Shown: in pieces, positions 1 through 64,000 of the stretch
Position numbering within the stretch: position 1 is the stretch's first letter
How the letters are laid out: each line of letters starts with the position of its first letter
Assembly: GCA_014695195.1 (NCBI GenBank)
Contig: JACJNW010000032.1
Span: 62,001 to 126,000 of the forward strand
DNA length: 64,000 bases
Origin: Cyanobacteria bacterium FACHB-DQ100
GTDB lineage: Bacteria; Cyanobacteriota; Cyanobacteriia; Leptolyngbyales; Leptolyngbyaceae
Direction of reading: 5' to 3'
The notes under the pieces: model-generated
Database searches by the model: none
Told to the model about the DNA's origin: nothing
What the model saw: only the letters and a program-made list of their open reading frames with translations
Made by a program: the position numbers and the translations under genes

Positions 1-403
1 AATCGAGCGGCACTGCAACTTGTAGATAGCCTACAATCCTCGCGCCGTTTTTTAGTGGAATCGTCAACTGCCTTAAAACACTGGCTGGAGATGTGATCGT
101 TCTCCAGCCGATCGTATCTTCTAACCTCAATGGAGAACTTTGATCAGAAGCTTGAAGTCGCCTTCTTCGAGCATCATACAATCGAACATAAGCAAATTGA
201 GGATTTGGAGTCATTGATGGTGATTGGTTGCTGCGGCTCAATTGACCCGTGAGAATCTGTGTTTGCTTCAGCAGGGTTTGATCAAATCGATCGAGTTGTT
301 CATTCACAGTCAGCCCATAGCCGATCGTTGCAAATAGCGTCAGAACCCCGCCCATGGAGAGCGTGTACCAGTAGGCTAAATTCCGGCGGCTGCGGTGAAA
401 CAT
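1..403 (-). CDS. Sensor histidine kinase, N-terminal part (runs off the window)
   Basis: This is the start of a membrane sensor kinase; the reading frame is open from the ATG at 403 to the window edge (134 codons), so the catalytic domains lie outside. The visible protein begins MFHRSRRNLAYWYTLSMGG and has one transmembrane segment at about residues 9-31. An extracytoplasmic stretch follows with a YVRLYDARRRR segment, as in RppB/NrsS-like cyanobacterial kinases. It starts 9 bp after the stop of the response regulator gene and runs in the same direction, so the two form one operon and presumably a cognate pair. The signal sensed cannot be read from this fragment. The kinase call rests on context and the N-terminal layout, because the HisKA and ATPase domains are not visible. 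Confidence 0.8.
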   Translation of the reverse strand, partial: MFHRSRRNLAYWYTLSMGGVLTLFATIGYGLTVNEQLDRFDQTLLKQTQILTGQLSRSNQSPSMTPNPQFAYVRLYDARRRRLQASDQSSPLRLEDTIGWRTITSPASVLRQLTIPLKNGARIVGYLQVAVPLD

Positions 404-412
404 GAGACGCAG

Positions 413-1099
413 TTATCTCGCTTCAGAGTCAATAGAAATCAATCGATAACCCACACCATACACGGTTTCAAGCCAGTTCTTGGCTCCAACTGCATCAAGC
501 CGTTGTCGCAGTCGTCGAACCAAGGTGGTGACTGCATTGCTTTCGGGTTGACTGCCCCAACCCCACAAGGCTTGCTCTACCTGATCGTGTGTCACCACTT
601 GGCGCGGATGCCGCATAAAATATTCCATCAACTGAAATTCTCGTCCTGATAGTTGCACCGTCGTTTGTTGGCGCTCTAGAGTCAAGGTGTTGAGGTGCAA
701 CTGTAAATCTCCCAAACTCAGCGTGTCGCCTTGCCACAACGGGGATCGTCGCCGTAATGCGCGCACCCGTGCCAATAATTCCATCACATCCACGGGTTTA
801 ACGAGATAATCATCGGCTCCAGCATCTAGTCCTGTCACTTTATCGATCGTCGTATCCTTTGCGGTTAGCATTAACACCGGAGCCGTCTTGCCTACCTGCC
901 GAAACTGCCGACACAGTTCGATTCCGCTGATTTGAGGCAGCATCCAATCGAGAATTAGCAGGTCATAGGGACGATCGAGCATCAGCGATCGGGCTGTCAT
1001 TGCTTCAGCGATCGCATCAACAATATGTCCCGCTTTTTCTAGCGCGGCTTGCAAAGGTTCTAGTTGAAGGGAATCATCCTCAACCAGTAGAATCAGCAT
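413..1099 (-). CDS. OmpR/PhoB-family response regulator (RppA/NrsR-like)
   Basis: A 228-residue two-component transcription factor. The receiver domain (about 1-118) has the acidic pair in LLVEDDS, the phosphoacceptor Asp in LLILDWMLP, the Thr/Ala switch in LMLTAKD and the conserved Lys in DDYLVKPVD. The winged-helix DNA-binding domain (about 128-225) ends with the typical ...TVYGVGYRL. It is followed in the same operon by a sensor kinase gene 9 bp downstream. The arrangement regulator-then-kinase is typical of cyanobacterial RppAB/NrsRS pairs that respond to redox or metal signals. That assignment is by resemblance only. A short divergent membrane-peptide ORF lies upstream. Confidence 0.93.
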   Translation of the reverse strand: MLILLVEDDSLQLEPLQAALEKAGHIVDAIAEAMTARSLMLDRPYDLLILDWMLPQISGIELCRQFRQVGKTAPVLMLTAKDTTIDKVTGLDAGADDYLVKPVDVMELLARVRALRRRSPLWQGDTLSLGDLQLHLNTLTLERQQTTVQLSGREFQLMEYFMRHPRQVVTHDQVEQALWGWGSQPESNAVTTLVRRLRQRLDAVGAKNWLETVYGVGYRLISIDSEAR

Positions 1100-1170
1100 A
1101 TTCGCTCCTCAAACTAACTTTCCTATTCTAGAAAATGCTTGAAGATTCACCTCGATAAAGGAATGTTCCC

Positions 1171-1329
1171 TTGAAAAGCTTACCCAATCTAGGACTTTGG
1201 TTTTGGTTGTCACTACCCCTGCTCGGCATGTTGTTTTGGACAAGCAGTGGTTGGATTGTTGATCGGCAATTGAAACAGAATAATCAAAGCGTAGAAAGTA
1301 TTCAAATTAAGATAGTCGAGATTCGATAA
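1171..1329 (+). CDS. Possible small single-span membrane protein divergent from the response regulator
   Basis: An open frame of 52 codons starts at TTG (1171) with a good ribosome-binding site, AAAGGA, 8 bases upstream. The peptide begins LKSLPNLGLWFWLSLPLL and has one hydrophobic span (about residues 8-26). A polar, Gln/Glu-rich tail ends in KIVEIR. It is divergent from the two-component operon, with 71 bp between the starts, so it may share its control region. I do not recognise a family. The good ribosome-binding site and coherent membrane-protein composition favour a real gene; short length and the TTG start keep confidence moderate. Confidence 0.45.
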   Translation: MKSLPNLGLWFWLSLPLLGMLFWTSSGWIVDRQLKQNNQSVESIQIKIVEIR

Positions 1330-1448
1330 TTCCTGCGTTGTTTAACGGTGCGATTGCCATCTTTATCAGTTGTTTGACAGCATCGTTGCTCTCATCAAAT
1401 AAATGCGCGACAAGCGATGAATCGCGATCGACGGCAGGAAGGGGTAAG

Positions 1449-2132
1449 TTAAGATTCGGGCAAATCACCGAAGCGATCGCGGTATCGCTGAAGTTCGGTG
1501 GCAAGGGCTTCGGCACGTTGGCGTTCTTGAGCAGCTTGCGATTCGGCAGCTTCGAGGGCAGTCGCTAATTCATCGGGGATCAGTAATTTCTCACCCGTTT
1601 CTAAGCGATAAAACCCAATCAGGTTGCCCTCGACGGTGAGACGAAGCTGTAGGGGTTGGCTTTGACCATCGGCAATGAGCTCGTAAGTTTCGCCTCTCAA
1701 GCGATAGCCCCGGAGTTTTTCTGGGATCCATTCGCCTTTAGGATCAAATTGCCAATATTCTTGAACACCCAATTGTTCGTAAAGCGTTTTCTTAAAGCTT
1801 TCGTCCTGGGTTCTGGTTCCGGGCGAAGTCATCTCAAAAATCACGGCAGGAACTTGCCCTTCTTCCCAGATTTTGTAGTTGTCGCGTCCCCCTGGTTCGA
1901 CCCCAAAAATCACCATCACATCAGGCGCAGTCCGCAGCCTGGGAAAGCCTTGCGCGTAGTAGAGAAACTGGTTGCCTAAAACGGTTGCTTGCTGACCTGT
2001 GAGGTATTGGCGCAATACTTCCAGGGTGATGAGTAAAGCATAGAAATGGTCGTAAGTTTCTGCCACGGGTTCACCATCGCCAGTGGGATAGAAAATTTCT
2101 GGAGTTTGAGAAGCAGAAGCAAGAGCCGTCAT
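1449..2132 (-). CDS. Uma2 family protein (DUF820, PD-(D/E)XK-like fold)
   Basis: A 227-residue member of the Uma2/DUF820 family, which is greatly expanded in cyanobacteria and has a restriction-endonuclease-like fold. Visible hallmarks are TAPDVMVIFGV, the AVIFEMTSPGT segment holding the putative catalytic Glu, and the K(T)LYEQLGVQEYWQFDP motif. The last 40 residues are a charged, Ala/Gln/Arg-rich predicted coiled coil, common in this family. The ATG at 2132 has GGAGG 7 bases upstream. The biological role of Uma2 proteins is unsettled. Two more Uma2 loci occur in the window (a remnant at 37141-37620 and a shorter gene at 61881-62432). Confidence 0.87.
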   Translation of the reverse strand: MTALASASQTPEIFYPTGDGEPVAETYDHFYALLITLEVLRQYLTGQQATVLGNQFLYYAQGFPRLRTAPDVMVIFGVEPGGRDNYKIWEEGQVPAVIFEMTSPGTRTQDESFKKTLYEQLGVQEYWQFDPKGEWIPEKLRGYRLRGETYELIADGQSQPLQLRLTVEGNLIGFYRLETGEKLLIPDELATALEAAESQAAQERQRAEALATELQRYRDRFGDLPES

Positions 2133-2234
2133 CGCTGTGCCTCCAGTGCGTGTGATCTAGTTTCGTGTGATCTAGTTTATTGTACGATCGTAGCGGATAT
2201 CTAAATACCGATGAGCGGATTTGGTCGGTGTAGT

Positions 2235-2987
2235 TTATGCGAGCTGTCTCAGCACCGTAATGTAGCGATCGATCGCATGATCCTTAAATCGCTGACTGAC
2301 GAAGTTAAGACTAAACCGTCGTCCAATTCGGATCTCTTTGTCTACAGCGCGATATCCCTGCCACCAGCGCGGTAACTCTGGGACAAGATCCATTCCATGA
2401 ACTATTCGGTAGCTGTTGGGAACTCGCTGATTGAAAGACTCACGAAATCCATCGTTTCCGACATTCGGTGCGCCATAAGTGTAGGCTTCGATCGTCACTT
2501 TATCAGAAAAATTGTACTGAACATCTACAGCGCATAAGGTTGCTAAGGCTCCACCTAGACTATGCCCCGTTGCAACGACACTGGATATCGCATTGTTTCT
2601 AATGTAATCATGAATTTTATCCCGCACCGCAAAATAAGCTGCAACAAAGCCTTGGTGGATCAGTGCTCCCGAACGATTAGAGCCAGCATACGGATAGGTT
2701 TTCTCCTGTGGCTCAACAATCAATTCTCGAATCACGTTTTGGTCAAACTGAGTGCGTTCTAGTTTAGTGTTAAAATTTGTTTCCCAATCTTCCGAGGATT
2801 TGCTACCTCTAAACACAATCGTTGCTGCGGTTCCTTCTACTAAAATCGCGCATTGGGTATCTGTTTTTGGTTCACTAATCAGGACAGGGTTAACGGTGAT
2901 GCCGTCAAACTTAATAGTGTCGAAGTTCTCATAAATCTTTTGACAAAGAAGAGCGTACTTTACAGCTTTTGTATAATCAATCGACAT
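2235..2987 (-). CDS. Class 3 lipase family protein
   Basis: An alpha/beta hydrolase of the fungal-lipase-like class 3 family, about 250 residues. The nucleophile elbow GHSLGGALATL is clear, preceded by a lid/oxyanion region with VFRGSKSSEDW. A downstream Asp (HGMDLVPELP) and a His in the C-terminal part (FKDHAIDRY) complete the probable Ser-Asp-His triad. No signal peptide is seen, so the enzyme is probably cytoplasmic or membrane-associated and would hydrolyse glycerolipid or ester bonds. The frame is open 11 codons further upstream, but the inner ATG at 2987 has a GGAGG just upstream, so I prefer it. It is a single gene flanked by non-coding DNA on both sides. Confidence 0.85.
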   Translation of the reverse strand: MSIDYTKAVKYALLCQKIYENFDTIKFDGITVNPVLISEPKTDTQCAILVEGTAATIVFRGSKSSEDWETNFNTKLERTQFDQNVIRELIVEPQEKTYPYAGSNRSGALIHQGFVAAYFAVRDKIHDYIRNNAISSVVATGHSLGGALATLCAVDVQYNFSDKVTIEAYTYGAPNVGNDGFRESFNQRVPNSYRIVHGMDLVPELPRWWQGYRAVDKEIRIGRRFSLNFVSQRFKDHAIDRYITVLRQLA

Positions 2988-3194
2988 ACAACCTCCGGTG
3001 GCAACTAAAGTATTGTGCATTATTTAACTACCATTAAACTGAGTCGTTTTCAGAAGATTTTTCTAAGAAGGAATAGCGATCGCATCGAATTAATTCTTTG
3101 AATTCTAATTCTGTTTCCTTTTCTACTGGTTAGCTAGAGTGTGAGAAACTACAGTTGCATTCACAGCCCAGCTATTTTTCTAGAGCAATTTAAT

Positions 3195-3860
3195 ATGGCA
3201 ACTTATGTAATTACGGGAGCAAATCGAGGAATTGGCTACGAATTTTGTCGTCAACTGCAAGAGCGAGGAGACACGGTGATTGCCGTCTGCCGCGCTGCCT
3301 CTGAAGAATTGCAGCAGCTAGGCGTACAGCTTGAGACTGGGATCGATATTACTTCAGACGCTTCGGTTGCAGAGTTGCAAAATCGACTACAAAAGACCAC
3401 GATCGATGTTCTCATCAACAATGCAGGTATTCTCAAGCGAGTGACGTTAGATAACCTCGACTTCGATAGCATTCGCGAACAGTTTGAAGTGAATGCTCTA
3501 GGCGCATTGCGAGTCACTCATGCGTTGCTACCGCATCTTAAAAACGGCTCTAAGATTGTCTTGATGACTAGCCGAATGGGGTCGATCGCAGACAATACCT
3601 CTGGCAGTTCTTATGGGTATCGAATGTCGAAGGTGGCGCTATCAATGGCAGGAAAGTCGTTGGCGCATGATCTAAAACCGCGTGGAATTGCAGTAGCGAT
3701 TCTACATCCGGGTCTAGTGCAAACGCGAATGACAAACTTTACGCCTGGAGGTATTACACCAGAAGAATCTGTGAAGGGACTTCTAGCTCGTATTGATGAG
3801 TTGACTTTGGAAAATACGGGAACATTCTGGCACGCAAAGGGTGAAGTGCTACCCTGGTAA
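3195..3860 (+). CDS. Short-chain dehydrogenase/reductase (SDR)
   Basis: A 221-residue classical SDR. The Rossmann motif TGANRGIG is at residues 6-13, NNAG is near 80 and the catalytic Ser lies in LMTSRMGS. The YxxxK pair is in SYGYRMSKVA, and HPGLVQT follows as in the C-factor/sniffer-like carbonyl reductases. It would use NAD(P)(H) to oxidise or reduce an unknown alcohol/carbonyl in the cytoplasm. An upstream in-frame codon at 3141 extends the frame, but the protein clearly begins MATYVITGANRG at 3195. No operon partner is evident; the next gene on this strand, eboA, is 284 bp away. Confidence 0.9.
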   Translation: MATYVITGANRGIGYEFCRQLQERGDTVIAVCRAASEELQQLGVQLETGIDITSDASVAELQNRLQKTTIDVLINNAGILKRVTLDNLDFDSIREQFEVNALGALRVTHALLPHLKNGSKIVLMTSRMGSIADNTSGSSYGYRMSKVALSMAGKSLAHDLKPRGIAVAILHPGLVQTRMTNFTPGGITPEESVKGLLARIDELTLENTGTFWHAKGEVLPW

Positions 3861-3876
3861 GCCGAAGTCGTCTAGC

Positions 3877-4118
3877 ATGAGTTCGGCGGCAATTAACCGA
3901 TTGATCGATCGCACGCGAGAAAACTTGTCGAAGACCACGAGAGAGCACTACAGCCTGATTTCATCCATTCTCTAACAGATTTTAGAATCTTCATCTCTCC
4001 ATTCAACAACGCTGGGAAACCTGCACGAAAAGATGAAGTTTTCATCAACTTCACTCTAAAAGACTTGAGATATTCAGTGGTTCTACTTAATGATGGTGCA
4101 ACGAGCAAATGCTTGTAG
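3877..4118 (+). pseudogene. Possible frameshifted small gene, unrecognised
   Basis: Between the SDR gene and eboA two adjacent frames look protein-like and together would make one short protein of about 80 residues. The first frame, from ATG 3877, reads MSSAAINRLIDRTREN and then stops. A neighbouring frame without its own start continues as KLVEDHERALQPDF, then NNAGKPARKDEVFINFTLKDL, to a stop at 4116-4118. Composition is even and unlike random translation, which suggests a frameshifted or decayed gene. I cannot name a family, and it could be chance. Confidence 0.28.
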
Positions 4119-4144
4119 ATGTGTAAGGTCACTTCGTAAATATA

Positions 4145-5035
4145 ATGCAACCACCAACCTTAGTTTCTGGGTTGGCTCCAGCAGCTATGTTCTTGTATGC
4201 CTGCCTGGAGCGCCGCTTAAATGACACCGCCTTTAGCTGGTTAAATGAAACGGTTCATCAAATAGAAGAAGGAGCCTCTGAACGTCTCTTTATTGCTCGA
4301 TTTAGCGCTGTCCCCAGACATTTGGGAAAATCTGATCTTGATCTTGCTGACAAAGATGTCCAAGCGTTCGATCGCGTTCGTCCGGGATTGTTGCTGAAGC
4401 ACTGGAGCCTAGATCAAGCAGGACGAGCCTTGTTAGTTCTTGCTTGGGCAGACTCTCATCCTGATTCCTATATTAGTACGGTCGAAAAGCTGTTTTCAGC
4501 AGCAGAGATGGGTGAACTGGTGGCGCTTTATCAGGTACTACCACTGCTTCCTCATCCCGATCGCTTGCTCACCCGAGCGCTCGACGGCATTCGCACCAAT
4601 ATCACAGCCGTATTTAATGCTCTTACTCTAAACAATCCTTACCCTGCTGAATACTTTAGCGAAGATGCCTGGAATCAACTGGTGCTGAAGGCTCTGTTTG
4701 TCGGTAGTCCGCTCCATGCGATCGTTGGTTTAGATCGTCGCGCCAATCCTAAGCTGGCTCGAATGCTGTCAGACTATGCTCACGAGCGCTGGGCAGCAGG
4801 GCGACCCGTTAATCCTGAACTGTGGCGAGTAGCGGCTCCGTATCTAGAGCGCGATCGCATCAATGATCTCACTAGATTGATCTCTAGTGCTGATTCACAG
4901 GAGCAAAAAGCGGGAGCGCTTGCCTGTGCAGCCTCTCCACTACCAGAAGCTCAGGCTCTTCTGGTACAAGTCCCCCACCTACAACAGCAGATCCAGCATG
5001 GTGAACTGTCCTGGGAGCACTTTGCTCTGCTCTAA
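4145..5035 (+). CDS. eboA: EboA domain protein
   Basis: First gene of a complete ebo operon. The product is 296 residues, largely alpha-helical, with no signal peptide and no recognisable catalytic motif; this matches EboA in size and in its characteristic start (an ACLERR segment followed by a KSDLDL segment). The ebo genes are known in cyanobacteria and some algal plastids. In Nostoc they are needed to move the scytonemin monomer precursor to the periplasm. EboA itself has no assigned reaction. The identification depends strongly on the gene order eboA-B-C-D-E-F, which is intact here. The preceding 280 bp must hold the operon promoter; I could not pick a convincing -10/-35. Confidence 0.88.
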   Translation: MQPPTLVSGLAPAAMFLYACLERRLNDTAFSWLNETVHQIEEGASERLFIARFSAVPRHLGKSDLDLADKDVQAFDRVRPGLLLKHWSLDQAGRALLVLAWADSHPDSYISTVEKLFSAAEMGELVALYQVLPLLPHPDRLLTRALDGIRTNITAVFNALTLNNPYPAEYFSEDAWNQLVLKALFVGSPLHAIVGLDRRANPKLARMLSDYAHERWAAGRPVNPELWRVAAPYLERDRINDLTRLISSADSQEQKAGALACAASPLPEAQALLVQVPHLQQQIQHGELSWEHFALL

Positions 5036-5082
5036 GTAGCGTTTCTGAAAATCTACATCTGTCCAACAATCAACCAATTGCC

Positions 5083-6006
5083 ATGCAGCCAAACTCCATG
5101 ATGTTTATCGATCCTCATATCCATATGTCATCCCGCACCACCTATGATTATCTGGTGATGCAGCAATATGGAGTCGTTGCCTTGATTGAGCCTTCCTTCT
5201 GGTTGGGGCAGCCTCGTACCAGCGCAGGAACATTCAAAGACTATTTCAATAGTCTGGTGGGTTGGGAGCGATTTCGGGCTGGACAGTTTGGAATGCGCCA
5301 TTACTGTACTATCTCCATCAATCCAAAAGAAGCCAACAATGAAGCCCTGGCGGAGGAAGTAATGGAGCTATTACCGCTCTACGCTGGCAAAGAAGGGGTA
5401 GTCGCGATCGGAGAAATTGGCTTTGATGAGATTACAAAGGCAGAAGAGAAATACTTTCGCCTACAGCTTGAGCTTGCAAAAGAACTCGATAAGCTAGTGC
5501 TGGTACATACTCCCCATCGCAACAAAAAAGAGGGAACCACGTTGAGCATGGACATTTGCTTGGAACATGGGATCGATCCTCAACGAGTCATAATCGATCA
5601 TTGCAACGAGGAAACCGTTGAAGAAGTAGTAAATCGGGGTTTTTGGTGTGCGTTTTCTATCTATCCCAATACCAAGATGGGGAATGAACGAATGGTAGAA
5701 CTGGTGCGGCGCTATGGCAGCCAGCAAATCATGATCAACAGCGCAGCAGACTGGGGAATGAGCGACCCGTTAGCAGTTCCTAAAACCGCTCAACTGATGC
5801 TTCAGTGCGGAATTCCCGAAGAGCAGGTGAGAGCAGTTAGCTATAGCAATGCGCTTGCAGCTTATGGTCAAAGCGGTGAAATGAAAGAAGAGGACTGGCT
5901 GAATCCTCTCCCTGTCGATCAGCGTCAACTTTACAGTGGCAACTCGGTTCTACGAGGACAAACCCCTGTGTACGATGCCGAGCAAGAATCTTTAATCATT
6001 CGGTAA
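5083..6006 (+). CDS. eboB: EboB, TatD-like metal-dependent hydrolase
   Basis: A 307-residue TIM-barrel amidohydrolase of the TatD type. The metal-binding HxH is in FIDPHIHM at residues 8-15. The conserved Glu is in GEIGFDE, and His residues occur in LVHTPH and IIDHCNEE. Substrate is unknown. It is the second gene of the ebo operon, 47 bp after eboA. The start MQPNSMM has three possible Met codons (residues 1, 6, 7) and no strong ribosome-binding site to choose among them; I used the first. Confidence 0.9.
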   Translation: MQPNSMMFIDPHIHMSSRTTYDYLVMQQYGVVALIEPSFWLGQPRTSAGTFKDYFNSLVGWERFRAGQFGMRHYCTISINPKEANNEALAEEVMELLPLYAGKEGVVAIGEIGFDEITKAEEKYFRLQLELAKELDKLVLVHTPHRNKKEGTTLSMDICLEHGIDPQRVIIDHCNEETVEEVVNRGFWCAFSIYPNTKMGNERMVELVRRYGSQQIMINSAADWGMSDPLAVPKTAQLMLQCGIPEEQVRAVSYSNALAAYGQSGEMKEEDWLNPLPVDQRQLYSGNSVLRGQTPVYDAEQESLIIR

Positions 6007-6080
6007 TGCTTGATACTTGTTTCTATTCTTTGAATACCAGGACAGGTCTCTCAATACAACTCTTTTAGAACCCTACCCCG

Positions 6081-7013
6081 ATGAATACAACCAGTATGCA
6101 GTCCGCCTCGCTATGGGCCTACCTGCAATTGATGCGACCTGCCAATATCCTCACTGCCTGGGCAGACATTCTGCTAGGATATGCGGCGGCTGGGCAAGTG
6201 AGTCAAATCCAGGCAGTGCTGGCTGGAACGGTATCTATAGTAGAGCTAGTTCCCCTTGGTTGGCTGTTGTTAGCAACGACAGGACTCTACGCCGGGGCGG
6301 TTGTCTTCAATGATGTGTTTGATGCAGAGCTAGATGCAGAGGAGCGTCCTGAACGTCCGATTCCTAGTGGTCGAGCTTCACGACAGGGAGCAACAATTTT
6401 AGGAAGCGTGCTGCTACTGGGCGGCATTGCGGCGGCGGCTCAAGTCTCTCTGATCAGTGCTTTATTGGCGATCGCGATCACGATTGCAGCACTACTGTAT
6501 GACAGTGCGGGCAAGCACCAGGATCAGTTTGGCCCGATCAATATGGGGCTATGTCGGGGAGGAAACTTGCTCTTGGGGATTAGTGCGGCTCCGGAATTGT
6601 TGAGTGATCGCTGGTTCTTGGCTTTGATCCCGATCGTATACATTATTGCGGTTACAGCGATTAGTCGGGGCGAGGTGCAAGGAGGCAAGCGTGAAACCGG
6701 GATTGCTGCGCTGGTGCTAGCCGGAGCTGTGATTTCAGCAATTTTGCTACTGGGATTCCTGCCTGTTTATCACTTGCTTGCTGCTGTTCCTTTTGTGCTG
6801 TTATTTGCGGGATTGATTCTCCCTGCTTTTATTAAAGCGACTCAAGATCCCAGCCCCAAAACGATTCAAAACGCTGTGAAATCAGGAGTTCTTTCCTTGA
6901 TTGTGATGGATGCTGCTGTAGCGGCTGGTTTTGCTGGATGGCTGTACGGAGCGATGTTACTCGTGTTGCTTCCCCTATCTATGCTTCTAGCGCGATTGTT
7001 CGCTGTAACCTAA
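6081..7013 (+). CDS. eboC: EboC, UbiA-family prenyltransferase
   Basis: An integral membrane protein of 310 residues with eight or nine hydrophobic spans. The UbiA signature is visible as NDVFDAELDAEERPERPIPS (about residues 77-96), the Mg-diphosphate-binding NDxxD-type site. A second polar loop, YDSAGKHQDQFGPINMG, follows. UbiA enzymes attach isoprenoid chains to aromatic or other acceptors in the membrane. The ebo operon suggests that a prenylated carrier or product is involved in exporting a metabolite, which is inference. It starts 74 bp after eboB. Confidence 0.92.
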   Translation: MNTTSMQSASLWAYLQLMRPANILTAWADILLGYAAAGQVSQIQAVLAGTVSIVELVPLGWLLLATTGLYAGAVVFNDVFDAELDAEERPERPIPSGRASRQGATILGSVLLLGGIAAAAQVSLISALLAIAITIAALLYDSAGKHQDQFGPINMGLCRGGNLLLGISAAPELLSDRWFLALIPIVYIIAVTAISRGEVQGGKRETGIAALVLAGAVISAILLLGFLPVYHLLAAVPFVLLFAGLILPAFIKATQDPSPKTIQNAVKSGVLSLIVMDAAVAAGFAGWLYGAMLLVLLPLSMLLARLFAVT

Positions 7014-7052
7014 TCTTTGCGTTTTTTGCTGCTGTTCATTCTCCAAATAACT

Positions 7053-8255
7053 ATGACATCTTTATTGCGCCGTCCTGCTCGTCCTCAACAGTCCTCGCTC
7101 CCGATCCTTAAACAGCAGTTTGAAGTAAACTTTCGATATGAAGTTCACTTTACACAAGGCTTATTTCGGACAGATAATCCACTCCTGGCGCAAGTCATTG
7201 CTCAACAGGCAGATGCAGACGCTAAAAAAATGTTGGTTGTGGTCGATGGAGGCTTGCTCCCGCATCATCCCCAGCTATTGAATCAAATTGAATCCTATAC
7301 CAAAGCTTACCCAAAGTTAGCCCTGCCCATTTCTCCGATCGTGGTTCCCGGTGGTGAAGCCGCAAAGAACAATCCTAGTCTAATTGAGCAACTGCATCAG
7401 GCGGTCGATGACATTGGGTTATGTCGTCACTCTTATGTAGTCGCGATCGGTGGTGGTGCGGTATTGGATATGGTTGGCTATGCTGCGGCAACCGCTCATC
7501 GGGGCATTCGCCTGATTCGAGTACCCACTACGGTTCTGGCTCAGAATGACTCTGGAATTGGCGTGAAAAATGGTATTAATGCCTTCAACAAAAAGAACTT
7601 TTTAGGAACCTTTGCGCCACCCTTTGCGGTACTGAATGACTTTGAGTTTTTAACGACGCTCGACGATCGCGACTGGCGATCGGGCATGGCGGAAGCAATC
7701 AAAGTGGCGTTGATCAAATCACCTGAATTTTTCACCAACATTGAAGCTCAAGCAGAGGCACTCGCACGACGAGAGATGCCAGCGATGCAGCACCTCATCT
7801 ATCACTGTGCCCAACTTCATCTAGAGCATATTGCCGGACATGGCGATCCGTTTGAACTGGGATCATCGCGACCCTTGGATTTTGGGCACTGGGCAGCGCA
7901 TCGATTAGAGCGGCTCACGAATTATGAATTGCGGCATGGAGAAGCAGTTGCGATCGGGATTGCGCTGGATGCAACCTATTCCTATTTAATCAATCTTTTA
8001 CCTGAAGCAGATTGGCAACGCATTTGTAAAACTCTGAAAACATTAGGCTTTACGCTGTTTGTTCCAGAGTTAACTAGCTATCTTGATGAGCCAGAGCACC
8101 CTTTATCCCTGTTTCGCGGGCTGAGTGAATTTCGGGAACATTTAGGCGGAGAGCTAACGTTGATGCTATTAAAGCAAGTGGGTCAGGGTCTGGAAGTCCA
8201 TCACGTTGATTGGGAACAGTACCGCAAAGCGATCGCGATTCTATCTACTCTCTAA
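7053..8255 (+). CDS. eboD: EboD, 3-dehydroquinate synthase-like enzyme
   Basis: A 400-residue protein of the dehydroquinate synthase/sugar phosphate cyclase superfamily. Landmarks are VVVDGGLL, VVPGGEAAKN, the NAD-binding AIGGGAVLDMVGYAAATAHRG, PTTVLAQNDSGIGVKNGIN and the metal/substrate segment LRHGEAVAIGIALD. It is likely a cyclase acting on a sugar phosphate other than DAHP, since housekeeping AroB is usually encoded elsewhere; this is inference. The frame is open from a TTG at 7017, but the first sensible start is ATG 7053 (MTSLLRRPARP). It follows eboC closely and precedes eboE by 22 bp. Confidence 0.93.
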   Translation: MTSLLRRPARPQQSSLPILKQQFEVNFRYEVHFTQGLFRTDNPLLAQVIAQQADADAKKMLVVVDGGLLPHHPQLLNQIESYTKAYPKLALPISPIVVPGGEAAKNNPSLIEQLHQAVDDIGLCRHSYVVAIGGGAVLDMVGYAAATAHRGIRLIRVPTTVLAQNDSGIGVKNGINAFNKKNFLGTFAPPFAVLNDFEFLTTLDDRDWRSGMAEAIKVALIKSPEFFTNIEAQAEALARREMPAMQHLIYHCAQLHLEHIAGHGDPFELGSSRPLDFGHWAAHRLERLTNYELRHGEAVAIGIALDATYSYLINLLPEADWQRICKTLKTLGFTLFVPELTSYLDEPEHPLSLFRGLSEFREHLGGELTLMLLKQVGQGLEVHHVDWEQYRKAIAILSTL

Positions 8256-8277
8256 AGTTCTATTTGTCATCCTAGTC

Positions 8278-9495
8278 ATGCGTCTTTCCACTCCATCCCC
8301 GCTCCATCTCACTTATTGCACCAATATTCATCCGGGTGAAAGCTGGGATGCAACCTACACCAATCTACGAACTTATCTTCCTGTTCTGAAACAGCAGCTT
8401 AGCCCAGATCAGTCTTTTGGTGTTGGGTTGCGTTTGGCAGATGCCGCTACCCAGGAGCTTTTTCAGGGGGACAACCTGATCGAGTTTCAGACCTGGCTTC
8501 AGGCACAGGATTTGTATGTCTTTACGATCAACGGATTCCCTTTTGGAGGCTTTCACCACCAGATTGTGAAAGATCAGGTCTATGCACCTGATTGGTCGAA
8601 ACCAGAACGCCTAGCGTACACCGAACGTTTGATTCGCATTTTGGCAGCTTTACTACCAGAAGGTATAGACGGTGGAATTTCAACGCTGCCTCTATCCTAT
8701 AAACCTTGGTGGCAAAACGATGCAACAGCGCAGGAGAAAGTATTTCACCATAGCAGTTTGAATTTGGCGCAGGCAGTTGTGGTAATGGCTCAAGTACATC
8801 AACAAACTGGAAAGCTATTGCACCTAGACCTTGAACCAGAACCGGATGGATTGATTGAAAACACGCAAGAAACGATCGCATTTTTCCAAGACTGGCTACT
8901 CCCAATCGGAACTCCTGTTCTCACGCAGGCACTAGGAGTAGATATCCAAACAGCAGAAACTTTAATCCGACAGCATATTCGGCTTTGCTATGATACCTGT
9001 CATTTTGCGGTGGAATATGAGGAACCTGCGATCGCTCTAGCCGCACTAAAAGCGGCAGGCATCAAGGTTGGTAAGTTTCAACTCAGCGCCGCGCTCAAAA
9101 TTACTTTACCGGAACCCTCTGAGCGCCAATCTTTGATTCAATCGTTAGCTCCGTTTGCAGAATCAACTTATCTGCATCAAGTCGTGACTCGTCATGCAGA
9201 TGGAGCGCTTCAGCACTATGCGGATTTGACAGAAGCAATGCCCTATCTTGCGATCGATGCTGCGATCGAATGGCGCACTCACTTTCACGTTCCTATCTTT
9301 ATTGATCGCTACTCTTCTTTTGCTTCGACACAAGATCACATCTATCAGGCGCTTCAGAACCTATCGCTTGCACCAGATTGTACACACTTGGAAATTGAAA
9401 CTTACACCTGGGATGTCTTACCGCCTGCAATGAAGCTGGACATTCTAGAGTCTATTCAGCGCGAATATCACTGGGTTTTGAAAACTCTGGCTTGA
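8278..9495 (+). CDS. eboE: EboE, metabolite traffic protein (xylose-isomerase-like TIM barrel)
   Basis: A 405-residue protein with a sugar-phosphate isomerase/epimerase-like barrel. It opens with LHLTYCTNIHPGESW and includes LHLDLEPEPDG and RLCYDTCHFAVEYEEP, which carry the typical acidic/His metal-site residues. This is the conserved EboE protein; its exact reaction is unknown. The open frame extends upstream into eboD, but ATG 8278 (MRLSTPSPLHL) is the natural start, 22 bp after eboD. It is co-transcribed with the rest of the ebo operon. Confidence 0.9.
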   Translation: MRLSTPSPLHLTYCTNIHPGESWDATYTNLRTYLPVLKQQLSPDQSFGVGLRLADAATQELFQGDNLIEFQTWLQAQDLYVFTINGFPFGGFHHQIVKDQVYAPDWSKPERLAYTERLIRILAALLPEGIDGGISTLPLSYKPWWQNDATAQEKVFHHSSLNLAQAVVVMAQVHQQTGKLLHLDLEPEPDGLIENTQETIAFFQDWLLPIGTPVLTQALGVDIQTAETLIRQHIRLCYDTCHFAVEYEEPAIALAALKAAGIKVGKFQLSAALKITLPEPSERQSLIQSLAPFAESTYLHQVVTRHADGALQHYADLTEAMPYLAIDAAIEWRTHFHVPIFIDRYSSFASTQDHIYQALQNLSLAPDCTHLEIETYTWDVLPPAMKLDILESIQREYHWVLKTLA

Positions 9496-9532
9496 TTGCG
9501 ATCGTTCCATTCACTGAATTTCTCAGCAACTC

Positions 9533-10906
9533 ATGAAAAAAACTGTTGTTATTAATGTGGTTGGTCTAAGTTCAAGGCTGTTAGGAGAGCATACTCCGCA
9601 GCTAAAACAATGGATCGCACAAGGTCGGATCGCGACGATCAAGCCGGTTCTGCCTGCTGTAACCTGTACCGCACAAGCGACTTATCTCACCGGACGCTAT
9701 CCCACAGATCACGGCATTGTTGCTAACGGCTGGTATTTTCATGACGACTGCGAAATCAAGTTCTGGCGACAGTCGAACAAGCTGGTACAGAGTCCGAAAA
9801 TCTGGGACGTTGCCCGAAGCATTGATCCTGAGTTCACCTGTGCGAACTTATTCTGGTGGTACAATATGTACTCCTCGGTCGACTATTCGGTGACACCCCG
9901 CCCCATGTATCCGGCTGATGGGCGCAAGCTTCCAGATATTTATACCCAACCTGCCGATCTCCGCTCTACGCTCCAGACTGAGCTTGGAGAGTTCCCCTTG
10001 TTTAAGTTTTGGGGCCCTGCGACTTCTGCTGAATCAAGCCAGTGGATTGCGGCATCGGCGAAACGAGTTGAGGAACTGTACAGTCCCACGCTGACTCTGA
10101 TTTATCTTCCTCATTTAGATTACTGTTTGCAAAAGATTGGCTGTCAGCCCGATGAGATTGCTCAAGATTTGCAGGAAATTGATGCTATCTGTGGCGATCT
10201 GATTGCTTACTATGAAAACCGTGGCGCTCAAGTCATTCTTCTTTCTGAATATGGCATTACTCCGGTCAATCAGCCGATTCACCTCAACCGCGTACTGCGT
10301 CAAGCAGAGCTGCTGCAAGTTCGAGAGGAATTAGGGCGAGAACTGTTAGATGCTGGGGCAAGTAAAGCCTTTGCTGTTGCAGATCACCAAATTGCTCACG
10401 TGTATGTTAATGATCCAAGCTGTCTCGACAAGGTAAAGCAATTACTTGAACAAACAGATGGCGTGGACCTGGTGCTGGATGAGGCAGGCAAAGAAGCCTA
10501 TCATCTTGACCATCCTCGATCAGGCGATCTGATTGCTGTTGCTAAACCGAACGCCTGGTTCACGTACTACTACTGGATGGACGATCGCAAAGCTCCCGAT
10601 TTTGCTAGAACAGTCGATATCCATCGCAAACCAGGATATGACCCCGCAGAACTGTTTATTGATCCTCAGATCAAACTACCGAAACTTAAACTGGGAACAA
10701 CACTCCTGAAGAAAAAATTGGGATTCCGGTATCTGATGGAAGTCATTCCGTTAGATGCCAGTGTGGTAAAAGGATCGCACGGGCATCTCACACCAAGTGC
10801 AGCAGACTGCCCAATGCTAATCACCCGCGAAACCGACCTACTGCAAAGAGATTCTCTAGAAGCCACTGATGTATTTCATGTGATTCTAAGCCACCTGAAG
10901 CGTTAA
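9533..10906 (+). CDS. eboF: EboF, alkaline phosphatase/nucleotide pyrophosphatase family protein
   Basis: A 457-residue member of the alkaline-phosphatase superfamily, type I phosphodiesterase/nucleotide pyrophosphatase branch. The nucleophile region VTCTAQATYLTGRYPTDHGI is near residues 42-61. Metal-binding segments LPHLDYCLQK and LLSEYGI follow in the expected order, and a terminal GSHGHL holds another ligand His. No signal peptide is evident. It would cleave a phosphodiester or pyrophosphate bond of an unknown metabolite. It is the last gene of the ebo operon, 37 bp after eboE. A P450 gene follows after 149 bp on the same strand. Confidence 0.9.
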   Translation: MKKTVVINVVGLSSRLLGEHTPQLKQWIAQGRIATIKPVLPAVTCTAQATYLTGRYPTDHGIVANGWYFHDDCEIKFWRQSNKLVQSPKIWDVARSIDPEFTCANLFWWYNMYSSVDYSVTPRPMYPADGRKLPDIYTQPADLRSTLQTELGEFPLFKFWGPATSAESSQWIAASAKRVEELYSPTLTLIYLPHLDYCLQKIGCQPDEIAQDLQEIDAICGDLIAYYENRGAQVILLSEYGITPVNQPIHLNRVLRQAELLQVREELGRELLDAGASKAFAVADHQIAHVYVNDPSCLDKVKQLLEQTDGVDLVLDEAGKEAYHLDHPRSGDLIAVAKPNAWFTYYYWMDDRKAPDFARTVDIHRKPGYDPAELFIDPQIKLPKLKLGTTLLKKKLGFRYLMEVIPLDASVVKGSHGHLTPSAADCPMLITRETDLLQRDSLEATDVFHVILSHLKR

Positions 10907-11055
10907 TAACCGCCTCTCTTGCTCAGCGCCGGAGTACCCAATTAACCGTGGTAGCGCTTATCCTGGAGATATCCAAGCAGCAGATTTTTAGTCGGCGGGG
11001 TGTCTCAAGACCAACGGACGGGATGTACTCCGAATCTCACACAGTGGAGGGGCTA

Positions 11056-12435
11056 ATGAACTTACCAAATACGCTACAGACTCCGTTCTTACTGCAAGAA
11101 TTGCAATGGGTTGCTGATCCCGTAAGCTACATGGAAAAAGCGGCTCAGCAGCATCCTGATCTCTTTTCGGCAGGAATTGTTGGGGGGAGTCATCTAGTTT
11201 TTGTCAATCATCCGCAAGCGATTCAAGATATCCTCACCAGCGATCGCAAGCGCTTTCTCGCTCCCGGAGAAGTGAACCAAATTCTGGCTCCGCTGATTGG
11301 TGACTATTCGGTAATTATGCTCAGTGGCGATCGGCATAAGCGTCGTCGCCAATTGTTGATGCCTCCGTTTCATGGTGAACGAATGCGGGCTTATGGCAAT
11401 TTAATCTGCAAGCTCACCGAAAAAGTTTTTAGTCGAATTCCGATCGCTCAATCCTTCACGGCGCGATCGGCGACGCAGGAAATTTCGCTACAAGTCATTC
11501 TAGAGGCTGTGTTTGGTGTAACTGAGGGAGAGCGATTTAATCGCCTCCGATCAGCAATTACAACGATGACCGAGCGATTCCGCTCTCCCTTAGCGGCGAG
11601 CTTTTTGTTTTTCCCATGGATGCAGCGAGATTTGGGGGCGTGGATGCCGTGGGGCAAGTTTCTGCGCGATCGTGCCGAAATTGACAAGCTACTGTATGCC
11701 GAGATTGCCGATCGTCGTCGCGAGAACAATCCCGATTGGGTAGATATTCTGTCGTTGCTGATGGCAGCCCGCGATGAGAATGGTGAGCCGATGAGCGATC
11801 CAGAACTCCGGGATGAACTGATGACCTTGCTGTTTGCTGGACATGAGACGACCGCAACAGCGATGGCTTGGGCGCTGTACTGGACTCATCGCTTGCCCCA
11901 AGTGCGTGAGAAATTGCTGCAAGAGCTTGATTCGATCGGCTCTAATCCCGATCCCATGACAATTGCCCGCTTGCCCTATCTCAGCGCAGTTTGTAACGAA
12001 GCCTTGCGCTTGTATCCGGTTGCAATGCTTACGTTTACCAGAGTCGTGAACGAACCGTTGGAACTCTTAGGACATCCGCTTCAGCCCGGAGTGAATGTGG
12101 TCGGCTGTATTTACCTGCTGCATCACCGGGAAGATCTTTACCCAGATTCGCACCAGTTTAAACCAGAGCGCTTTTTAGAACGGCAGTTTTCTCCGTTTGA
12201 GTTTATGCCGTTTGGGGGTGGGGCACGGCGCTGTATTGGTGAAGCGTTGGCGGTGTTTGAGATGAAGCTGGCACTGGCAACGATTTTGTCGCGCTATCAG
12301 CTTGCCTTAGCCGATCGTCGTCCCGAAGTGCCGCGTCGCCGTGGGGTGACGCTTGCTCCAGCGAGAGGAGTCAAACTCCAGATTGTGGGGCAAAGACCGG
12401 TGCGATCGACGGAAGCGATGGCGCAGACGAGATAG
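11056..12435 (+). CDS. Cytochrome P450 (CYP110-like)
   Basis: A 459-residue soluble bacterial P450. Hallmarks are the I-helix AGHETTATAMAW, the ExxR motif in NEALRLYP, the PERF segment FKPERFL and the haem-binding loop FMPFGGGARRCIGEA with the axial Cys. Overall it resembles the CYP110 group common in cyanobacteria. It would hydroxylate a lipid or other hydrophobic substrate using electrons from ferredoxin. The start ATG 11056 has an excellent GGAGGGG just upstream, so a longer frame from 10948 is disregarded. It lies directly downstream of eboF on the same strand and may act on the same metabolite, which is inference from position only. Confidence 0.93.
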   Translation: MNLPNTLQTPFLLQELQWVADPVSYMEKAAQQHPDLFSAGIVGGSHLVFVNHPQAIQDILTSDRKRFLAPGEVNQILAPLIGDYSVIMLSGDRHKRRRQLLMPPFHGERMRAYGNLICKLTEKVFSRIPIAQSFTARSATQEISLQVILEAVFGVTEGERFNRLRSAITTMTERFRSPLAASFLFFPWMQRDLGAWMPWGKFLRDRAEIDKLLYAEIADRRRENNPDWVDILSLLMAARDENGEPMSDPELRDELMTLLFAGHETTATAMAWALYWTHRLPQVREKLLQELDSIGSNPDPMTIARLPYLSAVCNEALRLYPVAMLTFTRVVNEPLELLGHPLQPGVNVVGCIYLLHHREDLYPDSHQFKPERFLERQFSPFEFMPFGGGARRCIGEALAVFEMKLALATILSRYQLALADRRPEVPRRRGVTLAPARGVKLQIVGQRPVRSTEAMAQTR

Positions 12436-12523
12436 AAGGCGCTGGTCATTCAGGGCTTTAACCTGGCAAGCGATCGGGCTCATCGGCTTCATACAAAATC
12501 TTTCAATACTCGCGACAGATCCT

Positions 12524-12571
12524 CGTAAAGACGCGATTTGAAGCTTCACCGAAGGTGTTCGCGTCTTTACG
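12524..12571. repeat. Palindromic repeat, 13-bp stem (CGTAAAGACGCGA type)
   Basis: A perfect 13-bp inverted repeat, CGTAAAGACGCGA at 12524-12536 and its complement at 12559-12571. The 22-base loop contains a further CACC/GGTG hairpin. It lies 88 bp after the P450 gene. A related palindrome with a GTAAAGAG arm is at 40875-40902. The pattern (a GTAAAGACGCGA-type stem) resembles dispersed palindromes seen in many cyanobacterial genomes. No T-tract follows, so it is not a standard terminator. Confidence 0.75.
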
Positions 12572-12684
12572 GAGGAAACTGCTGTGTCGTAGGTTTTTTG
12601 GAAACTGGCGTTATGTCAGGAAAGATTGATTTTGTAGTTCTCGCTACAGAAAATCTTATATAGTTATGAATAGACGATTTATGA

Positions 12685-13074
12685 ATGACCCAAATTATGA
12701 CAACCATACTTGATACAAACAACTCTCAACTCTCTGCTAAGCATCAGGACAACATTATGGCTGTTCTTGCTCACCGCATCGAAGCAGCTCAAGCAGCCCA
12801 CAACACACAATTAATTGAATTATTAGAGCGGGAGAAGCAGCAGCTTGGACAGGCAGCAACACCACATCGAGGATCGTTAGCTGCTAGATTTAACGCCTTC
12901 AAACAAAGGGTCGCCAACGCATTTTCTAGCAAATCAGAGTTGCAGGTGTACCAGTATGAGCAGGGCAGCGACTGGTGGTGGTATGCCTTTGATCCGCGCA
13001 CAGGAGACTGTGTGTATGCAGATTCTGAAGCAGAATTACGACTTTGGATTGAGCAGAACTATCGCGGCAGATAA
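12685..13074 (+). CDS. Conserved cyanobacterial hypothetical protein with Trp-rich C-terminus
   Basis: A 129-residue protein of unknown function. The N-terminal half is a predicted helical/coiled region (residues about 15-55) with several Gln/Glu. The C-terminal 40 residues hold a striking aromatic block, GSDWWWYAFDPRTG, followed by DSEAELRLWIEQNY, a segment I associate with small cyanobacterial hypotheticals. No signal peptide or membrane span. It is transcribed alone and is convergent with the leftward sulfur operon. ATG 12685 was used; another ATG lies 4 bases upstream in a different frame. Confidence 0.75.
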   Translation: MTQIMTTILDTNNSQLSAKHQDNIMAVLAHRIEAAQAAHNTQLIELLEREKQQLGQAATPHRGSLAARFNAFKQRVANAFSSKSELQVYQYEQGSDWWWYAFDPRTGDCVYADSEAELRLWIEQNYRGR

Positions 13075-13117
13075 AGGGAAGCTTGAACAAACTCTGTTCT
13101 CCTCGAAGCTTAGGCTG

Positions 13118-13840
13118 TCACAGCAGGAAAATGCAGCCGACGACAATCAATAAGCCAAAAATAATCTGATTAAATCTCGGCTGCGGGATGAGACGATTAA
13201 TCTTGCTCCCAACGTAAATTCCGATGCTAATTCCGGGGATTGACCAGAGAAACAACTGCCAAACCATCGGAGTCCACAGTCCTGCAAATCCGTGCCCTGC
13301 GATCGTCGCGATGCCTGAAAATAGAAAATAGCACTGCATCGTTGCCCGAAAATAAGTGGCTGACCAACGACGCAGCACCCCGTAGATTGCGATCGAAGGT
13401 CCATTAGTGTTATAGGCTCCTCCTAAAATTCCTGCAATAAATCCAAACCAGATTGCATATCGTTCATGGGAAAGCTGAGGAAACCTTACAGAAATGAGAT
13501 TGTACGATCCGTACAGAATTAGGATAATGCCAAGTCCAATCTTGACCAACTTTTCAGGCGCATACTGTAACAGCAATAAGCCAAAAGGAACTCCAATGAC
13601 TGTTCCAACAATCAACTGCCACGCCGACTTGAGGTCAACACTATCTTGATCGGAAATTAAGATGATTAAGCTGATGATAAATCCTGTGAATGCTACGACA
13701 GGAGTGGCAGTTCGCAAACTCATGATTAAACCGAGCAGCGGCATAGCAAGCAGTGCATCACCAAAACCGATCGCTGAACGAATTGAGGTGCAGACAAATA
13801 AAATCAAAGCGGTTGCGATCGTTAAAGTAAAGGGTTCCAT
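13118..13840 (-). CDS. TauE/SafE family sulfite/anion exporter
   Basis: A 240-residue membrane protein with about seven or eight spans and the TauE/SafE family's two-fold repeat. The repeats carry RSAIGFGDALLAMPLL near the N-terminus and GFIAGILGGAYNTNGPSIAIY in the middle. Members export sulfite, sulfoacetate or related anions, or import some of them. It is the last gene of a leftward run and starts 8 bp after the YeiH-like gene, so the two are co-transcribed. Beside the AsfAB-like genes it would plausibly remove sulfite released from sulfonates; that role is inferred from context. Confidence 0.9.
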   Translation of the reverse strand: MEPFTLTIATALILFVCTSIRSAIGFGDALLAMPLLGLIMSLRTATPVVAFTGFIISLIILISDQDSVDLKSAWQLIVGTVIGVPFGLLLLQYAPEKLVKIGLGIILILYGSYNLISVRFPQLSHERYAIWFGFIAGILGGAYNTNGPSIAIYGVLRRWSATYFRATMQCYFLFSGIATIAGHGFAGLWTPMVWQLFLWSIPGISIGIYVGSKINRLIPQPRFNQIIFGLLIVVGCIFLL

Positions 13841-13848
13841 GCAAGAGA

Positions 13849-14913
13849 CTAATAAAACAGTTTGATCAGCCCATAGCTAAAAATAGAAATAAATAACCAA
13901 GATAAAGCACCTAAGTATAAAGGTTTTAATCCAATCTTCTGAATCTGATTCAGCCTTGTTTCTAAACCCATTGCTGCCATTGCGATCGCTAATAGAATTT
14001 GGTTTAGCTGTGCGATCGCACTTTTTAAGCCCTGTGGAAATAAGTTCAAGCTATTGAGCAGAATCAAAAGCATGAAATACATAACAAACCAAGGGATTGC
14101 CACTTTTGTTTTTAAGGAATCAGTTTTGGAAACTGATCCAAGTAGTAGAACGATCGGAGCTAACCAAAGCACTCTTGATAACTTCGAGATACTAGCCACC
14201 TCACCGCTGAGCGGACTAGCTTGAAATGCAGCCGCAATTACCTGTGCAACTTCATGGATTGAAACCCCGCACCACAATCCGAATGCTTCTGGCGTTAGGT
14301 GTAGCTGTCCTATCAGCAATGGATACGAAAGCATAGAGAATGTTCCAAACAGGGTCACAATTGCAACCGCATAAGTGATATCTTCATCTGCACTTTTAGT
14401 TGTGGTACTGGTTGCAATCACGGCAGAAGCACCACAAATCGAAGTTCCCGCAGCAATGAGACGAGTCAAGCTAGAATCAATTCCTAACTGTTTTCCTAAC
14501 CAACAAGTTAACCAAAATGTACTCAGTAAAGTCGCTATGGTGATCAACATTCCTGCGATGCCAACTGAGAAGACTTGTAGCAGGCTGAGTTGAACGCCAA
14601 GCAGAACCACTGCAAATCGGAGGACTCTCTTCATTGCAAAACTAATTCCTGCTTGAGCGTGTGAGGGTGTTCCGATCGTATTTCGCACCAGAATGCCGAG
14701 TAGAATCGACAGAATTAGCGGACTAAAGAGATGGAATCCGGGAACCAGTCGCAGCAGATAAGCGATCGCGGCTAAGCCGGAAGTGAGCAAGATTCCTGAC
14801 TGAATTTGAGCAAAGCCTATTTTTGCCTGTATCGCTATCTGTGAGTAGAAATCACTTTGAAGCGGAGCGATTTTTACAGCGAAGGGCTTCACATTATTTA
14901 CTTTTTGTCGCAT
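13849..14913 (-). CDS. YeiH family (UPF0324) putative sulfate/sulfite exporter
   Basis: A 354-residue polytopic membrane protein of the UPF0324/YeiH family, with about ten hydrophobic spans. Family signatures are RFAVVLLGVQLSL, AAGTSICGASAVIA and CGVSIHEVAQVIAAAF. The family is annotated as putative sulfate exporters and is linked to sulfur metabolism in several bacteria, but transport has rarely been shown directly. It is followed 8 bp later by a TauE/SafE exporter. A 95-bp gap containing a hairpin separates it from the upstream Mrp gene on the same strand. Confidence 0.9.
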   Translation of the reverse strand: MRQKVNNVKPFAVKIAPLQSDFYSQIAIQAKIGFAQIQSGILLTSGLAAIAYLLRLVPGFHLFSPLILSILLGILVRNTIGTPSHAQAGISFAMKRVLRFAVVLLGVQLSLLQVFSVGIAGMLITIATLLSTFWLTCWLGKQLGIDSSLTRLIAAGTSICGASAVIATSTTTKSADEDITYAVAIVTLFGTFSMLSYPLLIGQLHLTPEAFGLWCGVSIHEVAQVIAAAFQASPLSGEVASISKLSRVLWLAPIVLLLGSVSKTDSLKTKVAIPWFVMYFMLLILLNSLNLFPQGLKSAIAQLNQILLAIAMAAMGLETRLNQIQKIGLKPLYLGALSWLFISIFSYGLIKLFY

Positions 14914-14957
14914 TACTCTAATGGTGATTCAATGTTTTGCAACCAATAAGGATTTGA

Positions 14958-14984
14958 CCTGCTTTGTGCATCCGACAAAGCAGG
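14958..14984 (-). terminator. Hairpin between the Mrp gene and the exporter pair
   Basis: A 10-bp inverted repeat, CCTGCTTTGT / ACAAAGCAGG with a 7-base loop, lies 24 bp downstream of the Mrp gene stop. There is no U-tract on the minus strand, so termination may be partial. It may set a lower expression level for the two exporters downstream rather than ending the operon. Confidence 0.45.
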
Positions 14985-15008
14985 GCTGTCGAACACTTAT
15001 AAATTAAC

Positions 15009-16109
15009 TCAGCACAAAACCACTTCTTTTAATGGTCTATGTTTGATTGAACAGAACGTTGTTTCAAGTGCTGAAGCAACATTGAGAAACACTTGTCCCG
15101 TTAATGAAGTCGGATCAGCCAGCGTTAGAGGTTTTCCAGCGTCACCGCCTGCACAAATTCGAGCATCGATCGGAACTTGTCCCAATAATGGAGTGTGAAG
15201 TTCTTCTGCTAACTGCTGTCCACCACCACTGCCGAAAATCGGAGTTGGTTCGCCGCAGTGCCCGCACAGTAAATAGCTCATATTTTCGATGATGCCGAGA
15301 ACTGGAATTCCGACGCGACGAAACATATGAATACTACGACGAACATCGGAGATCGCAACCTGCTGTGGTGTCGTCACTAGCAACACACCGCAAATCGGAC
15401 TTTCTTGGACGATCGTAATCTGAGCATCCCCAGTGCCGGGAGGGAGATCAATCAGCAAATAGTCTAAATCGCCCCATTCGACCTCGTGAATGAACTGAGT
15501 AATGATTTTGTGCAGAACAGGGCCTCTCCACGCTAACGGATGATCAGGTTCTGCCAGCAATCCGACTGACATCACCTTAATTCCGTGTGCTTCTAAAGGC
15601 AAAAATCGCGTTCCTTCAGCCGTTTCGATGATTTCTACTTGGGACTGTCCTAATCCAAGCATTTGCGGCACATTTGGGCCATAAATATCTGCATCGAGAA
15701 GACCCACTTTTGCCCCTTGTAGACTAAGCGCGATCGCAAGATTAACAGAAGTCGTTGATTTTCCAACTCCCCCTTTACCACTAGAGATTGCTAACGTGGT
15801 TCTCACTCCCGGAATCGTACAAAGCTGGATGTAAGCCTTTTTGCACCAAGTCAGTTGTGAAAGTACATCCTCAATCTGTGATTTCAAGCCATGTTGATGC
15901 TGACCAACATAAAGACGGAGATACACATACCCATCGACCACTCTAAGATTACGAACCATTCCCAAACTCACAATATTGTTGTTCAGAATAGGTTCAGTGA
16001 CCGTTTTAAGCAGTTCAGTCACTGCTTGCTGTCTAGCTTCAGCAATTGGATCGGTCGTAGATGCAGGAGACTCGTGAACCGTCTGAAACGGCGATCGGTG
16101 GTTAGGCAT
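15009..16109 (-). CDS. Mrp/ApbC/NBP35-type P-loop ATPase (Fe-S cluster carrier)
   Basis: A 366-residue Mrp-family protein. The N-terminal MIP18/DUF59-like domain (about 20-95) is followed by a deviant Walker A, SSGKGGVGKST. Later come DADIYGPNVPQ, DLPPGTGDAQ and a C-terminal CxxC (LCGHCGEPTP), the usual bridging site for an Fe-S cluster. Such proteins load Fe-S clusters onto target enzymes. The ATG at 16109 overlaps the stop of the HEAT-repeat gene by 8 bases, a tight translational coupling; this, not the longer frame to 16172, is the start. Its place directly behind an Fe-S ferredoxin gene suggests a dedicated maturation role, which is inference. Confidence 0.92.
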   Translation of the reverse strand: MPNHRSPFQTVHESPASTTDPIAEARQQAVTELLKTVTEPILNNNIVSLGMVRNLRVVDGYVYLRLYVGQHQHGLKSQIEDVLSQLTWCKKAYIQLCTIPGVRTTLAISSGKGGVGKSTTSVNLAIALSLQGAKVGLLDADIYGPNVPQMLGLGQSQVEIIETAEGTRFLPLEAHGIKVMSVGLLAEPDHPLAWRGPVLHKIITQFIHEVEWGDLDYLLIDLPPGTGDAQITIVQESPICGVLLVTTPQQVAISDVRRSIHMFRRVGIPVLGIIENMSYLLCGHCGEPTPIFGSGGGQQLAEELHTPLLGQVPIDARICAGGDAGKPLTLADPTSLTGQVFLNVASALETTFCSIKHRPLKEVVLC

Positions 16110-17070
16110 TGGAGGGTTCTTGCAAAGCTTCTTGGATGGTCTGAATAGCGCGTTGAGCAAAGATACAGACATCGCGATCGGGATCGTCGAGCGATTGCTG
16201 TAATGGATTAAGGGCGGTTGGATTTTTCAGAATACCAAGCGCGATCGCGGCATCTCGACGAATGTCGGAATACTCATCGGTGAGCGCCTGAATGAACAAT
16301 GGGAGAGAATGATCATCAGGTGTTTTTTGCAAGGCTTGTAAGCTGAACTTACGCACCTGCCAATGCTCATCTTTTAAGGCAGCTTCTAGAGAGGAAATTG
16401 CACTGCGATCGGCATGAATTGCCAAAGACTTGGCTGCATTTCGCCGCACTTCCCAATCTGAATCATTGGTCAGTGCTTCACACAGACGAGGAACAACTTC
16501 TACATCGCTTAAATGCCCCAAAGTTAAGGCAGTTGCTCGTCGAACACTTGCATCTGAATCAGACATCAGTGCTAATGCAGGTTGACAGCGTTCGACTTGG
16601 TTGAGATATCGCAATGTTGTGACTGCCGATTCTCTTAAAGCAGGGTTAGAAGATTCAAAGAAGGGCAGCACATACGGTAGGGATTGAGCATCATGAATCT
16701 TCCGCAGCAGGAATAAAGCATTAAGCTGTAGATTCACATCGTCTTGGAGTAGCGCATCGAGCAACATGAGTAGATGATCCGGAGCGACCAATTCACCTAA
16801 CGCCGATCGCGCTTCATCGCGAATTTCTTCATCAGGAGAAGCAAGACATTCAATCAGTGCCGGAACTGCTGCTGGATTAGCAAGTTCCCAGAGCGCGGTC
16901 ACTGCTAGTTTTTGCACTAAGAAGCTTTCATCTTTTAGTGCATCGATTAACGGTGCTAAAGCTTCTTCATCTCCAAGATGCTGCAATGTTTTGACCGCAA
17001 CAAGACGATCTTCGACCTCTGGCGATCGTAGCATCTCCAACCAAGGAGCAAGTTCAGAGTTGGTTTCCAT
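16102..17070 (-). CDS. HEAT-repeat protein
   Basis: A 322-residue all-helical protein built almost entirely of about nine to ten HEAT/PBS-lyase-type repeats of 30-32 residues. Examples are RLVAVKTLQHLGDEEALAPL, VQKLAVTALWELANPAAVPAL and VRRNAAKSLAIHADRSAISS. It has no catalytic motif and no signal peptide, so it is a cytoplasmic scaffold. Cyanobacterial HEAT proteins include phycobilin-lyase subunits and the Fe-S-related IaiH. Here the coupling to an Mrp ATPase and the ferredoxin 9 bp upstream points to Fe-S assembly or complex assembly rather than phycobilisome work (inference). GGGGGA precedes the ATG. Confidence 0.88.
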   Translation of the reverse strand: METNSELAPWLEMLRSPEVEDRLVAVKTLQHLGDEEALAPLIDALKDESFLVQKLAVTALWELANPAAVPALIECLASPDEEIRDEARSALGELVAPDHLLMLLDALLQDDVNLQLNALFLLRKIHDAQSLPYVLPFFESSNPALRESAVTTLRYLNQVERCQPALALMSDSDASVRRATALTLGHLSDVEVVPRLCEALTNDSDWEVRRNAAKSLAIHADRSAISSLEAALKDEHWQVRKFSLQALQKTPDDHSLPLFIQALTDEYSDIRRDAAIALGILKNPTALNPLQQSLDDPDRDVCIFAQRAIQTIQEALQEPSNA

Positions 17071-17079
17071 TACTTCCCC

Positions 17080-17307
17080 CTAGCGCAACAAGAACGGAAT
17101 TTGCACAGTGATTGCATTGGTCGGACATTCCTTTTCGCAAGGTAAGCAGAACCAACACTCATCGTATTTCATGTAAGCTTTGCCTGTTTCGGGGTCTTTT
17201 GCTAAAACGTCTAATGGACAAACTTCAATGCAGGCAACGCATTTTTCAAGGCATTTGGATTCATCGACAATGACGGGGACATCGACTCTTTGAGTTGCTA
17301 AAGCCAT
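17080..17307 (-). CDS. AsfB/AprB-like 2[4Fe-4S] ferredoxin
   Basis: A 75-residue ferredoxin with two cluster motifs. The first, CLEKCVACIEVCP, is spaced C-x3-C-x2-C-x3-C-P. The second, CWFCLPCEKECP, is spaced C-x2-C-x2-C-x3-C-P. The order and the aromatic residues between the motifs resemble the N-terminal part of the APS-reductase beta subunit and AsfB. It lies 28 bp after the flavoprotein gene and is expected to be its electron-transfer partner. A good AAGG sits 8 bases before the ATG. Confidence 0.92.
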   Translation of the reverse strand: MALATQRVDVPVIVDESKCLEKCVACIEVCPLDVLAKDPETGKAYMKYDECWFCLPCEKECPTNAITVQIPFLLR

Positions 17308-17335
17308 AGGTCAACCTTTTCTCAACGTGAACAAC

Positions 17336-19037
17336 TTAACGAACGGCGACATCATACACTTCGGTTTCAACATCCACATCGACAATGTAAGGTTCGATCG
17401 GACGCTTAAATAACACCATGTTTCCATCTTCATTCTTTTTCAGATGCACATGACAGAACCATTCATCATTGTTCTTTTCTGGATAGTCTACGCGATAGTG
17501 ATACAGTCCCCAGCGACTTTCGCGGCGGAAGAGTGAGGCTCTTGCTGCCATTTCTGCACAATCGCGAATAAAGTGAACTTCCATACAGCGCATCAGTTCG
17601 TGTGGATCACGCGCACCCATGAGGTCTAAGGTGTCGTGATAGCGTACAAAGTTGCTCAGCCCGATTTCCATGCGATTTGCAGATTTCGGGGGCTGTAGAT
17701 AGTCATTCACTAAGCGGCGCAGCTTGTATTCGACTTGAGTATGCGGGATGCCGTTGGATCGATCGAGCGGTGCATAGATTCTTGCTTTTTCGGCTGCCAG
17801 GAACTCTGGATCAGGATCAACATGATCTAAGCTTTGAACATATTCGACTGCATGTTCTCCAGCAATTCGTCCAAACACAAATGCACCAATCATGTAGTTG
17901 TGTGGCACACTCGCCATGTCTCCTGCTGCATAAAGTCCTGGCACTGAAGTTTCAGCCCGCTCATTTACCCAGACCCCAGAGGCACTATGACCACTACAGA
18001 GTCCAATCTCAGAAATGTTCATCTCGACGCCATTCGTGCGATAGTTCTCACCTCGACCTTCATGGAATCTGCCGCGACTGGGACGCTCATTCGACCACAA
18101 AATCGACTCAATTTCAGAGATCGTATTTTCGTCTAAATGAGTCATCTTCAGTTGAATCGGGCCTTTACCAGAGTTGAGTTCTTTCCAAACTTCCAGCATC
18201 ATTTGACCGCTCCAGTAGTCACAGCTAATGAAGCGGTGGCCTTGTGCATTTGCTGTGTAAGCTCCAAATGGGCTGGCAACATACGCACAAGCAGGCCCGT
18301 TGTAGTCTTTCATCAACGGATTGATTTGGAAGCATTCAATGTTACTTAGTTCCGCGCCTGCATGGTATGCCATCGAATAGCCATCACCTGCATTAGTGGG
18401 GTTCTCATAAGTTCCATAGAGATAGCCCGAAGCAGGTAATCCTAACCGTCCGCAAGCTCCCGTACAGAGAATCACAGCTTTCGCTTGAATGACAACGAAA
18501 TCACCATTGCGAACATCAAAACCGACTGCACCGATCGCACGTCCATCCCGAACTAACACGCGAGTCGCCATCACCCGATTGGTCACTTGGGCTTTGTGAC
18601 GCTTCACTTGACGCGCCAAAATCGTCTTCAAGTCTTTTCCTTCTGGCATCGGCAAAACGTATTTACCCACCCGATGCACTTGCTTGAGGTCGTAATTGCC
18701 TTGAGTATCTTTCTGAAATTTTACGCCCCAGCTTTCGAGTTCCTGAATCACAGAAAAGCCAAGTTTACCTGTTTGATAAACCGCATTCTGATTGAGAATT
18801 CCATCATTGGCGATCGTAATCTCTCGAACATATTGTTCTGGAGTTGAGTTACCGGGAATGACGGCAGTGTTGACACCATCCATGCCCATTGCGATCGCGC
18901 CACTTCGACGAATGTTCGCTTTTTCCAGGACGAGCACTTCACCATCGGGATTCGCCTGCTTTGCTTTGATGGCTGCCATTGTTCCAGCGGTCCCGCCCCC
19001 GATTACCAGAACATCCGTCTTCATCCATTGAGTATTC
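17336..19037 (-). CDS. AsfA/AprA-like FAD-dependent oxidoreductase
   Basis: About 566 residues, succinate dehydrogenase/fumarate reductase-APS reductase flavoprotein fold. The FAD dinucleotide motif is DVLVIGGGTAGTMAA (residues 9-23); GAIAMGMDGVN and GYLYGTYENPTNAGDGYSMA follow. The second FAD segment is SVPGLYAAGDMASV and the C-terminal helical domain is of AprA type. In Pseudomonas putida, asfA and asfB encode a reductase and ferredoxin needed for aryl-sulfonate desulfonation and are regulated by a LysR protein; the same set is present here. True dissimilatory APS reductase is unlikely, because no sat or dsr genes are seen. The start is a GTG near 19039 with GGGAGG 8 bases upstream. Confidence 0.87.
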
Positions 19038-19039
19038 AC

Positions 19040-19318
19040 TCAAAAATCCTCCCTATTGATGGACAGCATCTAGCTGTGCGCTCAAAACTGTCTCAAGCAC
19101 TACAGAAAAAATCAGAAAAAACGATTTGATTAGAGACATCTTTTCTATCGAAGAAATTCGTCTAGAAGAAGATGTAATTCAGTTCGACTGTTTTTATTGT
19201 GCAGTACATTTTTGATTTTCTTTATCGCAGTATTTTATGAACTAATAAATGAATTGAATCCATCGATTGATATGATCAGTGAAGGCACGAAGCGAATACA
19301 CCATTAGAGTTTAAGGCG
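19040..19318. promoter_or_regulatory. Divergent control region with candidate LysR operator (19262-19276)
   Basis: This 280-bp A+T-rich gap separates the leftward flavoprotein operon from the rightward LysR gene, a classic place for LysR-type control. At 19262-19276 the sequence ATCGATTGATATGAT agrees in 12 of 15 positions with a palindrome upstream of the binding-protein gene (24948-24962). Both copies follow an ATAAATG stretch. It is offered as a candidate operator only, since ATCGAT is frequent in this genome. I could not assign -10/-35 boxes with confidence. Confidence 0.4.
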
Positions 19319-21271
19319 ATGGAAGTTTATCAGATTCGAGTTTTTCTAGAAGTTGCTCGTCACCTGAGTTTTACGGAAGCAGCAGATGCTCTAAACCTGA
19401 CCCAGCCTGCGGTAAGCGCTAAGATCAAGTCGCTAGAAACCGAGTTAGGAACTTCGCTGTTTTATCGTTTAGGTCGTAAGATTCAACTGACAGAGGTAGG
19501 AGAATTCTTATTGGAAGAAGGAGCAAAACTGATTCAAATTGAAAATGAGTTGCTCCAAAAAATTGAAAATATTAAAAAAGGAAAATATGGCAGCCTGAAA
19601 ATTGGCTGTACGATGGCGCTTGCTGAAGGCTGGTTGCCAAGTGTTGTGTTTGAATATCGACAACAATATCCGAGCATTCAGGTTCAGTGTTTGGTGTTTG
19701 AGTCCGCCGAATTGCTCTATCAAGCGATGACGAGTCAAACAGTGGATGTCGGAATTTCTGATGTGAATTTTGAAGAATTTTCGGAACTTTCAGCCACCGC
19801 GATCGACACGATTTCCTATCAGTTGTTTGTCGCCCACACTCACCCCCTGGCAAAACAACACTGGTTGAGCTTATCAGATTTGAGAAAGTATCCTTGGGCG
19901 CTGCTGCCTTCAGGTACACCCAGCCGCTTAGTCTTAGAATCGCGCTTATCAGAGTTAGGCTTCTCGCTCGATAATTTTCTTCAGTTTGAAACTGTCGATA
20001 CGATGAGCCTAATGCGAACGTATATGATGCAGGGGAACTATCTTGGATTCGCAACGAACTTCGACTTTAAACCAGAGTGTGAATTGGGAACTGTGAGCGC
20101 GATTCCGATTCAAGAATTTGCGCTGTCTGGAACTGTCTATCTGGTCACACCTCGGCGATTAGCTCAAGCAAACACAGCAACTTCATCGGGTCGTCGATCG
20201 CGCAGTCTCAACCCGATCCAGAAATTGATCCACCTGCTGCAAGCCAAACATTCTGCGGCTCAACCTGGCTCAAATGTCGTTCGTCTACGATCGCCGAGCT
20301 TCACTCGGCGCAGCAATTCATCTTCCCGCCCCGAAGTGCTGACGCTCTCGATCGGAGTTCAAAACAGTACCGTTCCGGCTGTGACCGCAGGGCTGATTAT
20401 CCAACGGCTCGGACTGCTAGAACATTTCTTACCGAAAGAAGGGCGATATAGCTCAACACAATACAAGATTCAGTGGCAGGACTTTTCGACCGGAGCACCG
20501 ATCGTCGATAGACTACGAGCGCAGCAATTAAACATTGGTGTTCTGGGTGACTATCCATTGCTTCTAAGTGCTGAAGCCGGACAAAACACTCGTTTGATTA
20601 GCTTTGTTTCCACCAATCCCGATGGATCTTGCAATGCGGTTGTGGTTCCGAACCGTTCTCAGCTTCAGAGTGTGGATGACTTGCGTGGACGAGCGATCGC
20701 GGTTCCACTGCGGTCTTCTGCACATGGAATGGTGTTGCGATCGCTGAATGCAATGAACCTCTTAAATCAAGTGAACTTGCTTCCTCTCGAATCCGCGCAT
20801 CCATTTGAGTTCTCTGAACACTACGCTGATGGCTATGCTCACTTTGCACCCTTTCATGACATTGCTTGTCGTCGGGGACAGTTCCGCTATCTAGGCGGCT
20901 GTAATCCTGAAGCTTTGCCCGCTTTTTATGGGGTAGTGGTGACGAGTGAGCTTGCAGAACAATACCCGGAAGTTGCGATCGCCTATCTGCGGGCGCTGTC
21001 TGCTGCACAGTATTGGTACGATACCACTCCAACTGCACCGTCTTTAGTTGCAAAATGGACACAGCTTGACTCAGAGGTGATTGTGCAAATTCTCAGCAGT
21101 TCTTATCAACCAAATCAACCTGGACGGTTCTTCTCGGAGATGAGCATTCGTCCTGATTGGCTGAGATTACACATTGATCAACTTAGTCTGATTCCGGGAA
21201 ACCAGGAGCTACAAACCATTAACTTGAATCAATGGATTCAGTCAGAGTTCTTGCAGCAGGCTAGAGCTTAG
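19319..21271 (+). CDS. LysR-type regulator fused to an SsuA/NrtA-like solute-binding domain
   Basis: A 650-residue fusion, about twice the length of a normal LysR protein. Residues 1-60 are the winged helix (FTEAADALNLTQPAVSAKIKSLE) and about 90-275 a LysR effector domain. A Ser/Arg-rich linker (about 280-335) joins a further 300 residues that align by eye with the ABC binding protein encoded at 23331-24833. Shared landmarks are FLPK/YLPK, GDYPL/GDFPL, AHGMVL in both, and FYGVVV/FHGVVV. The extra domain has no signal peptide, so it works in the cytoplasm, probably as a sensor of the transported substrate or a derivative. The gene is divergent from the flavoprotein operon and convergent with the transporter operon. 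Confidence 0.9.
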   Translation: MEVYQIRVFLEVARHLSFTEAADALNLTQPAVSAKIKSLETELGTSLFYRLGRKIQLTEVGEFLLEEGAKLIQIENELLQKIENIKKGKYGSLKIGCTMALAEGWLPSVVFEYRQQYPSIQVQCLVFESAELLYQAMTSQTVDVGISDVNFEEFSELSATAIDTISYQLFVAHTHPLAKQHWLSLSDLRKYPWALLPSGTPSRLVLESRLSELGFSLDNFLQFETVDTMSLMRTYMMQGNYLGFATNFDFKPECELGTVSAIPIQEFALSGTVYLVTPRRLAQANTATSSGRRSRSLNPIQKLIHLLQAKHSAAQPGSNVVRLRSPSFTRRSNSSSRPEVLTLSIGVQNSTVPAVTAGLIIQRLGLLEHFLPKEGRYSSTQYKIQWQDFSTGAPIVDRLRAQQLNIGVLGDYPLLLSAEAGQNTRLISFVSTNPDGSCNAVVVPNRSQLQSVDDLRGRAIAVPLRSSAHGMVLRSLNAMNLLNQVNLLPLESAHPFEFSEHYADGYAHFAPFHDIACRRGQFRYLGGCNPEALPAFYGVVVTSELAEQYPEVAIAYLRALSAAQYWYDTTPTAPSLVAKWTQLDSEVIVQILSSSYQPNQPGRFFSEMSIRPDWLRLHIDQLSLIPGNQELQTINLNQWIQSEFLQQARA

Positions 21272-21308
21272 GCTCTACCAGTTTCTCGCTGCGTTGTGGA
21301 TTGTTCTT

Positions 21309-21477
21309 GCCCCCTAAGTCCCCCATTCGTGGGGGACTTTGAAGAAATAAAACTAACTGTCCTTTGTATTGCTACTTTACTGAAGTACATCATCGTATGC
21401 TTCGCTCTAAACCTTCTCTTGCTGTCTGAGGTGCGATCGCACCTCAAAGTCCCCCACTCGTGGGGGATTTAGGGGGC
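21309..21477. repeat. GC-rich palindromic repeat element, copy 1
   Basis: The outer arms are GCCCCCTAAGTCCCCCA at 21309 and its near complement TGGGGGATTTAGGGGGC ending at 21477. Each arm carries an inner hairpin (CCCCCA...TGGGGG). The middle includes a perfect 18-bp palindrome, GAGGTGCGATCGCACCTC. It sits between the convergent LysR and ATPase genes and could act as a two-way transcription stop. Four more copies occur at 27053, 33009, 35059 and 35981. This copy has the longest spacer (169 bp in all) and no clear outer terminal repeats. Confidence 0.85.
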
Positions 21478-21521
21478 TGCACCCACCCGCATCGAAGCAA
21501 ATTACCTTTGTCGATCGCACC

Positions 21522-22343
21522 TCACTCTACCTCCATACTTTTCATCGTTTCCTCTCGAATCAGTTCAAAAATCTCGCGGTTCAGTTGCAAAAACCCTGAA
21601 GTAACCGTGATATCACTGTGTCTCGGTCGGTCTAAAGGAACATTGACGATTTGCTTAATCCTGCCTGGATTCACTCCCATCACAAAGATACGATCGCTCA
21701 GGAACACTGCTTCTTCAATATCGTGCGTAACAAAAATCACAGTTGTTTTCTGTTCACTCCAGATATCGAGCAGAAGCTCCTGCATCATATGTCGGGTCTG
21801 AGCATCCAGCGCTGCAAAGGGTTCGTCCATCAACAACACAGAAGGAGAGTTTACCAAGGCACGAATGATACTTGCCCGTTGCTGCATTCCTCCGGATAGT
21901 TGATAGGGATAAGAGTGACGATGCTTGTACAATCCAACACGGTTGAGATAGTAATTCACAATCTCTTTGCGCTTTTCAGTCGGAATGCCTTGAATCTTCA
22001 GCCCAAATTCGACATTCTGAAACGTCGTTTTCCAGGGCAACAGAGAATACTGCTGAAACACAAAGCCACGATCGGCTCCAGGACGAACAACAACCCTGCG
22101 ATCGACTGAGACAGAGCCACAAGACGGCTTGATAAACCCCGCAATTGCATTCAGAATCGTGGACTTACCGCACCCGGATGGGCCGAGCAAACACACAAAT
22201 TCACCGGGAGCGATCGTAAAGTCGATCGACTCCAACACCGGGATTAACTGCCCTTTTCGCTTAAAACAAATTGATAAATCTTCAACCTCTACCAGTCCTT
22301 TGAGTGCTTGTTGTGGAGTTCCTTGCTCGATTAACATTGTCAC
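21522..22343 (-). CDS. ABC transporter ATP-binding protein (SsuB/NrtD-like)
   Basis: About 273 residues, an ABC ATPase of the nitrate/sulfonate/taurine group. The Walker A is GPSGCGKST, the Q-loop FQQYSLLPW, the signature LSGGMQQRASIIRAL, Walker B VLLMDEPFAALD and the H-loop VIFVTHDIEEAVF. It energises uptake together with the permease encoded 13 bp upstream. Start choice is uncertain: GTG 22349, GTG 22343 and ATG 22337 are all in frame, and the spacing from AGAGG favours 22343. Third gene of the binding protein-permease-ATPase operon. Confidence 0.93.
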   Translation of the reverse strand: MTMLIEQGTPQQALKGLVEVEDLSICFKRKGQLIPVLESIDFTIAPGEFVCLLGPSGCGKSTILNAIAGFIKPSCGSVSVDRRVVVRPGADRGFVFQQYSLLPWKTTFQNVEFGLKIQGIPTEKRKEIVNYYLNRVGLYKHRHSYPYQLSGGMQQRASIIRALVNSPSVLLMDEPFAALDAQTRHMMQELLLDIWSEQKTTVIFVTHDIEEAVFLSDRIFVMGVNPGRIKQIVNVPLDRPRHSDITVTSGFLQLNREIFELIREETMKSMEVE

Positions 22344-22362
22344 AATCACTATCCTCTACTGA

Positions 22363-23241
22363 TTAATTGCTGGTTCCTTTCTTGGTGACGCGCCAAGGCA
22401 TCAAGACATGAGTGAGACGATCGACTGCAAAAGAACTCAGTGATCCCATTAATCCGATCAGCAGCATTCCCATGACGATCGGCGGATAGTTAGAAGTCAC
22501 ATAAGATTCCCAAGTGAGATAACCAATCCCAAATCGCCCTGCTAAGATTTCTGCGGTTACAAGACAAAACCAGGAATTCCCCATACCAATCACTAAGCCA
22601 CTCGCAATATTTGGCATGGCTCCCGGAACTACAATGTCCTTGAAGACCTGCCATTGTTGCGCTCCCAAGCACTGTCCAACGCGCAACAACAGTAAATCAG
22701 TGCCTTCAACCCCTTTGATCGTGCTGATTAAGATTGGAAAGAATGCACCAATAAAGGTAATGTAGACCATTCCTGATTCTGCATCAGGAAACATCAAAAT
22801 CGCGAGCGGAATCCAAGCAACCGCAGGAATCGGACGCAGAATTTCTAAGGGTAGAAAAACTAAGTCTTCGATCTTTTGAAACCAGCCGATTACAATTCCT
22901 AAGCTAATTCCTAACACTGCTGCGATCGCATATCCCAACAGCACCCGCATCACACTCGCCTGCAAGTGCATCATTGGGTTGCTTGAGAAGAACTTAACTG
23001 TTGCACCGAGAACTTCCAGTGGAGAAGGCAGAAACGAAAAATTAATGAAGAATTGGAACTTGATCGCACAGAGAAACTGCCAAATTCCAAAAAACAAGAC
23101 AAGCGAAAGTACCCGCAGGAAGACACGCAATAGATTGAGCCGCGAAGTTCCTTCTGATTTTTGAAATAGCTGTGACAATAGAAAACTCAAGCGATCGACG
23201 ATGCTGAGTTTTGTCGATCGCTCAGAGGATGAGCTAGACAT
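22363..23241 (-). CDS. ABC transporter permease (SsuC/NrtB-like)
   Basis: About 292 residues with six membrane spans and the BPD_transp_1 domain. The EAA-like loop reads VGQCLGAQQWQVFKDIVVPGAMPNI. The family is the nitrate/sulfonate/taurine permease type (LRPIPAVAWIPLAILMF). ATG 23241 has GGAGG 6 bases upstream, so the longer frame to 23283 is not used. It lies between the binding-protein and ATPase genes and shares their operon. The substrate cannot be read from the sequence; the neighbourhood suggests an organosulfonate. Confidence 0.92.
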   Translation of the reverse strand: MSSSSSERSTKLSIVDRLSFLLSQLFQKSEGTSRLNLLRVFLRVLSLVLFFGIWQFLCAIKFQFFINFSFLPSPLEVLGATVKFFSSNPMMHLQASVMRVLLGYAIAAVLGISLGIVIGWFQKIEDLVFLPLEILRPIPAVAWIPLAILMFPDAESGMVYITFIGAFFPILISTIKGVEGTDLLLLRVGQCLGAQQWQVFKDIVVPGAMPNIASGLVIGMGNSWFCLVTAEILAGRFGIGYLTWESYVTSNYPPIVMGMLLIGLMGSLSSFAVDRLTHVLMPWRVTKKGTSN

Positions 23242-23330
23242 GAAGTGCCTCCAATCGGTGAAAGAAAACGAGTAGGAACGCATTGTTTCATGTTCAACGC
23301 ATTCCTAGCTGTATCAAAAGCGCCTTGCAC

Positions 23331-24833
23331 TTAGCGCGCTGCTAAACTAGGCTGGGATGCTTGTGCGGAAAATTCTTGCAGCCCCTTAAAGCCAACCACC
23401 TGAGCGCCATTCGTCTGGGCAAAGGCTTGAGCATCTTTCTCAGTCAGGAATGCAGAAATACCATCATTGTTGCGAACAAAGAAGGAATTTTCGGCAAACA
23501 GTTTCCAGCCGTTGGTGCGATCGTGAACAAAGATTGCACTCACCGCCTGCTTTCCTTCTGCTTGAATCTTTTTCAATGCCGTCATCATATTTTGAATCGA
23601 GGCATAGTTTCTGACTTTATCTTCATCCTTGAGCCACAGTTGAGCCGCTAATTTTGCATCTTGAATCGGCTGCTTGGTTTCAGCATCCTCACCTGCGATC
23701 GTAAAGTTATCAGCTTCTGTCGCAGCTTGCTCGTAGTTCATTCCCATTTCTTGCATCGCCTGCTTGAGATAGCTGTCATCAACAAACTTAGTCACATCCT
23801 CCGTTTTGATGTTTGCATCTAGCCTTCCTAATTGTTTCAATGTGGTCACACTGTTGTTTAAGGCATCCAAATTCGGCTTGCGAATTGTGGGATTGAGTCG
23901 CTGTAAACCTGAAGGGCCAAGGAACATATAGACGACTTCTTTTTCCACACCCGCCCATTGTTCGACCTTGGCTGAGATTGCTTCGGGTTGTTCGCGGAAG
24001 AGCTTATTCGCTTCGAGCATTGCTTTCATATATGCCACGACAACTTCTGGATATTGTTTTGCGAAGTCCGATCGCACAACCACACCATGAAACGTGGGAA
24101 CACCAAGTTCTGCACCATCAAAAATCTTGCGTGCAAAGCCGCGGAAGGGAAATAGTTCGCCAAAGGGAACAAAGTTTGCATGAGCATCAATTTGATTGGT
24201 TCGGAGGCTGGTTCCGCCAACCTCTGGCGCTTGGCTAATTAGCTTGACATCCTTTTCAGGGTCAATGCCAGCGCCCTTTAACGCCTTCAGCACCATTCCG
24301 TGAGCCGCAGAACCAAACGGAACAGAAACTTGCTTGCCCTTCAAGTCTGCCAATGTTTTGACAGGACTATCTTTTGGAACCATGACTGCATTTCCAGCCC
24401 CGGTCGCGCTGTAACCCAAGGTGCCAATATAAAGCGTGTTAACACCGCCACCTTTCTGCTGAAAAGTTGTCATGTTAATTGTGAGGGGAAAGTCTCCCAT
24501 CATGCCGATATCAAGCTGATTGGCAAGCATTTTGTTGGTAATCGGAGGCCCTGAAGTGTAGCTTGACCACTCAATTTTGTACTCTACATTTTCGTATTTT
24601 CCGGTTTTGGGCAAATACTTTTCAAGCAATTTCTCTTCGCGAATAACAGAGCCTCCGGTTGCCGTGTTAATTACTTGATCTTGAGTGCCGATCGCAATGC
24701 GAATTACTTTTTTGCCACCCGAATTACCAGATACATTGCTTGCTTGAGTATTAGAACATGCAGCGACGAAAGCAAATGAACTGAGTGACAGAGAAAGCAA
24801 AAAGCCTCGACGAGTGAACCTCCGTCTATTCAT
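23331..24833 (-). CDS. ABC transporter substrate-binding lipoprotein with NosL-like C-terminal domain
   Basis: A 500-residue periplasmic binding protein. The N-terminus has a twin-arginine-like TRRGFLLSLS and a lipobox ending at FVAAC, so it is probably a Tat-exported or Sec lipoprotein. Residues about 40-340 are SsuA/NrtA-like. About 90 C-terminal residues (roughly 400-490) are unusual: AIFVHDRTNGW, ENSFFVRN and ISAFLTEKDAQAFAQTNGA resemble the NosL copper-chaperone fold. Ordinary SsuA proteins are about 320 residues and lack this tail. First gene of the transporter operon. The equivalent gene in Pseudomonas is asfC. Confidence 0.88.
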   Translation of the reverse strand: MNRRRFTRRGFLLSLSLSSFAFVAACSNTQASNVSGNSGGKKVIRIAIGTQDQVINTATGGSVIREEKLLEKYLPKTGKYENVEYKIEWSSYTSGPPITNKMLANQLDIGMMGDFPLTINMTTFQQKGGGVNTLYIGTLGYSATGAGNAVMVPKDSPVKTLADLKGKQVSVPFGSAAHGMVLKALKGAGIDPEKDVKLISQAPEVGGTSLRTNQIDAHANFVPFGELFPFRGFARKIFDGAELGVPTFHGVVVRSDFAKQYPEVVVAYMKAMLEANKLFREQPEAISAKVEQWAGVEKEVVYMFLGPSGLQRLNPTIRKPNLDALNNSVTTLKQLGRLDANIKTEDVTKFVDDSYLKQAMQEMGMNYEQAATEADNFTIAGEDAETKQPIQDAKLAAQLWLKDEDKVRNYASIQNMMTALKKIQAEGKQAVSAIFVHDRTNGWKLFAENSFFVRNNDGISAFLTEKDAQAFAQTNGAQVVGFKGLQEFSAQASQPSLAAR

Positions 24834-25308
24834 GGTTGAAATCGCTCCAACTCTTGTTTGTAGCTGTCATTCTATGCAATTGATGCAGGCTGTTCGTGTA
24901 GAACATGATACAAATTCTGGCTTCTCTTTCTTTTTATTCATAAATGGATCGATTGAATCGATAAAACAATTTGATGAGTTCAAAATACTGCTAGTTAAAG
25001 GGTTGTTTCTTCAAAAGGTCTTCGCTTTGTAGTTAGTAAAAATCCAACTATTTCAAAGGCTAATTAATTGTATTCGTTGAGAAGAATAGCGCAGTATTTT
25101 ATTCTGAAATGTCTAATTTGCTGATAATTTATGTAAACGTTTAATAAAAAGCAAGCTTCCTTTAAAGCAGGAATGAATACTAAATTTGTACTGTAGATAG
25201 CGACTTTAATAGCGCCTTGCCTCGCATTAATCTTCCTATGCTGTTTGACAAACTTAGTACGCCTGCTCCAAGCTGAACTAAGATAGAACAATTGCTTGGG
25301 GCGGAGTT
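24834..25308. promoter_or_regulatory. Intergenic region with candidate operator palindrome (24948-24962)
   Basis: This 475-bp gap lies between the divergent binding-protein operon and the HerA-like gene. It holds the perfect odd palindrome ATCGATTGAATCGAT at 24948-24962, about 115 bp upstream of the transporter operon start. Its partial match (12 of 15) lies before the LysR gene. The rest is A+T-rich with several T-runs, and I see no gene; a short minus-strand ORF at 25064-25291 has no coding character. Confidence 0.4.
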
Positions 25309-27009
25309 ATGGATCTAGAGAAGCCATTGGGATCAGTCATTCAAGGATCTCTGAGCCAAGGGTTAGAAGTGCGACTGCATCCTGATATCTCAGTTGAGGA
25401 AATGCGGGTCGGCAAGTTCCTGGTTGTGCAGGGAACGCGATCGCGCTTTTTCTGTATGCTCACCGATGTTTCTCTCGGAACTGCCAGCCAGCGCATTATC
25501 GCCAATCCCCCAGAGCCCACTAATTTATTTTTACAAGAAGTGCTTGCCGGAAGCGGGACATACGGCACGATCGAACTGTCTCCGATGCTGATGTTTACGC
25601 CGACTGAAAAGCCTGTTGAGAAAAAGAAAAAATCTTCCAAGTTGGCATCGTTTGAAGCAAGCTCAAGTGAAGCGATCGAGCTTTTACCCGTAAAAACGAT
25701 TCCGAGCCACTTCAGCCAGGTGTATGACGCGAGTGAGCGAGATTTCCGTGCCGTGTTTGGCTGGGAGGATGACCCCCATCGGCGGAATTTTGCCATTGGA
25801 CAGCCGATCGATATGGAGGTGCCGATTTGTTTGGATCTCGATCGATTTGTCGAGCGCAGTAATGGTGTCTTTGGGAAATCGGGGACTGGAAAATCATTCC
25901 TTACGCGATTGTTGCTCGCGGGCATTGTGCGAAAACAAGCGGCAGTAAATCTGATCTTTGATATGCACTCCGAGTATGGATGGGAAGCCACTCGCGAAGG
26001 AAAGCAGTTCAGTACAGTAAAAGGTTTGCGGCAACTATTTCCAGGACAGGTGCAGATTTTCACACTCGATCCGGACTCGACAAAGCGGCGAGGAGTGCGC
26101 GATGCTCAAGAACTCTATGTCAGCTACGACCAAATCGATGTTGAAGATTTAATGCTAGTGCGGGGAGAGCTAAATCTTTCAGAAGCCGCGCTAGAAAACG
26201 CAATTATTCTCCGGAATGAATTTGGCAAGGCTTGGATTAATCGTCTCCTCACTATGAGCAATGGCGAAATTCAGGAGTTTTGTGAGACGAAAATGGGCAG
26301 TAAGTCCTCAATCATGGCGCTGCAACGTAAGCTCAATCGCCTTGATGAACTAAAATACATTCGCAACAGTTGTCCGCATAACTATGTCGGTCAGATCCTT
26401 GAATGTGTTGAAAGTGGAAAGCATGTTGTGATTGAGTTTGGGTCTCAATCGAATTTACTGTCCTATATGTTGGCGACTAACATCATTGCGCGGCGAATTC
26501 ACCAAGCTTATGTGCGAAAAGCAGAGAAGTTTTTGCAAACCAAAGAAGTGAGCGATCGACCCCAACAGCTTGTGATTACGATCGAAGAAGCCCATCGATT
26601 TCTTGATCCAGCAACGGTCGGACAGACTATCTTTGGTACGATCGCCCGTGAAATGCGGAAATACTTTGTCACGCTGTTAGTGGTGGATCAACGTCCGTCT
26701 GGCATTGATAACGAGGTGATGTCACAGATTGGAACGCGGATTACTGCCTTGTTGAATGATGAGAAAGATATTGATGCGATTTTTACCGGAGTGTCTGGGG
26801 GGCAAAGTCTGCGATCGGTACTGGCAAAACTCGATTCAAAACAACAGGCGTTAATTCTAGGTCATGCAGTTCCGATGCCTGTGGTTGTGCGGACTCGTCC
26901 GTATGATGAAACGTTTTACAGAGAGATTGGTGATACCGCTTGGGAAGAATTACCGGATGTTGAGGTGTTTCGGGCGGCTGAGGCGGCTAAGGCGGATTTA
27001 GGATTTTAA
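25309..27009 (+). CDS. HerA/DUF87-type ATP-binding protein
   Basis: A 566-residue P-loop ATPase of the HerA-FtsK superfamily. An N-terminal beta-rich HAS-barrel-like region (about 1-110) is followed by a Lys-rich linker (EKKKKSSK). Then come Walker A GKSGTGKSFL (about 189), a FDMHSEYGW segment typical of HerA (LFDxHxEY) and Walker B QLVITIEEAHRF (about 430). A motif TLLVVDQRPSGIDNEVMSQIG follows, as in DUF87 proteins. These ATPases form hexamers that pump DNA or remodel complexes in repair and anti-phage systems. No NurA or nuclease gene is adjacent. It is a single gene facing AAR convergently. Confidence 0.88.
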   Translation: MDLEKPLGSVIQGSLSQGLEVRLHPDISVEEMRVGKFLVVQGTRSRFFCMLTDVSLGTASQRIIANPPEPTNLFLQEVLAGSGTYGTIELSPMLMFTPTEKPVEKKKKSSKLASFEASSSEAIELLPVKTIPSHFSQVYDASERDFRAVFGWEDDPHRRNFAIGQPIDMEVPICLDLDRFVERSNGVFGKSGTGKSFLTRLLLAGIVRKQAAVNLIFDMHSEYGWEATREGKQFSTVKGLRQLFPGQVQIFTLDPDSTKRRGVRDAQELYVSYDQIDVEDLMLVRGELNLSEAALENAIILRNEFGKAWINRLLTMSNGEIQEFCETKMGSKSSIMALQRKLNRLDELKYIRNSCPHNYVGQILECVESGKHVVIEFGSQSNLLSYMLATNIIARRIHQAYVRKAEKFLQTKEVSDRPQQLVITIEEAHRFLDPATVGQTIFGTIAREMRKYFVTLLVVDQRPSGIDNEVMSQIGTRITALLNDEKDIDAIFTGVSGGQSLRSVLAKLDSKQQALILGHAVPMPVVVRTRPYDETFYREIGDTAWEELPDVEVFRAAEAAKADLGF

Positions 27010-27010
27010 C

Positions 27011-27201
27011 GTCAGTTCGACGGATTTCCTTGCTGCGGTTAGGTTCGGTCGTGCCCCCTAAATCCCCCATTTTGGGGGACTTTGAAGGTCGGGAGAACTC
27101 ATAAGATTGGAGAATTTCGCTGCTCCAAGTCCCCCACCCGTGGGGGATTTAGGGGGCAACGCGCAGATCTAAACGTAGTCAAGAATTTGCGTCGAACTCA
27201 C
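27011..27201. repeat. GC-rich palindromic repeat element, copy 2 (core 27053-27157)
   Basis: The core arms are GCCCCCTAAATCCCCCA at 27053 and the complement ending at 27157. Outside the core, imperfect terminal repeats of the type GTCAGTTCGACG begin at 27011 and end at 27201, giving 191 bp. Copy 3 has the same ends and exactly the same length. It lies between the convergent HerA-like and AAR genes. Confidence 0.85.
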
Positions 27202-27221
27202 CTGATTTTAGGCGTAGGTCA

Positions 27222-27258
27222 TAAAAAACAGAGACGCTCCGGCGGAACGTCTCTAAAA
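27222..27258 (-). terminator. Intrinsic terminator of the AAR gene
   Basis: On the minus strand the stem AGAGACGTTCCG / CGGAGCGTCTCT (one internal mismatch) is followed directly by a run of Ts. It starts about 25 bp after the AAR stop codon, so it ends the ADO-AAR transcripts. Confidence 0.85.
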
Positions 27259-27279
27259 GATTGGCGATTGTACGATCGA

Positions 27280-28299
27280 TTAAATCAACAACGGACGGAA
27301 CCCATGTTTCACCGAAGCCTCTCCAATCTGCTCCATTTTCTCAACCGTGATCCGATTGCGTCCCCAAGAGAAATTCGTGTGCAACTTCTCAAACTCTAAC
27401 AGCATTGACTCGGCAAAACACGCAAACAACTGGCGTGCAGGCACATCCATATTCACGATGCTCATAATTCGCCAGTCAATATCTAGCGAATGTTCCACAA
27501 TTCCACCATTGAGAACTGTAATTCCTGGATGCTGTACCTTTGTACCCAAGTTTTTCGGATAGCCACCATCGATCAATAAACAAGGCTGCTTCAACTGTGT
27601 TGGATCAATCTCCACACCCTTCGGCATACTCGCGACCCAAACGATGATGTCCGCTTGCGGTAAGGCTTCCTCTAGGCTCTGAATCTTGCCTCGTCCGAGT
27701 TCGGCTTGCAGATCCTGAAGCCGCTCTTGATTTCGTGCAATTAACAGCAGTTCGGCTACATCAGCGCGAGAATTTAACCAGCGACAAACCGCGCTGCCAA
27801 TATCTCCAGTTGCGCCACAGATCGCCACCGTCGCTTTTGACAACTCAATGCCTAACTGCTTCGAGGCTTGTTCGACTTGGCGGCAAATGATGTAGGCGGT
27901 GTGTGTGTTCCCGGTTGTAAACCGCTCAAATTCCAGCATGACGTTTCGCACTTGCCGGATCTGCGACAGATTGAAATTCTCAAAAATAATTGAAGAGAAT
28001 CCACCCAGTGCTGTGATATTGATGCCGTGCTTTTGCGCGTGTGCCATCGCGTTAATGATCTTTCGAGTTGCAGCTTTGATGCGGCGGGTTGCCAGCATTT
28101 CTGGGAGGAAGCAAGACTCAACGTAACGTCCTTCGATTTCTTGTCCCGTAATACTTTTGACTCGAATTGTATCGACAATCTGCGGCGGGGCACTGCACCA
28201 GAAATCTAAGCCTTGATCCGCGTATTCGGGATATCCTAGCTCTCGTGCAACAGACTGAGCGTGTTCTAAGCTTGTGAGATGACCAATTAGACCAAACAT
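27280..28299 (-). CDS. aar: Long-chain acyl-[ACP] reductase (AAR)
   Basis: A 339-residue enzyme that reduces fatty acyl-ACP to fatty aldehyde with NADPH, the first step of cyanobacterial alkane synthesis. It begins [20 protein letters not shown]. It has an N-terminal domain with the reactive-Cys segment [12 protein letters not shown] and the Rossmann motif [15 protein letters not shown] (about 160-175). The C-terminus contains [12 protein letters not shown], as in all AARs. Length is normal for the family. The longer frame to 28620 is an artefact. It lies downstream of ADO in the same direction after 155 bp. A clear intrinsic terminator follows. Confidence 0.96.
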
Positions 28300-28454
28300 C
28301 GATCGTATGTGAAGTAGTCCGACTTCAGGCGGTGAGATGGATAAAACGAAACCGTTAAACTGATGTAAGAGAAAATGCCACAAATCGACGATGGACGCAA
28401 GCAGATCAAGAGTCCACCGTCGGAAGATTGAAGCGATCGTTCGTCGTCGCGCCG

Positions 28455-29150
28455 TTAGACGGCTGCAAGTCCGTGCGCCGACATCCGCATGACATCGCGG
28501 GTCGTAAAGCCAATATTGGTCAGCGCTTCGCCGTATTGAATCATAAAGTCTTCGACCAATGCTTCGCGCTCCATTCCAAGAACGCTGGCATCTGCCTCGA
28601 CTTGATTCAGCATTTTCCAAACCAAGGGAAGATTTGCTTTGTTTGCTTCTTCTAACTCGGCTTTCGAGGCTTCAAAGTTTGCTTTCAGCCATTCTTCGCC
28701 GTAGTTCAAGTGCATGTATTCGTCTTTGACGACACCTTCGGTAATTTTGCGAGCGAAGTCATCTGCAACCGGAATGTAGATGTTGTATGCCGAAATCGCA
28801 AAGCACTCAATGATCAGCGATTGAATCAGCAGGCAGGTGACAATTTTACCTTCGGCGGCGGCAACTTGGAAGTTGTTGTGCAGCGCGGAGAAAAATTCGC
28901 GGGCAAACTCCATATCGGCAACCACGCTGAGGTTACGACCGCAGGCTTCAAAGCCTTTTTTGTGGCGGTTCTCCATGCGTGCAAGTCCGATTAACTGGTC
29001 TTTATCATTGGGCAGAAGTTCTGCTAGTTTTTGATAGTTTTCATGTGCCTCTTGTTCGCCCTCGATGACGATCGCGTTAATTCGGCTATAGGCATCTTTG
29101 TATTGCTCACTGTGGAAGTCAATCTCTAAGGTCGCCTCAAGTTGGGGCAT
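28455..29150 (-). CDS. ado: Aldehyde deformylating oxygenase (ADO)
   Basis: A 231-residue ferritin-like di-iron enzyme that turns fatty aldehydes into alkanes and formate. Metal ligands are visible in [32 protein letters not shown] and [14 protein letters not shown], giving the Glu and ExxH pattern of the family. It starts [12 protein letters not shown], with AGGAG upstream. It precedes AAR; together they make heptadecane-type hydrocarbons found in thylakoid and cytoplasmic membranes. Confidence is very high. Confidence 0.97.
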
Positions 29151-29352
29151 AGATCAGATTTCTCCTGGTCATGACGATAATTTCCGCAGGGTGGCGGAGG
29201 TTCGGGTGGGATTGAACACGGTATCTCCCCATTCTTTCCCCCCTCTCACTTTACCGTCTAAGGTTGAGAATGACGCTAAGAATCGATAAAATATCTGCGC
29301 TAATGGGCATTGAAGCGCTAAAATAACCGATTCTTTGGGGCGTGTGGGAAGT

Positions 29353-30156
29353 ATGAGGAGCGAGTGGAAGCGTGTACTCGGTTTAGCGCTACTGATTGCC
29401 GGGGCAGGAGTCGTTCTGCTGCCGCTGGGAGTGGTATTGATTACGTCGTTTAAGCCGCCAGGAAGTTCCCTTGATGCTCCGGGTTGGTCGCTGGAGAATT
29501 ATCGCGAAGCTTGGCAACGGGGAGGGTTTTTGCTGGCGTTTGCGAATTCGATCGTTGTGGCGATCGCGGTCATGCTCTTTCAGATTTTCACGTCAGCGCT
29601 TGCGGGTTATGCGCTGGCTCGGTTGAAGTTTCAAGGCAAGCAGGCGATTTTATTAATTGTTCTCACGACGTTGGTGATTCCGTTTCAGATTTTGGTGATT
29701 CCGATTTTTCTGGTGCTGAAATGGGGGCATTTGATTAATACGTATGGGGCGTTAATTTTGCCGACTGCGGCGAATGGATTCGGGATCTTTTTGATGCGGC
29801 AGTTTTTTCAAGGAATTCCGATCGAGCTTGAGGAAGCGGCGATGCTGGATGGAGCCGATCGGTTACAAGTGCTGTGGAAGGTGATGTTGCCGTTGTCGCG
29901 TCCGGCGCTGGTGACGTTGGCGCTATTTACGTTTATTGGGGAGTGGAACGATTTATTTAAGCCGCTTGTGTTTACGACGCGCCCAGAGTTGCGGACGGTG
30001 CAGTTGGCACTCGCGAGTTTTCAAGAGCAGTTTACGAATAGTTGGACGTTGTTGATGGCGGCGATCGTGTTGGCGACGATTCCGATCGTGGGGATTTTTG
30101 CGATCGCTCAGCGGCAATTGATTCGAGGCATTGCAACCACAGGGATTAAAAATTAA
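29353..30156 (+). CDS. Carbohydrate ABC transporter permease (MalG/UgpE type), orphan
   Basis: A 267-residue permease with six spans. The EAA loop is IPIELEEAAMLDGADRLQVLWKVMLPLSRPALVT, the C-terminal permease of sugar importers; it would pair with a MalF-type permease, a binding protein and an MsmK-like ATPase. None of these is adjacent, so the gene is an orphan here. The first ATG, 29353, follows GGGAAG; a TTG at 29335 is in frame but less likely. Its last 66 bp are repeated at 30713-30778, after a two-gene insertion. Confidence 0.87.
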   Translation: MRSEWKRVLGLALLIAGAGVVLLPLGVVLITSFKPPGSSLDAPGWSLENYREAWQRGGFLLAFANSIVVAIAVMLFQIFTSALAGYALARLKFQGKQAILLIVLTTLVIPFQILVIPIFLVLKWGHLINTYGALILPTAANGFGIFLMRQFFQGIPIELEEAAMLDGADRLQVLWKVMLPLSRPALVTLALFTFIGEWNDLFKPLVFTTRPELRTVQLALASFQEQFTNSWTLLMAAIVLATIPIVGIFAIAQRQLIRGIATTGIKN

Positions 30157-30171
30157 GACAGTGCTGACAGA

Positions 30172-30474
30172 ATGAAGTTTGAAATTCTCACACCGCTTGG
30201 TTTTACAGTTAGAACCTCAGAGGAATATTGGCAACGCTTGATTGCTAAACATCCTGATATCAAAGAATTAGAGGAGTTAGTTCAAGCTGCACTTGCAGTG
30301 CCCGATGAAATTCGGCGGAGTAGCCGAGATGCAGAAGTGCTGTTGTTTTATCGGAGTCATCGGACAGAAAGATGGGTGGTTGCAGTGGCAAGGCGCTTAA
30401 ATGGAGATGGATTTCTGATCACGGCTTATCAAACGGATGCGATTAAGGAGGGTGAAACGGTATGGCTCAAATAA
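30172..30474 (+). CDS. Small unknown protein, possible RelE/BECR-like nuclease fold
   Basis: A 100-residue basic/acidic mixed protein. The C-terminal half (VLLFYRSHRTERWVVAVARRLNGDGFLITAYQTDAIKEGE) has the beta-strand spacing of DUF4258/BECR-type small ribonuclease-like proteins. It lacks motifs I can be certain of. It overlaps the next gene, a DUF2283 protein, by 13 bp, a two-gene layout common to small toxin-antitoxin-like pairs in cyanobacteria. Whether it is toxic is unknown. Confidence 0.65.
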   Translation: MKFEILTPLGFTVRTSEEYWQRLIAKHPDIKELEELVQAALAVPDEIRRSSRDAEVLLFYRSHRTERWVVAVARRLNGDGFLITAYQTDAIKEGETVWLK

Positions 30475-30698
30475 AAGTGTTTTACGAACCTGAAGCCGAA
30501 CTGTTAAGCGTGTTTTGGCAGAGTCCTCGCAAGAATCAGATTGGTACGGAGCTTGGAGACGGAATCATTTTGTTCAAAGATGGCGTGAGCGGTGAGCCAA
30601 TTGGTGTGGAAGTGCTGTCTTATCGCCCTGGAGATGCTCGGCTTGATGCTGTGAGCGTGGAGTTAGGCCAGTCAAGCCAAATGCAGCCAGCTAATTGA
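30462..30698 (+). CDS. DUF2283 domain protein
   Basis: A 78-residue acidic protein with the DUF2283 pattern: it begins KVFYEPEAELLSVFW and continues to GTELGDGIILFKDGVSGEPIGVEVLSY. The family's role is unknown; it usually occurs as the downstream partner of a short nuclease-like gene, and the 13-bp overlap with the upstream gene is consistent with antitoxin behaviour. The two genes form the module enclosed by the permease-derived direct repeat. Confidence 0.8.
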   Translation: MAQIKVFYEPEAELLSVFWQSPRKNQIGTELGDGIILFKDGVSGEPIGVEVLSYRPGDARLDAVSVELGQSSQMQPAN

Positions 30699-30805
30699 GC
30701 TTTAATTTCTTTGTGTTGGCGACGATTCCGATCGTGGGGATTTTTGCGATCGCTCAACGTTAACTGATTTGGGGCATTAATAATTAGGCTTTGCGAAAAA
30801 CGACA

Positions 30806-31135
30806 GTGAAGATTCCGGCAGATGCAATTATTCCAGATGAAAAAATCGTTGACTATCTCTTAGTGCAGAAGCTCAGGAATAACAAATCAAAGTTTTTGGC
30901 ACAAGCTGGATTTACGCAAGAGAACCCCGAAGCCTTGAAAACAGCAATTCGATCGCTTGCTGACGAAGGAGAAGCGATCGCAGATAAAACCAATGAGTAT
31001 GAAACGTTCTATCAAGTGATTGGAGAATTGGTCGGCGCGAATGGTGTCAATCTACCTGTTGTTACAATTTGGGTAAACCGTCAAGGAGATGGAAAGTTTC
31101 AGTTTGTGACGCTCAAACCTTACCGAGAATCTTGA
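30806..31135 (+). CDS. DUF6883 domain protein
   Basis: A 109-residue protein starting (V)KIPADAIIPDEKIVDYLL, with KSKFLAQAGFT and the terminal VVTIWVNRQGDGKFQFVTLKPYRES typical of DUF6883. GTG 30806 gives the family's usual start; a TTG at 30791 would add five residues. It is followed 1 bp later by a DUF4926 gene, a recurrent pair I associate with cyanobacteria and toxin-like loci. Function is not established. Confidence 0.8.
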   Translation: MKIPADAIIPDEKIVDYLLVQKLRNNKSKFLAQAGFTQENPEALKTAIRSLADEGEAIADKTNEYETFYQVIGELVGANGVNLPVVTIWVNRQGDGKFQFVTLKPYRES

Positions 31136-31136
31136 T

Positions 31137-31385
31137 ATGGCTCTAGAACTATATTGCGAAGTTGCTTTGACTTGCGATTTGCCGGAATACAACTTGAAAG
31201 CAGGAGACATTGCAACTTTGATTGATTTTGTGCCGCATCCTAACGGTGGAGAGGAAGGCTGTGTTTTAGAGGTTTTTAACGCAGTGGGTGAGTCGCTAGC
31301 TGTGATTACTGTTCCGGTTTCTACGATCGCGGCGCTAAGCTCTAATGAAATCTTGACGGTTCGTTCTTTGGCGAAGGCAAGCTGA
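31137..31385 (+). CDS. DUF4926 domain protein
   Basis: An 82-residue protein with the DUF4926 pattern: ALTCDLPEYNLKAGDIATLIDFVPHP followed by GCVLEVFNAVGESLAVITVPVSTI. It is predicted to be a small beta-barrel. It starts one base after the DUF6883 stop and is therefore co-transcribed. It is likely the immunity- or antitoxin-like half of the pair; that is inference from layout. Confidence 0.85.
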   Translation: MALELYCEVALTCDLPEYNLKAGDIATLIDFVPHPNGGEEGCVLEVFNAVGESLAVITVPVSTIAALSSNEILTVRSLAKAS

Positions 31386-31488
31386 TTAAGGTGGCCTTGC
31401 GTAACCGGGATGAAAAATTAAGCTGCGATCGCATTGAGCAAGTGCAATTAGAATCAGCGATGATTCTTTTTGTTACCTCCCGGATTTT

Positions 31489-31751
31489 ATGACTTCACAG
31501 CTTCAGGCGATCGAGACGTTTATTCAGCGCTGGCAGAATGCTGGAGGAACGGAACGCGCTAACTATCAAATGTTTTTTGGAGAGTCCAAGGCGGAGAATG
31601 GAGCATTGATGCGATCGCCACCCAATTCAAAAACGCCACCCGCAGCAAAGCCAAAATCCAAGCCGACCTCGAAGCCCTCGAAACCCTCGGCATCGTCACC
31701 CGCCACACCGAAAACAAATGGTACTTCAGTCAGCTACAAACGATCGCTTAA
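31489..31751 (+). pseudogene. Collapsed remnant of a class I DNA methyltransferase
   Basis: The first 35 codons, MTSQLQAIETFIQRW followed by ERANYQMFFGE, match the start of MmeI-like SAM-dependent DNA methyltransferases (SxFIxRWxxSGxxERANYQxFxxELC). In a different frame the next 52 codons read GEWSIDAIATQFKNATRSKA then ALETLGIVTRHTENKWYF, the extreme C-terminus of the same family, ending at TAA 31749-31751. The middle, normally about 900 residues, is missing. The best explanation is one large internal deletion of the gene. Confidence 0.7.
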
Positions 31752-31780
31752 AATAGAGTCAACCTCTAAGGCTGTGGTGT

Positions 31781-32044
31781 ATGACAAGTCAAGCGAGAGA
31801 CTTTGCCGACCGTTCGTCAGAAATCCCAGAGCATATCCTAACCGCTCTGCGAGTTCTAGCACCTGAACAACGCCAGCAAGCCTTCGCCTTTATCGAGTTT
31901 CTCTATCAAACTCAACAAGCCACTTTACAACTACAAACAACCCCAAAACAGCAACGAGTTTTTGGGCAGTATGCTGGCAAAATTTCGATGAGCGATGATT
32001 TTGATGAGCCTTTGCCTGACGCTTTCTGGTTGGGTGAAACATGA
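31781..32044 (+). CDS. VapB-like antitoxin (DUF2281 type)
   Basis: An 87-residue protein. The middle (PEHILTALRVLAPEQRQQAFAFIEFLYQTQQ) is helical, and the tail reads RVFGQYAGKISMSDDFDEPLPDAFW, the GxxKGKIxxxDDFDEPLPDEFW pattern of VapB/DUF2281 antitoxins in cyanobacteria. It overlaps the toxin gene by 4 bp (ATGA). The cognate toxin is broken, so this antitoxin is a leftover or acts in trans. Confidence 0.85.
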   Translation: MTSQARDFADRSSEIPEHILTALRVLAPEQRQQAFAFIEFLYQTQQATLQLQTTPKQQRVFGQYAGKISMSDDFDEPLPDAFWLGET

Positions 32045-32358
32045 GACTTCTGATCGACACCCATGTTTTTATCTGGCTCAATGAAGCTCCAAGCAAGATT
32101 CCACAACAAACCTTAAGGATGGTAAGCAACCCAGACAATGACTTGTTCCTCAGTCTAGTCAGTCTTTGGGAGCAGTCCGTCAACAACCTGCAACTACTTT
32201 CGCTCCATCTCGATCACATTTGAGCACTGGAAGGATTACCCGATCACCATCGTGATCCGTTCGATCGACTGTTAATTGCTCAAGCGATCGTCACTCAACT
32301 CCCGATCGTCAGTGCAGATTCAATCTTCGATCGATATTCCATCCAACGATTGTGGTAA
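32041..32358 (+). pseudogene. VapC-type PIN-domain toxin, broken
   Basis: The frame starts RLLIDTHVFIWLNEAP, the usual PIN start with the first catalytic Asp. It continues to LSLVSLWEQ, then jumps to SVNNLQLLSLHLDHI, where about 20 residues of the normal middle are missing. It then meets an in-frame TGA at 32221-32223. Beyond the stop the same frame still encodes ALEGLPDHHRDPFDRLLIAQ and IVSADSIFDRYSIQRLW, the standard PIN C-terminus. So the toxin carries both an internal deletion and a nonsense codon and is almost certainly inactive. Confidence 0.85.
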
Positions 32359-32456
32359 ACCAGCGCGGCTAAGCTCCACTGAGGGGTCATACCCCTTTGC
32401 GTACTGCTTGTAATATTTATCACAGTAGAAGAATCTTTTCCCTTTGAGGTTCTTCC

Positions 32457-32930
32457 ATGAACATTAGTGCCACTCTTTCCCAAGCCGATCGAGACGCGAT
32501 CGTCCAAGCCATTGCAACAATCCAGAAACATCTCCCCTTTCTGATCGATTTAGTCGCTGAAGAACGCTCCTCGCTGCCAAAGCTCAGCCCCAAATCTCGA
32601 TCGTTTGTCAACACTGCCTTAGATGTTGCTAGTCGCAATCCCGACTTCTTACCGCGATCGTTTGATGTAGAAGAAATGCGAAAAGACTTGGAACTGTTTC
32701 AAGACCTCAACCAAATTTTGATGAGCCTAACTCAACTTCAAGATATGGTCAACGACACTTGTATGGTCGTTGGCAGTGAAGCGTATACGGCTGCATTAAC
32801 GGTCTACGACTACGCCAAGAAAAGTGGTGTGAATGCAAACGGAATGGAGCCGATCGTCGCTGAAATGCGAGAACATTTTCGTCGATCGCGCAAACCGAAG
32901 CCTTCCCAAGAAAAGAGCGCGGTTAACTAA
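32457..32930 (+). CDS. Conserved cyanobacterial hypothetical protein
   Basis: A 157-residue, mostly helical soluble protein without signal peptide. Sections such as LPFLIDLVAEERSSLPKLSPKSRSFVNTAL and TAALTVYDYAKKSG are reminiscent of cyanobacterial hypotheticals I have no name for. It ends with a basic tail (RRSRKPKPSQEK). ATG 32457 was used. It is transcribed alone; repeat copy 3 and a terminator lie downstream. Confidence 0.75.
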   Translation: MNISATLSQADRDAIVQAIATIQKHLPFLIDLVAEERSSLPKLSPKSRSFVNTALDVASRNPDFLPRSFDVEEMRKDLELFQDLNQILMSLTQLQDMVNDTCMVVGSEAYTAALTVYDYAKKSGVNANGMEPIVAEMREHFRRSRKPKPSQEKSAVN

Positions 32931-32964
32931 GCGCCACGATCTGTCTCGTTGTCACTAAAGGAAC

Positions 32965-33155
32965 GTGAGTTTGACACAAGTTCTTGGCTACGTTTGGCTC
33001 TGCGGGTAGCCCCCTAAATCCCCCAGAATGGGGGACTTTGAAAGTCAGAGGACTTCCTGAACCTGGAAAACTTCTTTTCTTCCAAGTCCCCCACTCGTGG
33101 GGGATTTAGGGGGCGAAGCTGCTCAAACCGAAGTGAAAAAACTCGTCGAACTGAC
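32965..33155. repeat. GC-rich palindromic repeat element, copy 3 (core 33009-33114)
   Basis: Core arms are GCCCCCTAAATCCCCCA at 33009 and its complement ending at 33114. Terminal repeats of type GTGAGTTTGAC begin at 32965, and GTCGAACTGAC ends at 33155, total 191 bp, the same length as copy 2. It lies between convergent genes. Confidence 0.85.
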
Positions 33156-33162
33156 GTTAAAG

Positions 33163-33186
33163 GAGCATCACAATGATGCTCTTTTT
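33163..33186 (+). terminator. Intrinsic terminator
   Basis: An 8-bp stem GAGCATCA / TGATGCTC with loop CAA, followed by five Ts. It lies after repeat copy 3 and would end transcripts from the 32457-32930 gene. Confidence 0.75.
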
Positions 33187-33213
33187 ATATGAAAAGCTCC
33201 TCTGATTCATCTT

Positions 33214-33427
33214 GAAGCAGCAACGATCGAGGAAGAAAGCACAATCATTTCCTCTCGAAGCAGTAACAATTGAGGCAGGGGGCACGATCGATTCCTCCCG
33301 AAGCACGATCGATTCCTTCCGAGGCAGCAAGAATTGGGGAAGGAAGCACGATCAATTTTGCTCAAAGCACGATCGATTCCTTCCGAGGCAGCAAGAATTG
33401 AGGAAGAAAGCACGATCGCTGCCTGTC
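33214..33427. repeat. Imperfect tandem repeat, 43-bp units with 21-bp inserts
   Basis: Four 43-bp units begin at 33214, 33257, 33321 and 33385 (starting GAAGCAG or GAGGCAG). A 21-bp half unit ending CGATCGATTCCTTCC precedes the third and fourth (33300 and 33364). The last two blocks therefore form a 64-bp tandem duplication. A minus-strand ORF spans it but has low-complexity translation and is not taken as a gene. Confidence 0.8.
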
Positions 33428-33491
33428 GAAGCGCGATTGTTTCTGGCGATCGCACCATCAATTGCATTCTTTCGTCCGGTAGTTTCCCAAG

Positions 33492-34250
33492 CTAATTCTG
33501 CACTTTCGCCATCATCACAGGCTTACCTTCATGTTTCTGCGGTGCAGTCGCATCCTCGATCGTCACCGCCACAGTAGAAACTAAATTAGCAGACCGAAAG
33601 ACTGTTGGAACCGCGATCGACTGAGACATTTTGCCCTCAGCATCAACCGTAAACACATCCGTGAGGATTGCACTCTTAGAATCCGTCGTCACCGGAGCAT
33701 CCTGCTTCACCACCGTCCACAAAGCATAAACCTGCCCCGGTGGTAGCGGCGGCAAATTCCGCACCGTCAGCACCGCTTCTAGACGATTGGGATCGATCGC
33801 AACCGTTGCAGAAGCCGCGTTTCCCGCTTTTGTGGCTTGCAGCGAGTAAACCAGCGTTGCCAATCGCTCAGTTTCGGTCTGCGATGTTTGTAGTGCTTGC
33901 CGCAATTGATAGTTACTGATGCCCAATGCCACAATCAGAACCGCCGCCGCAACATTCAGCACTTGGCTCCACCGCAGCGATCGACGAACGGGTCTATTCG
34001 CTGCTTCTGGAGCCGCTAAAGGTCGCTCCTGAGCCGCTAAGATGGCTGAACGAAGATGCGCCGGGGGATTGACTTCAGGAGAACCCGAAGACAGGTCTAG
34101 CGCTTTCTGCATCCGGTTGACTTCTTCAGCGATCGCAGGATGATCAATCAAAAGCTGCTCGAATTCCGCTGCCTCATTGGAGTCGAGATCGCCCAAGACA
34201 TACCCTGCAATCAATAGTTGTAAGTGTTCTGAAGCCATCGACCAACTCAT
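33492..34250 (-). CDS. Anti-sigma factor (RskA-like)
   Basis: A 252-residue membrane anti-sigma factor. The N-terminal zinc-less ASD-like part (LQLLIAGYVLGDLDSNEAAEFEQLLIDHPAIAEEV) precedes one membrane span (about 93-110, VLNVAAAVLIVALGIS). The extracytoplasmic C-terminal domain is RskA-like (VRNLPPLPPGQVYALWTV). It would hold its partner sigma factor until released by a signal. It starts 8 bp after the sigma gene and is co-transcribed with it. Confidence 0.92.
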   Translation of the reverse strand: MSWSMASEHLQLLIAGYVLGDLDSNEAAEFEQLLIDHPAIAEEVNRMQKALDLSSGSPEVNPPAHLRSAILAAQERPLAAPEAANRPVRRSLRWSQVLNVAAAVLIVALGISNYQLRQALQTSQTETERLATLVYSLQATKAGNAASATVAIDPNRLEAVLTVRNLPPLPPGQVYALWTVVKQDAPVTTDSKSAILTDVFTVDAEGKMSQSIAVPTVFRSANLVSTVAVTIEDATAPQKHEGKPVMMAKVQN

Positions 34251-34258
34251 AAATGGGA

Positions 34259-34870
34259 TTATCTAAGGTAATCGGTAAGGGTTTGACGCAGCTTGAGGAG
34301 ACTCCGCCGAGTTTTTGTTTTCACAGTGCCAAGCGGCAGGCTTAATCGTGCGGCAATTTCTGACTGACTAAGACCATCGTAATAAGCAAGACGTAAGATC
34401 TGCCGATCGCTTTCTGGAAGTTGGGCAAGAGCAGCCCGCACCTCTTGAGATTGTTCCGTTTGAAACACCTGCTCCAATGGAGATTCAGAAGCCATTTCGG
34501 TGCTGCTAGAGCGAAACCGATCGAGAAAAGAACGAGAGGTGCTGCGCGATCGCACCCGATCAATCGAGCGCGATCGCGTTAAAACTGCTAAGAATGTTCT
34601 GAGAGAACCCCGGCGCGGATCATAGGTCGTGGATTTCGCGAGATTGAGAAAAATATCTTGAGTTAAATCTTCAGCTTCCTGTGGATTGCCCAACGCTTTA
34701 AGAGCCAAGCCATAGACCAGCGCAGCGTGACGATCGTAAAGAGTACCGAGTGCTTCTTTCTGCCCTGCTCGTAATGCTTGATATAGCTCTGCATCTGTCT
34801 GACTCGGAGGAGATTTTTCTGCGTCGTCAAACTGCTCAGGCATCATGCTAATCAGGCTCAAGAAGCGCAT
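34259..34870 (-). CDS. ECF sigma factor, SigK/RpoE type
   Basis: About 203 residues. Region 2 is clear (LYDRHAALVYGLALKALGNPQEAEDLTQDIFLNL), as is region 4 (LPESDRQILRLAYYDGLSQSEIAARLSLPLGTVKTKTRRSLLKLR). An Arg/Ser-rich linker (RVRSRSTSRSFLDRFRSSS) separates them. It pairs with the RskA-like gene 8 bp downstream. Start choice: several Met codons are in frame. ATG 34870 follows a GGAAAACG stretch and is preferred to 34909; the core protein starts only at MMPEQFDDAEKS. Confidence 0.92.
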   Translation of the reverse strand: MRFLSLISMMPEQFDDAEKSPPSQTDAELYQALRAGQKEALGTLYDRHAALVYGLALKALGNPQEAEDLTQDIFLNLAKSTTYDPRRGSLRTFLAVLTRSRSIDRVRSRSTSRSFLDRFRSSSTEMASESPLEQVFQTEQSQEVRAALAQLPESDRQILRLAYYDGLSQSEIAARLSLPLGTVKTKTRRSLLKLRQTLTDYLR

Positions 34871-35021
34871 TCGTTTTCCAACCTTTACTTTGACACCAAT
34901 ACCTAGCAAAAGCGTTTACCGGACAAAAAAGTTATCGAATCTCAATTACTCGACAGAAGACTTTCTGGCGTTGCTGAACGTAAGGATGAACCGCCCTCAT
35001 CCCTTCTCCCCTACCGTGTAC

Positions 35022-35175
35022 ACACAAGTTGATTGATCTGTTACCGCAGAAATCTTCTGCCCCCTAAATCCCCCATGAATGGGGGACTTCGAGCCAAAAC
35101 TCCGAGGTCAAAGTCCCCCAGAATGGGGGATTTAGGGGGCGAAGGATCTGTAGCATTCACGAATTGACTTGGTAT
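35022..35175. repeat. GC-rich palindromic repeat element, copy 4 (core 35059-35140)
   Basis: Core arms GCCCCCTAAATCCCCCA at 35059 and complement ending 35140. Flanks continue the inverted symmetry to ACACAAGTT at 35022 and TTGGTAT ending 35175, 154 bp. It is in the gap of about 385 bp upstream of the sigma gene, which holds no gene; its ends match those of copy 5. Confidence 0.8.
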
Positions 35176-35255
35176 CAAATCGTAGAAGCGCTGCGAGTGC
35201 GTGGCGTTTCTACTCCACAGGCTGATTAGTGCGGACTAATCAATGACTAACCAAT

Positions 35256-35876
35256 TTAGTACGGCTTGAAGATGCCGCGTAGTTCGCCACCGCGATTTTG
35301 CTTTGTGTGAATGTCCACGTACATTTTGCCATTCGCCAAAGCCTGTAGCTGTTCAGGAGTCAGCGTGTATTCCCCCATAAGCCGACCTTGCAAGCCACTT
35401 TCGCTGGGACTAACCTGGAGTGCATATTGGAACGGGCCATTCGCATTCGGTTCGCCCCGGTGAATATGCACACCCGACGTGATGTTGGGGTTAGGCGGAT
35501 TGAGCGGATCGGTTGCGTAATCGCGGAGCGGACTCGATAGATTGCTAAAGTCACCCCGGACAATTAGGCGATCGCCCACAAGCACTGCGCCTGCCGCACC
35601 AAAAGCACTGCTGGATGAAGCCATCGGCATCACCTCATCTTTCGTCAGAACTGCAACGTAGCGGGTTAGGGGGGTGCTTTCCATCATGCCCTGAGCAATC
35701 AAAGCGCTCTCGGCTTGGTGTAATGCTTCTGACGCAACTTCAAAACTCTGCGCGGTCGTGAATACAGCAGTCCCTTGACTCTGAACAGGTTGGGAAAAGA
35801 TCGAAATACTGACTGCAATCACACAGGCGATCGTACTGAAAAGAAGATGACGAAGAAGTTGTTTGGGCTTGTTCAT
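35256..35876 (-). CDS. Secreted CHRD-domain protein
   Basis: A 206-residue exported protein. A signal peptide (MNKPKQLLRHLLFSTIACVIAVSISIF) leads to a likely cleavage near VQSQG. The C-terminal CHRD domain (about 120-206) has GVHIHRGEPNANGP and ends MYVDIHTKQNRGGELRGIFKPY, the standard motif. CHRD domains are extracytoplasmic with no known catalytic activity. It lies downstream of repeat copy 5 and upstream of the sigma/anti-sigma pair on the same strand. Confidence 0.93.
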   Translation of the reverse strand: MNKPKQLLRHLLFSTIACVIAVSISIFSQPVQSQGTAVFTTAQSFEVASEALHQAESALIAQGMMESTPLTRYVAVLTKDEVMPMASSSSAFGAAGAVLVGDRLIVRGDFSNLSSPLRDYATDPLNPPNPNITSGVHIHRGEPNANGPFQYALQVSPSESGLQGRLMGEYTLTPEQLQALANGKMYVDIHTKQNRGGELRGIFKPY

Positions 35877-35943
35877 GGTTGTATTGCTCTAAAACGAGGT
35901 CAAAAATGGCGAGGTCAAAAATCACTCATCCGACTCCTGCGTA

Positions 35944-36096
35944 ATACCAAATTGATCTTTAATCGCTACAAATCTTGGAAGCCCCCTAAATCCCCCACGA
36001 GTGGGGGACTTCAAGAAGGATTGGATTTTCAAAGTCCCCCAGAATGGGGGATTTAGGGGGCGAAGGATCTGTAGCATTAACAAATTAATTTGGTAT
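35944..36096. repeat. GC-rich palindromic repeat element, copy 5 (core 35981-36061)
   Basis: Core arms GCCCCCTAAATCCCCCA at 35981 and complement ending at 36061. Terminal inverted repeats are ATACCAAATTGAT at 35944 and ATTAATTTGGTAT ending at 36096, total 153 bp. The right flank shares AAGGATCTGTAGCATT with copy 4, showing the same subtype. It occupies about half of the 322-bp gap upstream of the CHRD gene; no gene is seen in the rest. Confidence 0.85.
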
Positions 36097-36198
36097 AAAG
36101 CACAGCAGATCGAGGAGAGTTTCTAAGAGTACGGATGGGTTTCCCATTTGGATTCCAAACAGGACAATTTTTTTCGATCGCCACAAGATCGCGCCCAG

Positions 36199-37077
36199 CT
36201 AGTTCTGCACCGCTTCTAGAAAAGTTAGTAATGTTTCTCGAATCGGCAGTAAGTTCTTATAAAGCTGCATCTCTGGTGAAAGCTGCTGCACGATCGACCT
36301 CAACCCGATCGCCGAATCACGCTGCTCTTTCAAGATAGTGAGTGGATAACGGTAAGTCCGAATTGTGAACAATATCCACTGTGACTGTTCTAATCGCCGC
36401 AATGTTTGACGCTCGACTCGAATCCAAAGATTGCTTGGTGATAGTTCTACAGGTGCAATATTAGAATGACTTTGATGACCTAGATACAACTCTGGAGTCT
36501 CAACAATGCTCCAATTCACTCGGAACACTGGACAATCGACCTTTAATCGATCGAACAGTCGATCAACCGGATTCCCCAATTGCTCTGGATAGTTCGGTAC
36601 AGGATGATGAATCTGCATCATTGGTTTTCCAAGCTTCTCTAACAATCTCCACCGCAACGGAAAACACAACGATGCTGCGGCAAGACTGTAACCTCGATCG
36701 CTCGGCTGCATCAAACAAAAATCCTCCTGAACTAATCGCCCTGCAAGATCCAAAGGTTGACTAAAATCAGCAATGTTCCAGGTTTGATTGGTTGCTTTGA
36801 CCGTGATTGTTTCTGAAGCGCGATCGTACTGTTCTGGAAAGTAGCGTAATAGATGATCAATCAATAGTTCCAAAACTTCCTGCTGCGCCAACTGTGTTCC
36901 TGGCAAACTTGCAAACACTTCTGTATAGTTCGTTTCTAACAGTTCTGTCTTACGCTGCAAGTAAGGCGCAAGCTGATCATCCATCTCGATCCAATCTTCT
37001 ACCTTAAGCGGCTGCAATCCTAGACTTAATGTTCGATCGCTCCCTGTAAATGGTAGATAGATGCGCTGATTGCTCAT
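36199..37077 (-). CDS. DUF3445 family haem-dependent oxidative N-demethylase-like protein
   Basis: A 292-residue protein of DUF3445. Features are LPFTGSDRTLSLGLQPLKVEDWIEMD at the N-terminus, LMQPSDRGYSLAAASLCFPLRWRLLEKLGKPM in the middle and LRVERQTLRRLEQSQWILFTIRTY towards the C-terminus. Some DUF3445 members are haem enzymes that demethylate dimethylamine; the substrate here is unknown. ATG 37077 (MSNQRIYLPF) is the better of two starts. The gene faces away from the neighbouring Uma2 remnant. Confidence 0.82.
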   Translation of the reverse strand: MSNQRIYLPFTGSDRTLSLGLQPLKVEDWIEMDDQLAPYLQRKTELLETNYTEVFASLPGTQLAQQEVLELLIDHLLRYFPEQYDRASETITVKATNQTWNIADFSQPLDLAGRLVQEDFCLMQPSDRGYSLAAASLCFPLRWRLLEKLGKPMMQIHHPVPNYPEQLGNPVDRLFDRLKVDCPVFRVNWSIVETPELYLGHQSHSNIAPVELSPSNLWIRVERQTLRRLEQSQWILFTIRTYRYPLTILKEQRDSAIGLRSIVQQLSPEMQLYKNLLPIRETLLTFLEAVQN

Positions 37078-37140
37078 AAAACTCAAAAACAACGATCGAC
37101 TACAATTTAGAATATCCCCGTTGTCGAGCCACTGCTATGA

Positions 37141-37620
37141 CTTCGTATTCCTTATGTGCTAATTGCATTCGGGCGACCAAAGGGAAGACGAGGAGCATAC
37201 AGACAGTGGGAAGAGGAAGATATTCCAGTACAAGTTGTATTTGATATTCTTTCACCCAGCAATACAGGTGAGGAGATGTCGAGCAAGTTTGAGTTTTATC
37301 AAACCTACGGAGTCGAAGAATATTATCTCTATAATCCCTATCGTAACGACTTAACAGGCTGGATTCGTCGAGGCTCGGCTCTCAGCGAAATTCAACAAAT
37401 CAATGGCTGGATTAGTCCACGCTTAGGCATTCGGTTTGAATTGACATTTCAAGATTTTGTGATTTATCGACCGGACGGCGATCGCTTTCTCAGCCCAGTT
37501 GAACTCAAACGGCTTGCAGATCAAGAACGCCAACGTGTCGAGCAAGAACGCCAACGCGCCGATCGACTGGCAGAATATCTGCGCTCAATGAGAATCGATC
37601 CCGATCAAATTCCCGACTGA
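37141..37620 (+). pseudogene. N-terminally truncated Uma2 family gene
   Basis: The frame begins abruptly at about 37141 after a TGA and reads VLIAFGRPKGRRGAYRQWEE, the middle of a Uma2 protein. It continues to VVFDILSPSN, FYQTYGVEEYYLYNPYRND and a charged C-terminal coiled coil (RVEQERQRADRL). The first 50-60 residues of the family, including its start, are absent. A GTG at 37156 might still allow translation, but the fold would be incomplete. Likely a decaying duplicate. Confidence 0.75.
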
Positions 37621-37684
37621 GGCTTGCCGATGCCCCTCACCCCGTACAATGAGGATTCAGCGATCTTCCTCAGCGTTAACTCCT

Positions 37685-39196
37685 ATGTCTGGTGACTACC
37701 TAGAGCGGATTCTCAATGCCCGTGTGTACGATGTGGCTCAGGAAACCCCCCTCGAATTTGCGCCCAACCTCTCGGCTCGACTCAATAACCGAGTGCTACT
37801 CAAACGCGAGGATATGCAATCGGTTTTCTCGTTCAAATTGCGCGGCGCTTACAACAAAATGGCGCAGCTACCCCCGGAAATTCTCGCTCAAGGGGTGATT
37901 GCGGCTTCGGCTGGAAATCATGCTCAAGGAGTCGCCCTTGGTGCAAAGCGACTGGGAAGCACCGCGATTATCGTCATGCCTGTGACAACCCCGCAAGTCA
38001 AAATCGATGCAGTCCGATCGCGGGGTGGCGAAGTTGTGCTGCACGGTGACACCTACGATGATGCTTATGCCCATGCCCGCCAGCTAGAAGCAGAAAAGGG
38101 ATTAACGTTTGTCCATCCGTTTGATGATCCAGACGTAATCGCGGGACAAGGCACGATCGGTATGGAAATTCTACGGCAATATCAGCAACCGATTCATGCT
38201 GTATTTGTCGCGATCGGTGGTGGCGGTTTGATCTCCGGTGTAGCAGCCTACATCAAACGACTCCGCCCTCAGACGAAAATTATCGGAGTTGAGCCAGTCG
38301 ATGCCGATGCGATGACGCGATCGCTCAAAGCCGGATATCGGATCAAATTACCGAATGTCGGTTTGTTTGCCGATGGTGTTGCTGTGCGAGAAGTCGGAGT
38401 CGAAACGTTTCGATTGTGCCAGCAGTATGTAGACGAAATGATTTTGGTCGATACCGATGACACCTGTGCGGCGATTAAAGATGTGTTTGAAGACACGCGA
38501 TCGATCCTTGAACCTGCGGGAGCTTTGTCAGTTGCCGCGATCAAAGCCTATGTCGAACGCGAGCAAATCACCGATCAAACGCTGATCGGGATTGCCTGCG
38601 GTGCGAATATGAACTTCGATCGCCTCAGATTCGTAGCAGAACGCGCAGAACTCGGAGAACGCCGAGAAGCCATCTTTGCGGTCACGATTCCCGAAGAGCG
38701 CGGCAGTTTACGCAAATTCTGCGATCTACTCGGACGACGGAACATTACTGAATTCAACTACCGCATCGCTGATGAGAACATCGCTCATATCTTTGTGGGA
38801 ATGCAAGTCTCTGGTCGATCGGATGCCGCACAAATGGTTTCAACCTTTGAAGCGAATGGATTTAAGACGATCGATCTCACCGATGACGAATTCGCCAAAT
38901 TACATCTGCGGCACATGGTCGGCGGACGATCGCCCTTAGCTGAACACGAAGTCCTTTATCGATTTGAGTTTCCCGAACGTCCCGGAGCGCTGATCAAGTT
39001 TCTCACCTCAATGCGCCCTGATTGGAACATCAGCCTATTCCACTATCGCAATCACGGAGCTGATTATGGGCGCATTGTGTTAGGCGTGCAAGTTCCACCC
39101 GATGAAATGACCGATTGGCAGGCATTTCTTGACTCGATCAGCTACCGCTACTGGGACGAAAACCAAAATCCCGCCTACAAACTCTTTTTGGCATAA
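37685..39196 (+). CDS. ilvA: Threonine ammonia-lyase, biosynthetic
   Basis: A 503-residue PLP enzyme that makes 2-oxobutanoate from threonine, the first step of isoleucine synthesis. The PLP Lys is in SFKLRGAYNKMA, with SAGNHAQGVALGA, GGGGLISG and SILEPAGALSVAA. Two ACT-like regulatory domains (about 330-500) provide isoleucine inhibition. Length and layout match the biosynthetic IlvA. ATG 37685 (MSGDYLERIL) is the natural start. Confidence 0.96.
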   Translation: MSGDYLERILNARVYDVAQETPLEFAPNLSARLNNRVLLKREDMQSVFSFKLRGAYNKMAQLPPEILAQGVIAASAGNHAQGVALGAKRLGSTAIIVMPVTTPQVKIDAVRSRGGEVVLHGDTYDDAYAHARQLEAEKGLTFVHPFDDPDVIAGQGTIGMEILRQYQQPIHAVFVAIGGGGLISGVAAYIKRLRPQTKIIGVEPVDADAMTRSLKAGYRIKLPNVGLFADGVAVREVGVETFRLCQQYVDEMILVDTDDTCAAIKDVFEDTRSILEPAGALSVAAIKAYVEREQITDQTLIGIACGANMNFDRLRFVAERAELGERREAIFAVTIPEERGSLRKFCDLLGRRNITEFNYRIADENIAHIFVGMQVSGRSDAAQMVSTFEANGFKTIDLTDDEFAKLHLRHMVGGRSPLAEHEVLYRFEFPERPGALIKFLTSMRPDWNISLFHYRNHGADYGRIVLGVQVPPDEMTDWQAFLDSISYRYWDENQNPAYKLFLA

Positions 39197-39249
39197 CCGC
39201 TCTCCCCTACAATTCAGAATGGTGAAATTGTTTAGCTTGGAGAACCGCT

Positions 39250-39759
39250 GTGGATTTATCTCGCATTCCCGCCCAACCGAAACCGGGCTTGATCAACGTT
39301 CTGATCGAAATCCCCGCAGGCAGTAAGAACAAATACGAATTCGACAAAGACCTCAACGCCTTCGCTCTCGATCGCGTCCTCTATGCCTCAGTGATGTACC
39401 CGTTCGATTACGGCTTCGTGCCCAACACGCTCGCCGACGATGGCGATCCGCTTGATGGCATGGTAATCATGGATCAGCCCACCTTCCCCGGCTGTGTGAT
39501 CGCAGCCCGCCCGATTGGAATGCTCGAAATGATCGACGGCGGCGATCGCGATGAAAAAATCCTCTGCGTTCCCGACAAAGATCCCCGCTATACGAATATC
39601 AAATCGCTCAAAGACCTTCCCCAGCACCGTTTAGACGAAGTGGCAGAATTCTTTAGAACGTACAAAAATCTAGAGAAGAAAGTGACAGAGATCCTGGGCT
39701 GGCAAGACGTAGATAAAGTGCTGCCCCTCGTTGAGCAGTGCATCAAAGCCGCAAACTAA
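39250..39759 (+). CDS. ppa: Inorganic pyrophosphatase
   Basis: A 169-residue class I soluble pyrophosphatase. The active-site motif is [12 protein letters not shown], with the conserved [25 protein letters not shown] and KDPRYTNIK. It removes pyrophosphate from biosynthetic reactions in the cytoplasm. It starts at GTG 39250 with GGAG 7 bases upstream. An intrinsic terminator lies 27 bp after the stop. Confidence 0.97.
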
Positions 39760-39785
39760 ACTCTATCGCATCGATCGACTGTAGA

Positions 39786-39814
39786 GGCTGAGGAAAATTC
39801 CTGAGCCTTTTTTT
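39786..39814 (+). terminator. Intrinsic terminator of ppa
   Basis: A stem GGCTGAGGAA / TTCCTGAGCC (one mismatch) with a short loop is followed by seven Ts, 27 bp after the ppa stop. Confidence 0.85.
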
Positions 39815-40004
39815 GCATCCGCACTTATAATCCATCTCAGTCTGCTATCCCTAAGAATCGAATGGGTAGCCTAAACCCAGGGCACCTCTCCCACCGTTTC
39901 TCGGAACGGCATCACACTAAATCCTGCTTGTAAACAATACCAAGCTGAAGCCTTCTTCATCTGGATTGCTTTGACAAGCACTTGAAGCAACTTTGAATTC
40001 AGCG

Positions 40005-40850
40005 ATGACCCAGTCTTCTGATTTTCACATTCATTTTTGGGGCGTTCGAGGCAGCATTGCTGTACCGGGAAACGAAACCGTGCGCTATGGTGGCAATACC
40101 TCTTGCATCGAGATGCGCGTGGGCGGGAAACGCCTCGTTTTTGATGGCGGAACTGGGCTGCGCGTTCTTGGAAAATCAATGATGCAGCAACTGCCAGTGG
40201 AAGCGCACCTCTTCTTCTCGCACTCCCACTGGGATCACATTCAAGGCTTTCCATTCTTCATTCCAGCGTTTATTCCCGGCAACTGTTTTCACATCTACGG
40301 CGCGATCGCTCCCAACGGTGCAACGATGCAGCAACGCCTCAGTGACCAGATGCATCATCCCAATTTTCCAGTACCGATGCAGGTGATGAAGTCGGATCTA
40401 AAATTTACGGATGTCACAGTGGGAGATGTGATCGAACTCGATGATATTCAGATTGAAACCGGTCGTTTGAATCATCCCAATACTGCGATCGGCTACCGCG
40501 TTACTTTTCAAGGTAAAACAGTCGTCTATGCAACGGATACTGAGCATTACCCCGATCGCATCGATCCCGATCTAGTGCATCTTGCCCGGAATGCCGACGT
40601 TTTAATCTACGATGCCTGCTACACCGACGAAGAATACTACGACGAAAAATCGCCCAAAATTGGCTGGGGGCACTCTACTTGGCAAGAAGCCCTGAAAGTT
40701 GTAAAAGCAGCAGGCGTGAAACAAGCGGTGATGTTCCACCACGACCCCAATCATGATGATGATTTTCTCGACTCGGTAGAAGCTCAGGTGCGATCGGTGT
40801 TTCCAAACAGTCTGCTAGCACGCGAGGGCATGATCCTACCCGTGGATTAG
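40005..40850 (+). CDS. Metallo-beta-lactamase fold hydrolase
   Basis: A 281-residue MBL protein. Metal-binding motif FSHSHWDHIQGFPFF (HxHxDH-like), with ATDTEHYPD and HSTWQEALKV later and a terminal FHHDP. The N-terminal FWGVRGSIAVPGNETVRYGGNTSCIEMR is the signature of the family often annotated as MBL fold metallo-hydrolase near cyclic-nucleotide or phosphodiesterase-like proteins. Substrate unknown; cytoplasmic. ATG 40005 chosen over TTG 39993. Confidence 0.9.
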   Translation: MTQSSDFHIHFWGVRGSIAVPGNETVRYGGNTSCIEMRVGGKRLVFDGGTGLRVLGKSMMQQLPVEAHLFFSHSHWDHIQGFPFFIPAFIPGNCFHIYGAIAPNGATMQQRLSDQMHHPNFPVPMQVMKSDLKFTDVTVGDVIELDDIQIETGRLNHPNTAIGYRVTFQGKTVVYATDTEHYPDRIDPDLVHLARNADVLIYDACYTDEEYYDEKSPKIGWGHSTWQEALKVVKAAGVKQAVMFHHDPNHDDDFLDSVEAQVRSVFPNSLLAREGMILPVD

Positions 40851-40874
40851 ATTGAGTCAAAAATCAGTAGCCTC

Positions 40875-40902
40875 GTAAAGAGACGATGCATCGCCTCTTT
40901 AC
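40875..40902. repeat. Palindrome of the GTAAAGAG type
   Basis: An almost perfect palindrome, GTAAAGAGACGAT followed by the complement GCATCGCCTCTTTAC, between the convergent MBL hydrolase and HdeD genes. Related to the hairpin at 12524-12571, with the shared GTAAAGA arm. It may serve as a two-way transcription stop. Confidence 0.7.
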
Positions 40903-40936
40903 CAAGGTCTGTAGCGAGTTATTTAGAGATCTGCTA

Positions 40937-41494
40937 TCAGGCAGAGGTCGCAGGAGTTTCAGACTGCGCCTGTGGATTCAGCGAGAACATTACCCGCGAA
41001 AGACCACTTGCAAAAATGCTGGCACCCACTAACGTTCCAAGCAACCAAGGCGCGTTAGACGGATACTGAGACCAAATCAATGCGCCCAATCCAGCAGTGA
41101 TAATTGCATTGCCCAACAGCCAGAACCAATTTTTCTGCTCGCGCATGCGGAACGCCAAAATCAGCTCAAATGCACCTTCTGTTAACAAGAAGCTACCGAG
41201 GAGCAAGGTCAGCGTTAATACTCCGGTTAGAGGAGACGCAAACAGCATAATTCCAGTTGCAATATACAGCGAACTTAAAAGGATTTTCCAGAGAAAGCCG
41301 CCTTGATTGCGAGTTTGCACTGCATAGACGAGCTTGGTGAACCCTGCTGACAGAATAATTAACGCAATCCAGGTTTCGCTCACGAGCGTCGAGAACACAG
41401 GCGCAACAACAGCACCAAGTCCTAATGCAATCAATAAAATACCTGACCAAAGTGCACCATTTCTGCTCTTGGGCTGTTCGATACTTGCTGTCAT
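40937..41494 (-). CDS. HdeD family membrane protein
   Basis: A 185-residue protein with six predicted spans and the HdeD pattern: GILLIALGLGAVVAPVFSTL, then LFASPLTGVLTLTLLLGSFLLTEGAFELILAFRMRE. HdeD proteins are linked to acid or stress tolerance; the mechanism is unknown. It is a single gene divergent from a CheY-like gene, with about 210 bp between the starts. Confidence 0.9.
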   Translation of the reverse strand: MTASIEQPKSRNGALWSGILLIALGLGAVVAPVFSTLVSETWIALIILSAGFTKLVYAVQTRNQGGFLWKILLSSLYIATGIMLFASPLTGVLTLTLLLGSFLLTEGAFELILAFRMREQKNWFWLLGNAIITAGLGALIWSQYPSNAPWLLGTLVGASIFASGLSRVMFSLNPQAQSETPATSA

Positions 41495-41707
41495 AAAACT
41501 TCTCCTACAGTATTTAGAACCATCACTACACTAGAGAATGCTTGCACGATCGATAAGGCTCTGAAGAGATAGACCACAATCCAGACGAAAGATTGAGCGA
41601 AGATCATTCCCCGGTATGACTGTATTTGAGAAAAGAAAAGCAATCATCAAAATATCTAAGCTTGTCTTGGAGCAATTATTAATTTAAAGAAGTACAGGGA
41701 TAAAGCA

Positions 41708-42076
41708 GTGTTAGAGCGAAAGGGGCGACGAATCTTAGCAGTGGATGATACCGCAGATAATTTGCTATTGCTACAAGTGTTTTTGGAAGCAGAAGGGTTT
41801 GAAGTTGAAGTTGCAAACTGTGGTAGTGCTGCATTAAATCGATTTCAGCTTTGCAACCCGGATCTGGTCTTGCTCGATGTCATGATGCCCGGAATGAATG
41901 GGTTAGAAGTGACGCAAGAGATTCGATCGAATGATCGCACAACTCCAATTTTGCTGATCTCGGCTCACGACAAGGTGCAGGTTCAACCTGGCTTAGATGC
42001 GGGCGCAAATGGATATATTCAAAAGCCGATCGATTTGTCGCAATTGTTATCCAGCATTGAAGCCCTGACTGCTTGA
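41708..42076 (+). CDS. CheY-like single-domain response regulator
   Basis: A 122-residue receiver domain without an output domain. It has the acidic pair AVDDTADN, the phosphoacceptor LVLLDVMMPGMNG, the switch Ser in LLISAHD and the Lys in YIQKPIDLSQL. It starts at GTG. It probably relays phosphate to a partner kinase or output protein. It is convergent with a NarL-type regulator; the two may be functionally linked but no kinase is adjacent. Confidence 0.92.
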   Translation: MLERKGRRILAVDDTADNLLLLQVFLEAEGFEVEVANCGSAALNRFQLCNPDLVLLDVMMPGMNGLEVTQEIRSNDRTTPILLISAHDKVQVQPGLDAGANGYIQKPIDLSQLLSSIEALTA

Positions 42077-42112
42077 TTGTCACAGCGCGACAGACGCTTT
42101 AAACGAATAAGA

Positions 42113-42157
42113 GTGCATCCTAAATGAACTCAAGTTACGAATTCATTCAGGATACAC
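42113..42157. terminator. Convergent hairpin between response-regulator genes
   Basis: Interrupted stem GTGCATCCTAAATGAA / TTCATTCAGGATACAC (two mismatches) lies between the CheY-like gene ending at 42076 and the NarL-like gene ending at 42180. It could end transcription from both sides. Confidence 0.65.
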
Positions 42158-42179
42158 CCTTTAAAAATATTAAGCTGAA

Positions 42180-42899
42180 CTATTGAACCAAGCCAGTTCT
42201 CAAAGCGCGGACTGCCACTTGTGTACGATCGTCTGCACAAAGCTTATTTAGAATGTTGCGAACGTGAGTCTTTACTGTTCCAACAGTGATATATAGCTTT
42301 TCTGCGATTTGAGCATTGCTGCAACCCTCTACAATTAGCTTTAACACTTCTAATTCGCGCTCAGTCAGAGGATAAGCAGGAATAAAGTCTTCATCCGACA
42401 GACGGTTGATTGAAATGGTAGGTGCTTCAGCAGACTGTTGCCCTGAACCGTATGATTTTTGTGTTTGGTAAAGAACAACACGAGCGATCGCCGGATCAAT
42501 CCAAGCATTACCGCTAGCAGTTGTTTGAATTGCCTGAGCAAGCTTATCAATGCTGGCATCTTTCATGCAGTAAGAATCAGCTCCAGCCGCAAATGCAGCT
42601 AGTACCGTATCCTCGCTGTCCTGCATGGTCATAATCAGGATTTTCGTGTTGGGACATTCCCCTTGAGCTTGCGCCTGCTTAAATTGCTGCGTGAGATCAA
42701 TTCCAGTCGAGTCCGGTAGACCGATATCAACGATCGCAACATCAGGATGAGAGCTTCTGAGTAGTCTTAATCCCGACTTAGCATCACGCGCATCTCCAAT
42801 TACTTCAAAGCCCTCACGCTGCTGTAGAGCGGCTCGAATGCCAACGCGGGTTAGGTCGTGGTCTTCAATCAATATGACTCGAATCATGCCTATTGCCAA
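42180..42899 (-). CDS. NarL/LuxR-family response regulator
   Basis: A 239-residue transcription factor. The receiver domain has VILIEDHDLTR, VAIVDIGLPDSTG and the Lys in SYCMKDAS; the linker contains a Ser/Pro-rich stretch. The LuxR-type helix-turn-helix (LTERELEVLKLIVEGCSNAQIAEKLYITVGTVKTHVRNILNKL) is at about 176-220. The ATG at 42899 or M5 could be the start. No histidine kinase is adjacent. Confidence 0.94.
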   Translation of the reverse strand: MAIGMIRVILIEDHDLTRVGIRAALQQREGFEVIGDARDAKSGLRLLRSSHPDVAIVDIGLPDSTGIDLTQQFKQAQAQGECPNTKILIMTMQDSEDTVLAAFAAGADSYCMKDASIDKLAQAIQTTASGNAWIDPAIARVVLYQTQKSYGSGQQSAEAPTISINRLSDEDFIPAYPLTERELEVLKLIVEGCSNAQIAEKLYITVGTVKTHVRNILNKLCADDRTQVAVRALRTGLVQ

Positions 42900-43157
42900 G
42901 CCTCAATTATTATAATGAACTATCAGTCACCACCGAGCGTGATGTTGCTGCAAGTTTTTAATTGGTAAGGCGATTTTAGGGTAGAACTTGAAGTAGATGG
43001 ATCTATCCTAAGTTCCCTCTATTTAGATAGAGTATCCCCCTGAGGAGGGAGACGTTTAAGAAGTTTCAGTAAACATAGATTGAGAAATTAGCCAAAGTAG
43101 AACATTGTTTGTTTACTTGAATGTATTGATACCTTGATGCGCTTGGAGGCAAGGATC

Positions 43158-44738
43158 GTGGAAAAAACTGTCATTTCAGCCATGCTTGATCCAAAAACGC
43201 CACCAGATGTGGTGATTCGAGCCGAGCCGCGTCAACCAGAGTCTGATCCAACTTTGGGAATTCCAGTTCAAGCTGATCGACAAAGTACACCAAAGCATCG
43301 ATTAGTGACGATCGGCGATTCGCTAACTCATGGCTTTCAAAGTGGAGCAATCTTTCAGACTCATCTTTCCTATGCCGCGATGATTGCTCACGAATTGGGC
43401 TGGAAAGACTTCCGCTATCCCACTTACGATAGTCCAGGTTCTGGGCTGCCGCTTAATCTGGAATCGATCGCTCGTAGCTTAGAGATGAAGTATGGTGGAC
43501 ACCTGAAATGGTGGGAAGTTCCATTTGGGCTGTTGAATGTGCGGAGTTTTCTCGATCGTACTGAAGACTTTTGGGAGCAGGGTGCAGGATCTCAGTTCTC
43601 AGCCCAAGGTGAAATCAACCACAATTTAGCAGTGTACGGTTGGGATTTACGAAATACGATGTCTCGCAATGCAGATATCTGTCTTGAAGTTTTACGCGAT
43701 AACCTGCCTAAAGATAACTTCATTAAACAGACGGTTGCTCATCACAATGAGCGGGCCGCAATTCGCGTTCTCAATACTGCACGAAATCAGGAAGGACAAG
43801 CATTATCGCCGCTTCAAGCTGCACAAGCATTATCAAGTGAAGAAATCGAAACGCTGATTATTTTTATTGGCTCAAACAATGCGTTAGGAAGCATTCTAAC
43901 ATTCAAGGTGGAATGGTCGGATGTTGGCTACGATGACATGAATGTCAACGATCGCTACACGGTTTGGCGACCCATTCACTTTCAAGCCGAGCTTGATCTG
44001 ATGGTGGAGCAGGTGAAGCAGATTCGCGCTCGTCATGTGATTTGGTGTACTGTTCCGCATGTAACGATCGCGCCGTTTGCGCGGGGTGTGGGCGAAAAAG
44101 TGGCATCCGAATCAAGATACTTTCCTTACTACACACAGTTCTGGATCAAAGATAAGTCGTTTAATTCAGCAAAACATCCTCACTTAACTGCGAATGAAGC
44201 CAGATCAATCGATAGTGCAATTGATCAATACAATGATGCGATCGTGAATGTGGTGCGAGAAGGTCGCAAGCAGGGCAGAGATTGGTATCTGTTTGAAATG
44301 GTGGAACTGCTCGATCGTTTAGCGGCACGTCGCTTTTTTGACCAACCACGAGTGCAGCCGGAGTGGTGGGTGCCCTATGAATTGCCGCCTGCATTGCAAG
44401 CGTTGAAGCCTGTACCGGATTCGCGATTTTTCCGATCGAATGCACAGGGACGATTGCAGGGGGGATTGTTCTCGCTTGATGGAATTCATGCAACAACGAT
44501 CGGATATGGCATCATTGCAGAAGAATTAATCAAAATCATGCAGCTTGCGGGTGTTGAGTTCTATGACGCTCAGGGACAAAAGCGATCGAGGGATGTTCAG
44601 ATTGATTTCGATCGGCTGATTGCGCTCGATACCCTAATTTCCCAACCGCCCCGATTGGTTGAAGATATTATCAACACGATTGGCTGGTTGGATAGTGTGT
44701 TCAGCTTCATGAACGGAGTGCTGAGAGCAAACTATTAA
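43158..44738 (+). CDS. SGNH/GDSL hydrolase family protein
   Basis: A 526-residue esterase/lipase-like protein. Block I is IGDSLTHG, block III FIGSNN and block V DGIHATTIGYG, giving the Ser, Asn and Asp/His of SGNH enzymes. It has no signal peptide and is far longer than a minimal SGNH domain (about 200 residues). Large inserts around the catalytic blocks are probably substrate-binding. The GTG start at 43158 follows GGAGG by 8 bases; upstream ATG/TTG codons are less likely. Convergent with tldD. Confidence 0.86.
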   Translation: MEKTVISAMLDPKTPPDVVIRAEPRQPESDPTLGIPVQADRQSTPKHRLVTIGDSLTHGFQSGAIFQTHLSYAAMIAHELGWKDFRYPTYDSPGSGLPLNLESIARSLEMKYGGHLKWWEVPFGLLNVRSFLDRTEDFWEQGAGSQFSAQGEINHNLAVYGWDLRNTMSRNADICLEVLRDNLPKDNFIKQTVAHHNERAAIRVLNTARNQEGQALSPLQAAQALSSEEIETLIIFIGSNNALGSILTFKVEWSDVGYDDMNVNDRYTVWRPIHFQAELDLMVEQVKQIRARHVIWCTVPHVTIAPFARGVGEKVASESRYFPYYTQFWIKDKSFNSAKHPHLTANEARSIDSAIDQYNDAIVNVVREGRKQGRDWYLFEMVELLDRLAARRFFDQPRVQPEWWVPYELPPALQALKPVPDSRFFRSNAQGRLQGGLFSLDGIHATTIGYGIIAEELIKIMQLAGVEFYDAQGQKRSRDVQIDFDRLIALDTLISQPPRLVEDIINTIGWLDSVFSFMNGVLRANY

Positions 44739-44744
44739 GCTGCA

Positions 44745-46148
44745 TCAATCATCGATCGCTTCTCCACCCACCACGACATCACGGATTCTTAAACTGGGGC
44801 CTCCGCATCCCACCGCTAATCCGCTCTGTCCGCCTTTGCCACACCCCCCCGACTCATCCCAGAAAAAGTCATCGCCGATCGCTTCAATGTCTGCTAATGT
44901 CTTAAACGCATTTCCGGAGAGCGTCACATCCCGCACAGGTTCCGCGATTTCACCCTGACGAATCATCCAGGCTTCACCCGCTGTAAAGGTGAACATTTCT
45001 CCGTTCGTCATACCACCAATCCAATTGCGGGCATAGACTCCTTCTTTGATATCCTGAAACAAATCCTTCACAGGGGTTTTGCCGCGCTCGATCCAAGTAT
45101 TTGTCATTCGCACGATCGGTGGATAGTGATAGTTCAAGCAGCGAGCATTTCCGGTGGGTGCTTCCTCTAACTTGCCTGCGGTTTCGCGGGAATGTAAGCG
45201 CCCCACCAGAATCCCATCTTTGATCAGTTGGGTTGTCGTTGCCGGAACGCCTTCATCGTCGTAAAAATAGCTGCCTCGGTGCCCTTCGATCGCGGCTCCA
45301 TCATAAATCTGCAACTCAGGCGATCCAAATCGTCGCCCAATACTCATCACTTCTAAAATATCAGGGTTCTCATACGCCATGTCTGCTTCAGACAAATGCC
45401 CAAACGCTTCATGCACAAACAATCCCGACAAAATCGGATCAATCACAACTGTATAAGCGTTACCCTTGACGGGCGGAAGCGCAAGAGAGTTCACTGCCCG
45501 TTGTGCTGCCTCTTGTACCTGGGGATCGAGGTTTAATAAATCTTCGTAAGCTTTGCGCGACCCGACCGTTTCCCGCCCAGTTTGAACCGTTTCACCATTA
45601 CGTGCCGTTGCCGCAAATCGCATCTCCAGATCGACCCAAGACTGCTCAATCAAACTACCCTCTGAAGTTGCCAAAATCATGCGTTGAGCGCTGTCTCCAT
45701 ACCGGACGGAAATCGTGGCAACGCGGGGATCAACGCTGCGAAGAATTTCTCCGTAATGTTGACAAAGCGCCTTCTTCTCGGAGAGCGGAATCTGGCGCGG
45801 ATTAGTTCCTGTGAGCAATAGCGATCGCTCGTCTTGAATCGGCGCAACCGGGGCTAAAACCGTTTCATCGGTTCCGACCAATCGTGCGGCTGCGATCGCA
45901 TCTTCGACTCGCTCTTTCAAACTTGATAGCTGATTGAAGCTTGAAAATCCCCAGCCGCCCTTATAGCAAGCCCGGACTTGTCCGCCGATCGAAATGCCCT
46001 CGCTCAGCGTTTCGATTTTGTGACCCCGCAGCAGGATATCTGTTCCTTCTGCCGCTTCGAGCCGAATCGCTAAGTAATCGACACGGTGCCGATACCGACT
46101 GATCAAATCAGAAATTAAGTTTTTAGCGTCGGATAATGCTGAGTTCAT
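44745..46148 (-). CDS. tldD: TldD/PmbA-family metalloprotease subunit
   Basis: A 467-residue TldD-type protein. The zinc motif HEAFGH is in LSGLFVHEAFGHLSEAD, followed by EGHRGSYFYDDEG and the terminal GGCGKGGQSGLAVGCGGPSLRIRDV. TldD/TldE degrade unfolded peptides and process modified peptides such as microcin B17. No second subunit (TldE) is adjacent here. ATG 46148 follows AAGGAG; a GTG two codons upstream is also in frame. Confidence 0.95.
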   Translation of the reverse strand: MNSALSDAKNLISDLISRYRHRVDYLAIRLEAAEGTDILLRGHKIETLSEGISIGGQVRACYKGGWGFSSFNQLSSLKERVEDAIAAARLVGTDETVLAPVAPIQDERSLLLTGTNPRQIPLSEKKALCQHYGEILRSVDPRVATISVRYGDSAQRMILATSEGSLIEQSWVDLEMRFAATARNGETVQTGRETVGSRKAYEDLLNLDPQVQEAAQRAVNSLALPPVKGNAYTVVIDPILSGLFVHEAFGHLSEADMAYENPDILEVMSIGRRFGSPELQIYDGAAIEGHRGSYFYDDEGVPATTTQLIKDGILVGRLHSRETAGKLEEAPTGNARCLNYHYPPIVRMTNTWIERGKTPVKDLFQDIKEGVYARNWIGGMTNGEMFTFTAGEAWMIRQGEIAEPVRDVTLSGNAFKTLADIEAIGDDFFWDESGGCGKGGQSGLAVGCGGPSLRIRDVVVGGEAIDD

Positions 46149-46204
46149 GGGCACTCTTAAGGATCACTCCTTACTATTGTGCGATCAATCGATCCCTCAT
46201 GCAA

Positions 46205-46232
46205 AAAAAGAGCCATTAAATTAGCTCTTTTT
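46205..46232 (-). terminator. Intrinsic terminator, usable in both directions
   Basis: A 9-bp stem AAAAAGAGC / GCTCTTTTT with a 10-base loop. It lies 39 bp downstream of the 46272-46544 gene; on the minus strand the stem is followed by a long run of Ts, marking the end of that transcript before tldD. Confidence 0.85.
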
Positions 46233-46271
46233 CTCGGTCTTATTGTTTGACACTCAACGCTTCAGGTAGTT

Positions 46272-46544
46272 CTAGTCCTTTGAGTTGCGAAGACGGATTA
46301 AACGGCGACGCATTTGCGGAGAAGCCGTAACCTCAGAAATCTCTTTCGCTTTCACCTCTGCCGCAACGGGTTCTAAATACTCATCGGCACCACAAGCGTA
46401 AGCATCTAGCAGAAACTCAAGCAGTTGTTCTGGATTACTCAAAACAGACTTCTCTTCGATCAGCCTAAATTTCAGGTGAACTTCGCATTCGTAGACACCC
46501 ACTTCCGAGGGGGTGACGTTGCATTCTAAAGGATCGTAATTCAT
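46272..46544 (-). CDS. Conserved cyanobacterial hypothetical protein, 90 residues
   Basis: A 90-residue soluble protein: NYDPLECNVTPSEVGVYECEVHLKFRLIEEKSVL then LLEFLLDAYACGADEYLEPVAAEVKAKEIS and a basic tail. No motif is assignable and no membrane span. It is a single gene with its own terminator. I recognise it only as typical of cyanobacterial genomes. Confidence 0.75.
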   Translation of the reverse strand: MNYDPLECNVTPSEVGVYECEVHLKFRLIEEKSVLSNPEQLLEFLLDAYACGADEYLEPVAAEVKAKEISEVTASPQMRRRLIRLRNSKD

Positions 46545-47536
46545 CTACCCAAGCAGTCCCATGATGTGAATAGTGGTTGATAGTTCAGACCGGGCTTGAC
46601 AATGGCAAAATTCCACCAAAGTATTGCAAACGATTCAATGCACCTTCAGTAACTCCTGGAATAAGTTGCTCCAGAGCGCGATCGAGCAAGATCAAAGAAA
46701 ACAATCCTCTGCTGCTCGAACTTAGCATGCCTGAGAAGGAACTCAAATCAGCGATATCGCTGAAACAGCTACACAAATCTCACGGCATTGCGATGAAATC
46801 AGGCTGAAGAAATTTAGCTGCATACAGCACTTATGCCCATTTATAGGCGAGTAACTTTGAAAGTAGTACCGTAATAACACCAGTTTTCACAAATACTTTA
46901 AAGCAACAGGCTCAAAAACAAAAAAAGGTATTGCTGGATTGGAATTCCTATTTTTAGTGCAGTTTCTTGTGTAATGAATTGATGAAGTGTTCTTTGAGTT
47001 CTAACTTGTCAATTATCAAGCGGAATGTTCCTAGTACTTTTTGTGATCCAAGGCACTTCTTGAGGGGAAATACGGAGAAAGTAACTGGCTAGTTAATCTC
47101 TAAGCAAAGCTTTAGAGATCATCATTAGAAAAGAATTACAAAATAAGCTTTCTGAATTGTCATGCAAATGTCAATTTTTTAGGTTTCTCACTATTACTAA
47201 GAAACAGGGATTTCAGTAAAGGTCGAATGGTTATGTACTGTTTTTTACAGTTTTAGATACCTTTAGATACCGAGATTTCTAAGTTAGTTTTATCAGAAAG
47301 CTTGAATTATCTCCGTGCCTTGTTCTAATGAAAACCCAAATTTAAAGATTTGGTGTATTGAGAGCAATATTTTCTATTCATAAAGCTCATCCCAAGAAAA
47401 ATTATAAATTTCGATTTGACCGCTAAAAGCTGGAGCAACATCAAATTTTGAAGCAGAATAAATTGATGTGACAGTCACACAAATTCTGCCTTCAGTGCAA
47501 CTACTGAAATCTAGAAATTTCTGCAAACAGGCAAAG
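46545..47536. other. Roughly 990-bp A+T-rich gap, possibly decayed coding DNA
   Basis: No complete gene is supported here. Two stretches on the minus strand read like the ends of lost genes. One near 46585-46700 ends LEQLIPGVTEGALNRLQYFG. The other, at 47374-47530, ends EIYNFSWDELYE and includes EGRICVTVTSIYSASKFDV. Neither has a start or recognisable domain. The middle (46810-47370) is very A+T-rich with no structure I could identify. Confidence 0.4.
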
Positions 47537-48703
47537 TTAAATCCGAAAAACAGGAAGCGTAAAATGAAAACAACTGCCCTGATTTGCAACCGAATCAACC
47601 CAAATTTGACCGTAGTGCGCCCGCACAATCCGCTGACACAGCGATAAGCCGATACCGTAACCTTCCTGGGCAACATCTCGCTGCAAGCGGTAATGATCCT
47701 CAAAAATGCGATCGCGGTTTTCTAGCGGAACTCCCGGCCCGTTGTCGCAAATACTGACCTGAACTTTCTGCGCCGTCCGGTGCAAAATTGAGATCTGAAT
47801 CGTTCCGGCTGTAGGAGTGTACTTGATTGCGTTGTCCAAAATATTCACGATCACCTGTCGCACTCGTTCAGCATCGGCATAGACGATCGGTAGGTCAGAA
47901 GGAATATCGGTCTCAATGTGCTGCTGTTTTGATTGAATCCGATCAGCGAGGCTAAGGAGCACATCCTGACACAGTGCGCCGAGGTCTAGCTTCTCTGGCT
48001 GAATATGCAGCTCCGCACTCGTTCCCCTTGCAGCCTGTAGGATATCCGTAATCATCCGGTCGATCGTCCGAATTTGAGTCCGTCCGTGTTTAAGCAAGTT
48101 GGCTGTCATTGCGGGTGTGAGTCGGGACGGTTGCCCATCTGCTTGTTTATGAGCAATTTCCAGAGTCTCGATCGCGATTGATGCGGCAGTCAGGGGATTG
48201 CGAAGATCATGCGCCAGCATCGAAATAATCTGATCTTTAAAGTGGAGCTGTGCTTGAAGATTCTCGTTTTCGCGCTGCAACCGGAAAACTTCATCGCTCA
48301 GCTTCATCAGTTCGGCCGAGTGCCCGATCGAAGCGACTCCTACAGAATCGGGCGCTGTTGCAGTTTGGGGAGAATTGGTAATGTCTTCGACAGATCTTTG
48401 CCAGCGCGACCACCAATTTCTCAGTTGAGCGATCAGATCACTACCTGTCAGAGTTTGGCGCGGTTCGGGGTGGAGTTTAATCAGCGTTGGGGTGGCAATG
48501 AGACGGAAATGCTCAGCAAGATAGGGTTGCTCACCCACATCGATAATCTCAAGCTCAAACGGACATTCAGCACTCCGATCGTTGAGAAAGCCGCGGATCT
48601 GACGAATCTGTTCGCGTGACGCGGGACGCTGATCGACGAACAGTAAAATCTGGAGTGGCACGTTAGCGTCGAGGGTTGAATGGGTGGGTGCCTGCATCGT
48701 CAT
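47537..48703 (-). CDS. sasA: Circadian input/output sensor kinase SasA
   Basis: A 388-residue kinase with the SasA layout. An N-terminal KaiB-like thioredoxin domain (about 12-100, [19 protein letters not shown] then [13 protein letters not shown]) binds KaiC. A coiled linker precedes the H-box [18 protein letters not shown] with the phospho-His near residue 165. The ATPase domain has N-box [17 protein letters not shown] and G-boxes DNGPGVP and GYGIGLSLC. SasA relays the KaiABC clock to RpaA. None of kaiABC or rpaA is in the window. ATG 48703 or M3 could be the start. Confidence 0.95.
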
Positions 48704-48958
48704 GAATTAGCACTCTCAGAACGGGTGCGAACAAATAGAGAGTCGATCGTAGCTTTCAGCGACTAAAACACCACGAGGGTGGAGTCGGATTAGATTCAAA
48801 TTGTCGGTCTACAGATCGCTTCTCTATAGATTACCGTATCCCTTGCAAATCAGAGCGCTCCAAGCAGATTCGCAGACGCGGTTCTCTCCAGAAGTTCCCG
48901 ATTCCTTGTAAAGTGATGTTAATAGACTGTGATACTTTTCTAATATTTATAGAAACCT

Positions 48959-51289
48959 GTGCAAGAAGACTTTCGGCTCATTGTTGATCTTGTTTCAGTT
49001 TTGGCAGCAGCAGCAGCGGGTGGACTGATGGCTGCGCTGTTAAAGCAACCTGTGCTACTGGGGTATTTGGTAGCGGGTGTGATTGTGGGTCCGACGGGAC
49101 TTGGGTTAATTAAAGAATTGGTGCAGGTGGAAACGCTGGCGCAGTTTGGAGTAGCGTTTCTGTTATTTGCGCTAGGGGTTGAATTTTCTTTCTCTGAAAT
49201 TAAAAAAGTCAAAGTCATTAGTCTCGGCGGAGGTGGGCTGCAAATTGCGCTAACGATCCTGGTGACGACTTTAGTGGCGCTGGCAATGGGATGGGTCACG
49301 TCACCGACGCAGGGCGTATTTTTAGGTGCAATCCTGTCTCTTTCTTCGACGGCTGTGGTGCTGAAGTGCTTGATGGAGCGCAACGAGACCGGAACGCCAC
49401 ACGGACAAGTGATGTTAGGAATTCTGGTCGTTCAGGATTTGGCGCTGGGGTTGATGTTGGCGGTGTTGCCAGCATTGGATCAGCCTGCGGAACAAGTGGG
49501 ATTGGCGATCGGCTGGGCGCTGATTCAGACGGGACTGTTTGCGCTCGGTGCGATCGCGGCTGGGATTTGGGTGATTCCGCCGCTGTTGCGGCTACTGGCA
49601 AAAACAGAGAGCCGCGAATTATTTCTGCTGGGGGTAGTAGCGCTGTGTCTAGGGATCGCACTTCTTACTGAGCACTTGGGATTGTCGATCGAGATGGGAG
49701 CCTTTGTTGCAGGCTTGATGATCTCAGAAGCGGAATATGCGGATCAAACGCTCACTTATGTAGAGCCATTGCGAGACATTTTTGCATCGCTGTTTTTTGC
49801 CTCGATCGGGATGCTGATCGATCCCGTGTTTCTTTGGAACAACTTGGAACTCATTCTCGGCTTGGTCGCGCTCGTGTTTGTTGGCAAGTTTTTGATCATT
49901 ACGCCGCTCGTTCGCATCTTTCGGTATCCCCTAAAAACCGCTTTGATTGCTGGATTAGGACTGGCTCAGATCGGAGAATTTTCGTTTGTGCTTGCAAGTG
50001 AGGGACAGACGCTCGGCATCGTTTCACGCCAAGTTTACCTGCTAATTCTGGGGACAACGGCGGTGACGCTCGTGTTAACTCCGTTCGTGCTGCGACTCGT
50101 GCCAAAACTGTTCGCTTGGGGAGAATCGATCCCCTGGTTGGCAAAATACCTGGAACAATCAGATGAGCCGCTGGCAATTTCTGAGGATTTACCAATTCAC
50201 GATCATGTAATTGTTTGCGGTTATGGTCGAATCGGACGCAATATCGTGCGGTTGCTGCGCGATCGACATTATCCCGTTCTGGTGATTGATCAATCTGAAG
50301 CGCAGATCCAAAAGGTTCGAGAAGCGGGAATTCCTTACATCTACGGTAATGCAGCGAGTTCGTATGTCTTAGAAAAAGCAGGAGTTGCCCAAGCGCAGGG
50401 CATGGCGATCGCGCTTCCAGATGCGATGAGTACGCGATTATGCGTGAAGCGAGCCTTAGAGATTGCTCCTGATCTTGATTTGGTGGTAAGAGCCAACAGA
50501 GATAAAGATATTGAATTGCTGTACCAGCTAGGGGCGCGTGAGGTGGTGCAGCCTGAATTTGAAACCAGTTTAGAACTGTCTGCCCATTTAATGGCAGGCA
50601 TGGGTTTACCAACCCCAGCCATTCAGCGCGAAGTACAGTTAATCCGAAATTCACACTATTTAGAGTTGCGCCCCGATCAGCGTTCTGAAGAGATTTCACG
50701 CGCTCTGAAAGCCGCAGCAAATGAAATGAATAGCCGCTGGTATGCGTTATCCGAGGCTTCACCCTTATTAGGAATGTCGATCGAAGAAACTGATGTTCGC
50801 CGTTTAACTGGGATTACGGTAATGGCAATTCGACGAGCAGGCGGGGCGGAAATCGACTATCCAGATAGCCAAACCACACTAGAACAAGGCGATCGTCTAC
50901 TCATTGTCGGTGCGCCCGATGAGGTTGCAGCTTTTGATCAATTGGCAAAAGGAGAAGCCGCAGTCCCATCTACGAATTCATCTTGTCAGTGGCTACAAAT
51001 TCCCGCAGAAAGTCCGCTGGTGGGCAAAACCCTGATCGAATTGAATTTACAGCGCCAATATAATATTTCTGTACAAACTATTCGACGGGATGGAAAGCTG
51101 ATTCGATTTCCAGAAGAAACCCTGGATCTTCAGGCGGGCGATCGCTTATTACTGTGTGGCGGATTTCACGCTTTGATCCAGGCTCAAGCGTCGATCGACT
51201 CTAAGTCGGAAGTTTCACTGATGCACTCAGAGCAATTGCTTCCCGATCTCGATTCAACCGCAGCCGATCAAGCCCTAGATGCAATCTGA
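48959..51289 (+). CDS. Kef-type monovalent cation/H+ antiporter with RCK and TrkA-C domains
   Basis: A 776-residue membrane protein. The first 400 residues form a Na+/H+ exchanger (CPA2) domain with VLLGYLVAGVIVGPTGLGL, LSLSSTAVVLKCL and IGEFSFVLASEG. Residues about 415-530 are an RCK-N domain (VIVCGYGRIGRNIVRLLRD). Two TrkA-C domains (about 580-650 and 680-745) end the protein. It probably exports K+ or Na+ in exchange for H+ under control of a nucleotide. GTG start. It is divergent from sasA (255 bp between the starts). Confidence 0.93.
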   Translation: MQEDFRLIVDLVSVLAAAAAGGLMAALLKQPVLLGYLVAGVIVGPTGLGLIKELVQVETLAQFGVAFLLFALGVEFSFSEIKKVKVISLGGGGLQIALTILVTTLVALAMGWVTSPTQGVFLGAILSLSSTAVVLKCLMERNETGTPHGQVMLGILVVQDLALGLMLAVLPALDQPAEQVGLAIGWALIQTGLFALGAIAAGIWVIPPLLRLLAKTESRELFLLGVVALCLGIALLTEHLGLSIEMGAFVAGLMISEAEYADQTLTYVEPLRDIFASLFFASIGMLIDPVFLWNNLELILGLVALVFVGKFLIITPLVRIFRYPLKTALIAGLGLAQIGEFSFVLASEGQTLGIVSRQVYLLILGTTAVTLVLTPFVLRLVPKLFAWGESIPWLAKYLEQSDEPLAISEDLPIHDHVIVCGYGRIGRNIVRLLRDRHYPVLVIDQSEAQIQKVREAGIPYIYGNAASSYVLEKAGVAQAQGMAIALPDAMSTRLCVKRALEIAPDLDLVVRANRDKDIELLYQLGAREVVQPEFETSLELSAHLMAGMGLPTPAIQREVQLIRNSHYLELRPDQRSEEISRALKAAANEMNSRWYALSEASPLLGMSIEETDVRRLTGITVMAIRRAGGAEIDYPDSQTTLEQGDRLLIVGAPDEVAAFDQLAKGEAAVPSTNSSCQWLQIPAESPLVGKTLIELNLQRQYNISVQTIRRDGKLIRFPEETLDLQAGDRLLLCGGFHALIQAQASIDSKSEVSLMHSEQLLPDLDSTAADQALDAI

Positions 51290-51378
51290 ATCTTCCTTAA
51301 GGTTGGGTTATCTCACCCCCGCTACATCGATTTCATCTCGTATGCTTGAAATAGACACACACTTTAGGAAAACCATTC

Positions 51379-52611
51379 ATGCAATCTGGTTGGCGAGTTG
51401 GGTCACTCTTTGGCATTCCCTTGCTTATCGACCCGTCCTGGTTTGTTATCCTTGTGTTCGTCACCCTCAGTAATGCGCTGCGGTGGCAGTATCGCTATCC
51501 TGATTGGGGTAGCCCTGTTGCCTGGGGAACGGGCTTTGCAATGGCGCTATTGTTGTTTGCGTCGGTGCTACTGCATGAATTGGGACATAGCTTAGTTGCA
51601 AAACTGCAAGGAATTCGGGTTCAGTCGATTACGCTGTTCTTCTTTGGTGGGATTGCAGCGATCGCTCAAGAACCAAAAACGCCTGGAAAAGCGTTCCAAG
51701 TGGCGATCGCAGGTCCAGCAGTCAGCTTCAGCTTGTTTCTGCTGTTAACACTGGTAACGCTACTGGTACCGAATGCAGAGATGCCTTTGGGTGTTCTGTT
51801 TCGCGATTTGGCGGCGATTAATCTTGTGCTGACGTTATTTAATATGATCCCCGGCTTGCCGTTGGACGGGGGGCAGGTGCTAAAGGCGATCGTCTGGAAG
51901 CTCACAGGCAGTCAGATTAAAGGAATCCGCACGGCTGCGAAAGTGGGACGATTTCTAGGGACGGTTGCGATCGTCTGGGGCTTGGCAGATGCGTTTGGGG
52001 TAACGCGAAATCTAGGTCTACCTTATGGTGGCGGACTGTGGGGGGCGCTGATTGGATGGTTTGTGGTGCAGAATGCGGGTGCTTACGATCGCATCACTGA
52101 ACTGCAAGAAGCGATGCTGAAGGTGAAAGCCGAAGATGCCATGACGCGAGATTTCCGGGTGATTGATGCCGGAATGACGCTGCGGAAGTTTGCGGACGAC
52201 TATTTGATTAGTGAAACTCGTGCTCCGATTTACTATGCCGCGTCGAATGGACGCTATCGCGGTGTTGTCAATACTGAGGATCTTCAGAGAATTGAGCGGA
52301 GCGAGTGGGAAACGAAAACGCTGCTGGATATTGTGCATCCGCTGACTGAAGTTCCCACAGTGCAGGAATCGACCTCGATCGTAGAAGTCATCCAACTGCT
52401 GGAGAATCAGAGCTTGCCGCGAGTGACGGTCTTGTCTCCGGCTGAAGCAGTTTCGGGTGTGATTGATCGCGGAGATATCGTCAAGGCGATCGCGACCAAG
52501 ATGAATTTAAGAATTTCTGAGGCGGCGATTAAGCAGATTAAAGAAGAGGGAGCTTACCCAGCAGGGTTGCAGTTAGGCGCGATCGCACAGGCGGCAGCCG
52601 ATCTGAGATAG
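51379..52611 (+). CDS. M50 family site-2 protease with CBS domains
   Basis: A 410-residue intramembrane metalloprotease. The zinc motif LLHELGHSLVAK lies in the second span, and the second ligand motif NMIPGLPLDGGQVLKA (LDGG) follows the later one. The C-terminal half (about 230-365) has two CBS domains (AMTRDFRVIDAGMT, and ...VPTVQESTSIVEVIQLL). Cyanobacterial proteins of this SREBP-like type probably release membrane-bound regulators. The gene follows the Kef gene after 89 bp. Confidence 0.93.
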   Translation: MQSGWRVGSLFGIPLLIDPSWFVILVFVTLSNALRWQYRYPDWGSPVAWGTGFAMALLLFASVLLHELGHSLVAKLQGIRVQSITLFFFGGIAAIAQEPKTPGKAFQVAIAGPAVSFSLFLLLTLVTLLVPNAEMPLGVLFRDLAAINLVLTLFNMIPGLPLDGGQVLKAIVWKLTGSQIKGIRTAAKVGRFLGTVAIVWGLADAFGVTRNLGLPYGGGLWGALIGWFVVQNAGAYDRITELQEAMLKVKAEDAMTRDFRVIDAGMTLRKFADDYLISETRAPIYYAASNGRYRGVVNTEDLQRIERSEWETKTLLDIVHPLTEVPTVQESTSIVEVIQLLENQSLPRVTVLSPAEAVSGVIDRGDIVKAIATKMNLRISEAAIKQIKEEGAYPAGLQLGAIAQAAADLR

Positions 52612-52613
52612 AG

Positions 52614-52651
52614 GAATCTGTGAACCTAACAAGAATCTGTGAGCCTAACAA
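52614..52651. repeat. Tandem duplication of 19 bp
   Basis: GAATCTGTGAACCTAACAA at 52614 is followed directly by a copy with one change at 52633. It lies just after the site-2 protease stop codon and is a small local duplication of no known function. Confidence 0.7.
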
Positions 52652-52755
52652 AACGTGAGTCTCCAATGAAGGCGCGCCAGAGGAAGGGCGAAAAAACGAA
52701 GCCTTTTGAAGCGTTCCCTATAGAAGGGCGATGGAACACCGGAAGGTTTAGCTGA

Positions 52756-52899
52756 GGGCGTTTTAGCCTACGATTAGCCGCAAGTGGAACAATCTTTTAC
52801 ACCAATAGCAGCGCCATTTACACAATCTCACCACACGGAACTCGGACGCAGATTTTGACTGACACTGGGATTGAAAGCGTTGTAATTTTGGATCAATAG
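52756..52899 (+). pseudogene. Possible C-terminal gene remnant, unrecognised
   Basis: After a TGA at 52753 the frame reads LAASGTIFYTNSSAIYTISP, then GTRTQILTDTGIESVVILDQ, to TAG at 52897-52899. It has no start. The steady alternation of hydrophobic and polar residues suggests the end of a real protein, possibly beta-propeller-like. I cannot name it and it may be chance. Confidence 0.28.
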
Positions 52900-52932
52900 A
52901 ACCCTGCTTTATTTTCGATATAAAGCAGGGTT
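52900..52932 (+). terminator. Intrinsic terminator
   Basis: A perfect 13-bp stem AACCCTGCTTTAT / ATAAAGCAGGGTT with a 7-base loop, followed by TTAAAATTTA. It would stop rightward transcripts from the protease gene and lies 8 bp from the leftward 52940 gene's end. Confidence 0.85.
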
Positions 52933-52939
52933 TTAAAAT

Positions 52940-53314
52940 TTAGCCCCAAGAATCGAGGTCGAGAGCCGCTGAACCGCCCTGCTCTAGCTGCGTCAGGATC
53001 TTGCCCAACTGCCACCAAACGAGCCACGCAGTCCCGATCGTCAGGGGCAACGACACTCCGTAGGCAAACTTGGTAGGAATCCCAAAGATTTCGACCCCTG
53101 CAGCAAGAAAGAAAAAGGCACCGCCCGCCATGCCTAGAAATGGAGTAAACAACGCCAGCCCACGCATTTTTGCCAAGCTGCGAGTCGATCTATTTTCTGA
53201 CCATTCTTTGACCGATTGTTTCAAAACTGCTTCAAATGCCAGTCCGGAGGCAATACTCGCCAGTAGTCCAGCAACGAGCAGAAGGTAGGGAGGTTGGGGA
53301 AAAAAGTATTGCAC
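52940..53314 (-). CDS. Conserved cyanobacterial membrane protein, 124 residues
   Basis: A small protein with three or four hydrophobic spans (YLLLVAGLLASIASGLAFEAV, ALFTPFLGMAGGAFFFLAAGVEIF, FAYGVSLPLTIGTAWLVWWQLGKIL). No known motif. It is transcribed alone, with the AarF gene ending 56 bp upstream on the same strand. Function unknown. Confidence 0.8.
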   Translation of the reverse strand: MQYFFPQPPYLLLVAGLLASIASGLAFEAVLKQSVKEWSENRSTRSLAKMRGLALFTPFLGMAGGAFFFLAAGVEIFGIPTKFAYGVSLPLTIGTAWLVWWQLGKILTQLEQGGSAALDLDSWG

Positions 53315-53369
53315 AGTGGATTAATAGGAATGTAAGGGCATCAGGAAGGGAGTCCTTCGTCCCCATATC

Positions 53370-55082
53370 CTACCGTTCTAACTTGACCCCCGTCAAAGAA
53401 GAGACGGTCGGGATCAGAGCGGCAGCAGGCGATAATTCTGCCAGTGCCCCGAACGCGGCAGTCAGCAGCCGAGCGGGCTTGATGTCATCTTTGACCAGTT
53501 GCCATAAGCGTTGGACTTCTTCGGTGTGGAGACGATCGTCCTCGGTCAGCGCAAGCAGCAACTGACGACGCAAGAACTGTCCTTCATTGGAAAAGAGGTA
53601 CTGTAAGCCCAGTTGAGCCGTCGGAAGAATGTCAAAATTAGAGTCCGATCGAGCGATCGCAATCATATTTTCCAACCGGTGCCACTGGAATTTGCCGTCT
53701 TTGAACAGCACTTCGATCAAGCGACGACGCAACCGGGGTGATTCACCCGTCAGTAATCGGCGTGCGACGTAAGGATAAGCAATCTCAACAATTTTAAAGT
53801 TGGGATTGAGGGTGAGAGCTAAGCCTTCCTGAGTAACGAGCGATCGAATGATCAGCGCAAATTTTGCGGGCACTCGGAAGGGATATTCATACATCAACTC
53901 ACTGAAGCGATCAGTAATCGTTTTGAAGTTGAAGTTTTCGACGCTTTCACCCATTATGTCGCCCAGAACCGATTCGATCGCAGGAACGATCGGGTAAATA
54001 TCGGTGCCGGGTGCGAGAAAACCCAGCTTAACGAAGTCTTGTGCGAGATCAACGTAATCTTTGTTGATTAAGTGAACAACGGCATCGACTAGCGTTTCTT
54101 TTGCTTCTTCTTCAAGCTGATCCATCATGCCGAAGTCGATATACGCCATTTGCCCGCCGGATGGGGCTGGCAGAGCGAACAGGTTTCCAGGGTGCGGATC
54201 AGCGTGGAAGAAGCCGAACTCTAAAAGCTGACGTAACCCAGAGGTGACACCGATGCGAATGATCGCGTTTGGATCGCCCCCAACGGCACGAATGCTATCG
54301 ACATCCGTTAGCTTGTAACCTGTAATCCACTCCAACACGAGAACGTGCTCAGACGTATAGCGCCAGTAGATTGAGGGCACTTTCACAGAAGGATCGTTGC
54401 GAAAATTTGTAGCGAATTTCTCGGCGTTGCGTCCTTCGTTGAGATAGTCGATTTCTTCAAACAGCTTGGAGCCGAACTCATCCACAATTAGAGTGAGATC
54501 GTGTCCTAAGTTCAACGGTAGCCAGGGAGCCATCCAACTCGCAGCCCAGCGCATCAGGTAGAGGTCGAGTGTCAGGGTTGGGAGAAGGTTCGGGCGTTGA
54601 ACTTTGACTGCGACTTCTTCACCTGTCTTGAGTTTGGCGCGATAAACCTGACCGAGTGATGCAGCAGCGATCGGGCTTGGCGTAATTTCCGCAAAAATTT
54701 CATCGACATCAGCATCAAGCTCGGTTTCAATAATGCGAAACGCGATGTCAGTCGAGAATGGGGGCAACTGATCTTGCAGCTTGGTCAGTTCGTCCAAGAA
54801 GTCGCGGCGAATTAGATCAGGACGGGTCGAAAGCGCTTGCCCAACTTTGATGAAGGTGGGGCCTAGTGTCGTCAGAATTTGACGGAGTTGGGCGGCGCGT
54901 TTGAATCTGTTACGTTCTACGACTCTGCGCCAGTCGTCAAACTTCAAGCCTAGAACAAACCCGATGAACAGGGCGGTCACTCGAAGCGCTCTCCAGATGA
55001 ATAGCCAAGGACGCAAGCGGTAATAGTTTGCGATCGCGTTTGAGTCGTAACGTTTAAGTTGAAAAAGCGGAGTACGAGCCAC
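53370..55082 (-). CDS. AarF/UbiB/ABC1K kinase-like protein
   Basis: About 570 residues. Motifs of the ABC1K family are ILTTLGPTFIKVGQALSTRPDLI (KxGQ), SPIAAASLGQVYRAKLKTGEEVAVKVQRPN (Ala-rich loop), and HADPHPGNLFALP with IDFGMMDQL as the metal-binding DFG-equivalent. These atypical kinases act in quinone metabolism or thylakoid lipid homeostasis. The start is unclear: GTG 55082 has GAGG at usable distance, while a TTG at 55118 extends it 12 residues. Confidence 0.92.
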   Translation of the reverse strand: MARTPLFQLKRYDSNAIANYYRLRPWLFIWRALRVTALFIGFVLGLKFDDWRRVVERNRFKRAAQLRQILTTLGPTFIKVGQALSTRPDLIRRDFLDELTKLQDQLPPFSTDIAFRIIETELDADVDEIFAEITPSPIAAASLGQVYRAKLKTGEEVAVKVQRPNLLPTLTLDLYLMRWAASWMAPWLPLNLGHDLTLIVDEFGSKLFEEIDYLNEGRNAEKFATNFRNDPSVKVPSIYWRYTSEHVLVLEWITGYKLTDVDSIRAVGGDPNAIIRIGVTSGLRQLLEFGFFHADPHPGNLFALPAPSGGQMAYIDFGMMDQLEEEAKETLVDAVVHLINKDYVDLAQDFVKLGFLAPGTDIYPIVPAIESVLGDIMGESVENFNFKTITDRFSELMYEYPFRVPAKFALIIRSLVTQEGLALTLNPNFKIVEIAYPYVARRLLTGESPRLRRRLIEVLFKDGKFQWHRLENMIAIARSDSNFDILPTAQLGLQYLFSNEGQFLRRQLLLALTEDDRLHTEEVQRLWQLVKDDIKPARLLTAAFGALAELSPAAALIPTVSSLTGVKLER

Positions 55083-55294
55083 GATATTATCTGCCTCTTT
55101 GTCGATCGATGGTCGCAATCATCCGCAGCGATGCCCTCGTCGTTTTTCCACTTCTAATTTAGTCACTGGTCATTCAGTAACTGGAAGTGTCGGGACTATC
55201 CCGCCGTCTCACCGCTCTGTGATGATTACTATTCGTTATGTTTCATCTCATTCTAGTATATAAAACTACAACTTTTCAGCATGAAAATCCAGCC

Positions 55295-55345
55295 GCTTTT
55301 ATCTACCGAAAGCGTGATTTTATCAGGCTTTCAGCAGATAAAAGC
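55295..55345. other. Long hairpin downstream of the DegT gene
   Basis: GCTTTTATCT at 55295 pairs with AGATAAAAGC ending 55345, and inside it GAAAGC pairs with GCTTTC, giving a 16-bp interrupted stem. It lies 20 bp beyond the stop of the leftward DegT gene. There is no clear T-run, so it may protect or end the transcript. Confidence 0.6.
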
Positions 55346-55364
55346 AGTCTAGAACTGAAGCTTT

Positions 55365-56495
55365 TTAACCCAAACAATCTTTCAAACTGTAAACAACTTG
55401 GTTCTGCTGTTCGTGCGAGAGTTCGGGGAACATAGGCAGCGACAGGACTTGATTAGCGGCACGATCGCTTTCCGGGAGTTGTCCTGGTTGATAGCCCAGC
55501 GACTTGTAAACAGGCTGCAAGTGCAAGGGAAGCGGGTAATAAATCATCGTGTTCACGCCCTTGGCTTGCAGATCGTTCTTGAGCTTGTCGCGGTAGCTTT
55601 GCTGCACGGAGTGCTCGTGCTCAACCCGGATCGTGTATTGATTCCAAACGCTTAAGCCCCCCTCAAGCGACTGAGGCGCAGTAATTCCAGGAATGGGGCC
55701 AAGCAGAGAATGATAGCGATCGGCGATGGCTTGACGCTGTTGGTTCCAGCGATCGAGATAGCGAAGTTTGATTTGCAAGATTACCGCTTGAACCGCATCG
55801 AGGCGACTATTTACGCCTAATTCTTCGTGATAGTAGCCGCTATAGCGTCCGTGGTCGCGCAGCATTTTCAATTTCGCTGCAAGCTTTGGATCATTAGTCG
55901 TGATTGCGCCACCATCACCGCAGGCACCGAGATTTTTGGTTGGATAAAAGCTAAAACAGCCGATTTGACCAATGCTACCGACTCGTTTTCCTGCCCATTC
56001 CGCCCCGGTTGCTTGGGCACAGTCTTCGATTACAAACAAGTTGTGAGCGTTGGCGATCGCCATTAATCCCGTCATATCAACCGGCTGACCGAACAGATGC
56101 ACCGGAACGATCGCTTTCGTTTTTGCGGTGATAGCGGATTCGATTTGATCGAGGTCGAGGTTAAAGGTATTCGGATCAATGTCGATAAACACTGGAGTGG
56201 CACCGACTGCGCTAATCGTTTCTGCGGTGGCGATAAAGGTAAAGGGAGAGGTAATCACTTCATCGCCTGCGCCAATGCCAAGCGCTCGAAAGGCGAGAAA
56301 TAGTGCATCCGTGCCAGAGTTACAGGCGATCGCAATTTCAGAACCAATGTATTGGGCAAACTGAGTTTCAAACTTCTCGATCGCGGCTCCGCCAATGTAT
56401 CGACCGGATGCCAGCACTTCTAAAACAGCCTGATTAATCTCTGCACCAATGGATTTGAATTGCTCGGACAGATCAAACGGGGGAATTGTATTCAC
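55365..56495 (-). CDS. DegT/DnrJ/EryC1/StrS family sugar aminotransferase
   Basis: About 376 residues, a PLP-dependent aminotransferase of nucleotide-sugar metabolism. Motifs are ASGRYIGGAAIEKFE, CNSGTDALFLAFRALGIGAGDEVITSPFTF, VIEDCAQATGAEW and the PLP Lys in FSFYPTKNLGACGDGG. It makes an amino sugar for cell-surface polysaccharide. The conserved protein begins NTIPPFDLSEQ, so GTG 56495 is a reasonable start; ATG 56564 would add 23 residues. Divergent from fetB. Confidence 0.93.
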   Translation of the reverse strand: MNTIPPFDLSEQFKSIGAEINQAVLEVLASGRYIGGAAIEKFETQFAQYIGSEIAIACNSGTDALFLAFRALGIGAGDEVITSPFTFIATAETISAVGATPVFIDIDPNTFNLDLDQIESAITAKTKAIVPVHLFGQPVDMTGLMAIANAHNLFVIEDCAQATGAEWAGKRVGSIGQIGCFSFYPTKNLGACGDGGAITTNDPKLAAKLKMLRDHGRYSGYYHEELGVNSRLDAVQAVILQIKLRYLDRWNQQRQAIADRYHSLLGPIPGITAPQSLEGGLSVWNQYTIRVEHEHSVQQSYRDKLKNDLQAKGVNTMIYYPLPLHLQPVYKSLGYQPGQLPESDRAANQVLSLPMFPELSHEQQNQVVYSLKDCLG

Positions 56496-56607
56496 TCGGT
56501 TGTACCACGCACCTGTAATGATTGGTCTTATTCTTAGACCGGGAAGGTTTGAGATTGGTTTCATCAAATCTTGAATCTAAAGATATCAGGCAAGGGAAAT
56601 TCAATCA

Positions 56608-57372
56608 ATGAATTTGGCGATTCAGGCAGTTTGGGCGATCGGATTAATTTTGGCGGCGTTTGCGCTTTCTTCGTGGCAACGGTTGGGGTTAGAAGGCAGC
56701 TTAATTCTGGCGGCGGGACGTGCAGTAATTCAATTAGCAGTGGTCGGCTATGTTTTAGCGGTTGTCTTTGCGCCGCCTCAGAGTCCAGTTTTAATTGTGT
56801 TTGTGTTGGTGGTATTGCTGATTGTCAGCGCGATCGTCACTCGAAATCGGATTAGCCAAAAGTTACCGATTCTACCTTGGATTATTGGGTCGTTTTTGAT
56901 GACTACGATTGTCACTGTTGCGTATGTTCAAGCGATCGTGGTGCAGCCACAAACCTGGTATGAACCGAGGTTTTTGATTCCGTTGGGAGCGATCGTTCTT
57001 TCTCAGGCGATGAATGCCGCAACGATTTCAGGGGAGCGGTTTTTTACGGCGTTAAATTCTCATACGTTAGAAATTGAAACGCATTTGAGTCTAGGGGCGA
57101 CTCCGCAACAGGCGATCGCGCACTATCGCAAAGAGGCAATTCGGGCGGGAGTGTTGCCTGTGATTAATACAATGTCGATCGTGGGATTGGCAACCCTGCC
57201 AGAACTGTTAAGCGGTCAGCTTTTGGGGGGTGCAGATCCGATTCAGGCAACAGCAGTTCAAATTGTTGTGCTGTTTATGGTGGCATTTGCGACGGTGTTG
57301 GTAACGCTACTGGTTGTTCATGGAATTGGGCGACAATTTTTTAACACTCAGGCACAGTTAATCCGATGGTGA
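56608..57372 (+). CDS. fetB: FetB-like (UPF0014) ABC transporter permease
   Basis: A 254-residue permease with about seven spans and the UPF0014 pattern: LEGSLILAAGRAVIQLAVVGYVLA, IVTRNRISQK, LIPLGAIVLSQAMNAATIS, then EAIRAGVLPVINTMSIVGLATLPELLSGQLLGGADP. In E. coli FetAB exports iron. The ATPase FetA is not adjacent, so its partner must be elsewhere. The KaiB-like gene follows 55 bp after. Confidence 0.9.
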   Translation: MNLAIQAVWAIGLILAAFALSSWQRLGLEGSLILAAGRAVIQLAVVGYVLAVVFAPPQSPVLIVFVLVVLLIVSAIVTRNRISQKLPILPWIIGSFLMTTIVTVAYVQAIVVQPQTWYEPRFLIPLGAIVLSQAMNAATISGERFFTALNSHTLEIETHLSLGATPQQAIAHYRKEAIRAGVLPVINTMSIVGLATLPELLSGQLLGGADPIQATAVQIVVLFMVAFATVLVTLLVVHGIGRQFFNTQAQLIRW

Positions 57373-57426
57373 TTTGCTCCGATCAGCGATAGACTGAGGG
57401 CAATCTCTTCGATCGAGTGATTAACC

Positions 57427-58176
57427 TTGACTTCTCAGTTTTACCGATCGATTCCCGCATTTTTCAAAGGCATCGCTCTCTTTACGCCAGGAGGGGATCT
57501 AATCTACTGCATTGATCCTGACAAAAAGGGGCGATGGCACTTAAATTTGTGTTCTGCAATTCAAGATGCGCTAGAACTTCCTGAACCGCCGCATTTCCTC
57601 GTGCCTTGCTATACAGCAACGCTCGATCGCTGGTTTGATGCGAGAGCGCAGCAGGTTCGGGTGTTCGCAGAAACCTATCCGCCTGTGTTTCGCTATCGAT
57701 CGTTGTTAAATCGGGTGTTTGAAGCGGGTGATTTAGTTTGGCAGATTGCGCCGTCGCAAGAAATTTGCGATCCAATGATTCTAGAAAACTATCGTTCTCA
57801 ATTTCCGCAGCTTTGGGAGAATCACGATTTAGTCATGCGCTATGAGCCAGTTCCGCCGCCTCAATCTGCTGCGCCTGTCTCTCCCTATCCACAAGGCTAT
57901 GTGTTGCGATTGTTCGTATCGGGCTACAGTGCTGCAACAGCAAGAATTTTACAGAACTTACACGCGCTTCTAGAACAATCGCTTGATAGCCCATATACGC
58001 TAAAAGTGATTGATATTTTCAAGCATCCAGAGCAAGCAGAATCCGATCAGATTTCGGCAACGCCTACACTAATAAAAGTGTATCCGCGTCCGGTACGTCG
58101 AATTGTGGGAAATTTGGACGATGCCGATCGCGTTTTACGCTTGCTAGGCGCACTGGATGAAGGACGGCAAGAATGA
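57427..58176 (+). CDS. KaiB-like protein with N-terminal extension
   Basis: A 249-residue protein. The C-terminal 90 residues (about 158-245) are a KaiB domain: [59 protein letters not shown]. The first 150 residues are a cyanobacterial extension with [30 protein letters not shown] and no known function. It is not the core clock KaiB (about 100 residues), but it might bind KaiC-type ATPases or act in redox. TTG start. It overlaps cofH by 4 bases. Confidence 0.87.
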
Positions 58177-59309
58177 TTGACGCAATTTTAGAGAAAGCAC
58201 TCTCAGGAATTGATTTATCTCCCGCAGAAGGGGTGAGGCTACTGCAAGCAAAGTCCGAAGAGATTGAGCAGATTCGGCAGGTGAGCGATCGATTACGGCA
58301 TCAACAATCGGGCGACACTGTTACTTATGTGATCAATCGCAACATCAACTACACCAATATCTGTGAGCAACACTGTAGTTTTTGTGCGTTTCGCAGAGAT
58401 GAGGGTGATGAAGGGGCTTACTGGTTAGATTGGTCGCAGATTTTAGAGAAAGCGACAGATGCGGTAAGACGCGGTGCGACTGAGATTTGTATGCAGGGTG
58501 GATTAAATCTGACTGCAAAGATTAACGATAGTTCACTACGGTACTATCAAAACCTAGTCAATACAATTAAATCCGAGTTTCCGCAGCTACATCTTCATGC
58601 GTTTTCACCGCAGGAAGTCCAGTTTATTGCGCGAGAGGATCATTTAACCTTTGCGGAAGTAATTGCAGCATTGAGAGATGCAGGGGTGGATTCGATGCCC
58701 GGAACGGCTGCGGAAGTGTTGGATGACCAGGTTCGCAAGGTTCTATGTCCTGAGAAGATTGATGCTGAAACCTGGATTGAGATTGTTCGGACAACACACG
58801 AACAGGGTGTTCCAACAACCAGCACAATGCTATCTGGACATATTGAAACACCAGAACAGCAGATTCAGCATCTCGAAAAGCTCCGATCGCTCCAACAATC
58901 GGCGCAACGATCGGGTTACACCGGAATCACAGAATTCATTTTGCTCCCATTTGTCGGGCAGGAAGCTCCGAAACCTCTGCGTCGTCGCGTTGGGCGCGAT
59001 CAGCCTGTGTTATCTGATGCGTTATTGTTAACGGCTGTAGCTCGAATTTACCTGGGCAATTGGATTCCGAATCATCAACCGAGTTGGGTGAAATTAGGAC
59101 TCTCTGGAGCGGTGGAAGCCTTGAACTGGGGCTGTAATGACATTGGCGGAACCTTGATGGAAGAACACATCACCACAATGGCGGGCGCGATCGGCGGAAC
59201 CTGCATGGAAGTAGAAACTTTGCAAAGCGCGATCGCGTCTCTCGATCGACCTTATCAACAGAGAGATACACTGTATCGACCGATCGCGCTCTATCGTTCT
59301 GTTGTTTAA
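58173..59309 (+). CDS. cofH: CofH, FO synthase subunit 2 (radical SAM)
   Basis: A 378-residue radical SAM enzyme that, with CofG, makes the deazaflavin FO. The cluster motif [10 protein letters not shown] has C-x3-C-x2-C (about residues 64-71), followed by [11 protein letters not shown] and the C-terminal CofH signature GIVPGxAAEVL-like segment [20 protein letters not shown] serves as antenna chromophore of cyanobacterial DNA photolyase. It starts inside the stop of the KaiB-like gene (ATGA), so the two are tightly coupled. cofG is not in the window. Confidence 0.95.
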
Positions 59310-59419
59310 GTCTGCCCCGCTAATTCTCAGCGCTGCGGGAAAGTCGATCGCAAATTCGTCACAGATTTCAAAGACTTTGCTAAAGTGTCTACGGCACTCC
59401 ACTCACCCTGTTGCTTCTC

Positions 59420-61117
59420 ATGAACGCCCCCACTAAACCCCGCCCTCCAAAGCAAAAACTTCCCTTACCTGTGACTCTCGGTGCGGCGACTGCTCTCGTT
59501 GCCGGGGGTACGATCGCTTACTTCTCTTTGACCCGTCAACAGCAGCTTAGCGTCATGCCAGTCGGAGCAAATGCCATTCCGCAAGATGCTTTGATGGTGG
59601 TGTCAGTTTCGACTGATCCGGGCAAGTGGCAGCAGCTTCGAGAATTTGGGACACCGCGATCGCAAGCCGGATTCGATCAAAGTTTGGCGCAGTTTCGCGA
59701 TCGCTTCCTTAGAAGTCGGGGTTTAGAGTATGAGCGCGATATTCAACCCTGGATTGGTAAAGAAGTGACAATGGCATTTCTGCCGCCTCAAGCGGGGGTG
59801 AGTGTTCCCCCGCCCGGACAAAGCGCAACGCCGCCGACGCAGCAACCTACCGTGATGGTGTTACCGATCGCCGATGCGCTGAAAGCTAAGGAAGTGTTGG
59901 AGCAATCTCCAGCAACCAAGGGCGGAACCTGGAAAGAGCGAGATTACAAAGGCGTAAAGATTCGCGAATCCCAAGATACAGCGGGACAAAGTGCTTCGAT
60001 CGCTGTTCTAGATACCACTCAAATTCTCGTTGCCAACAATCCAACTGCGATCGATCGAGCGATCGATACGGTGAAAGGTGGCGCATCACTAACACAAACG
60101 CCCGGATATGGAGATGCGCTCACGCAGATTAAATCGGATGATGCAATGGCGCGATTATACGTGAACATTCCTGCTGCCGCAAATATATCTGCTACCACCT
60201 CAGGTCGAGCAGTACCACCGCAAACACTCGCACAACTGCAACAAAATCAGGGATTAGCGGCAACTGCAACCCTTGCAAATGATGGAATTCAATTCAAAAG
60301 TATCTCCTGGTTAAAACCAGATAGCCAACGCAAGTTTGATACCAGTAATAACGCAAAATCGATACCAACGCGATTACCCGGAGACACGCTAATGATGGCA
60401 TCTGGTGGTGATTTGAAGCAGTTCTGGCAAGACTACTCGCAGGGCGTTTCTGCAAATCCGATTCAGCTTGTGAATCCAGAAGCACTGAAGCAAGGCATGC
60501 GATCGACCGTCGGACTTGATTTAGAGAAAGACTTGCTCGACTGGATGCAAGGGGAGTATTCGTTAGGCTTACTGCCTGCACCCCAAGGTGCGCCTGGTAA
60601 CTTTCCGGCAAGTTTGGTGCTGATGGTGCAGGCAAGCGATCGACGCGCCGCAGAAGAAACACTGAAAAAACTTGATGGCGTAATGGCAAACAAATACGCT
60701 TTCAGAGTGGAAGAGTCGAAAATTGAAGGACAGTCTGTGGTGAATTGGTCGTTGCCTGCTGCGAACGTCAACGTGACTCGCGGTTGGCTCGATGGAAATA
60801 TCGCTTTTCTCTCGCTCGGTGCGCCTGTGGCAGGCTCCTTTTTACCAAAGCCAGCGACCACACTGGCAGAAAATGAGCTATTCCGCAAAAGCACACAATC
60901 TGAACTGAATCCCCGCAATGGTCATTTCTTCGTCGATATGGATCGGGTGCTGAAGCTTCAGAACTTCCCACTGCTTCAGATTCCCGCCGCAAATCGAGCT
61001 GCATTGGAGGCAATGCAATCGATCGGGGTCACTACTGCGATTACAAGCGATCGCACCTCTCGCCATGATGTGTTCGTGTCTTTGCGGAAAGGCAATAAGC
61101 CGGGAGCATTACCCTAA
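59420..61117 (+). CDS. DUF3352 protein with N-terminal membrane anchor
   Basis: A 565-residue protein. One membrane span near the N-terminus (about 16-37, LPVTLGAATALVAGGTIAYFSL) anchors a large extracytoplasmic region with the DUF3352 pattern (IPQDALMVVSVSTDPGKW, YERDIQPWIGKEVTMAFLPP, GYGDALTQIKSDDAMARLYVN). The family is conserved in cyanobacteria, with no assigned function. ATG 59420 is the likely start. Its last 9 bases overlap the end of nth on the other strand. Confidence 0.9.
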   Translation: MNAPTKPRPPKQKLPLPVTLGAATALVAGGTIAYFSLTRQQQLSVMPVGANAIPQDALMVVSVSTDPGKWQQLREFGTPRSQAGFDQSLAQFRDRFLRSRGLEYERDIQPWIGKEVTMAFLPPQAGVSVPPPGQSATPPTQQPTVMVLPIADALKAKEVLEQSPATKGGTWKERDYKGVKIRESQDTAGQSASIAVLDTTQILVANNPTAIDRAIDTVKGGASLTQTPGYGDALTQIKSDDAMARLYVNIPAAANISATTSGRAVPPQTLAQLQQNQGLAATATLANDGIQFKSISWLKPDSQRKFDTSNNAKSIPTRLPGDTLMMASGGDLKQFWQDYSQGVSANPIQLVNPEALKQGMRSTVGLDLEKDLLDWMQGEYSLGLLPAPQGAPGNFPASLVLMVQASDRRAAEETLKKLDGVMANKYAFRVEESKIEGQSVVNWSLPAANVNVTRGWLDGNIAFLSLGAPVAGSFLPKPATTLAENELFRKSTQSELNPRNGHFFVDMDRVLKLQNFPLLQIPAANRAALEAMQSIGVTTAITSDRTSRHDVFVSLRKGNKPGALP

Positions 61118-61819
61118 ACGGGATTGACCGTAGGGACAGAGCGAAAGAACTACACAGCGATCGCACTGGGGACTGCGGTAAAAACAACAGCGCTGTCCAT
61201 GTAGCATGAGAACTTCGTGGTTATCGTACACCTGTTGGGCTGTCCAACCTGCGGGCAATTGTGCTTCTAGCAAGTCGTGAGCTGGGGCAACCGCGACCGT
61301 TTCGGGAATTAAACCGAGTCGAATTGCTACGCGGTGATGATGACTATCCACAGGTAAGGCGCGTCGCCGGAGATTGCTGAAGGCGAGAACTGCCGCGCTG
61401 GTTTTACGCCCGATGCCCGGAAAAGATTCCAGCCAGTTTCGAGCTTCTTCGACGCTGAGATCGGCGAGAAACTCGATCGACAATTCGCCGCGCTGGACAG
61501 TGATTTGCTGCAAAATTTGTTTGAGCCGCAGTGCTTTTTGATCTGCCCAAGTGCAAGGTGCGATCGCGGTTTCAATTTCTTTTTCTGGCGCGTCGCGGAC
61601 TGCCTCCCAAGTGGAGAACTTTGCTTTTAATTGTTTGAATGCCCGCGCAGAATCCGCATTTTTAGTCCGATGAGATAACAACGCTGAAACTAATTCGCTC
61701 AGCGGATCGAGATTATGAAAATACGGAATTGGACAGCCGTATTCTTGGCATAAACGATCGTGAATCTGAATCAGTTTTTGCTGAAGTTCTGGGGTGACAG
61801 AAGGGGGGCGCGATCGCAT
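61109..61819 (-). CDS. nth: Endonuclease III family DNA glycosylase
   Basis: A 236-residue HhH-GPD glycosylase. The helix-hairpin-helix with catalytic Lys is SFPGIGRKTSAAVLAF, the catalytic Asp is in LPVDSHHHRVAIRLG and the C-terminal Fe-S motif is CCFYRSPQCDRCVVLSLCP. It removes oxidised pyrimidines in base-excision repair. The sequence differs a little from classical Nth (VDSHHHRV rather than VDTHVxRV), so it may be a cyanobacterial variant. Confidence 0.92.
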   Translation of the reverse strand: MRSRPPSVTPELQQKLIQIHDRLCQEYGCPIPYFHNLDPLSELVSALLSHRTKNADSARAFKQLKAKFSTWEAVRDAPEKEIETAIAPCTWADQKALRLKQILQQITVQRGELSIEFLADLSVEEARNWLESFPGIGRKTSAAVLAFSNLRRRALPVDSHHHRVAIRLGLIPETVAVAPAHDLLEAQLPAGWTAQQVYDNHEVLMLHGQRCCFYRSPQCDRCVVLSLCPYGQSRLG

Positions 61820-61880
61820 AAAAATAGGAATAATCGTTCTGAATTGGGACTTAAATCTTCACTGGTTTTCTGAGTTTCTA

Positions 61881-62432
61881 TCACCTCAATAGTCTCGCTA
61901 CTTCAACCTCGACCTCTGGAAAAGCTAGAGGAGTAACCCTGTCATCGGTCAACACAACTTGATGCTGATACTCCCCATTTACCGCATCCCGAAAGATGTT
62001 CAACTCCCTAGTTTTTAGGTTAATCACCCAATACTCGCGAATTCCTGCTTCTGCATAGACTTTGGGCTTGATCTCTAAGTCCTTTTGCAAACTTGTATTG
62101 GAATACTCGATGATCCAGAAGATGTTCTCCGGGTAGGGGTGATGCCCAGTGATGTAGACCTCTCCGAGCGGTTCAACGATCGCTAAGTCGGGTTCGGGTT
62201 CTGAGTTGTTTGGCAGGGTAATCGGGTGTCCCTCTCGAACTTTGGCGCGACTGCCTAGACGATCGCGTAAATAATCGCCTGCATCGCTGCTTAATCCAGT
62301 ATGAGAAATTCCTTCAGGGGACATTTCTACCAGCTCTCCCTTCAATAGTTCAACCTGCACATCATCAAACACACCTGCTTCTACTGCTTGGTGATAGCGA
62401 TCAACTGTCCATTTCCAAGTCGAAATTGTCAT
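61881..62432 (-). CDS. Uma2 family protein
   Basis: A 183-residue Uma2/DUF820 member of the compact type. Motifs are VELLKGELVEMSPEGISHTGL, EPEPDLAIVEPLGEVYITGHHPYPENIFWIIEYSNTSL and KPKVYAEAGIREYWVINLKTREL. The Asp in EPEPDLAIV and Glu in IIEYSN match the putative nuclease active site. No coiled-coil tail. It is the one complete Uma2 gene in the right half of the window. Confidence 0.92.
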   Translation of the reverse strand: MTISTWKWTVDRYHQAVEAGVFDDVQVELLKGELVEMSPEGISHTGLSSDAGDYLRDRLGSRAKVREGHPITLPNNSEPEPDLAIVEPLGEVYITGHHPYPENIFWIIEYSNTSLQKDLEIKPKVYAEAGIREYWVINLKTRELNIFRDAVNGEYQHQVVLTDDRVTPLAFPEVEVEVARLLR

Positions 62433-62462
62433 ACAGATTCCCTTACTCTAAATTTCAGTGAT

Positions 62463-63875
62463 CTAACTTTTGAGTCTGCGAATTCGACTGGTTTCTTCTA
62501 AGATACTTTCTACATCATCCTCACTCAGTTGTCGCACATAATTAACTTTCACTTCCTCTAACAGATCAATGACCAATGATTGAAGCTCTTGTAGCGATCG
62601 CTGTTGCTGCAATTCGGTCGTCAAATTCTGACCAAAGCTTTTCACCAGTTTGCTGATTAATTCTGCACCCTTTTTATCTTCAAGTGCCGTGACGATCGCC
62701 TCATACATACCGCTTGTCACTTCAGAAACTAATCGCTCATTGATTTGGCGCGGCAAATCTCCAACCAGCGGCATCGTTTTCAAGCCTTGATAAGCAGGCG
62801 ACTGACTCAAAACTTGATCGATCGTATGCCGCAACACTGCATCTAGTTCAGGCTTTATCTTGGGTAGAACTTTGTAAACAGTCGTCTGAACAAAATGTGT
62901 TGTTAATTCCTGAATTTCGTCGCGCTGATTGAGATCAATGTAAGGGCGATTCATCGACTGAGCAATCCAACGGGAAAACTCGCCCCGCTCGATCGTCGAT
63001 TGAAACCGATCGATCACCTGAGTTACCACCGCTTCTGCCATATCCTCTGAGATATTTGCGACAAAGCCTTGACTCGCTTGAGCGCGAATGTGGCTGAGAT
63101 CGATCAGTTTTGCGTGATCCAGTCGAACTGTGATCGGAATCACTCGCAGCCACCGGAAAAAGGGCAATAGCAGAAAGATGTCATACCATCGCCAAAGTGC
63201 CGCATCGAGCCAGCTTAAACTTCGATAACGCCGACTAAGATAGAAAGTCCGAGCGATAAACTCTAGCGCAAAGATGGCGATAAATGGAGCATCGATCGCC
63301 CAGAACCAATCGACAAATTCACCGTTTTCACCAATGCTGCGGTAATAGTTTGAAGCAATCAACGGACGGATCTCACGATTGAAAAATTGCAGTTCGTTAT
63401 TGATTCCGCGCTGGGTTAAGTTTTCTGTGCTCCAAAAGGTTGCGAATGCCTGTTTTGAAGATTCACGCCGACGCTCCTGAAAGATATGCTCTCGCATTCG
63501 ATTTTTGATTTTCTCTAGCGTTCCGCTTTTATTTGCGACTGCAAAGGGATTGGTATCAACCATCTCGGAACTGCGCGATCGCAATTCCTGTAATCTTGCT
63601 TGCACTGCCGGATTTTCTAATCCAGTTTGCTGAAGTTCCTGCTGTAACGCGTTAACAGTATCTAAATACGCTTCGGTGTCGCGATGTGGCTCAATTCCTT
63701 TGACCCGATCGTACCCCCGTGTCACACCGGGAAAATTACGAAGCCAGAAATCTCGCCACGGGATATACGACCAATCAAACGCCACCAGTCCTAAATTTGC
63801 CACTGCTAAAAATGCCATCGATCGCTCAAACAGCAGATTACGACGGAGCGGAGAGCGAGAAGGAGACGATCGCAT
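62463..63875 (-). CDS. Conserved cyanobacterial membrane protein, 470 residues
   Basis: A 470-residue protein with three or four membrane spans: MAFLAVANLGLVAFDWSYI near the N-terminus, WFWAIDAPFIAIFALEFIARTFYL (about 191-214) and YDIFLLLPFFRWLRVIP. The rest is an extended helical, charged cytoplasmic region. The middle span region resembles ion-channel voltage-sensor-like pieces (RTFYLSRRYRSLSW), but no pore is seen. It is found in cyanobacteria as hypothetical protein. Divergent from trmFO. Confidence 0.75.
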   Translation of the reverse strand: MRSSPSRSPLRRNLLFERSMAFLAVANLGLVAFDWSYIPWRDFWLRNFPGVTRGYDRVKGIEPHRDTEAYLDTVNALQQELQQTGLENPAVQARLQELRSRSSEMVDTNPFAVANKSGTLEKIKNRMREHIFQERRRESSKQAFATFWSTENLTQRGINNELQFFNREIRPLIASNYYRSIGENGEFVDWFWAIDAPFIAIFALEFIARTFYLSRRYRSLSWLDAALWRWYDIFLLLPFFRWLRVIPITVRLDHAKLIDLSHIRAQASQGFVANISEDMAEAVVTQVIDRFQSTIERGEFSRWIAQSMNRPYIDLNQRDEIQELTTHFVQTTVYKVLPKIKPELDAVLRHTIDQVLSQSPAYQGLKTMPLVGDLPRQINERLVSEVTSGMYEAIVTALEDKKGAELISKLVKSFGQNLTTELQQQRSLQELQSLVIDLLEEVKVNYVRQLSEDDVESILEETSRIRRLKS

Positions 63876-63956
63876 AAGTTCAAACCAGCACTGACTTTCC
63901 TAGATTGATCATAGAACCGTTTATCCTAGATAAGGACTCGATCGAAAGTGTTGACT

Positions 63957-64000
63957 ATGACCGAACTTTCTCCAATTCATGTCATTGGCGGCGGATTAGC
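63957..64000 (+). CDS. trmFO: TrmFO, tRNA (uracil-54-C5) methyltransferase, start only
   Basis: The last 44 bases encode TELSPIHVIGGGLA, the FAD-binding start of TrmFO (folate-dependent m5U54 tRNA methyltransferase; typical start PIHVIGGGLAGTEAA). It runs off the window. The identification rests on these 14 residues; GidA-like relatives would be the main alternative. Confidence 0.7.
   Translation, partial: MTELSPIHVIGGGL

Follow-up and report, generated by a model that had tools for sequence, protein, structure and literature searches.

The window analysed here is a stretch of 64,000 nucleotides from Cyanobacteria bacterium FACHB-DQ100 (contig JACJNW010000032.1), and its relevant features are collected in Table 1. 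They centre on a gene for a binding lipoprotein, in which a signal peptide and a solute-binding body are followed by a C-terminal tail with the NosL fold. Next to it lie genes for an ABC permease and ATPase, for a LysR-type regulator on the opposite strand, and for a flavoprotein, a ferredoxin, a HEAT-repeat protein and an Mrp/ApbC-type ATPase, with genes for a YeiH-family transporter and a further membrane protein behind them. The Pseudanabaena gene at the operon place of this last membrane protein is annotated as sulfite exporter TauE/SafE. Elsewhere in the window (4145-12435, forward strand) there is a gene run that may resemble an ebo cluster followed by a P450 gene.

Table 1. Features of the binding-protein locus. 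Fractions give the number of the 47 loci of the genome contig scan, several of them short, in which a match to the neighbouring gene was found.
Feature	Position	Strand	Basis or conservation
Binding lipoprotein with NosL-fold tail, 500 aa	23331..24833	-	ORF; Pfam NMT1 and NosL
Signal peptide up to lipobox Cys26	24756..24833	-	sequence; motif counts in relatives
SsuA/NrtA-type solute-binding body, about residues 42-360	23754..24710	-	NCBIfam SsuA family; structure matches
NosL-fold tail, about residues 376-490	23364..23708	-	Pfam, hhalign, PDB profile search, domain model
Residues 383-388 (DAETKQ), aligned with the NosL copper-binding knuckle CxxCxM	23670..23687	-	alignment of 33 NosL proteins and 61 tails
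ABC permease	22363..23283	-	BPD_transp_1; 44/47
ABC ATPase	21522..22349	-	ABC_tran; 42/47
LysR regulator with binding-protein-like C-terminal domain, no NosL tail	19319..21271	+	28/47
PAPS/APS-reductase-like flavoprotein	17336..19039	-	PDB 8a8o_A; 36/47
Ferredoxin, 75 aa, AprB-like, two 4Fe-4S motifs	17080..17307	-	35/47
HEAT-repeat protein	16102..17070	-	resembles HEAT part of PRK13800 and phycobilin lyase-type models, below cut-offs; 34/47
Mrp/ApbC-type ATPase	15009..16172	-	29/47
YeiH-family transporter	13849..14913	-	TIGR00698, 216.9 bits against a cut-off of 232.6; 12/47
Membrane protein (TSUP gene)	13118..13840	-	no NCBIfam match; 3/47

The leader of the window's protein carries a Tat-like motif (TRRGFLL) and a lipobox. 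An earlier reading made from the sequence alone took the twin-arginine-like leader and lipobox to suggest export in folded form, in line with a metal-binding or redox tail. The Tat-like motif, however, is not kept across the family. Counted by regular expressions, on rows in which some start calls are truncated, it occurs in 8 of 44 cyanobacterial and 1 of 18 proteobacterial rows, while a lipobox occurs in 39 of the 44 and 2 of the 18. These counts do not show the conserved twin-arginine motif of a Tat-substrate family, and a coupling of a Tat leader with the tail is not supported.

The body is matched by Pfam NMT1 (52.3 bits) and by the NCBIfam SsuA family (TIGR01728) at 136.1 bits; this is less than the 163.5 bits of the curated cut-off, so that the body falls short of assignment to that family. 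In the predicted full-length structure (mean pLDDT 72.6), the body resembles NrtA (2g29, Z 22.8), SsuA (3e4r, Z 22.2) and TauA (6ssy, Z 22.0). This fold and the partner genes for an ABC permease and ATPase identify the protein as SsuA/NrtA-type; its cargo is uncertain, because the body lies under the SsuA cut-off and matches NrtA, SsuA and TauA equally.

The tail had been described in the sequence-only reading as about 90 residues resembling the NosL copper-binding family. Pfam, profile-profile comparison with controls and the predicted fold all bear this likeness out, over a slightly longer region than claimed. Searched as that reading proposed, the Pfam NosL model (PF05573) matches residues 396-485 at 22.3 bits (E 1.8e-4), just under its gathering score of 24. 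In the whole-genome scan, the window's tail obtained 20.7 bits, or 26.8 bits with its neighbours in the frame, which was called over the cut-off. NosL was matched at E<=0.1 by 27 of the 28 scanned members (the window's protein and 27 of the 47 loci), at best with 2.6e-7, and three of seven further fusion genomes have a tail above the Pfam cut-off, whereas the tails of the remaining four obtained 14.5-20.3 bits. Taken alone, this Pfam evidence for NosL membership is marginal.

Comparison of profiles by hhalign gives a clear result. The NosL proteins used for it came from genomes belonging to the class of a Noviherbaspirillum genome (G292) and from a Polaromonas genome (G294). Against them, the tail profiles scored 73.1 (42 cyanobacterial rows), 88.4 (11 proteobacterial rows), 70.9 (7 proteobacterial rows) and 96.0 (all 60 rows). 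The controls remained far lower, with at most 15.5 for 40 column-shuffled NosL profiles per group, at most 11.7 for reversed NosL and 14.9 for the binding-protein body, which rules out a chance match. A failed profile-profile comparison had been named beforehand as grounds for abandoning the NosL claim; with 96.0 against at most 15.5 for shuffled profiles, the claim stands.

Structural evidence points the same way. A profile of 46 tails, searched against all PDB sequences, yielded four distinct matches at E<=1, all of them NosL, including 7og7 at E 1.1e-4. Matches to the body dominated a VIA search with the full-length model, in which NosL entries came 41st and 48th, and for this reason the tail was folded alone (pLDDT 88). 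Foldseek then returned five matches at E<=0.001 for the tail model, all NosL, and the next match had an E-value of 0.8. Similarly, VIA ranked the NosL crystal structure 7og7 first (Z 13.9, 2.1 A over 111 residues), followed by four NosDFYL entries and then by MerB (Z 8.3). The tail is thus a NosL-fold domain by its predicted structure, with NosL family membership that is marginal by Pfam and clear by hhalign with controls.

The same fusion, which the sequence-only reading had suggested looking for, occurs in other cyanobacteria and in alpha- and betaproteobacteria. A scan of genome contigs, seeded with two N-terminal patterns, found 47 loci, of which, judging by record titles, 43 are cyanobacterial and 4 betaproteobacterial. 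Two of them (L072 and L074) are truncated by contig ends and were left out of the tail and conservation counts; the remaining 45 all have the tail. Proteobacterial relatives were found in 13 of 145 genomes of the family of the Noviherbaspirillum genome (E<=1e-40), in 17 of 349 genomes of its phylum (E<=1e-30) and in two more. All of the proteobacterial frames read carry the tail; these searches used whole tailed queries and strict E-values, which favour tailed relatives, and tail-less bodies appeared in them only as remote relatives. In addition, 45 plasmid records match, 40 of them over at least 80% of the query. All 30 plasmid matches listed extend at least to residue 482, and the genera among them include Paraburkholderia, Rhizobium, Sinorhizobium, Bradyrhizobium, Methylocystis and Methylobacterium. 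The loci of five plasmid records were read, and the annotated records listed name the tailed protein only as an ABC transporter substrate-binding protein.

On a tree of the bodies, built with hand-chosen outgroups and having long branches, one change separates tail-bearing from tail-less proteins; the NosL-fold domain was probably fused to the C-terminus once. A recent fusion with a resident NosL was considered and rejected: the window's genome holds no other NosL match at E<=1, and a search of 292 genomes of its phylum at E<=0.01 found none in its class apart from the fusions. The nine NosL matches of this search are five fusions and four in genomes outside the class, so that the matches within the class are exactly the five fusions.

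The surroundings of the fusion gene are conserved as well. By hand count, 31 of the 43 cyanobacterial loci have the order binding protein, permease, ATPase and then flavoprotein, most of them with a LysR-type gene in between on the opposite strand and with the ferredoxin, HEAT and Mrp genes behind. Eleven loci are without the flavoprotein, which was found elsewhere in the genome in all six cases tested. Four annotated proteobacterial plasmid loci keep the flavoprotein, ferredoxin, HEAT, permease and ATPase genes with other regulators, and one proteobacterial plasmid locus adds genes for a ferredoxin and a ferredoxin-NADP reductase. As a separate observation, the C-terminal domain of the LysR protein shares 35% identity with the body of the binding lipoprotein itself; this fusion is possibly a cytoplasmic sensor of the imported compound.

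The best PDB match of the flavoprotein is 8a8o_A, the alpha subunit of the Methanothermococcus PAPS reductase (residues 4-549, E 4.4e-70), with APS reductase next, and the ferredoxin matches the beta subunits of PAPS and APS reductases, among other ferredoxins. The reaction of the pair is possibly a reductive release of sulfite. Of the 292 genomes of the window's phylum, 16 have a flavoprotein match at E<=1e-60, which is close in 12 (84-100% identity) and distant in four (30-33%, outside the class). The tailed binding protein is found in five of the 12 with a close match, and in the other seven a tail-less one stands beside the flavoprotein. These tail-less proteins (L194-L200) are 338-366 residues long and 25-29% identical to the window's, none of the seven has a NosL match, and the three that were scanned all score above the NCBIfam SsuA cut-off. 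One of their loci (L200) includes MetY, MetX and a TauD-like gene (251.9 bits against a cut-off of 313), and another includes an NtaA/DmoA monooxygenase. The SsuA-type alternatives and the MetX, MetY and TauD-like neighbours give the module a sulfur setting of sulfonate type. Of the two alternative binding proteins, one has the tail, which belongs to the importer, not to the enzyme; that the flavoprotein enzyme might require it is not supported, given the seven genomes that pair this flavoprotein with a tail-less SsuA-type protein.

We compared the tails with NosL at the level of individual residues, in an alignment of 33 NosL proteins and 61 fusion tails (locus L140 included; one NosL row, L122, was left out because it had no motif for cropping). 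An excerpt of PMC6530538 names the Cys and Met of the CxM motif as the likely copper ligands of NosL; it also notes one other absolutely conserved Met and describes an extra Cys (CxxCxM) in clade II NosL. The CxM Met is present in 32 of 33 NosL proteins and in 0 of 61 tails. The second Met occurs in all 33 NosL proteins and in none of the 61 tails, where the loop that would hold it is shortened. The CxM Cys occurs in 25 of 33 NosL proteins and in 8 of 61 tails (absent in 53); its loss says less than that of the Met residues, because 8 of the 33 NosL rows themselves lack a Cys in this column (seven Asp, one gap). Most tails have DxxTx[EKQR] in place of CxxCxM, and eight have DxxC. Thirteen columns are at least 85% conserved in the NosL proteins; in most tails, ten of these (Asp, Ala, Ala, Tyr, Val, Phe, Ala, Phe, Gly, Gly) hold an identical or similar residue, and the three that are lost are both Met and one Gly in the second-Met loop.

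The tails therefore have neither the CxM motif nor the second conserved Met of a functional NosL chaperone, and most of the tested genomes that encode them show no match to its client. The nitrous-oxide-reductase propeller (PF18764) has no match in the window's genome or in any of five high-quality cyanobacterial fusion genomes, and one in seven other fusion genomes tested, that of Polaromonas; overall, 11 of 12 fusion genomes are without a match. This Polaromonas genome was the sole positive of the search, in which 0 of 14 control genomes were positive. The sequence-only reading had gone further than NosL likeness and suggested a metal-binding or redox tail, with the substrate bound as a metal complex or with a cofactor delivered by the domain. 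With the Met ligands in 0 of 61 tails, these suggestions are not supported, and the absence of conserved ligand residues, which that reading itself had set against its claim, is what we observe for the known NosL ligands (Met 0/61, Cys 8/61).

The reading that we favour, at a probability of roughly one half, is that the window's protein is the binding lipoprotein of an importer of sulfonate, taurine or nitrate type, that its NosL-fold tail lacks a copper site and acts as a docking or structural module, and that the importer feeds the flavoprotein-ferredoxin enzyme. The solute-binding lipoprotein would serve the ABC importer; a NosL-fold domain would have been joined to its C-terminus, probably in a single event, and the copper site lost. 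In the window's tail, copper binding would most likely be absent, as the ligand columns suggest. The tail is predicted to be a self-stabilised, metal-free module, most likely packed on the binding protein, and we infer that it helps this protein to dock or to capture its substrate, somewhat as NosL forms part of the NosDFYL ABC complex. The importer would then supply the cytoplasmic PAPS/APS-reductase-like enzyme, which would probably free sulfite from the imported sulfonate-type compound.

The main rival to this docking role is that the tail handles the ligand, the old metal site now enclosing part of the substrate as a pocket or lid, just as MerB made it catalytic. Asp383, Trp400, Lys444 and Leu463 occur in every one of the 61 tails, an invariance that NosL does not share, and in a wider set of 80 rows, which takes in 19 of 22 further proteobacterial or plasmid loci (L151 and L160 repeat earlier genes and L159 was left out; L140 is again included), they are kept in 78, 80, 80 and 77 rows, respectively. 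Invariance of the first three (61/61) would suit a ligand-handling role, as would the fold shared with MerB and the exaptation of the metal site in NosL and MerB, which is described in an excerpt of PMC4999995. The tail-less protein beside the same enzyme in seven genomes also implies that substrate or affinity may go with the tail. However, no pocket or ligand is seen, and the invariant residues may be structural; we regard ligand handling as rather unlikely.

Less likely still is a tail that binds copper or another metal through other ligands, or does so only in one clade. The homology to NosL found by hhalign and VIA would favour this, as would the distribution of cysteines: in the 80 rows, 65 tails, the window's among them, have no Cys, 15 have exactly two, at positions 386 and 415, and none has one alone. 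The two-Cys tails are all proteobacterial and form one subclade, which includes the Noviherbaspirillum protein (L076), L139, L161, L172 and 11 more rows. By homology to treble clefs, the two positions may lie near each other, and this subclade possibly has a thiol or metal site. Against it, the residue counts in both sets (neither NosL Met in any of 61 tails, no Cys in 65 of 80) and the 11 of 12 fusion genomes without a nitrous oxide reductase match do not support a metal-binding tail, and on a rapidly built tree of the bodies a single change accounts for the two-Cys rows (branch support 87), so that their all-or-none pattern may reflect one event. For the window's protein, a metal site is unlikely. 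We also observed that in a NosL protein at locus L124 (frame 2343-3368 of genome G434, 76.9 bits) the helix-start cysteines align with those of the two-Cys tails; judged by its sequence, this is possibly a near NosL relative of the tail.

That the tail is a functionless remnant, as the lost NosL ligands and the tail-less binding proteins beside the same enzyme might suggest, is very improbable, because it is present in all complete members read, has a confidently predicted fold and shows low dN/dS. In ten pairs, dN/dS ranges from 0 to 0.15 in the tail and from 0.02 to 0.12 in the body, the value for the tail being the higher in six; for the pair that includes the window's protein, dS has reached saturation (about 1.5). 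The tail is kept by selection.

Returning to the docking or structural module, a broader version of it can be put forward tentatively. The NosL fold would have become a new accessory domain without metal, and the importer binding proteins that carry it would form a class of their own, devoted to one reductive sulfur-release module of flavoprotein, ferredoxin, HEAT and Mrp proteins; the tail would dock the loaded protein or gate substrate release, and in the two-Cys tails a thiol pair would make this step redox-sensitive. Among open PMC papers, judged by their titles, we found no description of a NosL tail on a binding protein. These findings indicate that a copper-chaperone fold, apparently stripped of its copper site, has found a second use as a constant component of importer binding proteins in cyanobacteria and proteobacteria. 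Because tailed and tail-less natural versions adjoin the same flavoprotein, the function of the tail can be tested directly by removing or exchanging the domain, and the flavoprotein module may represent a little-described route to sulfur from sulfonate-type compounds.

Among known systems, the closest to the tail is NosL (PF05573), the copper chaperone of nitrous oxide reductase, which is found within the NosDFYL ABC complex (titles of PDB entries 7osf-7osj and 7znq). The two share the predicted fold (Z 13.9 to 7og7) and a similar profile, in which the tail keeps the conserved Asp438, Ala447, Phe462 and Ala468. They differ in that the tail lacks the CxM Met and the second Met, in the window's protein also the CxM Cys, and is fused to a binding protein in a genome without a nitrous oxide reductase match. 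The organomercurial lyase MerB belongs to the same fold class (Z 8.3), and the excerpt of PMC4999995 derives MerB and NosL as one fold from duplicated treble-clef zinc fingers; the sequences matched to the tail by structure are 9-11% identical to it, and the tail bears no sign of enzyme activity. With SsuA, TauA and NrtA, the window's protein shares the fold of the body (Z about 22) and the adjoining permease and ATPase genes. Unlike SsuA, its body is under the family cut-off and carries the NosL-fold tail, absent from all seven SsuA-type proteins encoded next to this flavoprotein. The module itself differs from the Methanothermococcus PAPS reductase and the dissimilatory APS reductase in adjoining a bacterial ABC importer. 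It also differs in two of the three residues given for PAPS specificity in an excerpt of PMC10322725 (Lys120, Arg121 and Ser122, aligned here with Lys, Tyr and Val), and for this reason we do not claim the same substrate; its flavoprotein and ferredoxin are nonetheless homologous to the two subunits of these enzymes.
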